A stretch of 64,000 nucleotides of DNA. Origin: Babesia bovis T2Bo (lineage: Eukaryota > Apicomplexa > Aconoidasida > Piroplasmida > Babesiidae). How positions within the stretch are numbered: position 1 is the stretch's first letter; each line of letters begins with the position of its first letter. Positions 1 through 64,000 of the stretch are shown here, in pieces. A program made the position numbers and the translations under genes. Below the pieces are notes generated by a model, which had not been told where the DNA came from, made no database searches, and saw nothing but the letters and a program-made list of their open reading frames with translations. The stretch covers positions 915,001 through 979,000 of the forward strand of contig NC_010575.1 in assembly GCF_000165395.2 (NCBI RefSeq). The letters are read 5' to 3'.

Positions 1-1005
1 ACGGACAGAGCCGCAAATACGATTCCTGGAGACATACTGAAAACAAAAGTCTCTTTTGTGATGTAATCTATATACGTAATTGTTGTTTTTATGATACGAT
101 TCTATAATCAATACCATTGCATAATTTACGATCTATTTAATCCTTTAATTTCACATTCTTTTTCGAACTCGTGTTGCGTATAGAAGTATTATATCAGAAG
201 ACGTGTTTAATACCATATAACATTTATTACATGATAATTAAATCCAGAACAATGTATATACAACATATTGGCAACTGTAAAACCATGCAGTATTTTTTCG
301 TTGATTATGATTATATAATTTATACGTAATAAAATTTTTGGTGTATAATAATAGTTTAGTGCTATAAAAATCTGGACATCACTGTAGAACAGTCTTGCAA
401 AAGATTCATGCTGCAGTGCAAAGAATGTTCTATAATTAACTACTCCTGCACATGATGCACAATATTATAAGCTGATATGTCAAACGACAAATTAAAAATT
501 TATGTGCTTATTGTTTTTTCACTTGAACTTGTCAGAGCTCTCTTACATGAACAAATTGAGACATAAATTTGGTGTATATTTTTTCTAGAAATTTGGGACA
601 TTAAGGCTGGATTGATATGATGAACAGTGTTATACCTGAAGCAAGTGAGCCATATTTATATCTCATCATTTATGCTCAATATTTTGGAATCATATAAATG
701 GCATGAGTTATTGCAAATCTAAAGTAGCATTTTTTAAAACAATTTATTTTCGTTATTCCGTTTAACCGTTATATTTATCACCAATCCTAGAGTGAGGCTG
801 TCGAAGCCTACCTATAGCAGATATTGGTGAATTTTGCCTGATAGTTGTAAATTGTTGATGCCACTTGAAAATTATTAAATATAAGCCACAGAAGTGCACA
901 ATAACTCATCAAACGTGAATGAACGATAATATATGTTCGCACAATACGAATCTTGGCAATTTATATAACTTTGGTGTATATGGTGTCAGAATGCCAGCTC
1001 CCAAA
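1..1005. other. AT-rich intergenic, no gene seen
   Basis: No open frame with convincing protein character on either strand. The stretch is AT-rich with many stops in all frames. It lies downstream of the minus-strand gene that ends at 1006, so it probably holds that gene's 3' UTR plus spacer. Confidence 0.5.
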
Positions 1006-1818
1006 TCAACCAAGTGAGACGGTAATAAAGTCTGATGGTATCCAAATGCCATATCGTCGTGCCATTAAACATAACAAAGCAAGAACTTCTTTCATCAGAT
1101 ATGGTAGAATTATACGATTAAGAAGGACTAGACACCAACTGAAAAGCATCACTGCGATTCCCGATCTATAAGCAATAAGATGTACTCTATTCCAGTATTT
1201 CGACTTGACATTTTGCGATGTTCTAATTGAGTTAATTTTATTATTTGTTCCTAGAGTTTTCACAAAATTAGTAACAACATCATGGATTGCATGTATTTTT
1301 GTTAAGTTAAGTTTGTATTGCGCAGATAATCTCGGTGAAGCCTGCAGTACCTTCGCATTTTCTATATCGGTGCATTCGTGGCATCTTTTTTGGATTGAGG
1401 AGAACAAACGCCTTGTCCATCTACTTACATCCTTAAACAACAACAAAAACACTATTGGCGAACGTCTGAATATATACAATTTTGACTCCAAAGCTTTCTT
1501 AGACCACAATACGGATGAGTATAAGTCTTCTATCGACCTGGCCTCATTATATTTGTCCAAACATTGTGAGAAGAGATTCCTTATCAGACGGTACGTAGAT
1601 GAGCGGAGAGCCCATAGACGCTTCCTCTTAGCATATTCCAGAGTCGGATAGTGCACCAATCCATTGTAATTAGTTTCTATTTCCCTTTGTAATCTCAATA
1701 CGGGTGGCTTTGAGGCAAATAGCTTAAGGTGTAATTGCGGCAATAAACTCCGCGTAGTTATGATGGAATCAGCTAGGTTTACACATACACACAACGGTAT
1801 AAATATTGATAAATACAT
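1006..1818 (-). CDS. Hypothetical secreted/membrane protein
   Basis: Uninterrupted 270-codon frame with a stop right after TVSLG. The first ~17 residues (MYLSIFIPLCVCVNLAD) look like a signal peptide. The middle is basic and probably helical. Near the C-terminus, residues about 217-235 form a hydrophobic segment (RSGIAVMLFSWCLVLLNRI), so a type I membrane protein or an organelle membrane protein with a bipartite leader is possible. No motif identifies a family. It is followed on the same strand by ARF1, whose stop codon lies only 28 bp upstream of this start. A shorter antisense frame at 1205-1651 is a shadow. Function unknown. Confidence 0.6.
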   Translation of the reverse strand: MYLSIFIPLCVCVNLADSIITTRSLLPQLHLKLFASKPPVLRLQREIETNYNGLVHYPTLEYAKRKRLWALRSSTYRLIRNLFSQCLDKYNEARSIEDLYSSVLWSKKALESKLYIFRRSPIVFLLLFKDVSRWTRRLFSSIQKRCHECTDIENAKVLQASPRLSAQYKLNLTKIHAIHDVVTNFVKTLGTNNKINSIRTSQNVKSKYWNRVHLIAYRSGIAVMLFSWCLVLLNRIILPYLMKEVLALLCLMARRYGIWIPSDFITVSLG

Positions 1819-1845
1819 AGAATTTTATGCAGTGTCTACAACAAT

Positions 1846-2513
1846 CTACTTGTGCTTGAGGGCGTTTGTCAACCAGTCCATACCCTCGTAGAGACCTGTT
1901 CCCTGTGTGGCACAAGCGGCCTGGATATACCTGGAAGTGATTTATATAACTATGTGTGATATATTCATACTTACCAAGTGCGGTTTCCGAATTGGTTAAG
2001 ACCTAGCTCATTGGAGAGTTCGGTTGCGGGTATAGCGTTAGGCAAATCTTGCTTGTTAGCGTAGATCAGTAGGAATGCATCACGCAATTCATCTTCGTTC
2101 ATCATTTTGTGCAATTCTTCGCGGGCATCTTTAATACGGGCACGGTCATTGCTGTCAACCACGAAGATGACTGCTTGGGTGTTTGTGTAGTAGTGTTTCC
2201 ACAAGGGGCGAATCTGCAAATAGATGAAGAAAGTGCAATTAAATATTTGGGCAAGGTTCGCACATTGACACACGACGGTCCTATGGAAACATACCTTGTC
2301 CTGGCCTCCGACATCCCACACAGTGAAAGAGATGTTCTTGTACTCCACCGTTTCCACGTTAAATCCAATGGTTGGAATCGTAGTTACTACCTCGCCGAGT
2401 TTCAGCTTGTAGAGGATCGTGGTCTTGCCGGAAGCGTCAAGGCCCACCATGAGGATCCTCACGTCCTGCTTGGACATGATACGGTTGTACAGCTTTGTAA
2501 TAGTAGCCCCCAT
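1846..2513 (-). CDS. ARF1: ADP-ribosylation factor 1 (ARF-family small GTPase)
   Basis: Three exons on the minus strand: 2295-2513, 1975-2213 and 1846-1930, with introns of 81 and 44 nt. The spliced product is 180 residues, matching the usual 181 for ARF1. The start is the inner ATG at 2511-2513 (MGAT), giving the N-terminal Gly2 needed for myristoylation; five codons upstream are in frame but not expected. Visible GTPase motifs are P-loop GLDASGKT, switch I around [18 protein letters not shown] in switch II, NKQD, and a C-terminal [11 protein letters not shown] segment. By family, it recruits COPI and other coats at the Golgi. Intron 1 splits after GGQDK and was placed by family alignment. 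Confidence 0.95.
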
Positions 2514-2762
2514 TTTGCCACTAAACAAGTTGATGTGCAGAAAAAATGAAGACTGTAGCGGTTAAGCCAGTGATGATACGCTTGGCGCTTCGACGCCCAC
2601 CAATCTTACACCACACAAAGCAGAGATACGGAAATAATATGGATCACACACACTAGATATGAGAAATATATAATTATATTGTCGTTCTAAAATTATTTAC
2701 GTGACATACGTCTGTAGATGGCCGCTGCAATGCAGTGGCTACCCATAACAGTAAAAGCGCGC

Positions 2763-5476
2763 TTAGTCAACTTCTTCCATCTTAGGGTCAACCACAACTT
2801 CGTCCAATGGTGGGAGATCGACGTCTTCACCAGTAGGTTCATCGTCGAGGGATAGACCCAATTTGATCATACGGTAGATGCGTCCACCGAACTGGGTAGG
2901 GTCATCCAAGTTGAAACCGGAGGTCAACATGGCGGTATCGTACAAAAGCCATACCAGATCCTTGAGAGTTTTGTCGCTCTTGTCGGTTTCAGCACGCTGC
3001 CTGAGTTCCTTCATAATGCTGTGGTGAGGGTTAAGTTCCATAGTCTTCTTGCTTATCATAAAGCTCTGTAAAATCATATAACCGGTTACTTATTAGATGA
3101 GCGCATGGAATCAGACTACAGGAATGTGCACTTTCTTCACATGGACTACACCGTCCATTGGAGTGGTGCATAGCACTGGATTCATCATATTATTAGCGCA
3201 TTATGCACATAGAAACTTACACCAAAGCTGCTGTCACGTAGTGCCTGGGCCTTCATAATACGTTCCATGTTAGCGGACCATCCGAATTCGCTGGTTACCA
3301 AAGCACAAGGGCTTTCGGTAAAACGTTTGCCACAAACAACCTTTTCGACCTTGTCGTGAAGAATTTCCTTGATGAGGCGGCATAGAGGTTCCATTTCCTT
3401 TTCCAAGGTCTCGAAGTTCTTGCGTTCTTCTTCAGTGTCCTCGAGTTCGAGATTTTCCTTAGTACAGCACTTAAGTTTCTTGCCCTCAAACTCCTTGATC
3501 TGCTGAACAGCGTATTCATCAATTGGGTCAGTCATGTAGATGACCTCAATGCCCCTGGAGCGCAAGCACTCAAGGAATGGAGAGTTGGCAACACTCTGCT
3601 TAGATTCACCAGTAATGTAGTAAATGTACTTCTGCTCGGGCTTCATGCGATCGACGTATTCCTTCAAGCTGATGGCCTCGTCACCGCTCTTTGAGGTTTC
3701 GTAACGTAACAATTCAGAAATCTGTAACATTGTGAATATTGCGCAAAATTGAAAAAGGCGTCCCGTTAAAATCACTACGATTCAAAGGAATGATACAATA
3801 TGTATCACCGCTGATTCGGACACGGGTTAGGCATCCTTAAGGACGATGAGCAATATTATACCAGTTGTGTGCGACCACTAACATACATCATCGTTTGAGG
3901 CAGCGCACTCCAACCGGATATGGAACTCTATTTGTACTGAATGCAAAATACGTACCTTGTTTCTGTTAGTGTTGTCCTCGTGGATACCCAACTTAAGGTT
4001 CTTGCTGAACTGTTCGTAGAACTTCTTGAAGTCCTCCTTCTTCTCAGTCAACTCAGAGAAGAGTTCCAGGCATTTCTTTACCAAGTTCTTGCGAATAACC
4101 TTAAGGATCTTGTTTTGCTGGAGCACTTCTCTGCTAATGTTAAGAGGAAGGTCCTCAGAGTCGACAACACCCTTTACGAAACCAAGCCACTCGGGGATCA
4201 GCTCATCACAGTCGTCCATGATGAACACACGGCGTACGTACAACTTGATGTTGTTCTTCTTTTTGCGGTTTTCGAACATGTCGAATGGTGCACGTTTGGG
4301 TACGAAAAGGATGGCCTTGAATTCAAGTTGTCCTTCTACACTGAAGTGCTTGACTGCCAAGTGGTCTTCCCAATCATTGGACAGGTTCTTGTAGAAGCTG
4401 GCGTACTCTTCGTTGGTGACCTCGGTGGGCAACCTCATCCAAATAGGCTTTTGCTTGTTAAGCATTTCCCATTCACGGGTGACATTGGTAACCTTGCGTT
4501 TCTTCTTTTCCGTCTTTTCTTCTCCATCCTTTTCTGCTTCCTTTTCCTTTTCCTCTTCTTCTTCAGTTACGTCAGTGATCTTTTCCTCAGGCTTGGACTC
4601 GGCTTCAGTGGGTTCAGCCTCGTCGTCGGTAACCTCGGTTTCGGTAGTCTTTTCAACAGACAGTCTGATGGGGAAGGAGATGAATTCACTGTGCTTTTTG
4701 ACGAGTTCCTTCAAGCGACGTTCCTCAAGGTACTCACTCTGGTCGTCCTTAAGGTGCAATATCAGACGTGTACCACGTTTAAGCTGATCTTCAGACTCGT
4801 CCTTGGTAACGGTGAAGTGGCCACTGGCGTTAGACTCCCACACATACTGGTCATCGTTGTTGTTCTTTGATACGACGGTGACCTTGTCAGCAACGAGGTA
4901 GGCTGAGTAGAAACCCACACCGAACTGACCGATCATAGACATGTCAGCACCGGCTTGAATGGCTTCCATGAAAGCCTTGGTTCCGGACTTGGCGATGGTA
5001 CCCAAGTTGTTGATCAAATCGGTTTTGGTCATACCAATACCAGTGTCTTCGATGGTCAAGGTCTTGTTGGTCTTGTCAGCGGATAGGCTGATCTGGTACT
5101 CGGGGAAGTCCTCGACCTGCTTTGGGTCCTTGATAGCCTCATATCTGATTTTTTCCAAAGCATCGCTGGCGTTACTGATGAGCTCACGAAGGAAGATTTC
5201 TTTATTACTGTAGAAAGCGTTGATAATGAGACCTGTATAGACATATGACCTGGTATACACACTTATTGTTTGTCTGGGCAATGTTATGTATAGTGGACAT
5301 GGAATCTCAGTGTATAAGCACATATAATGTACCTTATAAACACATATAATAAGAATCTAGGCCTCTGAGCAACTATATTTCGTGTCTGTCATCAGTAGCC
5401 TTATGTGAGGTCACTTACTCAACAACTGGGAGATATCTGCGTTAAACGCGTAGGTTTCTTGTTGTGCTGTTGCCAT
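2763..5476 (-). CDS. HSP90: Cytosolic heat shock protein 90
   Basis: Four exons: 5419-5476, 3956-5232, 3221-3721 and 2763-3065, giving 712 residues, the normal length for cytosolic HSP90. The first exon ([19 protein letters not shown]) precedes [18 protein letters not shown], the start of the GHKL ATPase domain. The ATP-lid region reads [16 protein letters not shown] Glu/Lys-rich charged linker follows at roughly residues 210-260. The middle domain includes [18 protein letters not shown]. The protein ends in MEEVD, the TPR-co-chaperone docking peptide typical of the cytosolic form. It has no signal or transit peptide. It lies head to head with the Hsp110-like gene at 6523 across ~1 kb. The introns are 186, 234 and 155 nt, long for this window. 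Confidence 0.97.
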
Positions 5477-6522
5477 TTTGAAAAAATATACTGCTTTAAT
5501 TTATTTGGACAATGTTCGCTTGATTTCTGCTTTACTATAAGTGACGGTGTGCCCTCACGTTTAACCCTATATCTGCAGAGGTGACAAATAAGGACAGTAT
5601 CGGGAGGTGACAAATAGGGACCAGCGTTGAAAAAGCGACACGCCCCAGTGGCTTATGTATAATTATTTACTATGTTCCTGTTCTACTATGCCTTTTATTT
5701 CATGTTTAAACAATACAGACTGTACGGCGCTAACTGTGACATTGTTGTCTTCGTTACCTAGAATGCTAGTTTTTTAGGTTTGAAGTTTTTAAAAATGTTT
5801 AAAAATGATACCACGCTACTGTAAATTATGTGTCAATGCGTAAAATTGTTACATGACGTTGATATACTATCTGTGACCTATATTACAACCAACGGGCTGA
5901 TGATTGTTTATGTGCCATAGACAGATGCACTACAATTATGTTTAATTGTTACATGTTTTATGCTGATGTTATTTTTGATCAAATGTGTAGGAAAGTTATG
6001 GAATCATCAGTGTACCTTACTTCGGTGTTCATGTGCATTGTACCGTAGTTATACATGTGCCTACAAGAGTAGACCTTGGCTATATTAATTAAATCACATG
6101 TTCATTTTAGAAGTATAAGGAATCTCACTATATCTTTGTCACAATACAATCTGTGTACAATTTTTCTTTGTTTGTATGAATGCGATTTGTGTGTAGCATT
6201 GTATGTTTTTGGTGACATCAGATACCATAATAATTCTCTATATGTATAACTGATTTATAGTATCTGTTATTGTGCAGTGTTTTAACTGTCACTTTTTGTA
6301 AAAATGTTAAGTGTCCACCCCCACTGTTCCCTTCGTTTGCGATTGTACCGTGCTTCATAAACAACATTTACACATTAAAACGTATTTTCATAACCTCTGT
6401 GCACATTATTTTTGAGGTATCTGCGGCTACTTTTGCCGCTCTGCTGTTTGTATTGTTCGCCGCTAAGGTGTAAATGATCTCATAGTTGGCTTTTGCCGTA
6501 GTCACAAACAGTTTTACAGAAG
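5477..6522. other. Shared upstream region of HSP90 and the Hsp110-like gene
   Basis: About 1.05 kb without a convincing gene, between two divergently transcribed chaperone genes. It is AT-rich and holds only short frames such as 6270-6473. It must contain both promoters, but I could not pick a confident heat-shock element or apicomplexan motif by eye. Confidence 0.5.
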
Positions 6523-8790
6523 ATGCCGGTTTTGGGTATAGACATCGGAGACGCGAATGCTACTGTCGCTACCATAGCGAAGGGTAGCATTGACGTTGTC
6601 TTGAATGAGGTTTCTCAGCGTTACACTCCGGTTTGTGCCAGTTTTACACAGAAGCGTCGTCTTTTTGGTGATCAGGCTACTCCTCAGATGATTTCGAATT
6701 ATCGTAATTCTTGTCGAAGCATGATGAGTTTACTTGGTCGTACAATTGGTACCAATTCCGAACTTGACATTGATGAGTTGGATGATTTCTTTAGTACCAA
6801 TGGTTTATCACTGTGTCCTAATGGATTTGTTGGTTACAATTGTGCGATGTCACCTGAGCCTTATGATGTTATGAAGGTTCTTTCAGGTTACCTTGGTTTT
6901 TTGAATAGCATGGCTGAGAAGTACACCAAGGGTTTGTGTAAGCAGGTTGTGATATCGTGTCCTGGTTGGTACACAGAGATGCAGAAAGAGGCTGTTAAGA
7001 TTGCTGCTACTGCAGCTGGTTTAACTTGTTTGAATGTGATTGACGAGTGCACTGCTATGGCTCTTGACTATGGTGTATACCGTGTTAAGCAGCTTTCGGA
7101 TGACAAGCCTACTACTGTCGCTTTAGTTATGATTGGCCATTCTCATGCTTCTGCTGCTGTTTGTGATTTTTATCAGAGTCGTGTGGAGATTCTTTCTCAT
7201 GTATCTCGTCGTGATTTGGGTGGTCGCAACTTGGACCGTATTCTGATGAACCACATGGCCAAGAGTTTTGAGAAGTACGGTTGCAACCCGTTGGAGAGTC
7301 GCAAGGTTCGTATGAAGCTGGAGGCTGTTGCGGTGAAGACAAAGCGCGTTTTATCTGCTAACATGGAGACTGGTTATTCTGCTGAATGTTTGATGGAGGA
7401 CAATGACCTCAATGGTAGCATAACTCGTGAGGAGTTTGAATCTTTATGTAAGGAGGAGTTTTTACCAAATCTTACCGAAATGTTGATGGACTGCGTCAAT
7501 CTTTGTGGCAAGACTGTTGAGGAGATTAGTTGCGTTGAGATTGCTGGTGGTGTAACTCGTGTACCTTGTGTTCAGCAGGCCATCAGTTCTGTCTTTGGTT
7601 CTCAGCTATCTCGTACATTGAATTCCGACGAGTGCATAGCTCGTGGTTGTGTTTTGGATGCTGCTATGCGTAGCATTAGTTACCGTGTTCGTAAGTACAC
7701 TGTTGTTGAGCGTATATCTCGTCCTTTAACGTTGGCTTACATTCCTGGAGGTGATATATCCCAACTGGCTTCAGCCGAAATTGTTGAGGTATTGGGGTCT
7801 AACAGTTCCAAGGCCACTCCTATTACTGCCAAGTTGAACGTTACTGTTCCTGCAGTTGTTGTTGCATCTCTTGGCAACCCTCGCGATCCTCAGGATCCAC
7901 ATTTTCTTGAGGCAATTGAGATTGTTAAGCAGTCATCTCCCACTGAGGCTGAGGGTGTTATAACTATATCAGCTGCTTTCGATGAAAATGGCATTTTTGG
8001 ATTTACTGGTGTGGAGGGTCATGAGTCCAGGGTGTTACAGAAGAACTCTTTATTCGATGTTGCTTCTTATACTCAATTTGAGTCTGACGCCGCTGCTCAA
8101 GACTCTATTGAGAACGAGCGGCTGCACACTTTGAATGACTTTGAGACATTGATATACCAGTTGAAGGAGCGGATTCAGGGTTCTCACCGTGAATTTGTAT
8201 CACCAGACAAGGTTGGTGCATTAGACCAGGAGCTGAACAAGTGGAGTGATTGGTTCTATGACAACTATGAGGCTAGTTTGGATACTTTGAAGGAGTCCCT
8301 TAGCACTGTTCAATCTCACTGGGCGCCAATAGAGCGTCTTTATAATGTTCACCGTGCTAAGGAGGAAGAGCTTGAGTCATTTTTCGCTGGTCTGCGTGGT
8401 AAGTACGAGCTTTGTTGCCAGGACTCTCCATTATGGTACGGCGCTGCGGAAAGCGAGCGTCTTGAATTTGCCAACCGTATTCTTGCTTTTGAGAAGAATG
8501 TCCGTCAACAGGTAGAGGATGAAAAGCAGATTTCTCGTTACGAGGAGCCTCTATTCACGATGCCTCAGTTACATTCTGAGTTGCGCAAGATAATGTCTGA
8601 CATTGACGAATTCTGTCGCCGTATGCGCGTTCAAAGTGAACGTCGTAAGGAAGAGGAGCAGGCAGCGGCAGCAGCAGCCGCTAAGGCTGCTGAGCCTCAA
8701 GCCGAAGATGTTGAGATGGAAGCTCCTCAACCTGAGTCTGCTTCCACTGAGCCCCCTTCTGAGGAGCCTTCTGCGGAGGCGCCTCAATAG
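6523..8790 (+). CDS. Hsp110/Sse-type Hsp70 relative (nucleotide exchange factor)
   Basis: Single exon, 755 residues. The N-terminal ~385 residues are an Hsp70-type actin-fold ATPase: phosphate-1 loop LGIDIGDANATVATI near the start, a VISCPGWYT segment, an NVIDECTAMALDYG loop, and IAGGVTRVP for the adenosine site. The divergent LGIDIGDANATVA start, the charged C-terminal helical bundle and the length place it with Hsp110/Sse1 rather than canonical Hsp70. The last ~45 residues are a low-complexity Ala/Glu/Pro tail. No ER signal or KDEL is seen, so it is cytosolic. Hsp110 proteins exchange nucleotide on Hsp70 and feed clients towards HSP90, its head-to-head neighbour. Codons are strongly T/G-ending. 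Confidence 0.88.
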   Translation: MPVLGIDIGDANATVATIAKGSIDVVLNEVSQRYTPVCASFTQKRRLFGDQATPQMISNYRNSCRSMMSLLGRTIGTNSELDIDELDDFFSTNGLSLCPNGFVGYNCAMSPEPYDVMKVLSGYLGFLNSMAEKYTKGLCKQVVISCPGWYTEMQKEAVKIAATAAGLTCLNVIDECTAMALDYGVYRVKQLSDDKPTTVALVMIGHSHASAAVCDFYQSRVEILSHVSRRDLGGRNLDRILMNHMAKSFEKYGCNPLESRKVRMKLEAVAVKTKRVLSANMETGYSAECLMEDNDLNGSITREEFESLCKEEFLPNLTEMLMDCVNLCGKTVEEISCVEIAGGVTRVPCVQQAISSVFGSQLSRTLNSDECIARGCVLDAAMRSISYRVRKYTVVERISRPLTLAYIPGGDISQLASAEIVEVLGSNSSKATPITAKLNVTVPAVVVASLGNPRDPQDPHFLEAIEIVKQSSPTEAEGVITISAAFDENGIFGFTGVEGHESRVLQKNSLFDVASYTQFESDAAAQDSIENERLHTLNDFETLIYQLKERIQGSHREFVSPDKVGALDQELNKWSDWFYDNYEASLDTLKESLSTVQSHWAPIERLYNVHRAKEEELESFFAGLRGKYELCCQDSPLWYGAAESERLEFANRILAFEKNVRQQVEDEKQISRYEEPLFTMPQLHSELRKIMSDIDEFCRRMRVQSERRKEEEQAAAAAAAKAAEPQAEDVEMEAPQPESASTEPPSEEPSAEAPQ

Positions 8791-8820
8791 ACGTAAACTA
8801 GCCACTTTGCAAATTTAGCA

Positions 8821-9791
8821 ATGTTTTTATTAAATACATTTCGTCGTATTCCCGGTAGTTTCGGGTTATCGCATCGTTGTTATTTTTCTTCTAAAAGCTT
8901 ACCATCTGTGAAGGGGGTGTGTAACTTTTATATTCCTTAAAACATCGTTTTCCAGAGTATTTTGAGGAATAGCGTTCGTTCATTGCTTGTTTGCGGTGGT
9001 GTTGCTGCGGGTGTTTATACTTTCATTGAATCTCGTCGTAAGCAGCAACGTGGTTGGTGTCCTGTTAGGTGATTCCTTATTGTATACTAGCTTTCGTCGA
9101 TGAAGAGCGTTATGGCAAGCCTCAATTAGGTGGTCCTTTTACTTTAGTTGATCAGCATGGGAAGGAACGATCGCTTTCTGACTTTAAGGGTCGTTTGGTA
9201 TTGATATATTTTGGTAGGTAACGCTGCGTTATGTTGGCTTCTTTTTACATTGTTAACATTCTACAGGTTTTGCGAATTGTCCGGACGTCTGTCCTGTTGA
9301 AATGGATAAACAGCGCGCAGTTATTGACATTTTGGGTATGATTTTTATTTTGTTTATTATATTTTATAGACAAGCGCTTCGGTCCGGTGTTACAGCCGCT
9401 TTTTATTACTGGTATGATAATTCTAGGTATTTATATATTTAATAGTCGATCCCAAACGTGACACTGTTTCTAAGTTGGCTGTGTATGCCAAGGCATACCA
9501 TCCCCGCTTGGTTGCTCTTACTGGAACTGATGTGGGTTAATTTTGGTTTATGTCATTTCCTTTTAGGATCAAATCAAGGACGTTTCTAAGAAGTTCCGTG
9601 TATATTACAACCAGGGTATAACTGCTACTGACCAGGATTATTTGATTGACCATTCTATAATTCACTATTTACTGGACGAGAACGGGGAGTTTATAGAATT
9701 TTACAGCAAGAATGTGAATGCTAAAGAAATGGCTGACGACATTGCGAAGATAGTGCAAAAGCGTGATATTAAGCCATTGAACACAGTTTAA
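8821..9791 (+). CDS. SCO1: SCO1 copper chaperone for cytochrome c oxidase
   Basis: Seven exons: 8821-8916, 8956-9052, 9091-9213, 9267-9335, 9370-9411, 9446-9531 and 9567-9791, with six introns of 34-53 nt. The spliced product is 245 residues. Residues 1-32 are Arg/Ser-rich and mitochondrial-targeting in style. A short membrane segment ([14 protein letters not shown]) follows at about 41-55. The thioredoxin-fold core has the copper-binding CPDVC at residues 110-114, VDPKRDT, and DYLIDHS with the third copper-ligand histidine. It is anchored in the mitochondrial inner membrane and delivers copper to COX2. Its stop lies 6 bp from the stop of convergent BUD32. Confidence 0.93.
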
Positions 9792-9797
9792 TCTTTT

Positions 9798-10530
9798 TTA
9801 TCCTGTTATATCTCGTTTGCGTCCTCGCAGTCTTACTTCTGCTAGTTTATTTACGTTTTGTAGAGACGCTTTGCTATATTGTTTGTAGGAGTTGATCAGT
9901 ATATCAAACTGTTGTTAATATGTTAATTGTTAAGATATCTTACCTCCTTTTCAGTGCAACAGCGTTCTAGGACGTATAGGTCAACTCCTTTATCCTGGGT
10001 AGATTAGTGATTAGTTGATTTAACATACCTCTTCTAGTGTTGACACGTAACTCAGTCCAAAATCGATAATACATATATCACCGTCTTCCGTTCTTAGCAT
10101 GTTTCGTGTAGTAAGATCCCCGTGTACTACGTTAACTTCATGCATTTTGGCTAGTATTATGCCTACTTTTCGTAGCACATCGTTTTTCAGTTCTTCATCA
10201 TTGCCTTTGAGCACTTGTAGTACAGTTTCCCCTTTTATGTATTCATATACGATATGTCTGTGATTAATATCTACAAGGTATATGAGAGGCACATATACGC
10301 CATGTCTTCTTAATCGTGCTACTGCCCTGCATTCTGCGACTATTCTTCTATTTGTAAGTATATTATCAAGTTCTGTATGGCGATATTTTTTGGGTAGTCT
10401 TGTTTTCAGTACAGCCTTTTTGCCCATGTAATTTATGCTTGATACTCTCTGCCAAGTGATTTATTCGGTACGTATCACTTACCGCTTCTGCTCCTTGTGC
10501 TATTAGCACAGGTTTATCGTCGGATTCCAT
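9798..10530 (-). CDS. BUD32: BUD32/PRPK, atypical kinase-ATPase of the KEOPS complex
   Basis: Four exons: 10483-10530, 10029-10448, 9944-9994 and 9798-9908, with introns of 34 nt, 34 nt and 35 nt, encoding 209 residues as usual for Bud32. Kinase landmarks are QGAEA at the start (P-loop equivalent), AVLKTRLPKKYRH (catalytic lysine and the Bud32-specific basic run), VHGDLTTRNM with catalytic Asp127, and IDFGLSYVS with Asp145. After the DKGVDLYVLER segment the protein ends in EVRLRGRKRDITG, the conserved Bud32 C-terminal signature. By family, KEOPS makes the t6A base next to tRNA anticodons. The two small exons were found by looking for the conserved C-terminal motifs. Confidence 0.93.
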
Positions 10531-10647
10531 TATATATGTGACTTGCTTATACTCCAGTATAAATCGGCATGCCGCACATTATTGCGTGATGTGTTATTTA
10601 ATGGAATACGGGCCTAGTGTATAGTAACATAGCCTATATATACTGCT

Positions 10648-11198
10648 ATGCCACAATCTGTGTCTAGCAGCTCTATTGTAACTGAAGTTCGTTTACTCAG
10701 TAGTGCGTTGCTTCGTTGTGAGCGGAATCCTGCTTTATTTCCTGCACATGTGCAGCGTTTACGTTCATTAGGTAGGTGTGTATATTATCACATAGGTGTG
10801 TATATATTTTGCAGCATTTGAAGTTCGTCGTATGCGTTCTTCACTTGGTATTAGTCAGGAATGCTTGGCCGCTGATTCATTACCTCTGGAGCGTGCTGGT
10901 AGGGTTGTATATGCTTTATACGACCATCGCGGTTCTGATGTGTTTTATTTGGCGTCTAGGGAGCCTGCTGGTATAGATCTATATCGTCTGTATCTGTTTG
11001 CTCAGCGTAACCGTGGCAATCCGCTGTTGGACTATTTGCGGAGGTATTGTTTAGAACTAATTATATACAATCTAATATAGAACTGATTTCAGTTTATTAG
11101 GCATTTACCCATTGGAATCCATTGCTGTTACTGGAGTACCATTTTCTGTGATTTCAAGGTCAAGGTTAATATACTGGCGATCTGTATTGTTATATTAA
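10648..11198 (+). CDS. Hypothetical protein, small and basic
   Basis: Proposed exons 10648-10771, 10815-11043 and 11093-11198, with introns of 43 and 49 nt, encoding about 152 residues. The product is rich in Arg and Leu with segments such as HVQRLRSL and DYLRRSLLGIY. It has no signal peptide or recognised catalytic motif. The last exon is uncertain: splicing from AG|GT near 11160 to the acceptor at 11225 would instead end in a short tail with a stop at 11242-11244, only 6 bp before the next start. I do not recognise the family. A small organellar protein is possible, but this is a guess from composition. Confidence 0.55.
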
Positions 11199-11250
11199 TG
11201 CGGTGCATCATATTTCTAATGCTAGGTATATGATGTTTAAGTAATAACCA

Positions 11251-12356
11251 TTGGATATAATGATTCGTGTTAGTGTACCACTTCGGGGTCCTGGGCATGC
11301 CAGTTGCAAGGAGTTATCTGTATTGACTCAGGACGGTCCCGCCAGGCACATTAGATTCCGATTAAGGCGTATAAACCACAATTTTGGCAGTGTGCTTTGT
11401 ATGGGTGACGCTAAGACCCTACGTAAGGCTGCTGACGAGGTTTTACGTGCAGTGGGTGGTTATTCAGGTAAAGCAGCACTGGTTGACACTGAGTCCCAAT
11501 CTAGTGAATCACCTGCTTGTTCAAAGTCTAATGCCTTTTGGACTGTATTCAGCAAGCGATTTAAATCTTCAATGTCTATATTGTCTGCTAATGACACGGT
11601 TCACATTTTGAGGGCATTTCACTCTGCTAACAAGGATACTGGTAAGCTTTGTTACTATTGATACATTTTCCAGGCGTATACGTTGCTGCTGCTCCTGTGA
11701 TACGCCCTATTATATCGCAGCTTGACAAGGCTTCTTTGATCGATGCCGTCCATATCTTTTCATCTCGCTTAAAGTGTAGGACTCAGGAAGAGTTATTCCG
11801 TAATTTATCAAATCACATTCCAAATGTGCTTTGGAGTATGCACGGTGGGTACAATTCTTTTGTGTATAAGTTGATTGTAGCTGGTGACATCACTGCATTG
11901 CTGTGGCACCTTAGTCGTGCACACTGTTTGGACTCTTCTTTAGCTGGTTACATGTCCCCCAAATTCAATGACGGCATATCATCTTTGAATGACATTGGTT
12001 TGTATTATTTCGTGGTGTGTAAATGTGATTCTAGAGCTTGGGACAGCTTCTTTAGCATTTGCGCGTCACGGTATGGGTGACATGTCTTTTTACGAGGGTA
12101 TATGTTCCAATTTATCTTTGGACTGTTCGGTAAGTATTTTGTAGATTTTAAGATCAAAAATTGGCAGGGCGAGGCTTTGTTCCGTGCTGCCTGGGGTTTG
12201 CACATGGTGGGAGGTGATGTCACTAATATCGTCGGTTCTCGGCTGTTGACTTGCATAGATCACGTGCGTTGTTCGGGGGGGTATTTAATGTGTGTTATTT
12301 TTTATATTTAGCAGGCGAGCGGTCGAGGTTTGGCGCCGCATGCTGAGTCATACTGA
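11251..12356 (+). CDS. Helical-repeat protein, possibly organellar RNA-binding (HPR/RAP-like)
   Basis: Proposed exons 11251-11641, 11674-11997, 12035-12129, 12168-12263 and 12312-12356 (introns 32, 37, 38 and 48 nt), 316 residues. Alternative start at 11260 (MIRVSV). The protein shows repeated helical pairs with phrases like DTVHILRAFHSANK, LIDAVHIFSSRLK and LGTASLAFARHGMGD. This pattern resembles heptatricopeptide/FAST-type repeats of mitochondrial RNA-binding proteins, which apicomplexans have in large numbers. I could not find a clear RAP domain. The third intron boundary was chosen because it restores the repeat register; the unspliced frame stops at 12078. Family assignment is an inference. 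Confidence 0.5.
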
Positions 12357-12496
12357 GTATTACTCTGAGGTGTTTTCTGGTTACGAAAAACCGTGTCCTT
12401 GAATATTTATATTGGCCGAGGAAACTCTTGGCAATAGCCCTGTAAAATTTACATGATGGTTACTAGTAGCGCTAAGTAAAATCGATTTAGGTTACT

Positions 12497-15139
12497 ATGA
12501 AGAACACTGTGTTCGTTGCGGCAATTGCCGCACAGGCCTTAATGGGCGTATTTTCTGTTGCTATCAAGATGATAGATGTTGATATATCGGTTGAGAAGGG
12601 TACTAACTACATGCGTCGCAAGGATTCTGATGACAGTTTCACCATTGTTCCAACTAACGACTTCTGTATTGGTAACGTTTTGAATAATGGCGTATTGATA
12701 TCCGATTACCCTTCTAATGGTATTACATCTCGCACTGTGAGTGTCCATCGCTATAAGAACACTGACCCATGGACTGGCACTGTAAAACCTTTTGTTGACG
12801 ATACTGGATGCATTGAGATCATTGACATAGAGACTCGTCTTCACAAGTTGCCCATTAGGCAACGTTTTGTGATGAACGAGACGCGTAATTACGAGACTGT
12901 GACGTACACATTGTTTGATATGGACATTTGCGCCAGCGACTTTGACGATTTTGTGAAGGAGACTCCTAAACTGCCCGGTACCTCTGCCAATGCTGAGATT
13001 TACCATGCTCCTGCATTTAAGCGCATTGGTGCCATAAAATGTGGTGACCGTGTGCTTCTTGAAAGTGATGATTATATTTTCACCAGGTACGCGCAGCGTA
13101 GCAACAATACATGGGAGATCACAACTATCCCTGTTGTTGGTCGTGCATTCAAGAATTCATTTTTACCTGTGGCCTGGGATGACTGTCCTTACAGGATCAT
13201 TGACAAGGGATCTGCATTTTTGGACTTGAGTTCTAACTATGAACAGAAGTACGCTGACATAGTGGTATCATGTGGTGAGAATTGTGTATTCTTTGACGGT
13301 TGCAGCAACCCAAGTAACAGGATTGTTGACGTTGTTGACAACAATGGTGTGATTTATATGGGTGTTAAGTCTCAGTGTCTCGATGTTAAGTTGCGTTTTC
13401 TGGAAAAGGATCGTTACCTTGCTATCTACTCTAAGCGTGTTGATGGCAACTTTGAAACATTGATATACCGCTCCGAAGGTGGCAAGCCATTTTTACCATA
13501 CAAGCCCGTTGGCATCAACATTGAGCTTACTGATGAGCGCATTGATGACATGATTCGTGTAGTTCAGGACGGTGATGCCAAGCAGTATTCAGTTCGTGCT
13601 CCACACAACCTTAAGTACACCATTGGTGCTGTCAGTTACAAAGGCAATGTTTTAGTTGGCAGGGCCTTTTTGGAACGCCCTGAGAACGTACCTTACGTGG
13701 TCATTGAGCGCACTGTAACATTTGAGAACGGTTTCACGACTATCGACACTGCGACTGACAAGAATCCATCAAGTCAGATCGTATATGTGACTAATGATGA
13801 GGGTGTTTGGACATACACTTCCAAGCCCGTGGAGGTTGAGCTTTCTCGTTTGAACACCAAGGACCCCAACTTTAAGGTGACCAAGTCGAATGAGGGTGAG
13901 TACCACATTGAGACCTTGGATCGTTACAAGAAGATCGGTACTGTGAAGTACAAGGACCGTGTTGTTCACCATGCTCACCAAGGTGTGACCAAGACTGAGT
14001 TGTGGTACCGCAACGGTGAGATTTCCGTTATATCTCATTTCAACGAGGACACTGTTTTGCACACTCGTTATAGATTTATCCAGGGCTTTATTGGCAATGA
14101 CCACCGTATGTTTGTTGAGCAGTTCAAGGAGCCTTTGACCTTGCAATTGGACCAGTTGTTTGTTGGCCATCTTCCTGAATACTTCTGCACTGAGTCTCAG
14201 GGCAAGTTTTTGAAGATTTCTGTTTGCCAGGATGTATTTGGCCAGGTTATGGGTGAGGTAAACTTTTTTGACCAGACCGTTGTTTCTACTCATAGGTTTT
14301 ACAAGTACCGTGAGGTGTTTGTCGGATCTGATTTTTTCTTATCAACTGTGTTGGTGAAGTCGGTAACTGAGGACGGTACTACTGTTGTTGAAACCTTTTT
14401 AACATATCCTGCTAACGGTTCCATTGTCTTCGTTCGTCACAACAAAAAACCTATTGCTATTGACATTTCTCCTACTGCTTCTGTTCATACTGCCATATCA
14501 CGTACTCAGGACGACCATCATTTATATTACACCATCAAACCTGAGTATGCCATTGGTTACTGTATTGGTGATGTGCTGTACCGTGGCCACACCGTTATGC
14601 GTGGCAAGGAGATGATGTCAAGTAGGCGTGTCACTGTTCGCATTGATTACGACGAATCGAATACAAAGAAGGTGTTTGTTCACATTGCTGATGTTGACAA
14701 CTTTGACCACAGGTCCCATTCCTACAGTGGTGATACTGAATTGACCACCATAACCAAGGTTCCCAGGAAGCCTGTTGACGTTGACATTAGTTTCCGTGGT
14801 GTTCGTTCACCTCAGGTTGCCATTGGTATTGCCAGTGACACCATGAGTTTCTACATTCCTTGGTGTCAGTCTTCCGAGTACACTCTTGCTAATGTCTATT
14901 GCACTGGTAGCAATGGCACTGTGGAGACTATTTACAAGGACTTGTCCATTGACGAGATGCCTGAAGTCCGTGTTCGTGGTCTTAACAATGGAGCTCGTGC
15001 TGTTGTTTCCATTACTCCCAAGAACTCCGTGTGGATGCACTCTGACGTTCGCATTTCCAACAACGGTACTCTTACTGTGAAGGAAACAACCAACCACAAG
15101 GCTGACGGATTGTTCACATCATTCTATGGTGAATTATAA
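12497..15139 (+). CDS. Secreted protein of eight ~105-residue FAINT/DUF529-like repeats
   Basis: Single exon, 880 residues. It starts with a signal peptide (hydrophobic to about residue 22) and has no other membrane segment. The rest can be divided into about eight units, each opening with a short alternating-hydrophobic strand followed some 40 residues later by a pattern like IG.V.Y.G..V. Unit openings are near residues 24, 138, 241, 339, 445, 547, 653 and 759, a spacing of 98-114; examples are MIDVDIS, VEVELSR, IAIDISP and VDVDISF. This layout matches FAINT (DUF529) proteins secreted by piroplasms, including some spherical-body proteins. Export to the host cell is expected from the family but not shown here. 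It has a few Cys and several N-X-S/T sites, and no GPI signal. Confidence 0.7.
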   Translation: MKNTVFVAAIAAQALMGVFSVAIKMIDVDISVEKGTNYMRRKDSDDSFTIVPTNDFCIGNVLNNGVLISDYPSNGITSRTVSVHRYKNTDPWTGTVKPFVDDTGCIEIIDIETRLHKLPIRQRFVMNETRNYETVTYTLFDMDICASDFDDFVKETPKLPGTSANAEIYHAPAFKRIGAIKCGDRVLLESDDYIFTRYAQRSNNTWEITTIPVVGRAFKNSFLPVAWDDCPYRIIDKGSAFLDLSSNYEQKYADIVVSCGENCVFFDGCSNPSNRIVDVVDNNGVIYMGVKSQCLDVKLRFLEKDRYLAIYSKRVDGNFETLIYRSEGGKPFLPYKPVGINIELTDERIDDMIRVVQDGDAKQYSVRAPHNLKYTIGAVSYKGNVLVGRAFLERPENVPYVVIERTVTFENGFTTIDTATDKNPSSQIVYVTNDEGVWTYTSKPVEVELSRLNTKDPNFKVTKSNEGEYHIETLDRYKKIGTVKYKDRVVHHAHQGVTKTELWYRNGEISVISHFNEDTVLHTRYRFIQGFIGNDHRMFVEQFKEPLTLQLDQLFVGHLPEYFCTESQGKFLKISVCQDVFGQVMGEVNFFDQTVVSTHRFYKYREVFVGSDFFLSTVLVKSVTEDGTTVVETFLTYPANGSIVFVRHNKKPIAIDISPTASVHTAISRTQDDHHLYYTIKPEYAIGYCIGDVLYRGHTVMRGKEMMSSRRVTVRIDYDESNTKKVFVHIADVDNFDHRSHSYSGDTELTTITKVPRKPVDVDISFRGVRSPQVAIGIASDTMSFYIPWCQSSEYTLANVYCTGSNGTVETIYKDLSIDEMPEVRVRGLNNGARAVVSITPKNSVWMHSDVRISNNGTLTVKETTNHKADGLFTSFYGEL

Positions 15140-15283
15140 GCATGCGAACCACGAACATTTGGTTTAATTGATATTCGTTGGCAACAATATGTAGCACCTA
15201 TGCACAAGGCAATGCCGCGTTATGCCTTGTTAATATAGTATATAACTAGCAATATTGATTACGATAAGTGTGTATTTAAAGCT

Positions 15284-15578
15284 TTATATGTGCTCTTGGT
15301 TGCGTTTGTCGTAGACTGTCACGGAGGTTATTCTATATCGAGTGTAACTTACTGTTGTAGACCAAAAGCTTTTCTATTAGGTCCACGTGAGTGAGTATCA
15401 TACGACGACAGCAGTACCTGGTGAGATCAAGGCGATCGAGGGCATCTCTGTTTATTTGGTTAACACACTGTATGGACACATACCCTTCATTGACATTTTG
15501 TTTCAGCAGTTCCAGCCATTGCTCCCACAGGTGTCCTATAACCTTGCCACAGGTGAAACATCGTATTGGTATGATCAT
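15284..15578 (-). CDS. RPB10: RNA polymerase subunit RPB10 (RPABC5)
   Basis: Exons 15484-15578, 15353-15447 and 15284-15315, with introns of 36 and 37 nt, encode 73 residues. The zinc-ribbon hallmarks are unmistakable: [15 protein letters not shown] at the start and [20 protein letters not shown] near the end, giving CxxC plus the CC pair. The start is the ATG at 15576-15578; seven upstream in-frame codons are not family-like. The first intron interrupts EG|DALD and was placed from the conserved EGDALD motif. The last small exon (ending NQEHI) is less certain; reading through its donor would give a stop at 15333. RPB10 is shared by RNA polymerases I, II and III. Confidence 0.93.
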
Positions 15579-15669
15579 TTTTATAGAAGGTTGTAACACT
15601 GGTTATAATAAGTTCCATTTCCCATGGGGGCGCGCCTTGTCACGGTATCACAGTTGTTTAGTTTCTAAG

Positions 15670-17363
15670 ATGGCTCAAGAATCGCAGGATTTGGGATCTG
15701 ATTACGATATAAAGGAATGTGAGCTTCCTGCGGACTCTGTCTTCCTTGGTCATGGTGGGAGTGGCTACTTCTTTTGCTCTGGCAAGAGCTACTTGGCATT
15801 TAGCGTAGGAATTGCTTTATATATTTACACATATGTTTAGGACCACTTGGAGCTGTTGTCAAAGGTTGATTTAAAGCATCGTTGTTTGGTAGGCTATCGA
15901 TTTGATCGCACTTTGGCGTTAGCTGCTAGCAACAGTCTCTATCTTATTGATCCTTCCGGGACTTTGAGTGAGCGTAAATTCAAGAAACGTTTGATTCACG
16001 TACACCTGTTGGATGAGTCTACATTGCTACTGGTCGTGATATGCCGGAATCGTAAGGCGCTACAGGTAGTACTTGGTGAGCACGACTTGAGACTAGAATC
16101 TTACAAGGGTCAATGTCAATCTGACATTATATTTGCTGCTTTTGTTGATGACTTTGTGTTTTGTTTAGCTTATGTTCATGATAATTCGGAAGTTAAAATC
16201 GCACTAATCGCAATTAATGATGGGCGTCCTACGCTTATCAGACACCAGTGCTTCCGACAGGCCAAGAAAGCTTCTATGTCTCGTGCCATTGGTAGTTCCA
16301 ATGCTTTCATGCTTGAGTGTGACGGTGACCGCAGTGTGTTACGGTATGATTATCTCCACAAGGCTATGGTTTTGGTACGTCACTTTAAGTTTAGTCCTTC
16401 CAAGGAGGCTGTACTCTGTCTAATGGATGAGGACCACGTCGTACAATTTATGGCGGGGAAAGCTGGATTACATGTGACCTGTGACGGTATATTTACAGAG
16501 GCACATTCTGAATGGTTGATGCCATATGGTGAGAAGCACGGCAGCGTCTTATCGGTGGGTACTGTTGTGCGTGGTTTGACATTTGTTAGGTTACAGCCAC
16601 TAACCGTGAGGTATCGGTGTTGATTCGTGCCGGTGACACTAAGGCTGTAATTGTTCAGTTCACTCTTGGCGAGCGTCCTCTGGAGATATTCGTTGGCAAC
16701 AAGAGCATGTTGAAGAAGTCCCAAGGTTAGTGTATAACTCAATGGTGGAATCAACCTTCGTACAGACGAGTTGCGTGAGCTCATCCAACAAGGCAAGATC
16801 CCTATAAACTCTGAGTTGGTAGATCACATCATGCGCAAGAAGATGCGATCATGTGCTGTTGAGTGTCTGCAGTCGGTGTACATACCCGTAGGTAGTATCT
16901 ATTTGATCACAATGGGCCGTAGGAATCACAAGCTATAAGTTTAGTGATGAAAGACATGAGTCTATTGAGTGTGTTCATCGAGCACACCAGGGGTGACCAA
17001 AACGGTTTAGTTAAGGCCATCCGCAACCAGTTACCTGTGGAAATGTGTGGCGAGATCATCGAGCGTCTGCTGCAGATGCTGGACGATATCGGTTCCGTTG
17101 GCACGCAGCAACTGCACTGCTACAAGCGCGTGGTTGCATTCCTCAACATATTTATGGACGCCATGCTATTTGAGATGCATGAAGCTAAGTTACTGAAGCA
17201 AGAGTGGATCGACCGACTACAGGGCTTGGTGAAGCACTGCAACACTGAGAATCACAACCTACAGAGCCTGCTCAGCTTTACGAACAGTTTACTCAAGAAG
17301 CGCAACGTTAAGGAAGACGGGGACAACAGCTCGTTGATCGTCGTGCAGCCAATCACGGTATAG
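15670..17363 (+). CDS. Possible SSU-processome protein (beta-propeller plus helical C-terminus)
   Basis: Proposed exons 15670-15804, 15841-16558, 16597-16725, 16766-16887 and 16923-17363; introns 35-40 nt; 514 residues. The first ~300 residues are beta-rich, with repeated hydrophobic strands of a propeller type (LALAASNSLYLIDPSG; SVLSVATNREVSVLI across a splice junction). The C-terminal ~180 residues are helical and include LLSVFIEHTRGDQNGLVKA followed by LPVEMCGEIIERLLQML. This recalls the Utp12-type C-terminal domain of nucleolar WD-repeat proteins (WDR43/Utp5, NOL11). It is divergent with RPB10, 91 bp apart. Assignment is tentative. Intron 2 was chosen as gtactg..acag because it preserves strand continuity. 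Confidence 0.5.
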
Positions 17364-17662
17364 CCCTTGCAACACGCGAATAACGTTTAAGAATATATGT
17401 ACATATCCGATAGTAGATAGGGAGCCTGTATTTCGGGCTGATAATGGCAATTTAGCAACGTATGACCCTAGGTGTATGTGTATATTGAGATGTGTTGAGC
17501 ATTGATGTCACTGGAATGAATTACATGGGTGACCCTCCGCCTCACTACCCAGGTTGGCTTACCATGGGGTGGACAGCGAGTCATTGATAAGAACATCGGT
17601 TATAAGCAAGCTTGGCACCCAAACTTGCACCTTATAAGATTATCGTCATATAAATCGGCAAA

Positions 17663-18144
17663 ATGGGTAAATGTGGAAAGGGTACGGGATCGTTTGGTCT
17701 ACGTAACGGCAAGACCCACACCCTCTGTCGTCGCTGCGGTAACCGCGCCTTCCACCAGCAGAAGCGCAGATGTGCTTCTTGTGGTAAGTTAATTGTTTCC
17801 AAGTGTTCTTAATACGGTGGCCGTGGCGGAGGTTTTTAATTTATGTCCTCGGACGCTCCAGTAACACTACTTGGCTGTATTCTATATATCATAGATGACA
17901 AATAAATTAATTTGTAGGATACCCAGACAAGAAGACTCGTGGTTACAACTGGTCATTTAAGGCTACCCGTAGGAGGACTACTGGTACTGGCAGGTATGTT
18001 ACGCGTCACTACACATTTTGCAACTGTGTTTCATTTTCTTTCAGGTGTCGTCACTTGAAGACTATGCCAAGGAGGTTTAAAAATGGCTTCCGTTCTGGTA
18101 CTAAGCCAACTCCTAAGAGGCCTACTGGTCCTTCATCGGTGTAA
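17663..18144 (+). CDS. RPL37: 60S ribosomal protein eL37
   Basis: Exons 17663-17783, 17918-17993 and 18045-18144, introns of 134 and 51 nt, 98 residues. The start [20 protein letters not shown] is close to the family pattern (MTKGTxSFGKRxxKTHTLC). The zinc ribbon is visible as [11 protein letters not shown] and [16 protein letters not shown]. The C-terminal part is Arg/Lys-rich ([17 protein letters not shown]). eL37 binds 5.8S/28S rRNA in the large subunit. It is the only ribosomal protein gene in the window. The long first intron is typical of highly expressed ribosomal genes but has no evident snoRNA. Confidence 0.96.
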
Positions 18145-18205
18145 ACCGCCCAACCCACATTAATCGTTAGATTCATAGTATCACTAGTATTATATTCTTT
18201 AAAGC

Positions 18206-18646
18206 ATGGATACCATTCGTTCTGTTTTAAAGCGTGGTCAACGCACGGTATCGGGTGTTGTGGGCGCTAGGGGCGCCAGTTCGTTGATCTCCAAGCGTTC
18301 CGTGGCTTCGGAGAGTGTCTGCAGGGAGGTTCATGGCGACTATGTGCTTAAACCGGTCCCTGGAGAGGCAAGTAAATACTACCTGAGCTTTTCTAAGGAC
18401 AAGATGGAGTCACTTAAGGAATTGTCCTTCATTGACTTTACTAAGGACAATGTGGTCAACAAGGGCGAGTTTCTCCTTAGCATGGAATCAGCTAAGACAA
18501 TGTTTGATTTCATGTCACCCGCTACGCTAAAAATCATTAAACGCAACAAGAAGTTCGCCGATAGGCCGTCGGAGGATGTACTCAAGGAGCTTAAGGAGGA
18601 CCCCGAACTAGATGAAAACTACTTGATGGTAGTCGAGCTCCAGTAA
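18206..18646 (+). CDS. Hypothetical protein, possible mitochondrial
   Basis: Single-exon 146-codon frame starting 61 bp after the eL37 stop, with T/G-ending codons like its neighbours. The N-terminus (MDTIRSVLKRGQRTVSGVVG) is basic and Ser/Arg-rich without acidic residues for about 35 positions after Asp2, which resembles a mitochondrial presequence. The rest is mixed alpha/beta and charged, ending ENYLMVVELQ. No membrane segment, cysteine motif or recognised domain. Function unknown. Confidence 0.65.
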   Translation: MDTIRSVLKRGQRTVSGVVGARGASSLISKRSVASESVCREVHGDYVLKPVPGEASKYYLSFSKDKMESLKELSFIDFTKDNVVNKGEFLLSMESAKTMFDFMSPATLKIIKRNKKFADRPSEDVLKELKEDPELDENYLMVVELQ

Positions 18647-19528
18647 ATGGATTAACTATTCTATCCTATATTATCTAATATGCCATTGTGTTACTATTGA
18701 ATCCGGTGCGGGATCGTAGATTAATTCCCCGGAACCATCGTTTAATGGCTTTCAAATTCAAGTCAACTCCCTTGGATCGCGTTTGTTCCTTTATATAGTA
18801 ATGACCAACTATCTAGGTGTTGTGTTCTTTGGCACTGTGTTACTTGCAGGGTAACCAGCCTTCATGCAACGACCAAATTCACGAAGTTCGTTTTGGCACT
18901 TGCTCCATACCCTGTGAACACTGAATACTGTGCTATACCTATAGCACGGACATTATACAAACCACCAATCTTAACTGTAGTAATACAAATTCACATACAT
19001 ACCTATCGTTGCGAACTAGACAGTCATCCAGGCGTCCATACGCTTCATCGCATCCCGTTTGTGCAATACGCTCGTCTACATCTAGGTTTTCTTGCGTATT
19101 AGTGGTTGTCATAGTCACTCAGTCATACAAAAAAAATAGGTCGCGAGCTCTAGGTCGAATGTGTGTTGCCTATTCTACACAGTCACACTTTATGGAATCC
19201 AACAGTACCATAGGTCACCATTATTATCAGTAGCTCCACACATAATCAAGGGGCTATATGGTGAGTATTTATGACTGCGGGAACTAAGGTATTAATCTAC
19301 ACATTGTGTCGCACGGAACCTAGACACGTGCTCCCCTAAATTGGTAAAATTACCTATGATCGTTGTAGATTCTATCGAAAGTCTCGTTAAAAACGGTACA
19401 TTATATCATACCGATGCGGGTAATCGGAGTAATGACGCTGAGAATGCTGGTACTGGTAGACATATTCTGAGCAAGGGTACTGCCATGAGCCTCTGGAGGC
19501 AGTTGGCACCGCCGAGGCCACAAGGAGC
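18647..19528. other. Intergenic stretch at a strand-composition switch
   Basis: About 880 bp without a convincing gene. Short frames at 18893-19102 and 19341-19532 exist but lack protein character; the latter ends at a TGA overlapping the ATG of the next gene. To the left, the plus strand is T/G-biased; to the right it is A/C-biased (see findings). Confidence 0.5.
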
Positions 19529-22500
19529 ATGAATCTGGGTGTTACCTTACATTTGATCATATATCTACACTTATCATTGGCAGCTGGTATCCAAACCAAG
19601 GCTGTGATAAGACATGGTGGGAACAGGATTCCCTTGAAATCACATTGCTGCTTAACCGTTGCGCGGAGTAACGTTGATAGTGCTGCTAGAGGTGATCTAT
19701 GCCGTCATAATAGGGCTACTATACAAAAGGCAACTACCAGTACACCGGGCAACATACACTTGGGACCCTCTGTGGCCTTTATATCACACAGTTATATTAA
19801 TTGTGGACCTCTGACACCCAGGCGACTGGCTGCATGTCGTAGTACAGATGAACGGATGTGCCGTGAGGGCGAAGGCTTTGAAGGTGATACCACCTTCGAC
19901 GGCACCGTGGAAAGTGGCAGTAACCAAACTGGACTTACAAAGAAGCAGTACGAGTCGCTAAAAACATTGCTTGATACTAATTTCCCGGTAGAGCCGACAG
20001 GAGATGAAGATGAAGCGCATCCACTAAGTGATATAGTCCTGAAGTACTGGGGAAGGAAGCCTAACCCTAGAGATGCGCTCATGCAAAATATCGCCAAGTT
20101 AGAGAAGGAGTGGGAGGCCACTGGCAGCCGTGAGGAAGCGTGTAAGAAGCTGAATTTACCACAACCCATCAAATTCAAACCTGAGCTTATAAGTGCAATG
20201 CTTAGGGATATGTTTGACTTGCGTAAAGAGCCCAGTACATTCGTTGAAAATGTGATGGCCATGATGGGATTTGCATCAAGGGAAACTCACGCACCCGGCG
20301 ACGGCAAGTGGCCCTTTGGAATAAAGCCCAAGGACGCCAGTATTGAGAAGCCACTGACCAGAAATGCGTTGATTGGCTACCTTGGGGTGGATTACTACAG
20401 ACATCTCGAGCAGCTGGCCCGTAGGGATCCCGATATAGCTCGAAGGATACTGACGGTCATACATCGCATGTACAGGGCACCGCAGCTGGTCTTAGACACC
20501 TGTGAAAACCGTGAACCAACTGACAAGGAGATCTACATGGACTCCGACAAGCTCAAGAAGGCCCAATGTGTGGTTTATAAGGAATTCATCAAGGACTACC
20601 CAGATCTACAGTGGCCGGTGGATGACCAGGGCTTCCTGGATATCTACAACAAGTGGTACCCCGAGGACGCATTGGAGTTGAACAATACGTTACCCGATTT
20701 AATGAAGCAGATATACGGCCCGGGTGACGATATAAAGCCTCCCAATTTCTTTTACCGATTTCTAGGAATACCCGCAGTAAGTTGCGCAGCTGGAGCACTT
20801 TTGGGTGGCGTGGCAGCGCAGCTGATCAACATGGGAACACAGTTCATACCCGGCCTGGACCTCCAGTACTTTGTAACCAACAAGGTATGTGGCGCGGTAA
20901 TAGCACTTGGCACGTGGTTTGGAATGTCAAGGGACCTGAAGGTCAAAGGCAGCGTCTTCCAACTGGCGCTGAAGACCCTCGTGGACAACGGGATGAAGGA
21001 TAATACAAAGTTAAGGGCAGCGGCTTATAGCGGGATCATACCAAAGTATGACGTGGTTACGGACTTGGAAAGGTTTGTAATATATGCAACCATAGCAGGG
21101 TTCAATAGAGCTCTGCAGCTGGTAAAGGAAGGATCCCGGAGTATAGATACGTGGAACACGTTAGCAAGGCAGGTTGGGAGAGTGGCCGAAGTGTGCTTAC
21201 CCATGTGCCGCGTGTCGGTATACCGGATTATATACTTTGCGGCATGTGACCTTGCTTCATCAGATCTGCTACCATGTACACATGGAAACGAAGTACTCGG
21301 CAAGGCAATATCAGGTGACCCCGAGTACTCCGATGACGATTATTCTGAGATTTACAAGGAAAAGAATGCTGCTCACGGGCTGCCGCCACCGGAATCATTC
21401 AGGGAGGCGCACCAAAGGACGGCCCTGCTGTTCACCACATTCTGCCTACAGGCGTTTGGCAATATCAAGCACTTTACGCGCACTTCAGAAGAGCAACTTG
21501 ACAGATACCAGGAATTCCTGAGGGATATAAAGCTTATGAAAGTATCAGATGAAGCGTGGGACAACCTCCGGGACCAGCCTATGCAACCGTCACTGCTGGA
21601 CGACGTTGAAAAGTGGTCGAGGGACCTGGAACGTGCTGGCGGGAAGCTCAAACGAATTGCTCTAGTGAGGGAATATGGATTCAATCCATTAGATGAATTC
21701 ATGGGCGAAACCGCAGAGGAAAAGCACAACAGGATGCAAATTGAACTCCAAGAGGCCAGGGACGCCGTTAAGGACATCACCTCACCAATAGGCTACAAGC
21801 TGGAACTGCTCAAGGCAATGTCTATCATTATGTTCCTCAGGGAGGAGTGGCTACTTGAGCGTTATAGGGACTTTATCAAAAAGCAGTGCGTCGAGTTCAT
21901 CACCAACGAAATTGAAGGCATGTCCACGGATATAGACACCAAGATACAAAGCTTCCAGATAGCGGCAGCGCACGTAGCGGGAGTTAAGCGTGATGCAATC
22001 TTTGCACTAGCTAGACGCTGGAACGAGGAGAATAAACTTGATCACGATAAACTATTGGAACTTGGGCGTGCGGCTGGTATATCAGATGACATAGTATTAG
22101 ACGCAGCCAGTGCCGCGACGTTCAATGAAATGCTACAGGAAATGTACAACTGGGACCTCACCACAGTCACTGCGGAATTACTAATAGAAATAAAGGAACG
22201 GTATAGATGCCGGGATCTGGTACTCATCAATGCGCTGTGTGAGTCAATAAAGAAACAGACAGCAGAGCACAAGAAGGAAATGGTGAATGCGAAAAACAAG
22301 TACAACTGGAACCTTGTGGAGAAGCACATGTCCATATTACTCCGAGGCAAAACCGCAGTTATAAACGCAGCTGCCAGCACTATCGACTGTAAACTGTGGT
22401 ATCGCATTGACAGGGCATTTCTACAGAACATCCCGTTTGTAGACAAGGAGTTCACGGATGATGAAATATTGGGAACGGGGGAAATAGCCAAAATTAGCAA

Positions 22501-24544
22501 CCAAGATTGGGAAATGAAGGATCCGCCACCACCAAAATCCGATTTCCAGCAGATGGATGAAGAGTTCCAAAAGCAACTTGATGACATCAAGCCGCTGACG
22601 ATATACGGCGAGGACACACGTACGCCAATTCATAAACAATTGGAAATAATAGACATGGTTGAAAAGGGTAAACTGGACCCCAAGTTCCAATGCATACCAA
22701 ATGTATTGCACGTTGGGGAGCGCCCAAAGGAGCTAGAGTATGAGATTGATCGGAAGCTACCCGAAGACCCGTACGAATTAAGGAGGCAGATAGTATCCAG
22801 CCGAGATGCATACGCCTCATGGGTGATATACTGCTACCGGAAGCGGGATGTCAACCCCAATGATGTGAAAACACTGCTGACTATATTCCCATTTCTGGAA
22901 AAGTAAGTGAGAAGAAGTTGTTTATATTGCCTACAGCATGATAAGCAGGAGCGACCTTGACTGGAGACGGTTGTACGCTAGACAACGATTGAGACAAAAA
23001 GATAGGTAATGTCCAGTAAAAAGCTTTTTATTACTAGCAGCCTGGGATCAAAGGTCAATTGGTGCAAGGAAATGGATTGTGATGAAGCAACTGCAAGGAA
23101 AGTATGTGGCATTGCCTATGAAGAGGAGCTACTCAGACGTACAGGAGCATACGTGGAGCACATAGAAGATGATATCGGTGACGTTAAAGACCATTACTTC
23201 AACCCTTTTGACCCGTCTATATACAACAGGCTGAACTACTTGTACTCTGAACGGGTTCCAGGTGAACTGGAGCTTGAGAACATCCAAAAGCTCCAGCAGT
23301 TCTTCGATCTACCACCCGAAGATATATCAGTTATACACACTAAATGCTTTTCTTATGCACTGAGCACGCATTTTTGCAATGTCATGAAAAAGTCACCGCG
23401 GGAATGGCTAGATAAAGTAGAATCAGAACTTGTGCCACTGGCACAGAAACTGTATATAGAAGAGCGACCTTTGGATATGATGCTGAGGAAGGCTGAATAC
23501 GACTACCTCATGGTAGAAGCCAATAGACTTATGATGGACCGGAAGCCAGGAAAGGACTTTGAAGAACGATGTGACTATATAATAGAGGAGTTCAAGAGAC
23601 TGAAGGTATTCTATTCCAAAAATGGGAACCACAGGCAGAAATTCTCCATTAGCTCGCACAACGACAACCTGCTGGAAGAAATCATGGGTGCATTCATCAT
23701 ATCACACTGCGATGTATACGGATACGTTGATCAGCGTAAACTAGATGAGCAGTGCGCGGTATATGGGATGTGCGGAGATTTTAGAAGAAAGATCCTCAAT
23801 CGCTTAGGGCGTAAATTCTATCACAGGTTCCTGCGCAAATTCAGTGAAGAAGAACTTAGCATGGACTCATTCAAAGAATTGGAACACCTCCACAGGACAT
23901 ATGAATTCACCGATCAGGATGTAGCAGACATATACAAAACCCACGTTGGAATACGGATACGTGATTGGTACGACCCCCAAGCTGGATTGGATAGTTTGAA
24001 ACGGCTGATACCGTTAATACACGATAAGAACATCAGCTACTTCATACCGTTCGAAAGGTCAAGGCGAGTGCAGTGGCTGTTTAATATAGTCAACGACTGT
24101 ATCAACCACGGAGTGGATAAAGCTGATACACGCATATACACGTATACAGTAGAAGATTTCATGCAGCTTACGTACGAAGGCGGTGAAGAAGACTTTGAGT
24201 CCCTCCAAGGCATCATCAACACAGCCATACGGGCATTACACATGACACCAGAGGAAATTGAAATATCGAGAATCGTTATCGCAGAAGAACTTGGAGGAGC
24301 CGCTTTGGAAAAGGCAATGCAAATGCTACAAGTTAAGGGAGGAATATACTCCGCAGATGGTGAAGTATCTAAATTTGTTAGAGCAATGGCAGTAGCACCC
24401 AAAGGAACCATACCGTCCATCAAGAAAAACCTACCAGTCATAAGGAATTATGAACTTATACGTAAAGTTATCATGATGCTACCGTGCTCAGATGATGCAT
24501 TGGCCAAATCAATCAAGATGCTAAATGAAGTTGAACAAGCATGA
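19529..24544 (+). CDS. Giant helical protein with signal/transit-type leader; possible apicoplast membrane protein
   Basis: I join two long frames into one gene: exons 19529-22902, 22937-23005 and 23038-24544, introns 34 and 32 nt, 1649 residues. Both introns have good GT-AG ends (gtaagt..ctacag; gtaatg..ttactag) and keep frame. Residues 1-20 are a signal peptide; the next ~80 are basic, Ser/Thr-rich and poor in acidic residues, like an apicoplast transit peptide. Two adjacent hydrophobic segments lie near residues 412-433 (Gly/Ala-rich) and 447-465. Almost everything after is amphipathic helix with Glu/Lys/Leu. The layout, paired membrane helices followed by a long helical domain, recalls chloroplast Tic110, but I see no diagnostic motif. 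Alternative: two genes with stop and start overlapping as TAATG at 23007-23011. Confidence 0.6.
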
Positions 24545-24778
24545 AAATAGCAGTTACACAACCAGTTAGTACATGTAACGTACACCAATGTGCCAGTACA
24601 TGTACATTAAACAACGATGGCCTTTTCTCCGCAGCAGTACACTTTTCGCATTAGCTGTGATATGCATACCCACGGACCCTAGAACTACATTTAACGAATA
24701 CCAGTATAATGAACAATATCTAATGTAGCAATTAGACGAATAGTAGCACTAACAGTGCCTTGCACTGACGTGGTTACA

Positions 24779-24904
24779 ATGAGGCTCCGCGTGAGAATTT
24801 ACCTCGTTATAATTAGCGTATTCGCTATTGCAATAGCGACGCTACTGGTTATCGAGTACTTCATGAATCGAATACATGGACAAACGCCCTTCGGAATGAA
24901 ATGA
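24779..24904 (+). CDS. Candidate 41-residue single-pass membrane microprotein
   Basis: A short frame, too small for usual gene finding, in the gap after the giant gene. It encodes a basic N-terminus (MRLRVRIY), one ~19-residue hydrophobic segment rich in Ile/Val/Ala, then a short polar tail ending PFGMK and a stop. This is the expected layout of small subunits of ER or mitochondrial membrane complexes. No family recognised and no homologue could be checked, so it may be chance. Confidence 0.3.
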   Translation: MRLRVRIYLVIISVFAIAIATLLVIEYFMNRIHGQTPFGMK

Positions 24905-25054
24905 TGACGGCCAGTAGTGCCATGATAGGCATTGAGCTACGTTGTTCACCGTAGCCCCTGGAGATCGGACTCCCAAGATACAGTGACAGCTAGATATCTG
25001 CACCACCATTGACATAATGCATAGCATCTAGATAAATAACATCAAAGATAAAAT

Positions 25055-26892
25055 TCAACGACGGGATGTTTTCCCCAATGTGCGCTTCCCAGAAAGCATG
25101 TGCTTAGGGCGCTTAACCGGGATTGTACGGTCATGCTCGCTGAATGTACCCTTGGGAACCTTGACACGTGCCTTAGGACGCTTAAATGGCACAGATACAC
25201 CCTCATCCCTACGCTGGTGTAACTTGGCCATCTCCAGACGATCTGAAATACTGTCAATCGGCATAGGAGCCAAACGAGAAGCGCGCTGGTGCAATTTAAC
25301 CCGCTTCTTGGCATCGCTACGCACTTTCTTCAGCTTGATAGTCTCATTCAATACGGGACCACCCTTCTTGGACTTCAACGAACGCTCAAATTTACGTTGA
25401 CGTATTATTGAATGCATCCTGGACTCACGGCTTACCAGGTCCTCCCACTCGTCATCAATGTCATCTTCAGCTAACTTGCGCAAAAGGACCTGTTCCTCCT
25501 TTTCTAGTAGACGTAATGTTTCCTCATTACCAGGGTAAGCGTAGTCAACAACGTTGCGCCCACGGTATATCTCAGGGACTTCATCGTAGCGCCAAGAGTC
25601 GTCAGCTAATATGTGATGCTTCCTCTGGTCAACTGAATATACACCAGGACCACCACCCGCATCCTCCAGTGATTTCTCAGTCTCGTATTCACTATCGTTC
25701 TCAGGGCGCTCTGTAGCAGGACGAGCTGGATTAGGAGCGACATTGGTCACATACGCAAGCTTCATGACTGCACTCTGAGGAGCGTGCAATAACTTCTTCT
25801 CTAAACGAGATTCAAGCAATAGTCGACATGCTGCAATTTTGGCATCGTCAACATTCTCACCGGTCAGTGCGGAAACCTTTACCCAACGCAAACCGTCCAA
25901 GGACGACATCTGAGCCATGTCAAAGGGACCCAAATCAATCTTGTTCAAAACAATCAAAGTGGGTTTATCCTTGAATAACGGCCTGATGGAATCAAACAAA
26001 GCCACTTGCTGGGCTATCGAGTATCCACAGGACTCGCTGACGTCAATGAAAAATAGAACAGCACAGTGAATGTGAGCTAACGCAGTAATTGCAGTCATCT
26101 CAATGGTGTTGCGCTCCTCCAAAGGATGGTCAAGCAAACCAGGAGTGTCGATCACCTGCCAACGTAAATAGTCATGGTCAAAGTGGCCAACATATAAACT
26201 CTTAGTTGTGAAACTGTAAGGCTGAACGTCAACGTTAGCCTTGCTCACCTGGTTCATAAAGCTGGATTTGCCAACATTAGGGTAACCAGTCAGCAATAAG
26301 GTACGAGTATAAGGGTTTATAGAAGGTAAACGAGACATGTGCTGACGAACATCCTCCAAGTACTTCAAACTACCATTTAATTTTTTAATTACCTTAGCCA
26401 TACGACCTAAACCCGCAACCTTAAGCATCTTACAGCGATAAGCGGAGATGGCGAACTTAATAAGACCCACATGCTCCTTTGCGATTTTGTCCAAGTGACG
26501 ACGAGCAGCATTGCAATGACCCAAAGCAAGCTTGTAATGATCACGGTCGTACAGAACATTGAAAAGATCACCATAAAATGGGTGAATATCCTGTATTATA
26601 TCTAAGCATAACACTATAAACCTACATCCAACTGAGGTAATTGACTTAGAATACGCTGAAGGCGGTCGCGGAAAGCTTGCTGCACATACTTCACCTTGCG
26701 CATATAAAACTTCCGAATACGCGATATCTTGAACTGTTTATGGACTTCAGTGGGAGTACGGCGCTGAGTCTCCGATAACACAATGTCCAACAGCGCAGTC
26801 GCCGTAGGTATCGTAGTGATACCCTGAAAACAATATGATACAAAATACATTACACCCACCTTAAAATTATATGTTTGCGCCGTGCTCGCCAT
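25055..26892 (-). CDS. NOG1: NOG1/GTPBP4 nucleolar GTPase, 60S ribosome assembly
   Basis: Exons 26860-26892, 26626-26823 and 25055-26590, introns 36 and 35 nt, 588 residues. The N-terminal bundle contains LPQLD joined by splicing to DIHPFYGDL, followed by [14 protein letters not shown], highly characteristic of Nog1. The circularly ordinary GTPase domain shows G1 GYPNVGKSS (about residues 179-187), G3 DTPG (225-228) and G4 NKID. The C-terminal third is basic ([24 protein letters not shown]), fitting insertion of the Nog1 tail into the peptide exit tunnel of pre-60S particles. Codons are T/G-ending on this strand, unlike plus-strand genes nearby. Confidence 0.96.
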
Positions 26893-28014
26893 GATGATAG
26901 ACTATATATTATCTGTGTAATATATAACTGCCTTCTAGGTGGGGAACGCGCTGCCAGTGGTATCACCAACTGGAAGAACAGCTACAGATAATATTTCTAG
27001 TATAAAACACATTATATATTTCTTGTGCTACATTATCTATAAATGGCTTAACAAGGTATATTACACATGGAATCGTCACAACATCAACTGGACAAGCAGT
27101 TAACCACCGGATTGCCATGGATATACCAAATTCTGTTATAACCTTATTACTATTTTGTTAATTATACACGGTACATTACATTGGATGCCGTTATCCAAAG
27201 CTAGGATGTGTAACCAAAAACGTTTGCCTTGAGCTGTAGAAGCATCGGTATATAGAAAACTAGTGCGATATACATTATACAAAGTGCCTATGATGTATAT
27301 TAGTGATATACGCATACACATTTGATCATATTTCCTAGATATCATGATTGCTTCTCTTGTGGTATACACATGGGAATAAACGTAACGGAAACTAGTAATT
27401 AGCAAATCAGTCAACAAAAATATAACGTATCAGATCTTGCTAGATCATAGACATGGTATGCAATAGTAGACGGAATATATGCATGTGAGACAAATGCACC
27501 TGAGTCAATAAATATGCACATTACATGGCAGAATATAAATCAGAATTGTGGCTGATAGATGCTAGGATAGTATCACTTGCATGTGTAAATTAGATCTGTA
27601 GCTGCCTCTTTGTCAGGGTGTAGGCGGCTGGGGGGGAGAAGGGCTCGACACTGCAGAGTTGTGCTGGAACAAATTACTTATTAATATAGAACCGAAATCA
27701 TGTAATTTAATTGAAACATACATCGCACAGTTGAGGCTGAAAAAAAGAACTGATTGTGCAGGAAGCGCCAGGATTATATCCGCGCTTCACCAACGGGATA
27801 AGACAAGTGAACAGCATTGTAATTATTGAGGCAATAATTAGAAAACGAACTGGAGTACATCACCCTGTAACATCGTATTGCGGGGTATATAGTTGGGGTA
27901 TTGCTTGGTGGCTGCTGTTAGGAATAAATAGCGGGCACTTCATGCATAGGCCCCTCAATCTATTCATTGTAAACTATCAATACGAGAATAAATATCTTAT
28001 ACGCCATCTTCAAG
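26893..28014. other. Intergenic, no gene seen
   Basis: Roughly 1.1 kb of AT-rich sequence upstream of NOG1 (minus) and the LRR gene (plus). Frames at 27136-27417 and 27756-28034 show no protein-like composition. Near 27620-27645 there is a short G-rich run (gggggggagaaggg type) of unknown meaning. It must contain two divergent promoters. Confidence 0.5.
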
Positions 28015-29223
28015 ATGAGTGTCAATTTCTGTGATCAAGCTATTAAATCGTTGTGGGACCCCGCATTCACTAACCATGTTCTCCAGAGGGGAATACGGTT
28101 CGAAGATGTTACCGAACTGCACGTCACAAACTGCGGCTTGGAATCATTGGATGGAATTGAACGTTTCGTTAACCTAGAGACTCTAGATGCCAGTAGTAAT
28201 CTAATCGATGCGTTTTCCTCGCTGTGGTGTCTGAGGAAATTGCGCAATGTCAAGCTTAGACAGAACAAGTTCAACTCTGTATGCGTTACCCAAATCAACG
28301 GCGTGGCTGTGCTGATTGCCCTGGATGAAGCAGATGCCCCAATGGAGCCAATATACACGCCAACGTACAAACTGTTAGACCTGGAGTTGAATGATATAAG
28401 CTCTGTCCTGGCAGAGCCCGGTCTGACCGTGGAGGTTGAGTGCCTGTTGTTAGCTAATAACCTCATAACCGACATCTCTGGAATTTCTGCATTCTCCGGA
28501 ATCAACACCCTCGATCTCACGGGCAATGTTATCGTAGATGGAGAAGCGCTGTCATTGGTACCATTCAACCCTGGTGTACGCATATTCATGCAAGATTGCA
28601 CTGTTATCAACGATCAATACCTACTGGAACTACTAAAGCGAGATACGGACGCGGAGATAATAGCACCCGGAAGCGTGTCGTTCGACCACCCAAGGATGAC
28701 CAAGATGCAGTCTTTAAAGTTAGATGCTGTCCCACAAAAGGAGTTCATGGAATTCCATTCAGAGTTTGCAGACTTCCGCTATGTAGGAGATATTCTACCA
28801 TGCGAGTTGAAAACAGCTAGGGGAGATGCAACCCAAAGAACGGGGAAACCACACCTGGTCGTACGTTCCCAGTACCCAGTCAAGTACTTGGACACCGTGT
28901 CCACCATGGCAGACGTTGCAGATGGTGACCGAGGGATAAATGTAACACACAATGGAGAAACACTGCCATTAGGAGGGGATAACGAAACTGATAGTACACT
29001 CTCAATCAACACCCTGGACTCACCAACGGGATGTTGTGAAGACACCCCTTCACTCAAGTACCTCATCAACAACGAACCTTTCGGCCAGGATTTCCAACAC
29101 ACACACAATATTGGCGATAACAAAATGGGAGCTCCATGGGCTGAAAAAACCACCCATGAAATATACTCACAGTTCGCACCTATGCCCGACACAATACGTA
29201 GGCACGCAGACTCCACAGCATAA
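28015..29223 (+). CDS. Leucine-rich-repeat protein
   Basis: Single exon, 402 residues. The N-terminal half holds about five short LRRs of the SDS22/axonemal type: FEDVTELHVTNCGLESLDGI, VNLETLDASSNLIDAFSSL, LRKLRNVKLRQNKF, VECLLLANNLITDISGI and INTLDLTGNVIVDG, covering residues ~30-180. The C-terminal half is polar with no clear fold. No signal peptide or membrane segment. Such LRR proteins act as protein-binding scaffolds, for example for phosphatases or cytoskeleton, but nothing here says which. The coiled-coil gene starts only 47 bp downstream on the same strand. Confidence 0.75.
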   Translation: MSVNFCDQAIKSLWDPAFTNHVLQRGIRFEDVTELHVTNCGLESLDGIERFVNLETLDASSNLIDAFSSLWCLRKLRNVKLRQNKFNSVCVTQINGVAVLIALDEADAPMEPIYTPTYKLLDLELNDISSVLAEPGLTVEVECLLLANNLITDISGISAFSGINTLDLTGNVIVDGEALSLVPFNPGVRIFMQDCTVINDQYLLELLKRDTDAEIIAPGSVSFDHPRMTKMQSLKLDAVPQKEFMEFHSEFADFRYVGDILPCELKTARGDATQRTGKPHLVVRSQYPVKYLDTVSTMADVADGDRGINVTHNGETLPLGGDNETDSTLSINTLDSPTGCCEDTPSLKYLINNEPFGQDFQHTHNIGDNKMGAPWAEKTTHEIYSQFAPMPDTIRRHADSTA

Positions 29224-29270
29224 ATTAATAGAACATATCCATATCACGATTATACATAAATTAGATAAAT

Positions 29271-30521
29271 ATGGCAAGCTCAATTGCCGAGGTAACTGCT
29301 TTCAGACGCAGGTCTCTCACAAAGGTATGTCTTATGGCACGTTAGACACATTATGCAACGCAGGAAAAATCAAAAACCAAGGAATATCTATTTGGTACAA
29401 TTAGCGCTGATGAGGTAGAATGGGCGAAAAATGCACTGGACACCGGAGCACAAGTTAAACGGCTGGGACTTAAGGACAGTGAAACTGACAGAGCGTCAAC
29501 AGTAGACTCAGAGACTGTACAGATACATACAGACACAACCGATGTGTGTGTGCAGAATGAACACACAAGTATAAAGGATCTAATCGAGAATGTGCAGGAA
29601 CTGAGCCTTAAATTAGGCGCCGAAGGGCGCCAGCGCGAGTCCCTTGAATTACAAATTACACAACTCAGAGAGCACAATTCACAACTTATGGCGAAATTAA
29701 ACGCCGCGGAATCGAATAACAAGGATGTAGATGCATACACATCCGCCCTGGCGACAATCCGGAAGCTTGATGTACACGCAGCTGGACAGAACTGCGAACA
29801 GATAATGGATACCATTTACGCCGCCATATGTGATACCTTTGGACCTGAAAACAACTTGGCATTGTTGTTCGAAGAGTTGGCGGACGTTTATCTGAAAACG
29901 GAATCGAAGCGTGAACTTGAAATACAAGCCCTGAAGAAGCAAATTGATTTTCTATCGCGGTTCGAAAATGTATTCAAAGGAGAAGTGCAACCAAATGCAA
30001 AGACCTTGGATGCACTGGTAGACCAGTTAAAGGTGTCAAAGGAGGAAGCTACAGCCGAAATCTCACAACTAAAAGCACAGGTGGAAGCCCTGTCACAGGA
30101 TAATGAAGACCTAAAGACACAAAACAAAAACATAGTGGACAAGTTTGAAACCGAAAGAGATGAACTGAATGTTAAGGTATCAGTGCACCAAGATAGGTAC
30201 CAGCAAATGATGCGCGATCAAGCGCAACTATTATCGCAATTGCCACTGCTCAAACTGTCACCCACCAACCAAAGTGCAGAAGATGGCGTACTCAGGCAAA
30301 CTGGTAAGACCACCCTAGAGTCACTAGTAAGCGCACTATACCGCAAGGACGCAGAAACACAAAAATTACTAAAGAGAAAAGAGGATATTATACAACAGCA
30401 AATGTCTAAAATCAATAAACTGGAAGCTAGGGTCAAGGAATGGGAAGCAGATGCAATACTGTGGCTGGACTTTGTAAACCAAACTAACGTAAACAACAAA
30501 CTGGCAATTAAAGAGACTTAG
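29271..30521 (+). CDS. Coiled-coil protein
   Basis: Two exons, 29271-29324 and 29364-30521, with a 39-nt intron (gtatgt..cgcag), 403 residues. The intron was chosen because the second exon reads back in frame as EKSKTKEYLFGTISADEVEW. Residues ~95-150 and ~215-390 are heptad-rich, dominated by Glu, Lys, Gln and Leu (LSLKLGAEGRQRESLEL; QLKAQVEALSQDNEDLKT). There is no signal peptide or catalytic motif. A structural or tethering role is likely but the family is not recognised. Its last 14 coding bases overlap the end of NAT10 on the other strand. Confidence 0.75.
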
Positions 30522-33201
30522 CAACATGTTCCTTCTCCAAGACACCCAACTTCTTGGAAAACTTGGCCACACTCTTGTGCAGTAGGGCCATAATCTGGTT
30601 GAGTGGCATGTTAAGCTCCTGGGACATGGACATTGGGGATTTACCCTGACATCCAATACCAAGAAGAATAGCACACTGGAGATAAGATAGCGATATGTCA
30701 ATCTTCTTCTCAAACACAAAGCGGCATATGGTCGGCAACAAATCAGTAATCAGCGTGAATTCAGCAATTTGGGCCGAATATCGCTCAAGCCGACCCATGT
30801 CAAACGATGTAAACTGTAACATTTTAATATAGAGTCTAGACACTTACCACCTCAAGTAGGCTAGAGTGATCTGATGTAACCATGTGCTCACTAGATGATG
30901 TCAACATCATAAGCAATAGAGTGGCAGGCAAAGAACGCCAGCAAGCACCACCCAATCCAAGTAAACGACGTGCAAAATCCTCACAAAACACATCGAGCCA
31001 TGGCTTTTGCGATTCTTCACCCGGATTAGTAGAACGTAGTAATATAATAGAAAATTCACCAGTGGCCTCGTTGGGAACTTGCCTGCAGTAAACAGGCTTC
31101 AGAGATAACTTGACCCAAAACTTGAGTAATGACAAACTCAAACCAAAGCAAGTACCCACGTAATCAACCTTCTCGGCACCCGACTTTAAACCTGCAGATG
31201 GGTCCACAGGCACCAGGAGTGACGATTGGTCAACCACCTGATTAACAACACCGTCAACATTCTGGATAAACTGAGATAAACACTCGCCACCATAACCCAT
31301 ACGCTGAAGTGGCTGAGGCACAGCAACACGCACAATGCGAACACCCAAAAGCTGACAAAAATCATCACTGCAAAAGTTCTGCGTCAAGGTCCAAGGAATC
31401 AAGTCACCACTGCGCTTAGTCGTACCCTGAGCAACTGCCTCTTTAGCAATCAACTTGTCAATACGACCCTCAATAGCAACGTGTAACACACATAAAACAC
31501 TGCTTTTAAGGTCAAACTCACTGTCCTCTGAGTCTAAGTTGGGTGCCATTAAAACTAGCAACTTGTGCGCTGGAGCGTCACTTAACAGCAATAGGTCGTC
31601 AGGAGAGTTACGATAATGAGAAGATGACAACACAGCCACAACTGAGGATAGAAAGACTTCTGCCTTGGGGTGATATGAAAATAAAACATCCCGATTAACC
31701 AAGTATAGTTGGCATTGATTAGGTGGAGGCAAATCAGATCGGTCTTTAGCATCGTCTACGTAGGTACCCAAGCATAGTAGGCTGTTTAACCATGCCTCTA
31801 TGGAGTCGTTCTTGCTATAACGAATGGGTTCCTTTAGAGTAATCTCAGTCAACGCTTCAGGATTTGTATTACGGAAACGTTCGATCAGCTTCAAACTCAA
31901 AGAACGACCGGTGCCCTCGTAACCGCCAACAGTGGATGATAGAATGACTATGCCCTTTTTACATAGCGACTCCACAATTGGTAAAGGAATAGAGGCAGCT
32001 TCCTCAATAATCAAAATGTCATACAAGTAGTTACTAGCACCAGATTTAGGGTCAATACTGCTAGATTCAACGAATTTAACGCATGTACTGCCCTTGACAC
32101 TCAACGTAACACTCTCAATGTAGCTGTCCTTGCGATTGATAATGACCTTAGCATTCTCAGGAGTGCCCAGAAGATGTAAACCACTCTCCAAGAAACTAAA
32201 TAGTGTCTGTACATTCTCTATAGCAGGAGCCACTATCAGAATGTTGCGGAAACCCATGTTCAAAGCAGCTGATAGGAACAAACCGATAGTGGCACTCTTA
32301 CCCCTACCACGGGCACTGATAATAGTAGTAATGTTCAATCGCTGCACAATCTCAGCACCCTTGGAAACTACATTAAACAAACTGATGATAGCCTTTAGCT
32401 GACCATGCTTAATACATAACGTAGAGAGTTTAGTAAGCAATTGCATCTCATGAGCATCCTCCTCACTGGAGGCCAACGAAAGCTGCAATTTGCTAAGCTT
32501 CTTGTCACTACGGTTCTTGGGGAGATCTGATAGCTTCATCTTTGCGATAGGGAGAACATTCAACTCGTCGTCAACAACAATAGTGTTGCACGCCGTAGAA
32601 AGTGAATAGATAAAACGCTTTACAAAACGAGGCTCAATAGTGTTGTGACCATGACTGACCAGCTTAGCATGAATGTCCATAGATATCTCGTATAACTGGT
32701 TCAACGATGCCATTGTTTGGAGTAATAGGATGATAACACCGCCACCCTGTACAGTCTCCACAGTACGGCAGAGCACATTAGGCGTAAGGGCTTCAAAGTC
32801 CTACAACAATATTGATGAACATTTATAACACCCACCTGAAGCACAAGGAAACCAAAAGTTTGACCGAGCACCTTCTGAGATTCCTTATAGAAACAGTAAC
32901 GAATGTCAGTGGTACGCACAAAAAGCTCATACGGGTCTTCAGTGACATCGTCATATAATCCACGGTAAGCCAACTTCTTTTGAAGCTTGTGGCGCTTACG
33001 AGCGTTAGAAGACATCTCTAGGTTCTTCTTATAGCACCAAAGCACCTTGGCCTTACTACCGGAAACACGCTGATGCAAATAATGCAGGTTCGATACTTGT
33101 AAACGACCCTTGTCACCGACAATGACAAATAAACATCGCTCACCAGTACTCACCGAATGCTCTACGAGCGACCGGATATCAGAAGTTACCTTCTTTTTCA
33201 T
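30508..33201 (-). CDS. NAT10: NAT10/KRE33 RNA cytidine acetyltransferase
   Basis: Exons 32836-33201, 30848-32800 and 30508-30813, introns 35 and 34 nt, 874 residues. The N-terminal domain carries LFVIVGDKGRLQVSNLHYL and KVLWCYKKNLEMSSNARKR, typical of the family. A RecD-like ATPase follows with Walker A ISARGRGKSATIGLF (~residues 283-297) and the Walker B-like DILIIEEAASIPLP. The GNAT domain has the acetyl-CoA loop QRMGYGGECLSQF. The C-terminal part resumes after the second splice as LERYSAQIAEFTLITDLLP. NAT10 makes ac4C in 18S rRNA and tRNA and is needed for 40S assembly. It is somewhat shorter than the human protein (1025). Confidence 0.95.
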
Positions 33202-33502
33202 TTTTGTATATGTAATATCACTAACAACGACACTGTGAGTCTATAACACAATTCTAGTTGATGTGTATCCAATCTTCCTATTGTGAAATATAGCCCATTA
33301 TAGGTCTACTCAAGCCTATATGCGGTACAAGACAAGAGATGTGTAATCATATTATGACCTAGAAACACGAACATAGTTATAGTGTAATTATATTAAAAAT
33401 CAATCGTGAATACAGGATACTGTTAGTTGGATATTGGCTATTGATACGGTATAATGTTGGGATTGTGTTGTATAGATCATGGAAATTACACAATATTGCT
33501 GA

Positions 33503-33926
33503 TTATTTAAAGTGTTCTAGTGTATTCAACTTCGTGCCGCAAAATGCGTCCACTGGGTCTTCCTCGTGGCTATCAGCTTTACGATGACCCTCGCAGCATT
33601 TGTCCACACGACGAAGTAATCCGTTGATAAAAGTGTTAAATTCCGCCTCCTCCTTTTTGAGTGTGCACGATTTGTTTTTCTTCTCAAGTTGTAAATACAC
33701 GGCCTTTTGCTTCGATAGGGTTTTATCTAGAATAACATTATTAACCCAGGTGTGTCGTACCAGTGAGAGAAACGGATTCCGTCGCACAAGTGGCACCACT
33801 GATGATTGCATTGCTGTATGCCTGTATCATATTACATTGACACAATATATATCTTACCACTAGTGCATTTTTTGCAGTAGCGAGGATACGGGAGTTGTCG
33901 TTTTGTAACAATTCGTTACGAGCCAT
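33503..33926 (-). CDS. Small basic hypothetical protein, exon 1 uncertain
   Basis: The frame 33503-33811 encodes a basic, coiled-coil-like stretch (LVRHTWVNNVILDKTLSKQK; AEFNTFINGLLRRVDKCCE) with the look of a real exon. Upstream, 33858-33926 encodes MARNELLQNDNSRILATAKN and ends at a good donor (GTG|gtaaga). The two pieces are not in phase using the most obvious acceptor, so the exact junction is unresolved; the main frame might instead start at 33811. No family recognised. Confidence 0.45.
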
Positions 33927-36003
33927 TTTGATCCGCTGTATATTTGTGTTACACTTATAAGAACATACGGTTTTTATTTCTCTAGCAGTGTGTCGTTGGA
34001 GCTTGTCCAGGTATCGCTTCAGCTTAGAATGCTGCGACCTGTGTCGCTTAAAGTTTACACATTGACACCTACGAATTAATAGACATGAACCTATTCTTGT
34101 AAGACACCATCGTCATGCAATAGTTCAACGATATGAATACCACTGATGTGTAATACCGTGGAATTACAAGAGCACATATTCTTCGATGTGAATGACTGCA
34201 GTCGCACAGCAGCTTCTAGGAAAATACTGCACCCTAACGAATAGAATCCAAAGGAAGTCGTCAGTTTATAGTCTATACAAGCCAAAGAATATATAATGTA
34301 AATTCGATATAGCATAAGGAATATTATAGTAGGTCCATCAGTTATGCTGATGCGAAATGAGCCTATTTTGGCTCATTAACCGCTCTTTACATGTGCCCCG
34401 CTTGTATAGGTGCAGGATGTAATTCATATGTTCCCGATAAGAACCAGTGATATTATGTTCCGAACAATGCGTTATACCACCATTCTTTTGCAGCCCTTGT
34501 TGATATAAGAGTGTGTTGTTGCCACGTGAATGCAATGGTTATCTCCTTTCTGCTTGGATTGCATAACTACGACCTTTAGATGTCAACACTACTGAAAACA
34601 ACAACAATTACGTTGATATATATAACTATGATATAACCATCGATACCATCCAATAAAATGTAATAAGAACACAATTGAAAAACGACCTTAAAAACACTCG
34701 TTGGCTCCAGTATCCGAGGCAATCAAGGAAATTACTGCAAGGTCATTAACATATGTCGCTGCTGGGTGATATGTAAACAGCGGCGTTATACCGCGAAAAA
34801 AATAGTGTTATTACCCACCTCATTACGACACAATAATTCCACGATCATGACCATAACTGTTTTGGCGATTCACATGCAAAAGCTTGTTTCCTTTTACGAG
34901 TCGTTCGTAGCATGTTGGTGGAGCCGTTTATTATACTCGACCATGCAGCTGCAAAGCAATGACATGGGTCTTCTAGTGGATTCTCAAAGTTATCCAACAA
35001 AATTGTTGTAGTAATGGCATCATACATGTGTAGGTGTCGAGACATTTCCGAACGTAGTCTTCAATAGAAGTGAAATCTACGACGCATGACATGGCACGGA
35101 AGAGATTAATCACAGCCTTGCGTAGACCATTGTTAACAGATGGTCATCAGTCCAAACAAAAAAGAATAATACACGCAACGGACTTCGTCGCAGGATAACT
35201 TAATTGACGGCGTAGAAAGAGTAAATAACACAGGCAAAAATAATGTACCAACTTTTTTTGGAACGCAGAAACCGAAATGACACACACCAAAAACATTATT
35301 TCAGATTAGTATAATGGGCTAGAACATAGTATATCACACCAAACATTCATGCCCTGTACTGAAATCTTCCTTAGGAAGTACTCGGACAAACACAAAGGCT
35401 CCCAATCACACAACTCACCCACACCCGTGAGACCCAAACTATTGTCCCATAGTGACTGTTGCGAGCCGAGTTTCAATCTCAAGGCCTCACGAACCTCATC
35501 TATGGTACCCATACGCATCAGAAAAGGGTTCCTGAACAATCCTACAACAATACACATCAAACAAACCTATAAGTATTGCCCATAGATTGTAAAAGAGCAG
35601 TACTAGGAGAACATTTAAATGCCTTGCGATAGTTCTCAGAGCCAAACCAGCTCACCGCGTCGCTGAACACAATGTTGATTCACTCAAAAAAACACTAAGT
35701 TATCAATATAAACACAGGTAATGCAATTTAGTAATGAAAAATATTTATCAGATGAACACCTAAAATAGTTGTATGTCCATCAAATAAACGCATTACTAAG
35801 GAAACATAACCATAGCCACAGATTCTTAGATGGCCACGACAGTTCACACATGACAAATCGCCATAAAGAAGATTGCAACATACCGGTAGGCCCGCTTTAA
35901 AAAAGCCCTCCTCATCGTAAAGGCAGTATTCAGCGTAAATAATATGACATAAAATTACAATGGAATCCCCCATCATGATGCACCCGCCCAGTAGTATCGA
36001 CAA
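33927..36003 (-). other. Region with several coding-looking minus-strand segments; gene structure unresolved
   Basis: No single long frame, but several minus-strand segments look like exons: 35728-36003 (IYAEYCLYDEEGFFKAGLP; CVNCRGHLRICGYGYVSL), ~35590-35690 (FSDAVSWFGSENYRKAFKC), 35340-35550 (NPFLMRMGTIDEVREALRL; CDWEPLCLSEYFLRK), ~35000-35125 (AVINLFRAMSCVVDFTSIED), 34845-34990 (FENPLEDPCHCFAAAW) and 34091-34260 (CSIFLEAAVRLQSFTSKN). They alternate frames as expected for a gene of small exons and introns. I could not fix the junctions or recognise the family. Plus-strand frames here are shadows. It may be more than one gene, and an old pseudogene is also possible. Confidence 0.4.
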
Positions 36004-36467
36004 GTATATAGAAAAGACACATAAATTCTGGATATATGAATCACGGTGTTGTTCAAGTATAACAAGTTGTTAAATACACATTCATAGAGAAACGTTAGGG
36101 ATATCTTAAAAAGACTTAACTTAGCTGTGTACATCGGTTCATTGTCTCTACTACAGCATTCTATTCATGGAATTCGCTACACCTCACTCTGAGTCAATGT
36201 ATATAGTTATCTATATAGACTCTTTATTCTAGACACATTGATCTTTTGCCATCCGCCTCTGCATCGACATGTTGTTGATGTGACATTTTATATACCTACA
36301 CCACGTAATCACATTAAGCGTACGACATTATGTATTAATAATACGGTAAAAATAAGGCGAACTTCTTGGTCATTATTTTAACACATCTATGCCTGATTGG
36401 TGACGCCACACCGCAGGAAGAATACACCAATTGTATAGATGCCTTCATTTACACAACCCAGCGCAAA
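36004..36467. other. Intergenic upstream of the ATP synthase gene
   Basis: About 460 bp of AT-rich sequence. The frame starting at 36366 merges into the ATP synthase leader but its upstream part lacks protein character, so the inner ATG at 36468 is preferred. Confidence 0.45.
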
Positions 36468-37233
36468 ATGGCAATTCTTTTCTCTAAAATTTTGCGCCAT
36501 GCTACAGCGACAACGGGACATGGAAAGCTATTATTTTCTCTTTTAACACCGCATACCACACTCGTCAACAACATAGTAGCGAAACAGGCTACTGTACCAG
36601 GTAGGTTACCAAATACGCAATTTATGAACTACATTGTAACGTTTTGGACGATTTACATGACTAATGGCTTATAACGCAGTTGGACACCCTATTCATGTCT
36701 GTACAGGTTCCGAGGGTTACTTTACGGTAACAAAGGGCCATGCTGCAATGTTAACTGTACTCAAGCCAGGAGTAGTATCTGTGGTAGCTGAAGAAACTGG
36801 TGAAGTGTCTAAATACTTTTTGTCCTCTGGGTTTTTCAAAATAGCGCACGTTGACGGCAACAGTGTTGCCGAGGTATCAGGCGTGGAAGCCGTGCCTTTG
36901 GATCATCTGGACAAAGAGAGAACTACACAAGTGCTTCAGGAATTGCTAGCAGAAGGACACGGATCTAACGACCCTTGGATCAAAGCAAAAACAATGCTTG
37001 GGTAGGTTATCAAATATATACCAGTGAAATATTATTCCTAAAATTATGTTTGTTAAATATACCCAATATCTTTAAGTGGGCCAAGGGCTATTCTATTTCT
37101 GTTGCGTTGCGAATGTGCCTTTAGGAATAGTTTATTAAAATTTCTGGTCCTGGAGGCCTAACGTGGGCCCTAAATAAAACATACAAATCTTTACAGGCAG
37201 GATCTTTGCGCCTCCATTCTTAAGGCGGTATAA
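36468..37233 (+). CDS. Mitochondrial ATP synthase F1 delta subunit (bacterial epsilon homologue)
   Basis: Exons 36468-36600, 36707-37001 and 37197-37233, introns of 106 and 195 nt, 154 residues. The leader MAILFSKILRHATATTGHGK is a plausible mitochondrial presequence, which decides the start. The beta-sandwich has GSEGYFTVTKGHAAMLTVLK, equivalent to the family G.EG.FG...H..M...L pattern, then KYFLSSGFFKIAHVDGNSV. The C-terminal helical hairpin ends KAKTMLG-QDLCASILKAV. The subunit sits on the central stalk and couples the c-ring to F1. An alternative acceptor 4 nt downstream would change the C-terminus (see findings). Confidence 0.9.
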
Positions 37234-37241
37234 TCGCACTG

Positions 37242-37943
37242 TTACAAGTTTTGACGATGGAGTGACTCGGCTTGTTGTGAATTGCCCTGAAAATCTATTA
37301 ACAGAAGAACGAAAAAGAGTTGTGTGGACATGTTATCCAGCGATGTAAATTACATACCTTGAGACATAACTTAGGGTCAGCGAGAAGACGATAGGCAGGT
37401 GATATGTTCGGTTGATTACCCGTTATTTTTGCCAAAAGTGCAGCCTTTTCCTCTGGAGTTTTAACATCATCATCAGCCTTCTTAACTGTAGTACTTGGAG
37501 CTGGTGACTCTACTGCAGTTTTAACACCGCAAACATCTGGGTCGGCAGCTGGTATCTTGACTACACCTTCCTTTACAGGAGTTGCTGAGTATCGTAAGAA
37601 ATGTGCACATTACAGTGTATAAATATTCACGAACGGGAAACCACAATCACATCATACATATAATAGTCCTTAAAATACATACATATGAGTATAATGGCGC
37701 CCGTATGGTAGAAGATATGCTACAGGTATTCTATTTCCCGTGGCATGGATGACAACAACTAATAAGCCAAAACTATGCACATTACGACAACACATCAGCC
37801 TAAACAATCACAAACTACCATGGATTAATATCCAAATTAGCTTACAGCATGAATATGAAACACTTACCGGTATTGTATTTGCGTTCCAGCTCCTCTATGA
37901 CATCTGATGGCAAAGCCTGCGAACGAGGACCATACTGTGACAT
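37242..37943 (-). CDS. Small hydrophilic hypothetical protein
   Basis: Proposed exons 37868-37943, 37358-37584 and 37242-37286, introns 283 and 71 nt, 115 residues. Exon 1 encodes MSQYGPRSQALPSDVIEELE. Exon 2 is Lys/Pro/Asp-rich with KTPEEKAALLAKITGNQPNI then SPAYRLLADPKLCLK. The last exon gives a short polar end (GNSQQAESLHRQNL). No signal, membrane segment or recognised motif. The stop lies 8 bp from the stop of the convergent ATP synthase gene, a spacing similar to two other convergent pairs in this window. Without the last splice the frame stops at 37298. Confidence 0.5.
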
Positions 37944-38064
37944 TTTGTAATATCAAGTCTAAGCGATACGATAGTACGTTATTAAAGCGCATTAAAGTAT
38001 CTGCCAATACTGGAGAGTGCCGCCGTGCGCCGCAATAACATGCATAGGTGCAAGGTTACACACT

Positions 38065-39010
38065 TCAGTCTTCCCAGAAGACGTCATCGCCATCAGTAGC
38101 AATTAACTGATTTACTTCCATGTGCGGCATTTTCGTCTCATAAAATACTTGATTTTCGTCACTGTCCACGGGCTTTTCGCCTTTGATCACCTTTACCCTG
38201 AGAAAACATGAGCCTCGCCGAATCGCTGAACACTAAAGAACAAACACATCGTGCCGTAACGTGTGCACGAACAGCGATTGTATGAAAAGGCAACGGCTGA
38301 GATAGACCATTATGACTCAATGGACATTGGTACCATCGAGAAGGCACCGTTGAATTCAGACCATTTAAACGACACATTTAGTAACAAAGTATTATACACG
38401 CAATGATGTAATAACTTACGATCCCATTGATACGATGAAGTAGAGACCGCTGATGATAATCATTGCACCGACGACACCACCGGCATATACCATTGTAGCT
38501 GAAGGTTCATTATATAAATAAAGAGTACATGCACACTTAAATTTACAAAGAATAATGTAGATATACCATTCATTATTCAGTACCATCTAGAAACACCAAC
38601 TACCAAGCATTCAATACGTAAGCAAGCAGTGCAATGTATAACTCACAGCCTTTAGATTTGCCCACAACGCAACAGCCATTCAATTGCTTCTCTAAGTTTG
38701 AAGCAATGCATTCTTCGGTCGTCAATGAAAGAAAGCTGCTTTTTTGGCAAGTGCTGGCAGCCTTGCAACAAAGAGATTTACATAACATTTCATTGCATCC
38801 AGCACGGCCTTTTTCGCCATCATCCACGTGAACTGCACTGCAAACGCGAAGACCGCTGCCATATATTCTGGCACAGTCACGCAGTGTAGCAGCTGAGATA
38901 TTCCGAATAGACCTCGCCGGCGAGACTTTGTCGCGATCGCCAGCAGGTACCGGAGGATCATCGCAAAAGGCTTGCGAGACCATCACTATAAAAATAAACA
39001 GAAACTGCAT
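38065..39010 (-). CDS. Small Cys-rich type I surface protein with rhomboid-type TM and invasin-like tail
   Basis: Three exons: 38647-39010, 38420-38498 and 38065-38197, introns 148 and 222 nt, 191 residues. Residues 1-16 are a signal peptide (MQFLFIFIVMVSQAFC). The ectodomain (~17-122) has ten cysteines, including two CC pairs. The membrane segment (~124-146) begins MVYAGGVVGAMIII, with the small-residue AGG motif seen at rhomboid cleavage sites of apicomplexan microneme adhesins. The 44-residue tail is acidic, has a YETKMP tyrosine motif and ends DGDDVFWED, with Trp189 three from the end. TRAP-family tails likewise end in acidic residues around a tryptophan that links to the actin glideosome. 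No TSR, vWA or EGF domain is recognisable. Family unknown; microneme role inferred. Confidence 0.7.
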
Positions 39011-40011
39011 TATGAATTCAACAAGACCTTCCTATCACAATCAAGATTCCATATTATTATGTTGGCGAAAGTAGCATTTATCAAATCGTATTCACCCTTT
39101 GAGATCTTGATCAAGCTTACATACGAAAAATACAAAAATTGATTGCCAAAAACTCGTTTGATGAGTACCGTGATATGTCATATCCAGGGACACCTTCAGC
39201 CCGTTGATGTTGTATTTCCGTACTAAATAGAATAGACGTGAAATGATTGCTGGATCCTGACAATTTGATCTATATAAGCATGCATAGAAGTTTTGAAAAC
39301 AATATAATATAACCGCATATATCTAAATGTTAAGCGAAAACATTACACATTTAGCTCCAGGGTGAATCTGGAAGGCTAAAGCCACCAAATTCAACGGCAA
39401 ATATTATACCATAATATGTGTATTTAAGCCTCAAAAAACTTCATAATGCAAATTTAATATACAGGCCAGAGTAACATCACAGTATAAAAGGAATCGCGGC
39501 TACAAAAGGTCTGTGAAGTCCTTAGAGGGAGCACTGTAGATGCACCCTTGTACACATCTGCGCAGAATTCATAAAAACAATACATTCAACGCTACAAGAT
39601 TTATTAAAAAGCTATTCAATGCCATATGAATGAATATAAACAGTCAATAATGTTATTGAACGCTGAATTTTGTGAGGGTATCAATATGGTGGTTCGATAG
39701 GTAGTACTAGTTTCATAAATACATACACATTCCTGTGATATTACCGCTTTAATACGCGTTTGCCGTTATCACAATCCTTAGTGAAGCTATTTCAATAATT
39801 CTACTTCGTAAATGCCGTTACTATGCTACCAGAAGGTAGACCACGTTGCACGTAAAAATAGTTTTGCGCAAAAATACATATAACAATATAGACTTTAATC
39901 GCAATCTAGTTATCATAGTTACTGTTTTAATTCAGTGCAGCATCCTGTACATTGCATATTTCATTCAAATTACCACAGCGAAATGCTGCTACATGATACC
40001 GACAGTTAGAT
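39011..40011. other. AT-rich intergenic, no gene seen
   Basis: About 1 kb upstream of the Cys-rich surface protein gene (minus) and of the plus-strand gene at 40012. All frames are broken. Probably two divergent promoters; I could not point to a specific site. Confidence 0.5.
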
Positions 40012-40890
40012 ATGGATAACAATGGGAGTGCTTATAGACTATTAAAAAACGTAGTGGACACATTGAATTGCAAATACAAGATATTTCCTGTTGCAGGCCT
40101 AATTATAGGTATGTGTATTGAGGCATTATGCACATTGCGTTGCTGCTTTGACGGTGAAACATGTTGACCAGGTGGTTTGTCTTTGGCATGGTTTCTATGC
40201 ACTGCATATTGCAGCAAGAGAAAACAGTGGCGTTCAGAAACTAATGGACATGGTAATAGATCCGTGTAAGTTCTCGTTTGTTAGGAATTTCATATTTTGA
40301 AGCGAACCTGAAAAGCCAAGAGTGTCTATCTTTGCAAGTGATGTATGTATAATTCATAGATATTTTGCTATCAGTACGCAGTTGATATTTAAGAAAGGAA
40401 CTTACGATCTGATCGAACGATGTCTAGATCCGCTGGTTCAATTAGCAGATCACACTCAATTATATGTGTTTTTTGAGGTATATTGGTGGCTATATATACG
40501 GTAGCATCGATTCAGGTCTCTAATGAAAGTGATATCGCAAACATTTTAGCAAGCCTTGATTCTGCAGGAGCGTTTCGTGGAGGACTTATGAAACATGTAC
40601 GTTTTACATTGTACTTCAATCAACATGAACAGCGGGTGTTGTTCTCTCAAACAAGTGCCGGTCGTGGATCTATGGTTAGGCAACTGCAACCCCGTATTCA
40701 TATGGAAACGAATGCGGCCGTTGTACAGGCTATCACTGGCAAAGTGGCCAATATCATGCATTATGTGGCAGGCAACGGTGCCTCTGAAGCATCTCAAATA
40801 GATGACAAATCAGGGCAATGCGTACCCATATCAGTTGAATCAACCGCAGCAATAGTCGATATCATACTGCCATTTGTTGCAGAAACATAA
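40012..40890 (+). CDS. Hypothetical multi-exon protein
   Basis: The last exons are well supported: ..40265, 40303-40342, 40375-40477 and 40516-40890, introns 37, 32 and 38 nt, which join in frame to read ECLSLQVITQLIFKKGTYDL and LADHTQLYVFFEVSNESDI. The 5' end is uncertain: 40012 (MDNNGSAYRLLKN) followed by a ~59-nt intron into VCVLRHYAHCVAALTVKHVD is my preferred reading. The C-terminal exon contains MKHVRFTLYFNQHEQRVLF and a predicted helical end. No signal peptide is certain and I recognise no domain. An alternative splice at 40109/40173 would instead give a 64-residue single-pass membrane protein. Confidence 0.5.
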
Positions 40891-41175
40891 ACTGAAATGT
40901 TCATTAGTATATAATTGCAGCTACATTTATGAGCTACGATTGTCCATAGATTAGATCGTTTAAACATCGACGTAAAAACCTCGTTAGAAGCTACAAGATC
41001 CTGGAATATGCTAATTAACTAAATATATTAATGCAACAGCTACAATATTTTTTGTATAAATATGTTGTTGCACTATTCTACAGTGCTTATGCGCCACATT
41101 TTTTACAAGCCAGCATATGCATTCACCAATTTGAAATGAATGCAACATATAACTTCATAACGCATATACATTAGT

Positions 41176-42083
41176 TCACCCCGATTGTTCGTCGTCTGTA
41201 TCTTCTTCTTCCGGTTTATTTATCTTGCTGTTTGAAGGAATCTCGCCTATATGTAGTTGCACCGCCTCTGATATGATTGGGAGTGACGCGTAACGGCCAA
41301 AAACAGCACTCCCAATACAATAAAATACGGCTCCAAAAGAAGCAAATATAGCTGACATTAGAGAAACTGTCGGTAGAAAATCTTGAGAGGACGGATCAAA
41401 CGGCAGAAGCTTAAAGTAAAACATAGCCAATGTATTTTGAAATGAAGAAAGTATTTGCGACTACAAAATATGTGTATACATAAAAATAACCCACTTGTAA
41501 AACATGATATCTAACAAAGTAGGAGACGTCATACTGGTTCTTTTTAACCAAACCTGAGTAGATCAATGTAGACATCGTAGACGAGAGGAAGGGTACGGAA
41601 CCATAAAATTGAGATATGCTGCGAAGTTGATCTATTATCATCTGTGCGATCTCCGGTACGTGTGGTTTTACTGTATCTCCGAAGTTCTGTGTAATATACA
41701 TAGAAATACCAGATGCATACACCTACCTCAACTACATCCATCAAAGGGAACACATATGCGGCAGAAGCGCCCAAACACTCACCAAATGAAGCATTGCTGC
41801 CTTTAGAAAATGCTTCATAAAGGGCATTCGAACTGTAATCTAAGAGCGATCCTATATCATTGTGTGAGGAATAGACATGAAGACGTCGCTCGACCTTCTT
41901 CGTTCTGATACCAGCAGAACGAGCCGGATGCATACAATTAACACGCTTCGGTGCCATGCATTTTGAATAGCCAGGATACGGCGCCGAAATAAAGGCGCCA
42001 TAGGCGCGCGTCACGTCAACTCCGCCAACAACATAACGAATAAGTGACGCACATACAAGAGATACAAATGTGACAATTTGCAT
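41176..42083 (-). CDS. Hypothetical protein with signal peptide and C-terminal membrane segment
   Basis: Exons 41727-42083, 41495-41686 and 41176-41460, introns 40 and 34 nt, 277 residues. The start MQIVTFVSLVCASLIRYVVG is a signal peptide; residues ~25-70 are basic and low in acidic residues, compatible with an apicoplast transit peptide. The middle is helical (EIAQMIIDQLRSISQFYGS). A hydrophobic segment (SLMSAIFASFGAVFYCIG) lies at about 215-238, followed by an acidic tail ending EEEDTDDEQSG. An apicoplast or secretory membrane location is plausible. The Rab6 gene ends 51 bp upstream on the same strand. Family not recognised. Confidence 0.6.
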
Positions 42084-42134
42084 CTACGATTTGCTATAAT
42101 TACACCGGAATTGCACGGTGGTTTCTATATAAAG

Positions 42135-42936
42135 TTATCGTGTGCACGCCCTTGTCATAGACAGGTATGTGTTCTTTGTACGGTCGGTACAGTTGTTGGG
42201 AGTTTCCGCACTGTTTGACTTCAAATCGATGTCAACAACTGTAAAAATGTTAACAGCATTTGTATATAACAGGAATATGAACTATTTGCGCACCAATTAA
42301 GCATGTAAACAATGAACTCCACAAATTTTCAATGTTCAATAACTTACGTTTGTCATTCACAGGCACCGGTTCTAGGTTCTTCATAAGCTCAGTTGATACC
42401 GTATTGAACAAGTCATTGATGTTGTCACCATTCTTTGCGCTTGTCTCACAAAATAGGCACTCAAGCTTCTTAGCTTCTTCTTCTCCCTCGTCGTAGGACA
42501 CTTTACGTTTGTCTAACAAGTCAGTTTTGTTACCAACAATCATAATAATGGCTTTATCACCACGAAGTTCCTTTATGTCCTTAATCCAATCCTTGACTTT
42601 TTCGAAGGACTCAGGGCTTGTAATGTCATAGACAACAATTGCTGCACTCGAGTCACGAATATAGCTTGGCATCAAAGTACGGAAGCGCTCTTGCCCTGCA
42701 GTGTCCCACAACTGTAGGCGCATAGTCTTCCCATTTACAGTAACCACCTTCGATAGAAAATCAATTCCAATAGTAGCCGCATAAGCGGGAACAAAATGGT
42801 CATACACAAAGCGAGTTACGATAGATGTTTTGCCAGTGTTCTGCTCGCCAAGAAGCACAATCTTAATCCTTTGACTGCTAACACTCCCACCTGTAGTACC
42901 CATGGCACTCGTCGAATCAGTTGACATCTTCAGCAA
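42135..42936 (-). CDS. RAB6: Rab6-type small GTPase
   Basis: Exons 42348-42936 and 42135-42238 with a 109-nt intron; 230 residues from the outer ATG, or 227 from the ATG at 42927 (MSTDSTS). GTPase motifs: P-loop GEQNTGKTS, switch I YAATIGIDF, WDTAGQERFRTLMPSYIRDS, NKTD and ETSAK. The switch/inter-switch sequence fits Rab6, which acts in Golgi and retrograde transport. After the splice the tail reads LVDIDLKSNSAETPNNC, resembling Rab6 hypervariable tails, but then continues without a terminal CC or CXC. Reading through the intron instead gives a stop right after two cysteines (KCC). The C-terminus is therefore unresolved (see findings). Confidence 0.88.
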
Positions 42937-44011
42937 TTAATTAGTATATACAGTGTAATCTACGAATCAGAGCAATATCTTTGTTTTGCGTTTCCGATAT
43001 AATGTTAATTTCTTGTCATAAGGACAAGATACACAAATGAGTAATAATGTTAATCCAACGTATATTCAGTCGATTATCAATACAGCAATCACAGAGATCC
43101 TATACACCAATTCGTAAATTGAAGTAAATGTCGAATACAACAACTTATATAGAACAATATGAATTGCTTACATCAACGCAATTCATGAATATATCGACCG
43201 GAATTAATCACAAGAGACAACGTTTCAATGTGTCAACCGTAGATCCAGAATATTAGATGTTGAAGGAACATAAAAATCGCTAAAAATCATTATACAGCGC
43301 TTTCATTGCCGTGGTAAATGATTATCTTAAGTAAATCTCCGCCACGCGATATACGCTGAACGCATTAACCAGCCTTGAAAATCCCGCAACAATATCCAAA
43401 AACCCACCGTATATTATATGACACATATGTGCATATAAATTCAAAGATGATGAGAATTGGTAATGCTCTACTTTGAGCAAGAGAATCACACCTTAACAAT
43501 CCAACCCCCACGTTTGCATGATTCGCGAATCATAACGTTATTTCATAAAACTATTGGCGTTCTCGATATTGTTAGCTTGATTGATTATCATGTATTGTAT
43601 GTGTAGTTTGATGAATGCTTGCATCGGTTGAACTTCAGGTGTCTTTGATAACGTTTTGTTAGTTTAAAACGTACTTCTGTGTGTCCACCATTATACTGGC
43701 AAATAAATGCATATTGTAGGCTTAGTATTACATCGAATAGATACTATATGTTCAGAAACGATTGGAAAGCATTTCTGTTGCATTCCCTTTGGGTAACTCG
43801 GATCATCATTGATGTCCAAATCTATTCGTGGTTTAATTATAATAGATTCTTCCTGAACGCCATGCCAATATGATCGTAGTGTGATATTTTAGAATGATGA
43901 ATAGACTATTTGCAACCATGATCTATATTTGTTATGTGAGAATCAACGTGTGCCTTCTGCAGTAGCGCCATATATGTTCGGAATCACGATTACTATAAAG
44001 TTCTACGTGTA
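42937..44011. other. AT-rich intergenic, no gene seen
   Basis: About 1.07 kb between the Rab6 start and the NCS6 stop, both on the minus strand. Only short frames (such as 43679-43873) occur. Presumably the Rab6 promoter and the NCS6 3' UTR. Confidence 0.5.
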
Positions 44012-45235
44012 TTAGCTGCTGTGAGCAACTTTAATATGTTCATTTGCATTAGATCGGAGCGCCGTAAGCTTCTCGACTAAAATGCAAGCTTTGCACAAAT
44101 CATTGATGCCCTCTATGCCACATTTTTTGCAAACGTTCACTTTTCGATTGGAAAGGTAACTCGCGTAAAACTGCTCCGAAGAATAAGTAATGTTTTGAAT
44201 TATTCGAGGATCTACAGCTTCTAACTGCTTGATGAACGTTCTCATGTATCCCCTGTATGCCTCCGGAGCATAAATGCATTCCGTAGAGAAATACTCTAAA
44301 TTGAGATATCGTGCATACATAACGATTTCCTTCTCGTAACAATGCATCAATGGCTTTATGCGAAGTAGCTCATGACCTTTATCCGATAGATGTAGCTTTT
44401 GAGACATTTCGGCCGTTATTTGAGTATCACACTCATCCATTTTTGTATCGTATAATAGTGGCATGAAGCGAGTAGATTTAGTTTGATCAGTAACCAAAAC
44501 GTCTGATTTAGCTTCCTTGTAAATCATGGAATGATATGAGTCTCCAACGGGTGTTGCTTCATTATTAATATGCATACCTGATGTCGTAGATGCAGTAACC
44601 TCACGTAAGTCGGCAGTAGATTTGTCACCCATTTTGGCAGTACTACCCACTGAATCCAGACTGTTTAGGTTCCTTGCCAATTTGAACAAATCGTTTCTGC
44701 ATATGTTGAGAAGAACGGTTTCAGCATTATCGTCTATATTGTGTCCAGTGCACAGCTTGTTGGCGCCAAGCATCCTCGCGCCAATCTCCAATATTTGACG
44801 TCGAAAAGTACCACAGACAGTACAGTTGTTTTTCTGCCCAATTAACGATACTACTTCATCCATATCAAATCCAAATCTTTCTTTAAAATTTAGTATTTTC
44901 AACCCATCATAATTAGGGTTACTCATACCCATGACTACGCCCAAAGAATCATCTCTGTAGCCTTTGATGCCTTCATCGGCAGCCAATAGATAAAGAGTCC
45001 ATTTGCGATGGTATCTTTCTTTTAGGGTAGCCAGCACATGGGCAAGAACTGAGGAATCTTTGCCACCGGATACCCCAATACAAACAACATCTCCGTCAAC
45101 TATAAGTTTATGTTCCTCAATCAAGTCGTACACCTCCTTTTCAAACTCATTGATGAAACATTGTCTACAATACGGAAGTCTGCTTGCACATCGCCTTAGT
45201 GTTGGTGGCCTCTCATTGCAACGTGCACATTTCAT
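44012..45235 (-). CDS. NCS6: NCS6/CTU1 cytoplasmic tRNA 2-thiolation protein (complete copy)
   Basis: Single exon, 407 residues. An N-terminal zinc-ribbon reads CARCNERPPTLRRCASRLPY..C. The PP-loop ATP pyrophosphatase motif SGGKDS is at residues 56-61. CTVC at 138-141 and GHNIDDNAETVL follow. A C-terminal zinc site (CKKCGIEGINDLCKAC, ~residues 370-390) closes the protein. With NCS2 it activates U34 of tRNA Lys/Glu/Gln for thiolation using sulfur from Urm1. The tandem 5.13-kb repeat begins inside this gene at 44551: bases 44551-45235 (codons 1-228) are repeated twice more downstream, while 44012-44550 (the rest) is unique. There is an insert-like hydrophilic region around residues 190-250. Confidence 0.93.
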   Translation of the reverse strand: MKCARCNERPPTLRRCASRLPYCRQCFINEFEKEVYDLIEEHKLIVDGDVVCIGVSGGKDSSVLAHVLATLKERYHRKWTLYLLAADEGIKGYRDDSLGVVMGMSNPNYDGLKILNFKERFGFDMDEVVSLIGQKNNCTVCGTFRRQILEIGARMLGANKLCTGHNIDDNAETVLLNICRNDLFKLARNLNSLDSVGSTAKMGDKSTADLREVTASTTSGMHINNEATPVGDSYHSMIYKEAKSDVLVTDQTKSTRFMPLLYDTKMDECDTQITAEMSQKLHLSDKGHELLRIKPLMHCYEKEIVMYARYLNLEYFSTECIYAPEAYRGYMRTFIKQLEAVDPRIIQNITYSSEQFYASYLSNRKVNVCKKCGIEGINDLCKACILVEKLTALRSNANEHIKVAHSS

Positions 45236-47114
45236 TCTTCATGACAGTTGTTTCACGATAAAGGAAATATGTGTTCATTTTGCCATGAGCGAGCAATTTA
45301 CATGTATTTATGGTCAATACTTTCGTCATGAATCATGCAATAGATGACCATTTCATTGTTTGTTCCTACACATCACAGGTGATATGAAAAATGTGTCAGC
45401 TCTGATATGTTAAGTTATGATCACCAAGTGTTTTATTAAGCCATTCTCGATCTGGGTAGCATCACTTATGATTAACTGCATTAAAATAATGTTGTATAAT
45501 TAAATTGGGAACACCTTATATTAGGACCTTTCAAATATCGTGTGTCATATGTAATAATGGCAAATCAGTTTTGTAGTTAATCACTTTTGAAAGATTCCGG
45601 TTTAAGCACAATGGTCACTGCCCTTTCATATTTACTCTTTACAATGGTATAAAAATCTAACGATATATAATTTTTATTCTGTAGTTATGTCTGCCGTTGG
45701 AATTTATATGATATGTAACATAATAAAATACAATTGTTCTTGTATATATATCGTTTGCATTGTTTTTAAACAGTAAAAGTGCATTTCATTTTCGTATCTC
45801 ATGTATTTGCTGCCTAGTTCCAATATTCCGTATTACGCCACTGTGAATAATCTGGGTATGCAGTAGAACTGGCTTTAATGTATTCCGATTATTTGTTGTT
45901 AATAGAGCTGTTTTAATTGCTATCCACTACGGTCTTATTATTGCTATGAATGGTATTGTATGATGCCTAACCAAAAATCATATTCTCTCCAGGCTTATAT
46001 TTGTTATATATGTTATCGCTCGCAATAGGGCATTACCAGTGGTGATTAAACGAAGCTTTCTTATGTTGCTTCTATTGAAAACCTGATTCAACTTTTAGGT
46101 ACATGGAAGCAATTGGCGTTTTATTTTTTTGCGCTGCGGAATCCATGATTCCCCACTCTCAATAATAACTTCCCGATTGTATAATCAAATGCATGTTTCA
46201 CAAAATAAATCTGTCTATTGAGTCTATCACATTGATAACTCTGTTATTGGATGGTGTGGGATTGTATCGTATTAGAATTTTCCTGAATATGTTTGTTACA
46301 TAAAGGTTTCGTACTTTCCACCATTTTATTTTGGTTTATCCCACAAAGTAGATATCTTTAATCGTACGTATATTGATACCAAACACCCACTACACTAGTG
46401 CTTTCAATATCTATTCTCACTGATTTACCGTATTTTTTCATGCATCATCATGTTACCATAGGCACATAAAAGTGCCCCAAGTTAATATGACATAGCATAT
46501 AAATGATTCCGACACAATTAAAAATAATAGAAGTTATTTAAAATAGATATCGAACCATTGCATTTAAATGGTGTAATCATTACGGCAAGAGCTTCACTGT
46601 TCCCACAATTTGATGAGTTTAAAATAACAGATATTTATACAGTATACTTACTGTGTACATATACACGTGAGTACTGACCAGACTAAAGGTTTTCAGCAAA
46701 AAGGAAGCACAATCCACCTTGTAATACCTATGCGTTATCAACTAGCATTGAAATCTGCCGTTTATCAGTTACATATTCATTACGTATGGTGTTGTATATT
46801 TAGCATTTAGCTATATATCATACAAAATCAATTTTTCTTTTGGTTAAAAAATTAATTGATGGTCATGTTATGGAAGGTTGATTAAGGCAACCTAACAGTT
46901 AAATCGTGTCTATTTCATGTAGACGTAGACACCAACATGGCTGAACATTGAGTCCTTTTCATCCAATTTAGTGATGCTTTTGAAGAGAAATAAAGCGTGT
47001 TGTTTATTGAAGGGCTCGACAATTGCATGGGATAATCATTAGATGCACTACGTCCTGCTACACCTGTGCTGATCAATCTTCTTACAAAGAAAGCATGCTA
47101 AATTTATTTTAATT
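45236..47114. other. AT-rich spacer upstream of NCS6 in each repeat unit
   Basis: About 1.88 kb with no convincing gene, between the NCS6 start and the end of the secreted gene; repeated almost base for base at 50368-52246 and 55497-57375. It must hold the NCS6 promoter and the secreted gene's 3' UTR. The small plus-strand frame 45003-45347 is a shadow of NCS6. Confidence 0.5.
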
Positions 47115-48389
47115 TTAACCGGGTGCTTCTACATTGATGTTATGTAACATAGTAATGAATGGTTCTATACCCGGTAAATTAATATCATAATATATTACGC
47201 CCCCTGCAGTAATTTCTTTCATATAAACCTTTTGGATATCCACATATGTGTAAGACGTTGTCGTCTTTTTGATATTAAGTAAGATGAATATGTTATGGTC
47301 GACTCTATTTTCGAATACTTCAACATGCGTAATTACTTCGCCTGAAACGCATTCATATATTGCAACATCATTTTGAAGATCCACTACATTTATTTTTTTA
47401 TAGATTGAAAACGCTTCATTTGCTAAACAATATTGGCTGTACCACCAATTTCCCCTCTTTAGATTCGCCACTATGATCATGAGCCGAGAGTTGACTTCAA
47501 AGCTGCCCACATCAATGTTTATTGTGTAGCCTCCACTGTAAGTATGAAAATCCATGATTCTAACAGCGCTTTCTGCGTATGGCATAATTCCTTTTGGTTT
47601 GAATAAATCACCTTCAATACTTGGAATAGTAATGAAGTGCTCGCGTTCAGTTTTACCGCTTATAATCGTAATGCTGATTTCGGGACTTCCAGGCACCCAT
47701 TTGATTGCGTCAGCAAGTGAATAAATGGATGCAAGTTTCGTTTCATATTCATCAGATGATGGTTCTATACCTACAAAAGGCGATATATACAACGTATCAT
47801 GAACACGTCTTAAATGATGCAGAATATCGGAAGATAATTTCTTGCGTGTTTGTGGCAGTATATACCATTTTCTAACTGTAGGTTGGCTGTTATCAAAATA
47901 TGTCAATATAAGAGGATGTATGTTTTCATCGTTGGCATCTAGATATAAAAATACAGGACCCACAACTTCTTGTTTTGTTTTTCTGCTGGTATTATATGGA
48001 CTCATAGTATTTAAATCCTTGTATGAAGATCTGTAGCCCATGGTATGACATTTCAGCAGTTTTGTTATTACAATTATATTAACATTATCATTTATATAGT
48101 GTTGTACAAAAACAGCGGCCAGTTTTTTCCCTATAAACGGCACTATTTTCACTGTCCTACCCTTATAAAGGATTGTATCGATATATTCTATCTTGCTACT
48201 GAAATTTCTATAACGTCCTTTATCCATAAATGATCCATGATGAACGGTAATGTAATCTGGTTGGTGCAAGTCATCCAATTCTAAAATTACATTATACACT
48301 ACATCCATATAGACAACTAACTGTATTCCACATATTGGAATGAAACATTTGCACCAAAATCTCACCATTGGATGCTTATTGACATACAA
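47115..48389 (-). CDS. Repeat-encoded, probably secreted variable protein, copy 1
   Basis: Single exon, 424 residues. Residues ~8-32 are hydrophobic (FWCKCFIPICGIQLVVYMDVV), a likely signal sequence or anchor. The rest is beta-rich with recurring strand openings (VILELDD near 34, VFLYLDAN near 146, ISITIIS near 237), a spacing like the FAINT/DUF529-type repeats of the 880-residue protein at 12497; a family link is suggested but unproven. It has no other membrane segment. Compared with copies 2 and 3, residues 1-38 and 288-424 are invariant apart from one codon, whereas blocks near 79-93, 102-119, 130-135, 177-197, 243-249 and 271-287 differ strongly. Function unknown; a surface or exported antigen is the natural guess. 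Confidence 0.7.
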   Translation of the reverse strand: MYVNKHPMVRFWCKCFIPICGIQLVVYMDVVYNVILELDDLHQPDYITVHHGSFMDKGRYRNFSSKIEYIDTILYKGRTVKIVPFIGKKLAAVFVQHYINDNVNIIVITKLLKCHTMGYRSSYKDLNTMSPYNTSRKTKQEVVGPVFLYLDANDENIHPLILTYFDNSQPTVRKWYILPQTRKKLSSDILHHLRRVHDTLYISPFVGIEPSSDEYETKLASIYSLADAIKWVPGSPEISITIISGKTEREHFITIPSIEGDLFKPKGIMPYAESAVRIMDFHTYSGGYTINIDVGSFEVNSRLMIIVANLKRGNWWYSQYCLANEAFSIYKKINVVDLQNDVAIYECVSGEVITHVEVFENRVDHNIFILLNIKKTTTSYTYVDIQKVYMKEITAGGVIYYDINLPGIEPFITMLHNINVEAPG

Positions 48390-49605
48390 AAAATCTATAA
48401 AATAATTTGTTAGAGTAATATAATGAAGTGTGATAAAATTTAGACATTCAATTGTTGGTGGCTAGGTGCGAAAACATTAGCTATATCAAACTGTCATAAT
48501 TTTTGTTTCAGTGTGGAAATACATTGCGAGTAATACGAATTTGTTATTGTGTTATATCAGCTCCATGCATTAGAATGAATGGTTGTTTTATGTAGATATG
48601 CCTGAACAAGCGATGAAATATTGATATTGTATACGGCGTGACAATATGATTTCACGATGGTGACCATCAAAGGGCGATTTCAAAGAGAATTTTAAACATT
48701 TTTTTGTCCGTTATCGGCCAACAACGTATTTAATATGTTAGCTGCTTGACCACGGGACAAGGAGATTTTCCATACAGATTTCATGACTTTTTGAAATGCA
48801 TAAGATAAATATAAAACTACATCCTTGTACTAATGTCATGAATTTATTAAAAACAGCCTCTTATACAAAATATACACGCCAACTCCTTTACCACATTGCT
48901 CCATATAATGAGTGTACTACACCGTTAATCAAAGTGCCCATCGGAGTGCTATGGAAGTCATCAGAAAACTTGCCAATATTGGACATGAGCTGTTTTAAGG
49001 AGATACATATAGCGAATTAATCTGGTACACGGATCAAAGTCAAATTAGTATTGTTGCGTTATTATGGACGAAGAACAGCCTTTAAATTCGAATCATGGAA
49101 CCATTATCGTATGAAAAATGTATATACTGACATAATGTACAATATTCAAAATCCCCAATATTTTGAAAATGAAATGTAAAACTATTCTAGTGTAAATCAT
49201 TTTCGGCAAACGCTGATGGCCATGAATCCAAAATGTTTATTTGATGTAGTAAGTTAATACATGACATATGTAACCAAGATAATTATCAAATACCATATAT
49301 CATTAAAATATACATTATTTAACTGGGACTCTGGAAGCTGATATATGACACCTCGAACACAAAAGCTAAACCTATATTCAACAGATAAAATAAAGAAATT
49401 CAGGATCTCACGGGGCAGCAGCCTTAAATAGCATGGCTGATACATGAATAATAGCACCGTGCACACCTCCTATGTGTTTCCATTTTAATGTAAAAGGAAA
49501 ATAAATTACATCAGATGAAGGGACTCCATTTATTTTCAGTCAAAATATAATATAGCACAATGCAATCACAACGTGAGCAAGATATGTGTCGAACTTAACA
49601 GATTT
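48390..49605. other. AT-rich spacer upstream of the variable gene in each unit
   Basis: About 1.2 kb repeated apparently without change at 53519-54734 and 58648-59862. It includes identical short frames on both strands (48796-49020 plus, 49254-49466 minus) that have little protein character. It presumably contains the variable gene's promoter. Confidence 0.5.
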
Positions 49606-50367
49606 TTATTCCAGACTTGTCTCCCCACTGAGATAGCCTCGCGATACGAGCAAATAAGCCAACATAATAACATTACGAATATGTGTTGCTTCATTATTAA
49701 TATGCATACCTGATGTCGTAGATGCAGTAACCTCACGTAAGTCGGCAGTAGATTTGTCACCCATTTTGGCAGTACTACCCACTGAATCCAGACTGTTTAG
49801 GTTCCTTGCCAATTTGAACAAATCGTTTCTGCATATGTTGAGAAGAACGGTTTCAGCATTATCGTCTATATTGTGTCCAGTGCACAGCTTGTTGGCGCCA
49901 AGCATCCTCGCGCCAATCTCCAATATTTGACGTCGAAAAGTACCACAGACAGTACAGTTGTTTTTCTGCCCAATTAACGATACTACTTCATCCATATCAA
50001 ATCCAAATCTTTCTTTAAAATTTAGTATTTTCAACCCATCATAATTAGGGTTACTCATACCCATGACTACGCCCAAAGAATCATCTCTGTAGCCTTTGAT
50101 GCCTTCATCGGCAGCCAATAGATAAAGAGTCCATTTGCGATGGTATCTTTCTTTTAGGGTAGCCAGCACATGGGCAAGAACTGAGGAATCTTTGCCACCG
50201 GATACCCCAATACAAACAACATCTCCGTCAACTATAAGTTTATGTTCCTCAATCAAGTCGTACACCTCCTTTTCAAACTCATTGATGAAACATTGTCTAC
50301 AATACGGAAGTCTGCTTGCACATCGCCTTAGTGTTGGTGGCCTCTCATTGCAACGTGCACATTTCAT
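49606..50367 (-). CDS. Truncated NCS6-like chimera, repeat copy 2
   Basis: 253-residue frame. Residues 1-228 match the complete NCS6 at 44012-45235 exactly as far as I can see, including the N-terminal zinc ribbon, SGGKDS and CTVC. After Thr228 the frame crosses the repeat junction (49683/49682) into spacer sequence and adds 25 new residues (HIRNVIMLAYLLVSRGYLSG then ETSLE) before a stop. The C-terminal ~180 residues with the second zinc site are missing. The gene keeps the same upstream sequence as the full copy, so it is probably transcribed. It is either a dead by-product of the duplication or a source of a truncated PP-loop protein. Confidence 0.8.
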   Translation of the reverse strand: MKCARCNERPPTLRRCASRLPYCRQCFINEFEKEVYDLIEEHKLIVDGDVVCIGVSGGKDSSVLAHVLATLKERYHRKWTLYLLAADEGIKGYRDDSLGVVMGMSNPNYDGLKILNFKERFGFDMDEVVSLIGQKNNCTVCGTFRRQILEIGARMLGANKLCTGHNIDDNAETVLLNICRNDLFKLARNLNSLDSVGSTAKMGDKSTADLREVTASTTSGMHINNEATHIRNVIMLAYLLVSRGYLSGETSLE

Positions 50368-53300
50368 TCTTCATGACAGTTGTTTCACGATAAAGGAAAT
50401 ATGTGTTCATTTTGCCATGAGCGAGCAATTTACATGTATTTATGGTCAATACTTTCGTCATGAATCATGCAATAGATGACCATTTCATTGTTTGTTCCTA
50501 CACATCACAGGTGATATGAAAAATGTGTCAGCTCTGATATGTTAAGTTATGATCACCAAGTGTTTTATTAAGCCATTCTCGATCTGGGTAGCATCACTTA
50601 TGATTAACTGCATTAAAATAATGTTGTATAATTAAATTGGGAACACCTTATATTAGGACCTTTCAAATATCGTGTGTCATATGTAATAATGGCAAATCAG
50701 TTTTGTAGTTAATCACTTTTGAAAGATTCCGGTTTAAGCACAATGGTCACTGCCCTTTCATATTTACTCTTTACAATGGTATAAAAATCTAACGATATAT
50801 AATTTTTATTCTGTAGTTATGTCTGCCGTTGGAATTTATATGATATGTAACATAATAAAATACAATTGTTCTTGTATATATATCGTTTGCATTGTTTTTA
50901 AACAGTAAAAGTGCATTTCATTTTCGTATCTCATGTATTTGCTGCCTAGTTCCAATATTCCGTATTACGCCACTGTGAATAATCTGGGTATGCAGTAGAA
51001 CTGGCTTTAATGTATTCCGATTATTTGTTGTTAATAGAGCTGTTTTAATTGCTATCCACTACGGTCTTATTATTGCTATGAATGGTATTGTATGATGCCT
51101 AACCAAAAATCATATTCTCTCCAGGCTTATATTTGTTATATATGTTATCGCTCGCAATAGGGCATTACCAGTGGTGATTAAACGAAGCTTTCTTATGTTG
51201 CTTCTATTGAAAACCTGATTCAACTTTTAGGTACATGGAAGCAATTGGCGTTTTATTTTTTTGCGCTGCGGAATCCATGATTCCCCACTCTCAATAATAA
51301 CTTCCCGATTGTATAATCAAATGCATGTTTCACAAAATAAATCTGTCTATTGAGTCTATCACATTGATAACTCTGTTATTGGATGGTGTGGGATTGTATC
51401 GTATTAGAATTTTCCTGAATATGTTTGTTACATAAAGGTTTCGTACTTTCCACCATTTTATTTTGGTTTATCCCACAAAGTAGATATCTTTAATCGTACG
51501 TATATTGATACCAAACACCCACTACACTAGTGCTTTCAATATCTATTCTCACTGATTTACCGTATTTTTTCATGCATCATCATGTTACCATAGGCACATA
51601 AAAGTGCCCCAAGTTAATATGACATAGCATATAAATGATTCCGACACAATTAAAAATAATAGAAGTTATTTAAAATAGATATCGAACCATTGCATTTAAA
51701 TGGTGTAATCATTACGGCAAGAGCTTCACTGTTCCCACAATTTGATGAGTTTAAAATAACAGATATTTATACAGTATACTTACTGTGTACATATACACGT
51801 GAGTACTGACCAGACTAAAGGTTTTCAGCAAAAAGGAAGCACAATCCACCTTGTAATACCTATGCGTTATCAACTAGCATTGAAATCTGCCGTTTATCAG
51901 TTACATATTCATTACGTATGGTGTTGTATATTTAGCATTTAGCTATATATCATACAAAATCAATTTTTCTTTTGGTTAAAAAATTAATTGATGGTCATGT
52001 TATGGAAGGTTGATTAAGGCAACCTAACAGTTAAATCGTGTCTATTTCATGTAGACGTAGACACCAACATGGCTGAACATTGAGTCCTTTTCATCCAATT
52101 TAGTGATGCTTTTGAAGAGAAATTAAGCGTGTTGTTTATTGAAGGGCTCGACAATTGCATGGGATAATCATTAGATGCACTACGTCCTGCTACACCTGTG
52201 CTGATCAATCTTCTTACAAAGAAAGCATGCTAAATTTATTTTAATTTTAACCGGGTGCTTCTACATTGATGTTATGTAACATAGTAATGAATGGTTCTAT
52301 ACCCGGTAAATTAATATCATAATATATTACGCCCCCTGCAGTAATTTCTTTCATATAAACCTTTTGGATATCCACATATGTGTAAGACGTCGTCTTTTTG
52401 ATATTAAGTAAGATGAATATGTTATGGTCGACTCTATTTTCGAATACTTCAACATGCGTAATTACTTCGCCTGAAACGCATTCATATATTGCAACATCAT
52501 TTTGAAGATCCACTACATTTATTTTTTTATAGATTGAAAACGCTTCATTTGCTAAACAATATTGGCTGTACCACCAATTTCCCCTCTTTAGGTTCGCCAC
52601 TATGATCATGAGCCGAGAGTTGACTTCAAAGCTGCCCACATCAATGTTTATTGTGTAGCCTCCACCCCAATTATGAAAACACATGATTCTCGCAGCGCAT
52701 TCTGCGAATGGCATAATTCCTTTTGGTTTGAATAAATCACCTTCAATACTTGGAATAGTAATGAAGTGCTCGCGTTTAATTGTACGACATTTTATCGTAA
52801 TGCTGATTTCGGGACTTCCAGGCACCCATTTTATTGCGTCAGCAAGTGAATAAATGGATGCATGTTTCGTTTCATACTCATCAGATGATGGTTCTATACC
52901 TACAAAAGGCGATATATACAACGTATCATGAACACGTCTTAAATGATCCAGCTTTTCGGCAAAGGTTTTTGGGAGTGTTTTTGGCTTTATATACCATTTT
53001 CTAACTGTAGGTTGGCTGTTATCAAAATGTGTCATTATAAGAGGATGTATGTTTTCATCGTTGGCATCTAGATATAAAAATACAGGACCCACAACTTCTT
53101 GCTTTGTTTTTTTGCTGATAAGGTATGGACGCATAGTATTTAAATCCTTGTATGAAGATCTGCAATTCCTGTCATTACTTGTTACCCGCCTTGTCATTAC
53201 CACTATATTAATCTTATCATTTATATAGTGTTGTACAAAAACATCGTCCGGTATTTTTCCTATAGACCCCAGTATTTTCACTATCCTACCCTTATAAAGG

Positions 53301-54811
53301 ATTGTATCGATATGTTCTATCTTGCTACTGAAATTTCTATAACGTCCTTTATCCATAAATGATCCATGATGAACGGCAATGTAATCTGGTTGGTGCAAGT
53401 CATTCAATTCTAAAATTACATTATACACTACATCCATATAGACAACTAACTGTATTCCACATATTGGAATGAAACATTTGCACCAAAATCTCACCATTGG
53501 ATGCTTATTGACATACAAAAAATCTATAAAATAATTTGTTAGAGTAATATAATGAAGTGTGATAAAATTTAGACATTCAATTGTTGGTGGCTAGGTGCGA
53601 AAACATTAGCTATATCAAACTGTCATAATTTTTGTTTCAGTGTGGAAATACATTGCGAGTAATACGAATTTGTTATTGTGTTATATCAGCTCCATGCATT
53701 AGAATGAATGGTTGTTTTATGTAGATATGCCTGAACAAGCGATGAAATATTGATATTGTATACGGCGTGACAATATGATTTCACGATGGTGACCATCAAA
53801 GGGCGATTTCAAAGAGAATTTTAAACATTTTTTTGTCCGTTATCGGCCAACAACGTATTTAATATGTTAGCTGCTTGACCACGGGACAAGGAGATTTTCC
53901 ATACAGATTTCATGACTTTTTGAAATGCATAAGATAAATATAAAACTACATCCTTGTACTAATGTCATGAATTTATTAAAAACAGCCTCTTATACAAAAT
54001 ATACACGCCAACTCCTTTACCACATTGCTCCATATAATGAGTGTACTACACCGTTAATCAAAGTGCCCATCGGAGTGCTATGGAAGTCATCAGAAAACTT
54101 GCCAATATTGGACATGAGCTGTTTTAAGGAGATACATATAGCGAATTAATCTGGTACACGGATCAAAGTCAAATTAGTATTGTTGCGTTATTATGGACGA
54201 AGAACAGCCTTTAAATTCGAATCATGGAACCATTATCGTATGAAAAATGTATATACTGACATAATGTACAATATTCAAAATCCCCAATATTTTGAAAATG
54301 AAATGTAAAACTATTCTAGTGTAAATCATTTTCGGCAAACGCTGATGGCCATGAATCCAAAATGTTTATTTGATGTAGTAAGTTAATACATGACATATGT
54401 AACCAAGATAATTATCAAATACCATATATCATTAAAATATACATTATTTAACTGGGACTCTGGAAGCTGATATATGACACCTCGAACACAAAAGCTAAAC
54501 CTATATTCAACAGATAAAATAAAGAAATTCAGGATCTCACGGGGCAGCAGCCTTAAATAGCATGGCTGATACATGAATAATAGCACCGTGCACACCTCCT
54601 ATGTGTTTCCATTTTAATGTAAAAGGAAAATAAATTACATCAGATGAAGGGACTCCATTTATTTTCAGTCAAAATATAATATAGCACAATGCAATCACAA
54701 CGTGAGCAAGATATGTGTCGAACTTAACAGATTTTTATTCCAGACTTGTCTCCCCACTGAGATAGCCTCGCGATACGAGCAAATAAGCCAACATAATAAC
54801 ATTACGAATAT
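49683..54811. repeat. Tandem 5.13-kb unit, copy 2 (5129 bp)
   Basis: Second head-to-tail copy. The left edge joins GTGTTGCT directly to the end of copy 1 (..cattacgaatat|gtgttgct). Non-coding parts look identical to copy 3; nearly all differences from the other copies fall inside the variable gene at 52247-53518. Confidence 0.95.
52247..53518 (-). CDS. Repeat-encoded, probably secreted variable protein, copy 2
   Basis: 423 residues, same organisation as copy 1. Distinctive blocks: LGSIGKIPDDVF (about 83-94), INIVVMTRRVTSNDRN (103-118), PYLISKKTKQ (131-140), KPKTLPKTFAEKLDHLRRVH (178-197), KCRTIKREH (243-251) and FAECAARIMCFHNWGGG (271-287). The flanking framework is unchanged. The hydrophobic N-terminus is identical to copy 1. 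Confidence 0.7.
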   Translation of the reverse strand: MYVNKHPMVRFWCKCFIPICGIQLVVYMDVVYNVILELNDLHQPDYIAVHHGSFMDKGRYRNFSSKIEHIDTILYKGRIVKILGSIGKIPDDVFVQHYINDKINIVVMTRRVTSNDRNCRSSYKDLNTMRPYLISKKTKQEVVGPVFLYLDANDENIHPLIMTHFDNSQPTVRKWYIKPKTLPKTFAEKLDHLRRVHDTLYISPFVGIEPSSDEYETKHASIYSLADAIKWVPGSPEISITIKCRTIKREHFITIPSIEGDLFKPKGIMPFAECAARIMCFHNWGGGYTINIDVGSFEVNSRLMIIVANLKRGNWWYSQYCLANEAFSIYKKINVVDLQNDVAIYECVSGEVITHVEVFENRVDHNIFILLNIKKTTSYTYVDIQKVYMKEITAGGVIYYDINLPGIEPFITMLHNINVEAPG

Positions 54812-55496
54812 GTGTTGCTTCATTATTAATATGCATACCTGATGTCGTAGATGCAGTAACCTCACGTAAGTCGGCAGTAGATTTGTCACCCATTTTGGCA
54901 GTACTACCCACTGAATCCAGACTGTTTAGGTTCCTTGCCAATTTGAACAAATCGTTTCTGCATATGTTGAGAAGAACGGTTTCAGCATTATCGTCTATAT
55001 TGTGTCCAGTGCACAGCTTGTTGGCGCCAAGCATCCTCGCGCCAATCTCCAATATTTGACGTCGAAAAGTACCACAGACAGTACAGTTGTTTTTCTGCCC
55101 AATTAACGATACTACTTCATCCATATCAAATCCAAATCTTTCTTTAAAATTTAGTATTTTCAACCCATCATAATTAGGGTTACTCATACCCATGACTACG
55201 CCCAAAGAATCATCTCTGTAGCCTTTGATGCCTTCATCGGCAGCCAATAGATAAAGAGTCCATTTGCGATGGTATCTTTCTTTTAGGGTAGCCAGCACAT
55301 GGGCAAGAACTGAGGAATCTTTGCCACCGGATACCCCAATACAAACAACATCTCCGTCAACTATAAGTTTATGTTCCTCAATCAAGTCGTACACCTCCTT
55401 TTCAAACTCATTGATGAAACATTGTCTACAATACGGAAGTCTGCTTGCACATCGCCTTAGTGTTGGTGGCCTCTCATTGCAACGTGCACATTTCAT
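54735..55496 (-). CDS. Truncated NCS6-like chimera, repeat copy 3
   Basis: 253-residue frame identical in translation to the chimera at 49606-50367: NCS6 residues 1-228 followed by the same 25-residue junction-derived tail. The repetition shows that the junction existed before, or was copied along with, the last amplification. Lack of any stop or frameshift fits very recent duplication or ongoing homogenisation. Confidence 0.8.
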   Translation of the reverse strand: MKCARCNERPPTLRRCASRLPYCRQCFINEFEKEVYDLIEEHKLIVDGDVVCIGVSGGKDSSVLAHVLATLKERYHRKWTLYLLAADEGIKGYRDDSLGVVMGMSNPNYDGLKILNFKERFGFDMDEVVSLIGQKNNCTVCGTFRRQILEIGARMLGANKLCTGHNIDDNAETVLLNICRNDLFKLARNLNSLDSVGSTAKMGDKSTADLREVTASTTSGMHINNEATHIRNVIMLAYLLVSRGYLSGETSLE

Positions 55497-58400
55497 TCTT
55501 CATGACAGTTGTTTCACGATAAAGGAAATATGTGTTCATTTTGCCATGAGCGAGCAATTTACATGTATTTATGGTCAATACTTTCGTCATGAATCATGCA
55601 ATAGATGACCATTTCATTGTTTGTTCCTACACATCACAGGTGATATGAAAAATGTGTCAGCTCTGATATGTTAAGTTATGATCACCAAGTGTTTTATTAA
55701 GCCATTCTCGATCTGGGTAGCATCACTTATGATTAACTGCATTAAAATAATGTTGTATAATTAAATTGGGAACACCTTATATTAGGACCTTTCAAATATC
55801 GTGTGTCATATGTAATAATGGCAAATCAGTTTTGTAGTTAATCACTTTTGAAAGATTCCGGTTTAAGCACAATGGTCACTGCCCTTTCATATTTACTCTT
55901 TACAATGGTATAAAAATCTAACGATATATAATTTTTATTCTGTAGTTATGTCTGCCGTTGGAATTTATATGATATGTAACATAATAAAATACAATTGTTC
56001 TTGTATATATATCGTTTGCATTGTTTTTAAACAGTAAAAGTGCATTTCATTTTCGTATCTCATGTATTTGCTGCCTAGTTCCAATATTCCGTATTACGCC
56101 ACTGTGAATAATCTGGGTATGCAGTAGAACTGGCTTTAATGTATTCCGATTATTTGTTGTTAATAGAGCTGTTTTAATTGCTATCCACTACGGTCTTATT
56201 ATTGCTATGAATGGTATTGTATGATGCCTAACCAAAAATCATATTCTCTCCAGGCTTATATTTGTTATATATGTTATCGCTCGCAATAGGGCATTACCAG
56301 TGGTGATTAAACGAAGCTTTCTTATGTTGCTTCTATTGAAAACCTGATTCAACTTTTAGGTACATGGAAGCAATTGGCGTTTTATTTTTTTGCGCTGCGG
56401 AATCCATGATTCCCCACTCTCAATAATAACTTCCCGATTGTATAATCAAATGCATGTTTCACAAAATAAATCTGTCTATTGAGTCTATCACATTGATAAC
56501 TCTGTTATTGGATGGTGTGGGATTGTATCGTATTAGAATTTTCCTGAATATGTTTGTTACATAAAGGTTTCGTACTTTCCACCATTTTATTTTGGTTTAT
56601 CCCACAAAGTAGATATCTTTAATCGTACGTATATTGATACCAAACACCCACTACACTAGTGCTTTCAATATCTATTCTCACTGATTTACCGTATTTTTTC
56701 ATGCATCATCATGTTACCATAGGCACATAAAAGTGCCCCAAGTTAATATGACATAGCATATAAATGATTCCGACACAATTAAAAATAATAGAAGTTATTT
56801 AAAATAGATATCGAACCATTGCATTTAAATGGTGTAATCATTACGGCAAGAGCTTCACTGTTCCCACAATTTGATGAGTTTAAAATAACAGATATTTATA
56901 CAGTATACTTACTGTGTACATATACACGTGAGTACTGACCAGACTAAAGGTTTTCAGCAAAAAGGAAGCACAATCCACCTTGTAATACCTATGCGTTATC
57001 AACTAGCATTGAAATCTGCCGTTTATCAGTTACATATTCATTACGTATGGTGTTGTATATTTAGCATTTAGCTATATATCATACAAAATCAATTTTTCTT
57101 TTGGTTAAAAAATTAATTGATGGTCATGTTATGGAAGGTTGATTAAGGCAACCTAACAGTTAAATCGTGTCTATTTCATGTAGACGTAGACACCAACATG
57201 GCTGAACATTGAGTCCTTTTCATCCAATTTAGTGATGCTTTTGAAGAGAAATTAAGCGTGTTGTTTATTGAAGGGCTCGACAATTGCATGGGATAATCAT
57301 TAGATGCACTACGTCCTGCTACACCTGTGCTGATCAATCTTCTTACAAAGAAAGCATGCTAAATTTATTTTAATTTTAACCGGGTGCTTCTACATTGATG
57401 TTATGTAACATAGTAATGAATGGTTCTATACCCGGTAAATTAATATCATAATATATTACGCCCCCTGCAGTAATTTCTTTCATATAAACCTTTTGGATAT
57501 CCACATATGTGTAAGACGTCGTCTTTTTGATATTAAGTAAGATGAATATGTTATGGTCGACTCTATTTTCGAATACTTCAACATGCGTAATTACTTCGCC
57601 TGAAACGCATTCATATATTGCAACATCATTTTGAAGATCCACTACATTTATTTTTTTATAGATTGAAAACGCTTCATTTGCTAAACAATATTGGCTGTAC
57701 CACCAATTTCCCCTCTTTAGGTTCGCCACTATGATCATGAGCCGAGAGTTGACTTCAAAGCTGCCCACATCAATGTTTATTGTGCAGCCTCCACCCCAAT
57801 TATGAAAATCCATGATTCTAACAGCGCTTTCTGCGTATGGCATAATTCCTTTTGGTTTGAATAAGTCACCTTCAATACTTGGAATAGTAATGAAGTGCTC
57901 GCGTTCAGTTTTACCGCTTATAATCGTAATGCTGATTTCGGGACTTCCAGGCACCCATTTTATTGCGTCAGCAAGTGAATAAATGGATGCATGTTTCGTT
58001 TCATATTCATCAGATGATGGTTCTATACCTACAAAAGGCGATATATACAACGTATCATGAAGATGTCTTAAATGTTCCAGCCTTTCGGCAGAGATTTTCG
58101 GGCGTGTTTTTGGCTTTATATACCATTTTCTAACTGTAGGTTGGCTGTTATCAAAATGTGTCAATATAAGAGGATGTATGTTTTCATCGTTGGCATCTAG
58201 ATATAAAAATACAGGACCCACAACTTCTTGTTTTGTTTTTCTGCTGGTATTATATGGACGCATAGTATTTAAATCCTTGTATGAAGATCTGCAACTCCTG
58301 TCATTACTTGTTACCCGCCTTGTCATTACCACTATATTAATCTTATCATTTATATAGTGTTGTACAAAAACATCGTCCGGTATTTTTCCTATAGACCACA

Positions 58401-59940
58401 GTATTTTCACTATCCTACCCTTATAAAGGATTTTATCGATATGTTCTATCTTGCTACTGAAATTTCTATAACGTCCTTTATCCATAAATGATCCATGATG
58501 AACGGTAATGCAATCTGGTTGGTGCAAGTCATCCAATTCTAAAATTACATTATACACTACATCCATATAGACAACTAACTGTATTCCACATATTGGAATG
58601 AAACATTTGCACCAAAATCTCACCATTGGATGCTTATTGACATACAAAAAATCTATAAAATAATTTGTTAGAGTAATATAATGAAGTGTGATAAAATTTA
58701 GACATTCAATTGTTGGTGGCTAGGTGCGAAAACATTAGCTATATCAAACTGTCATAATTTTTGTTTCAGTGTGGAAATACATTGCGAGTAATACGAATTT
58801 GTTATTGTGTTATATCAGCTCCATGCATTAGAATGAATGGTTGTTTTATGTAGATATGCCTGAACAAGCGATGAAATATTGATATTGTATACGGCGTGAC
58901 AATATGATTTCACGATGGTGACCATCAAAGGGCGATTTCAAAGAGAATTTTAAACATTTTTTTGTCCGTTATCGGCCAACAACGTATTTAATATGTTAGC
59001 TGCTTGACCACGGGACAAGGAGATTTTCCATACAGATTTCATGACTTTTTGAAATGCATAAGATAAATATAAAACTACATCCTTGTACTAATGTCATGAA
59101 TTTATTAAAAACAGCCTCTTATACAAAATATACACGCCAACTCCTTTACCACATTGCTCCATATAATGAGTGTACTACACCGTTAATCAAAGTGCCCATC
59201 GGAGTGCTATGGAAGTCATCAGAAAACTTGCCAATATTGGACATGAGCTGTTTTAAGGAGATACATATAGCGAATTAATCTGGTACACGGATCAAAGTCA
59301 AATTAGTATTGTTGCGTTATTATGGACGAAGAACAGCCTTTAAATTCGAATCATGGAACCATTATCGTATGAAAAATGTATATACTGACATAATGTACAA
59401 TATTCAAAATCCCCAATATTTTGAAAATGAAATGTAAAACTATTCTAGTGTAAATCATTTTCGGCAAACGCTGATGGCCATGAATCCAAAATGTTTATTT
59501 GATGTAGTAAGTTAATACATGACATATGTAACCAAGATAATTATCAAATACCATATATCATTAAAATATACATTATTTAACTGGGACTCTGGAAGCTGAT
59601 ATATGACACCTCGAACACAAAAGCTAAACCTATATTCAACAGATAAAATAAAGAAATTCAGGATCTCACGGGGCAGCAGCCTTAAATAGCATGGCTGATA
59701 CATGAATAATAGCACCGTGCACACCTCCTATGTGTTTCCATTTTAATGTAAAAGGAAAATAAATTACATCAGATGAAGGGACTCCATTTATTTTCAGTCA
59801 AAATATAATATAGCACAATGCAATCACAACGTGAGCAAGATATGTGTCGAACTTAACAGATTTTTATTCCAGACTTGTCTCCCCACTGAGATAGCCTCGC
59901 GATACGAGCAAATAAGCCAACATAATAACATTACGAATAT
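54812..59940. repeat. Tandem 5.13-kb unit, copy 3 (5129 bp)
   Basis: Third copy. It ends where a fourth GTGTTGCT (59941-59948) meets unique sequence; the next bases (gattattaac) differ from the unit start (tcattattaa) but resemble it. From here the chromosome continues with the small gene at 59982. Confidence 0.95.
57376..58647 (-). CDS. Repeat-encoded, probably secreted variable protein, copy 3
   Basis: 423 residues. A mosaic of the other two: it agrees with copy 2 at KIPDDVF, VTSNDR and NWGGG, with copy 1 at NTSRKTKQ, IISGKTEREH and YAESAVRIMDFH, and has private residues around 178-195 (KTRPKISAERLEHLRHLH) and Cys287. The agreement switches back and forth along the gene at least four times, which point mutation alone does not explain. 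N- and C-terminal framework identical to the others. Confidence 0.7.
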   Translation of the reverse strand: MYVNKHPMVRFWCKCFIPICGIQLVVYMDVVYNVILELDDLHQPDCITVHHGSFMDKGRYRNFSSKIEHIDKILYKGRIVKILWSIGKIPDDVFVQHYINDKINIVVMTRRVTSNDRSCRSSYKDLNTMRPYNTSRKTKQEVVGPVFLYLDANDENIHPLILTHFDNSQPTVRKWYIKPKTRPKISAERLEHLRHLHDTLYISPFVGIEPSSDEYETKHASIYSLADAIKWVPGSPEISITIISGKTEREHFITIPSIEGDLFKPKGIMPYAESAVRIMDFHNWGGGCTINIDVGSFEVNSRLMIIVANLKRGNWWYSQYCLANEAFSIYKKINVVDLQNDVAIYECVSGEVITHVEVFENRVDHNIFILLNIKKTTSYTYVDIQKVYMKEITAGGVIYYDINLPGIEPFITMLHNINVEAPG

Positions 59941-59981
59941 GTGTTGCTGATTATTAACATTTTCTACATCAATATATCGCG

Positions 59982-60267
59982 ATGTCAGGTGATAAATCTG
60001 GCAATAAGGCCAAACAAACTAGCCTTATACATCAGATACGCCAGAGGTTTCGCGTACCGTCTATTTGGTTGGCTCCAGCTAGGTGAGTGCCATTTACGTA
60101 TATAAATATTGTTGCACAGGGCTGATGCTCCGCAGCGCTGGCGTACGTCAGTAGGTGGCTTTGATCCTGCTACCCCTTACGCCGAGGCTCTCATTAACTA
60201 CCACAACCATGCTGTTTCATTCATGATTTTTGTGGTTGTTACCGTCATCGTAAGCATCAGGAAGTAG
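59982..60267 (+). CDS. Small tail-anchored membrane protein
   Basis: Exons 59982-60082 and 60120-60267, intron 37 nt (gtgagt..gcacag), 82 residues. The N-terminal part is basic and soluble (MSGDKSGNKAKQTSLIHQIR), followed by GGFDPATPYAEALINYHNHA and one C-terminal hydrophobic helix (FMIFVVVTVIVSI) ending in RK. The layout fits a small subunit of a mitochondrial or ER membrane complex. The start codon is only 34 bp beyond the outer repeat breakpoint, so its promoter probably lies within repeat-unit sequence. No family recognised. Confidence 0.6.
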
Positions 60268-60788
60268 AAACTTACACTACTGTTGTCAATATTATATTTT
60301 ATATTTAGGTTTCATATATGTTATATGGTGATTTCAGTGTACATATATATATATATATACGTCAATAACCTACGGAATAGGGTGTATTGTAAATATTTTC
60401 AACATTATATTATTCTGTTATGGGTGTAAATCATTTGTTATGCCTATTGAGAATGCTATAAAATCTTTGCGGTTCCACTGTAGTTAAACTTTAGCGATTA
60501 ATGGGTCATGCACGAGCGATATCATATGTGTGAATCTTACAAGCTATGTTGGAGGTATATGATGCTATTTCGTTGACCTTTTAATCATCAGTTATATTTG
60601 AATATGTGTTATGTATGGGTATATTAATATTTAACTCTGAAAATCGATCGCGTTACAATAAACTCTAGAAGACATCAATAACATTACATTGTTCATAACT
60701 TCATTTAATTTGTTTATTGTCTCACGTATTGTTGTAGACTCTGGAGTTCGTTCATCACTTAGATGAGCGTAGCTGACATAGATATGCA
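60268..60788. other. Intergenic with a short AT dinucleotide run
   Basis: About 520 bp, T-rich, between two convergent genes. A perfect (AT)8-type microsatellite lies at 60343-60359. No gene seen. Confidence 0.6.
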
Positions 60789-62732
60789 TCAGATACCCTT
60801 TTGTTTCATTTTCTTGTAGCGACGCGGTGGATCTGTTGGTAACTTCCGTTTAACCGATGGTGTATTTGTGAACGCTGCGGAAGACTGCTCCTTATAATCA
60901 ATAGTAATCACAGGCGGGCGTAATCTGATGTGGTAAATAGTCTCACCAAGACATACGAACTTATAGTTTTCCAACCAATCGTATGGTTCAGAACAGCCAG
61001 TGTTAATTGCATCCATGTTGATTTTATTCAGCGTCGCCATGCTCACGCTGGTAACTGGTTTGAGGGCGCAGCCTATCATACATGGGCATGTCATTTGCTG
61101 CGAATCAACTCCGTTTTTATATGTATAAACTTCATAATTATTAACATCCCAGAAAATGGGATTGATAGGACTTAAAATGTACGACCTAATCGAGTAAGAA
61201 GGTCGAGAAGCCTGGATTTTATCTCCCATACAGTTCGCAGTTACATAGTTTGTCAGATTAGCTATTGACCTTACTAGAACCACATCTCCATTATACACAA
61301 GATACTCTTGATCATATAAAAGCACGTTGGTGTACCACGACTCACAATGCCCGTATCTTGTTCCGAAATGTTCGTTGGGCCTTATCTCTACATCTATACC
61401 AACCAAGAAACCACACATGGGACCAGAGCTTGTTATATTAAAAGCAGATTCATAATGCTGGCACATTTGCAGTTGCATCCACTCTTCAAACTGCAAGTGC
61501 TCCAGAGTTCTCCATTGCAAGGATATAGGCAGGTTATCTATTTTTAATCCTACACTTTGCATCATTTTGTAATTTGGGCTAAAGATGGTCATCTCTTCCT
61601 GTAATAGTGCCTTATTGGTCACATTCTCAGCATCTGGGAATACACAGGGTATATACATTGTTGCAGCCGAGGTCGGTATGCTTTTCACCTTCTTAATGTA
61701 CTCAGGTTTATTAAATAGGATGCGGCGCTGTATATCCAAAAACACATCTGCCACTCCTTCCTGGGAACAGAAATCACCCAAAATCTCACTTATTATCATA
61801 TCATAAGGAGGATTGGGTGGCAATTCAATTTCTTCTGCTCTATCTTGTTTTTGTCCTATTAATCCAAAAAAAGATTCGGTATCGAAGAAAAATGTTTTGG
61901 AGTGGCAATTGAAAACTTTGATTTTATCAGATACGCCATATGCTGCCATTAGTTTTGCCGCTAATCTGGCAGAGCTTGTAGACACTTCAAGTGCATCAAC
62001 AACTTTGGCTCCCGCATTCAATGCATTCATGGCCAGAACGCACATTGGCCCGGTACCAATTTCCAAGACCTTTTTATTAGAACAGTAATGCCTAGGTTTT
62101 GATAACTTTTTTGTATAGTTGTGATTTTGTGGAGCGATGAGCGCCTGATTGCAATGTAGCTTGTTGTAACCTTCTTGAATCTGCTCTTTTACCGAATCGG
62201 GATGTTCTATATGACAACACGGTACGTCATCAGAATCCTCATGTCCTGACCAGAAAATGGCTGCACGATAGTAATGTACCCGATCAACATCGGCCACCAT
62301 GGCTTCATGGTTAGAGAGCTCAAATTGATTACATATAGAGAGTGTCGTTGGGATTCCATCACATACATCAGTTCTGCTCGCAACGTGGGTATTGAGGAAT
62401 TTGTCAATCTTATCCTTGAGAGTTAGTGATGAGCTCCAACGTGGCCGCCTGCGATCAAGAAATGGCGACTCTTCTCCTCCTCCTTTTTTGTAATTATACA
62501 GTTTACGACATACAGCGGGACCATTCCTAATCTGTGAAGAAGGTGTGTGTGTAGCAGATCTTGAAGAATCCGTTGTACTTTCACCCAAACTTCTCCGCTT
62601 TTTTTGTGAGAAAATATAATCATCCCCGAAAAAGTGATCAACATTATGACAATCCAAATTTTCAAGATCTATGATTACTTCATCACCTAGCAGATTGTCC
62701 ATTTCCATTTCAACCTGTTTAGGAATGGACAA
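60789..62732 (-). CDS. PRMT-family protein arginine methyltransferase, PRMT5-like active loop
   Basis: Single exon, 647 residues. SAM-binding motif I is VLEIGTGPMCVLAMNA (residues ~222-237), with an acidic end of strand 2 (ALEVSTSSARLA). The double-E substrate loop reads SEILGDFCSQE (315-325), with the exact spacing of PRMTs and closest in type to PRMT5 (SELLGSFADNE). A beta-barrel part follows (GPMCGFLVGIDVEIRP; ESWYTNVLLYDQEYLVYNGD). The N-terminal ~200 residues are polar and low-complexity and do not look like the PRMT5 TIM barrel. The C-terminus is a basic patch (KRKLPTDPPRRYKKMKQKG), a likely nuclear signal. It should methylate arginines of histones, splicing or other proteins; type I or II cannot be told. 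Confidence 0.8.
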   Translation of the reverse strand: MSIPKQVEMEMDNLLGDEVIIDLENLDCHNVDHFFGDDYIFSQKKRRSLGESTTDSSRSATHTPSSQIRNGPAVCRKLYNYKKGGGEESPFLDRRRPRWSSSLTLKDKIDKFLNTHVASRTDVCDGIPTTLSICNQFELSNHEAMVADVDRVHYYRAAIFWSGHEDSDDVPCCHIEHPDSVKEQIQEGYNKLHCNQALIAPQNHNYTKKLSKPRHYCSNKKVLEIGTGPMCVLAMNALNAGAKVVDALEVSTSSARLAAKLMAAYGVSDKIKVFNCHSKTFFFDTESFFGLIGQKQDRAEEIELPPNPPYDMIISEILGDFCSQEGVADVFLDIQRRILFNKPEYIKKVKSIPTSAATMYIPCVFPDAENVTNKALLQEEMTIFSPNYKMMQSVGLKIDNLPISLQWRTLEHLQFEEWMQLQMCQHYESAFNITSSGPMCGFLVGIDVEIRPNEHFGTRYGHCESWYTNVLLYDQEYLVYNGDVVLVRSIANLTNYVTANCMGDKIQASRPSYSIRSYILSPINPIFWDVNNYEVYTYKNGVDSQQMTCPCMIGCALKPVTSVSMATLNKINMDAINTGCSEPYDWLENYKFVCLGETIYHIRLRPPVITIDYKEQSSAAFTNTPSVKRKLPTDPPRRYKKMKQKGI

Positions 62733-62979
62733 TTATCACTTCTTCATTTGATGTTGTTACATGTTTCATGCAAAACTCCATTTAAACGTTTATCGTGACC
62801 TTCTTAGCAATTAACTCCCGTTTCATTATAAGAATCATTTTTATTAGATGCATAGAATACTTTTTACGTACGTACTAGTGTAGATTCGGCACCATACAGC
62901 GAAGTCAAATGCACGATAAGGCGTTCATCTCTTTGGCATGCCATTAAGTGGCGCTTGACTGACTTTATAACTGCTCATA

Positions 62980-64000
62980 TTAATCTCTAAAATCTTTGAA
63001 AAATTGCAAGTGGTCCATTAACCAGCATAGACACGATGCTTCTGTAGCCTTGTGGTGATTGTATAATTCTTTGCGTATGTCATTATTAGATTTCCTTTCA
63101 CTTTTGCCAACCATCTCTTTAGAGAATCTATTGCCAACATTATAAAAAGTATACGATGCTAAGGCTTCAATACATTTGAGAAATTCGGGAAACCCCTTAA
63201 CTGAGTATTGTGTGTGATTTCTAAGGAATGAATTTTTAACGGCATCCTTTACATCCTGGAATCTATGCTTAACGATCGATCTAACGCTGTTGTTTTGCTT
63301 CATTATTCCATTTTTAATTGGCGTCAATAACCCGTTATGTTTAAAGAAACGTATCAAGTCGTCACATTCTATATCGTCTTGTTGATACTTCTTTCTATAT
63401 TCTGTATACAGCGCTGTAACTTCACCTATTTCGGGTGGTATTCTAATTTTTAATTCAATCCACTTCGTCATTTCATTTGTGGATGGGTATCCGCATCGCA
63501 TTCTATGTACTAACTTCAAACACTCTTCCACCAATGTCACTTTAATGTGATAATCCACAAAATCTGTCTTCGTGGAATCATTTGTTGTGTACATATATTG
63601 TAAGCTCGGGTTTGCGTTTACCTCCAAGAGCCACATCTTGCCACATTCATCCAGTAGCATATCCAGTCCCATGATTTGGAAGCTATAGGCGTCCGTAACA
63701 TCCGCATTGATTTGTATGATGGGATATATAATTGATATGGCAGCTTCACTCAATGATGTTATTTGTTTCCATATCTTCTTTGTATCGACGCCGTGGGTAC
63801 TTTTTAGCGTTTCAAGAACAGAGTGCAATGTCCTTTTGTTGCCTACGCTGTCCCCAGCATATTTGCTTCTCCTAAATTGGCTATTATGCCTATTAATCGA
63901 ATAATTGGTTAAATGTACGTAAGGGTCGTGACAATTTTCTTTATCGGGACGTTGATATGGTTGTGTACATTTTCGTGCAATTCCCAGTGTAGACAGCAGG
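62980..64000 (-). CDS. Tubulin-tyrosine-ligase-like (TTLL) enzyme, 5' end beyond window
   Basis: Minus-strand frame open to the window edge, about 340 codons visible. Upstream of the first in-frame Met it already reads YVHLTNYSINRHNSQF, the conserved TTLL motif (HLTNYSINK.N). Then come FQIMGLDMLLDECGKMWLLE and VNANPSL, the ATP-grasp metal/ATP site with the E-x-N pair. The C-terminal ~170 residues are helical and unassigned. TTLLs add Glu, Gly or Tyr to tubulin tails; here the subpellicular or spindle microtubules are the probable substrate. The N-terminal half lies outside the window. Confidence 0.88.
   Translation of the reverse strand, partial: LLSTLGIARKCTQPYQRPDKENCHDPYVHLTNYSINRHNSQFRRSKYAGDSVGNKRTLHSVLETLKSTHGVDTKKIWKQITSLSEAAISIIYPIIQINADVTDAYSFQIMGLDMLLDECGKMWLLEVNANPSLQYMYTTNDSTKTDFVDYHIKVTLVEECLKLVHRMRCGYPSTNEMTKWIELKIRIPPEIGEVTALYTEYRKKYQQDDIECDDLIRFFKHNGLLTPIKNGIMKQNNSVRSIVKHRFQDVKDAVKNSFLRNHTQYSVKGFPEFLKCIEALASYTFYNVGNRFSKEMVGKSERKSNNDIRKELYNHHKATEASCLCWLMDHLQFFKDFRD

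What the first reader, a model, noticed from the sequence alone, without database searches (positions are those of the whole stretch)
44551..59948. Triplicated 5.1-kb locus whose secreted gene is hypervariable in blocks while its surroundings are frozen
Three head-to-tail units (5132, 5129 and 5129 bp) are almost identical in ~3.8 kb of spacer and NCS6 sequence (I noticed about one base change), but the ~424-codon gene differs at some 50 residues, nearly all replacements, clustered in about six blocks. Only about four synonymous changes were noticed. Copy 3 is a mosaic that switches between copy-1-like and copy-2-like blocks. Recent duplication with flanks homogenised, yet loops diversified and shuffled, looks like a small antigen-diversification locus built by gene conversion and positive selection.
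Basis: partly seen in the sequence, partly recalled or inferred. Interest (0 to 1): 0.87.

Follow-up and report, generated by a model that had tools for sequence, protein, structure and literature searches.

The report
Parasite gene triplet with divergence peak
In the cattle parasite Babesia bovis, three copies of a 5-kb segment are almost letter-for-letter identical except for one 813-base stretch inside a gene for a probably secreted protein, a pattern suggesting that DNA copying keeps levelling the repeats while the differing part is preserved.

Summary
Three head-to-tail units (5132/5129/5129 bp) have 88 variable columns, 87 of them in an 813-bp core (47463-48275) of one gene; the other 4,316 aligned bases hold one SNP, plus a 3-bp indel. 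The window is Babesia bovis T2Bo chromosome 3. But silent core sites vary about 170-fold more than the flanks, so recent point mutation plus amino-acid selection cannot explain it; the core has an older history than its surroundings. The protein belongs to a family of at least 34 loci, mostly ~430-aa frames, without a Pfam family in the 10 members tested. It is not SBP2t, though four members alternate with SBP2t-like genes. No donor for the blocks was found in the assembly. Best reading: exchange homogenises the array while selection preserves a shuffled core, a 'divergence peak' as in opsin genes. Caveats: one genome, no reads, no outgroup allele.

The parts
44551..49682 (.). Unit 1 of the tandem array (5132 bp)
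49683..54811 (.). Unit 2 (5129 bp)
54812..59940 (.). Unit 3 (5129 bp)
59941..59948 (.). 8-bp microhomology (GTGTTGCT) shared by the unit's left end and the sequence at its right border; probable breakpoint of the founding duplication
47115..48368 (-). Gene copy 1, 417 codons, N-terminal hydrophobic segment, no Pfam family
52247..53497 (-). Gene copy 2, 416 codons
57376..58626 (-). Gene copy 3, 416 codons
47463..48275 (-). Hypervariable core of copy 1 (codons 32-302); 87 of the array's 88 variable columns lie here
52592..53404 (-). Corresponding core of copy 2 (codons 32-302), coordinates by the 5129-bp offset
57721..58533 (-). Corresponding core of copy 3 (codons 32-302), coordinates by the 10258-bp offset
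44012..45235 (-). Full NCS6/CTU1-like PP-loop protein, 407 aa; its 5' part falls in unit 1
49606..50367 (-). Truncated NCS6 copy: 228 residues plus 25-residue junction tail
54735..55496 (-). Truncated NCS6 copy: 228 residues plus 25-residue junction tail

Best explanation
A segment carrying one member of a Babesia bovis family of probably secreted ~430-aa proteins, together with the 5' part of NCS6, was duplicated at an 8-bp microhomology and then expanded to three by unequal exchange. Exchange among the copies (gene conversion or unequal crossing-over) keeps spacers, NCS6 fragments and the gene's two ends identical. The middle of the gene keeps old differences because lineages whose cores were levelled were selected against, while short tracts are swapped between cores and make mosaics. 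The result is three neighbouring, probably co-regulated protein variants that most likely work as diversified effectors or antigens in the infected red cell. Shown: the tandem units in this assembly, intact frames, divergence peak, silent-site peak, alternating block pattern, and no donor found outside the array. Inferred: ongoing conversion, selection for diversity, secretion, host-facing role.
For: 87 of 813 core sites against 1 of 4,316 elsewhere (P 3e-70); clean silent sites 8 of ~181 in the core against 1 of 3,878 sites outside the gene (P 1e-10). The truncated NCS6 copies, presumably unconstrained, are identical to the full gene's 5' part, so the flanks are young or homogenised. Between-block parts of the core are intermediate (pS 0.017-0.025, against 0.08-0.19 in blocks and 0-0.011 in the frozen coding part), as expected if short tracts erode divergence around preserved islands. 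All three frames are intact, and variable residues avoid family-conserved positions (1 of 27 conserved core positions varies; mean entropy 3.04 against 2.39 bits, 0 of 20,000 permutations). Another array of the same family shows no comparable gene-limited peak in 6 of 6 pairs, though pair 2-3 has a mildly higher gene rate (7 of 1,314 against 5 of 2,725). Theory and the opsin precedent: PMC3924837 (passages).
Against: dN/dS is not above neutral. The variable sites were not enriched in predicted loops. No second strain or outgroup allele was available, so homogenisation, recent copying plus import, and the polarity of the mosaic cannot be separated. Copy number rests on one assembly.
Confidence: 0.5

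Rival explanations
1. Recent triplication followed by import of core blocks from allelic copies in other parasite genotypes (meiosis in the tick) or from a donor missing from the assembly; flanks are identical because the array is young.
For: Flanks almost identical. Unequal numbers of private changes, 50/29/7 over the unit (49/29/7 in the gene), suit tract imports better than a clock. Silent and replacement changes rise together in the blocks. PMC10463595 (passage) reports, as unpublished data, diversity growing in B. bovis culture, likely by segmental gene conversion.
Against: No donor found in the assembly: whole gene, one 131-bp block of copy 1, and 18 block variants in 30 paralog frames, never more than 2 matching bases better than the reversed control.
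Confidence: 0.28
2. Assembly artefact: variants of one or two copies in a mixed isolate were laid out as three tandem units.
For: No reads were available. PMC3826834 (section 10, part 1 of 2 read) suggests that the virulent T2Bo population is heterologous.
Against: Internal junctions with truncated NCS6 require at least two physical copies if the junction sequence is real. A mix of variants would be expected to vary in the flanks too, which are frozen (inference).
Confidence: 0.12
3. Recent triplication followed by point mutation and strong positive selection on the core's amino acids only.
For: Replacement changes dominate in number; blocks of pair 1-3 show a nominal excess (P 0.015).
Against: Silent core sites vary ~170-fold more than the flanks; overall dN/dS is at neutral expectation.
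Confidence: 0.03
4. Localised hypermutation of the core.
For: Dense clusters (up to 11 variable columns in 30 nt). At copy-1-private sites the other two copies seldom have T on the coding strand (3 of 49), an unexplained composition bias.
Against: Changes involve all four bases, with transitions and transversions mixed (35/46, 24/35, 21/17 per pair, flank SNP included), not one template base; frames stay intact; states are shared between two copies in blocks.
Confidence: 0.04

Closest known systems
Divergence peaks under gene conversion (human red/green opsin exon 5)
   Same: Neighbouring duplicates kept similar by conversion, with a peak of divergence in a small part while flanking introns stay similar (PMC3924837 passages).
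   Different: Here three units, several blocks, a parasite protein of unknown function, and no population data.
B. bovis ves1 segmental gene conversion
   Same: Short patches, mosaic genes, the same organism (PMC6630957 passages).
   Different: No donor library was found for this gene, and all three copies have intact frames.
B. bovis msa-2 and rap-1 tandem loci
   Same: Small tandem loci of merozoite proteins (rap-1: PMC6630957 passages; msa-2: a reference title seen).
   Different: Different proteins. Identical 3.9-kb spacers with a core-limited peak is the feature here; the spacers of those loci were not compared.
Toxoplasma ROP5 locus
   Same: Multicopy locus of a rhoptry protein tied to virulence, with strain-dependent copy number (PMC3310773 passages).
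   Different: Kinase-like protein (recalled), unrelated to this one; its spacers were not compared.

Membership tests
Divergence peak under gene conversion | Low divergence in flanks, peak in a small part, silent sites included | tested here: met
Divergence peak under gene conversion | Duplicates older than their flank divergence (orthologs in relatives or strains) | not testable with these tools
   the genome has no relatives in the whole-genome tool; protein searches found only this genome's own copies
ves-type segmental gene conversion | Donor copies elsewhere in the genome | tested here: not met
   (this assembly only; 30 paralog frames, one later-found locus not included)
SBP2t family | Sequence match to SBP2t proteins | tested here: not met
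   in the C3:1.39-Mb cluster the query matches 4 of 4 437-aa genes and 0 of 5 ORFs of 236-291 aa at E<=1e-3; that the five are SBP2t rests on locus-tag order and size, not on a published sequence; full-length SBP2 was not compared
~430-aa unnamed family of B. bovis | Full-length homology to members | tested here: met
   33 matches including the three copies, weakest E 2.2e-8; 40 with a second query, 34 of them strong and 6 partial and weak; 6 invariant columns in 24 members
~430-aa unnamed family of B. bovis | Export into the red cell | not testable with these tools
   N-terminal hydrophobic segment; no RxL or RxxL motif shared by all three copies
Any known fold | Confident structural neighbour | tested here: inconclusive

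The most novel reading that the evidence does not exclude
A self-contained three-copy cassette that generates variants of an exported Babesia protein by reshuffling blocks within the array, without any silent donor library, while concerted evolution freezes everything else; that is, a minimal mosaic generator for a host-facing protein family not yet described.
Probability: 0.2. Interest if true: 0.75.

Novelty: new member of a known kind. Interest (0 to 1): 0.5.

Why it matters
If the reading is right, the sharp peak marks, without any functional data, which 271 codons of this uncharacterised protein are preserved as different. It also points to a family of at least 34 B. bovis loci without a Pfam family in the 10 members tested, four of them alternating with genes that by tag order include the attenuation marker sbp2t11. 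If BBOV_III004490 is one of the three copies, as locus-tag order suggests, the array is transcribed in blood stages and differs between virulent and attenuated lines.

Tried and rejected
SBP2t membership: I first took the 437-aa homologs at C3:1.39 Mb for SBP2t genes (note). One search showed that the SBP2t-like ORFs are the shorter ones alternating with them, and I dropped that identity (note).

Full report
What was checked. The window is C3:915001-979000 of an 8.23-Mb, 8-contig genome. Three published primers of BBOV_III004540 (tubulin-tyrosine ligase; PMC8353865 passages) match exactly at 62993-63013, 63787-63806 and C3:978972-978991. C4 is 1,797,577 bp long, the N50 given for B. bovis in PMC10463595 (passage). 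The window ORFs at 3878-5323 and 6523-8790 look by eye like the hsp90 and Hsp70-family genes that PMC11581398 tags BBOV_III004230 and III004240 (passages). The 880-aa ORF at 12497-15139 has RVLL at 185-188, as described for VEAP, BBOV_III004280 (PMC7561165 passages). So this is B. bovis T2Bo chromosome 3.

Anatomy. Units 1-3 are 5132, 5129 and 5129 bp. The left border cuts NCS6, so only unit 1 is continued by the full 407-aa gene; units 2 and 3 keep 228 residues and the PP-loop match. GTGTTGCT occurs at both borders. Each unit carries one minus-strand ORF of 416-417 codons with an N-terminal hydrophobic stretch and no Pfam family (hydropathy computed for copy 1 only). No Rfam match lies at 44000-61000.

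Where the copies differ. Of 88 variable columns, 87 lie in 47463-48275 (codons 32-302); one SNP (46992) and a 3-bp indel (codon 369) lie elsewhere. Gene differences per pair (1-2, 1-3, 2-3) are 80, 58 and 38; outside the gene 1, 1 and 0. Splitting the gene: in six blocks (86 codons, chosen by me from the replacement clusters) pS is 0.187/0.084/0.104 and pN 0.302/0.226/0.125; between blocks (185 codons) pS is 0.025/0.025/0.017 and pN 0.014/0.012/0.011; in the frozen 145 codons there is no replacement and at most one synonymous difference, next to the indel. Silent-only codons in the core number 8, counted by hand, in about 181 synonymous sites, against 1 in 3,878 sites outside the gene (P 1e-10). 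This is the central result. Selection on amino acids cannot raise silent variation 170-fold in the middle of a frozen repeat, so the core has a deeper history than its flanks.

Selection. The neutral simulation gives 18.6, 13.2 and 9.5 expected synonymous changes against 15.2, 9.0 and 8.0 seen (P 0.20, 0.11, 0.36). Fisher tests of pN against pS over the whole gene are not significant in 3 of 3 pairs; on blocks alone 1 of 3 pairs is (P 0.015; the others 0.07 and 0.82), with the bias that blocks were drawn by replacements. Constraint is visible: 1 of 27 core positions conserved in the family varies, and varying positions have higher family entropy.

Mosaic. Copy-1-private and copy-2-private sites alternate in runs (18 seen, 37.5 expected, 0 of 100,000 shuffles). 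With three sequences this can mean a mosaic copy 3 or block changes in copies 1 and 2; the paralogs could not polarise it. Private changes are 50/29/7 over the unit (49/29/7 in the gene), far from equal.

Donors. The whole gene finds only the three copies at DNA level and a 131-bp block of copy 1 likewise. Eighteen block variants against 30 paralog frames give best matches at most 2 bases above the reversed control. Lost donors, gaps in the assembly or alleles of other strains remain possible, and the genome tool scores only its best candidates.

Family. Copy 1 finds 33 matches, itself and its two sisters included. A second query finds 40, of which 34 are strong and six are partial and weak; of the 34, at least two are broken or partial frames (C2:178784, C3:1259547). 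Members outside the triplet are 18-30% identical to it. A 24-member alignment has six invariant columns, and the model is mostly beta (pLDDT 83.1) without a confident neighbour. Four members alternate with five SBP2t-like ORFs at C3:1.387-1.408 Mb. This fits sbp2t7/9/11 being III006460/6500/6540 (PMC5848574 passages) and III006450 being an ABC transporter (PMC9806345 passages), so the alternating genes are probably III006470-6530. No listing or passage that I saw in searches names this family; these cover open-licence papers only and were not exhaustive.

Control array. In that cluster's four units the 437-aa gene differs at 3, 8 and 7 of 1,314 sites in pairs 1-2, 1-3 and 2-3, while the two flanks together differ at 43, 40 and 5 of about 2,720 sites. 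In the three pairs with unit 4 the gene differs at 62-70 sites and the flanks at 165-180. Pair 2-3 has a modestly higher gene rate. No pair of the 6 shows a gene-limited peak like the triplet's.

Expression lead. PMC3826834 (section 10, part 1 of 2 read) lists III004490, a hypothetical protein, among eight genes validated as differentially expressed between virulent and attenuated L17. Counting back from III004540 over two genes (the ORF at 60789-62708 and what I take, from recall, to be a COX2-like gene near 59980; Pfam found nothing for a 49-aa piece of it), III004490 most likely falls on copy 2, or on copy 1 if the truncated NCS6 copies carry no tags. This is an inference; supplements could not be read, and the direction of change was not seen.

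Verdict. A real and striking divergence peak in a tandem array, best explained by homogenisation around a preserved core. Import of blocks is a serious rival. The antigen label is plausible but untested.

Noticed in passing
window 12497-15139: Probable VEAP gene (BBOV_III004280, a published exported virulence-associated protein) about 29 kb from the array; the RxL position matches the publication.
   Followed up: partly
C3:1387821-1407820 (L019-L021): Five SBP2t-like ORFs alternate with four members of the triplet's family in ~4.8-kb repeats; the passages on the sbp2t clusters that I read do not mention the alternating genes.
   Followed up: partly
C3:2415847-2434174 (L022-L024): A run of ten family members about 1.9 kb apart, no two more than 40% identical.
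   Followed up: no
C1:209623-210792 (L033): A family member with a 673-aa reading frame, about 240 aa longer than most others, with no Pfam match.
   Followed up: no
C2:178612-179785: A broken family member (one in-frame stop, two pieces) on chromosome 2.
   Followed up: no
C5:501337-523662: Four ~780-850-aa frames of which about 150 residues weakly match the family's N-terminal part (E 1e-6 to 0.03), perhaps a distant sister family.
   Followed up: no
window 49606-50367 and 54735-55496: Two truncated NCS6 copies keep the PP-loop match above Pfam's cut-off but lack the C-terminal zinc-ribbon part of the full gene.
   Followed up: partly
window 47463-48275: At copy-1-private sites of the core the other two copies have T on the coding strand in only 3 of 49 cases; unexplained.
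   Followed up: no
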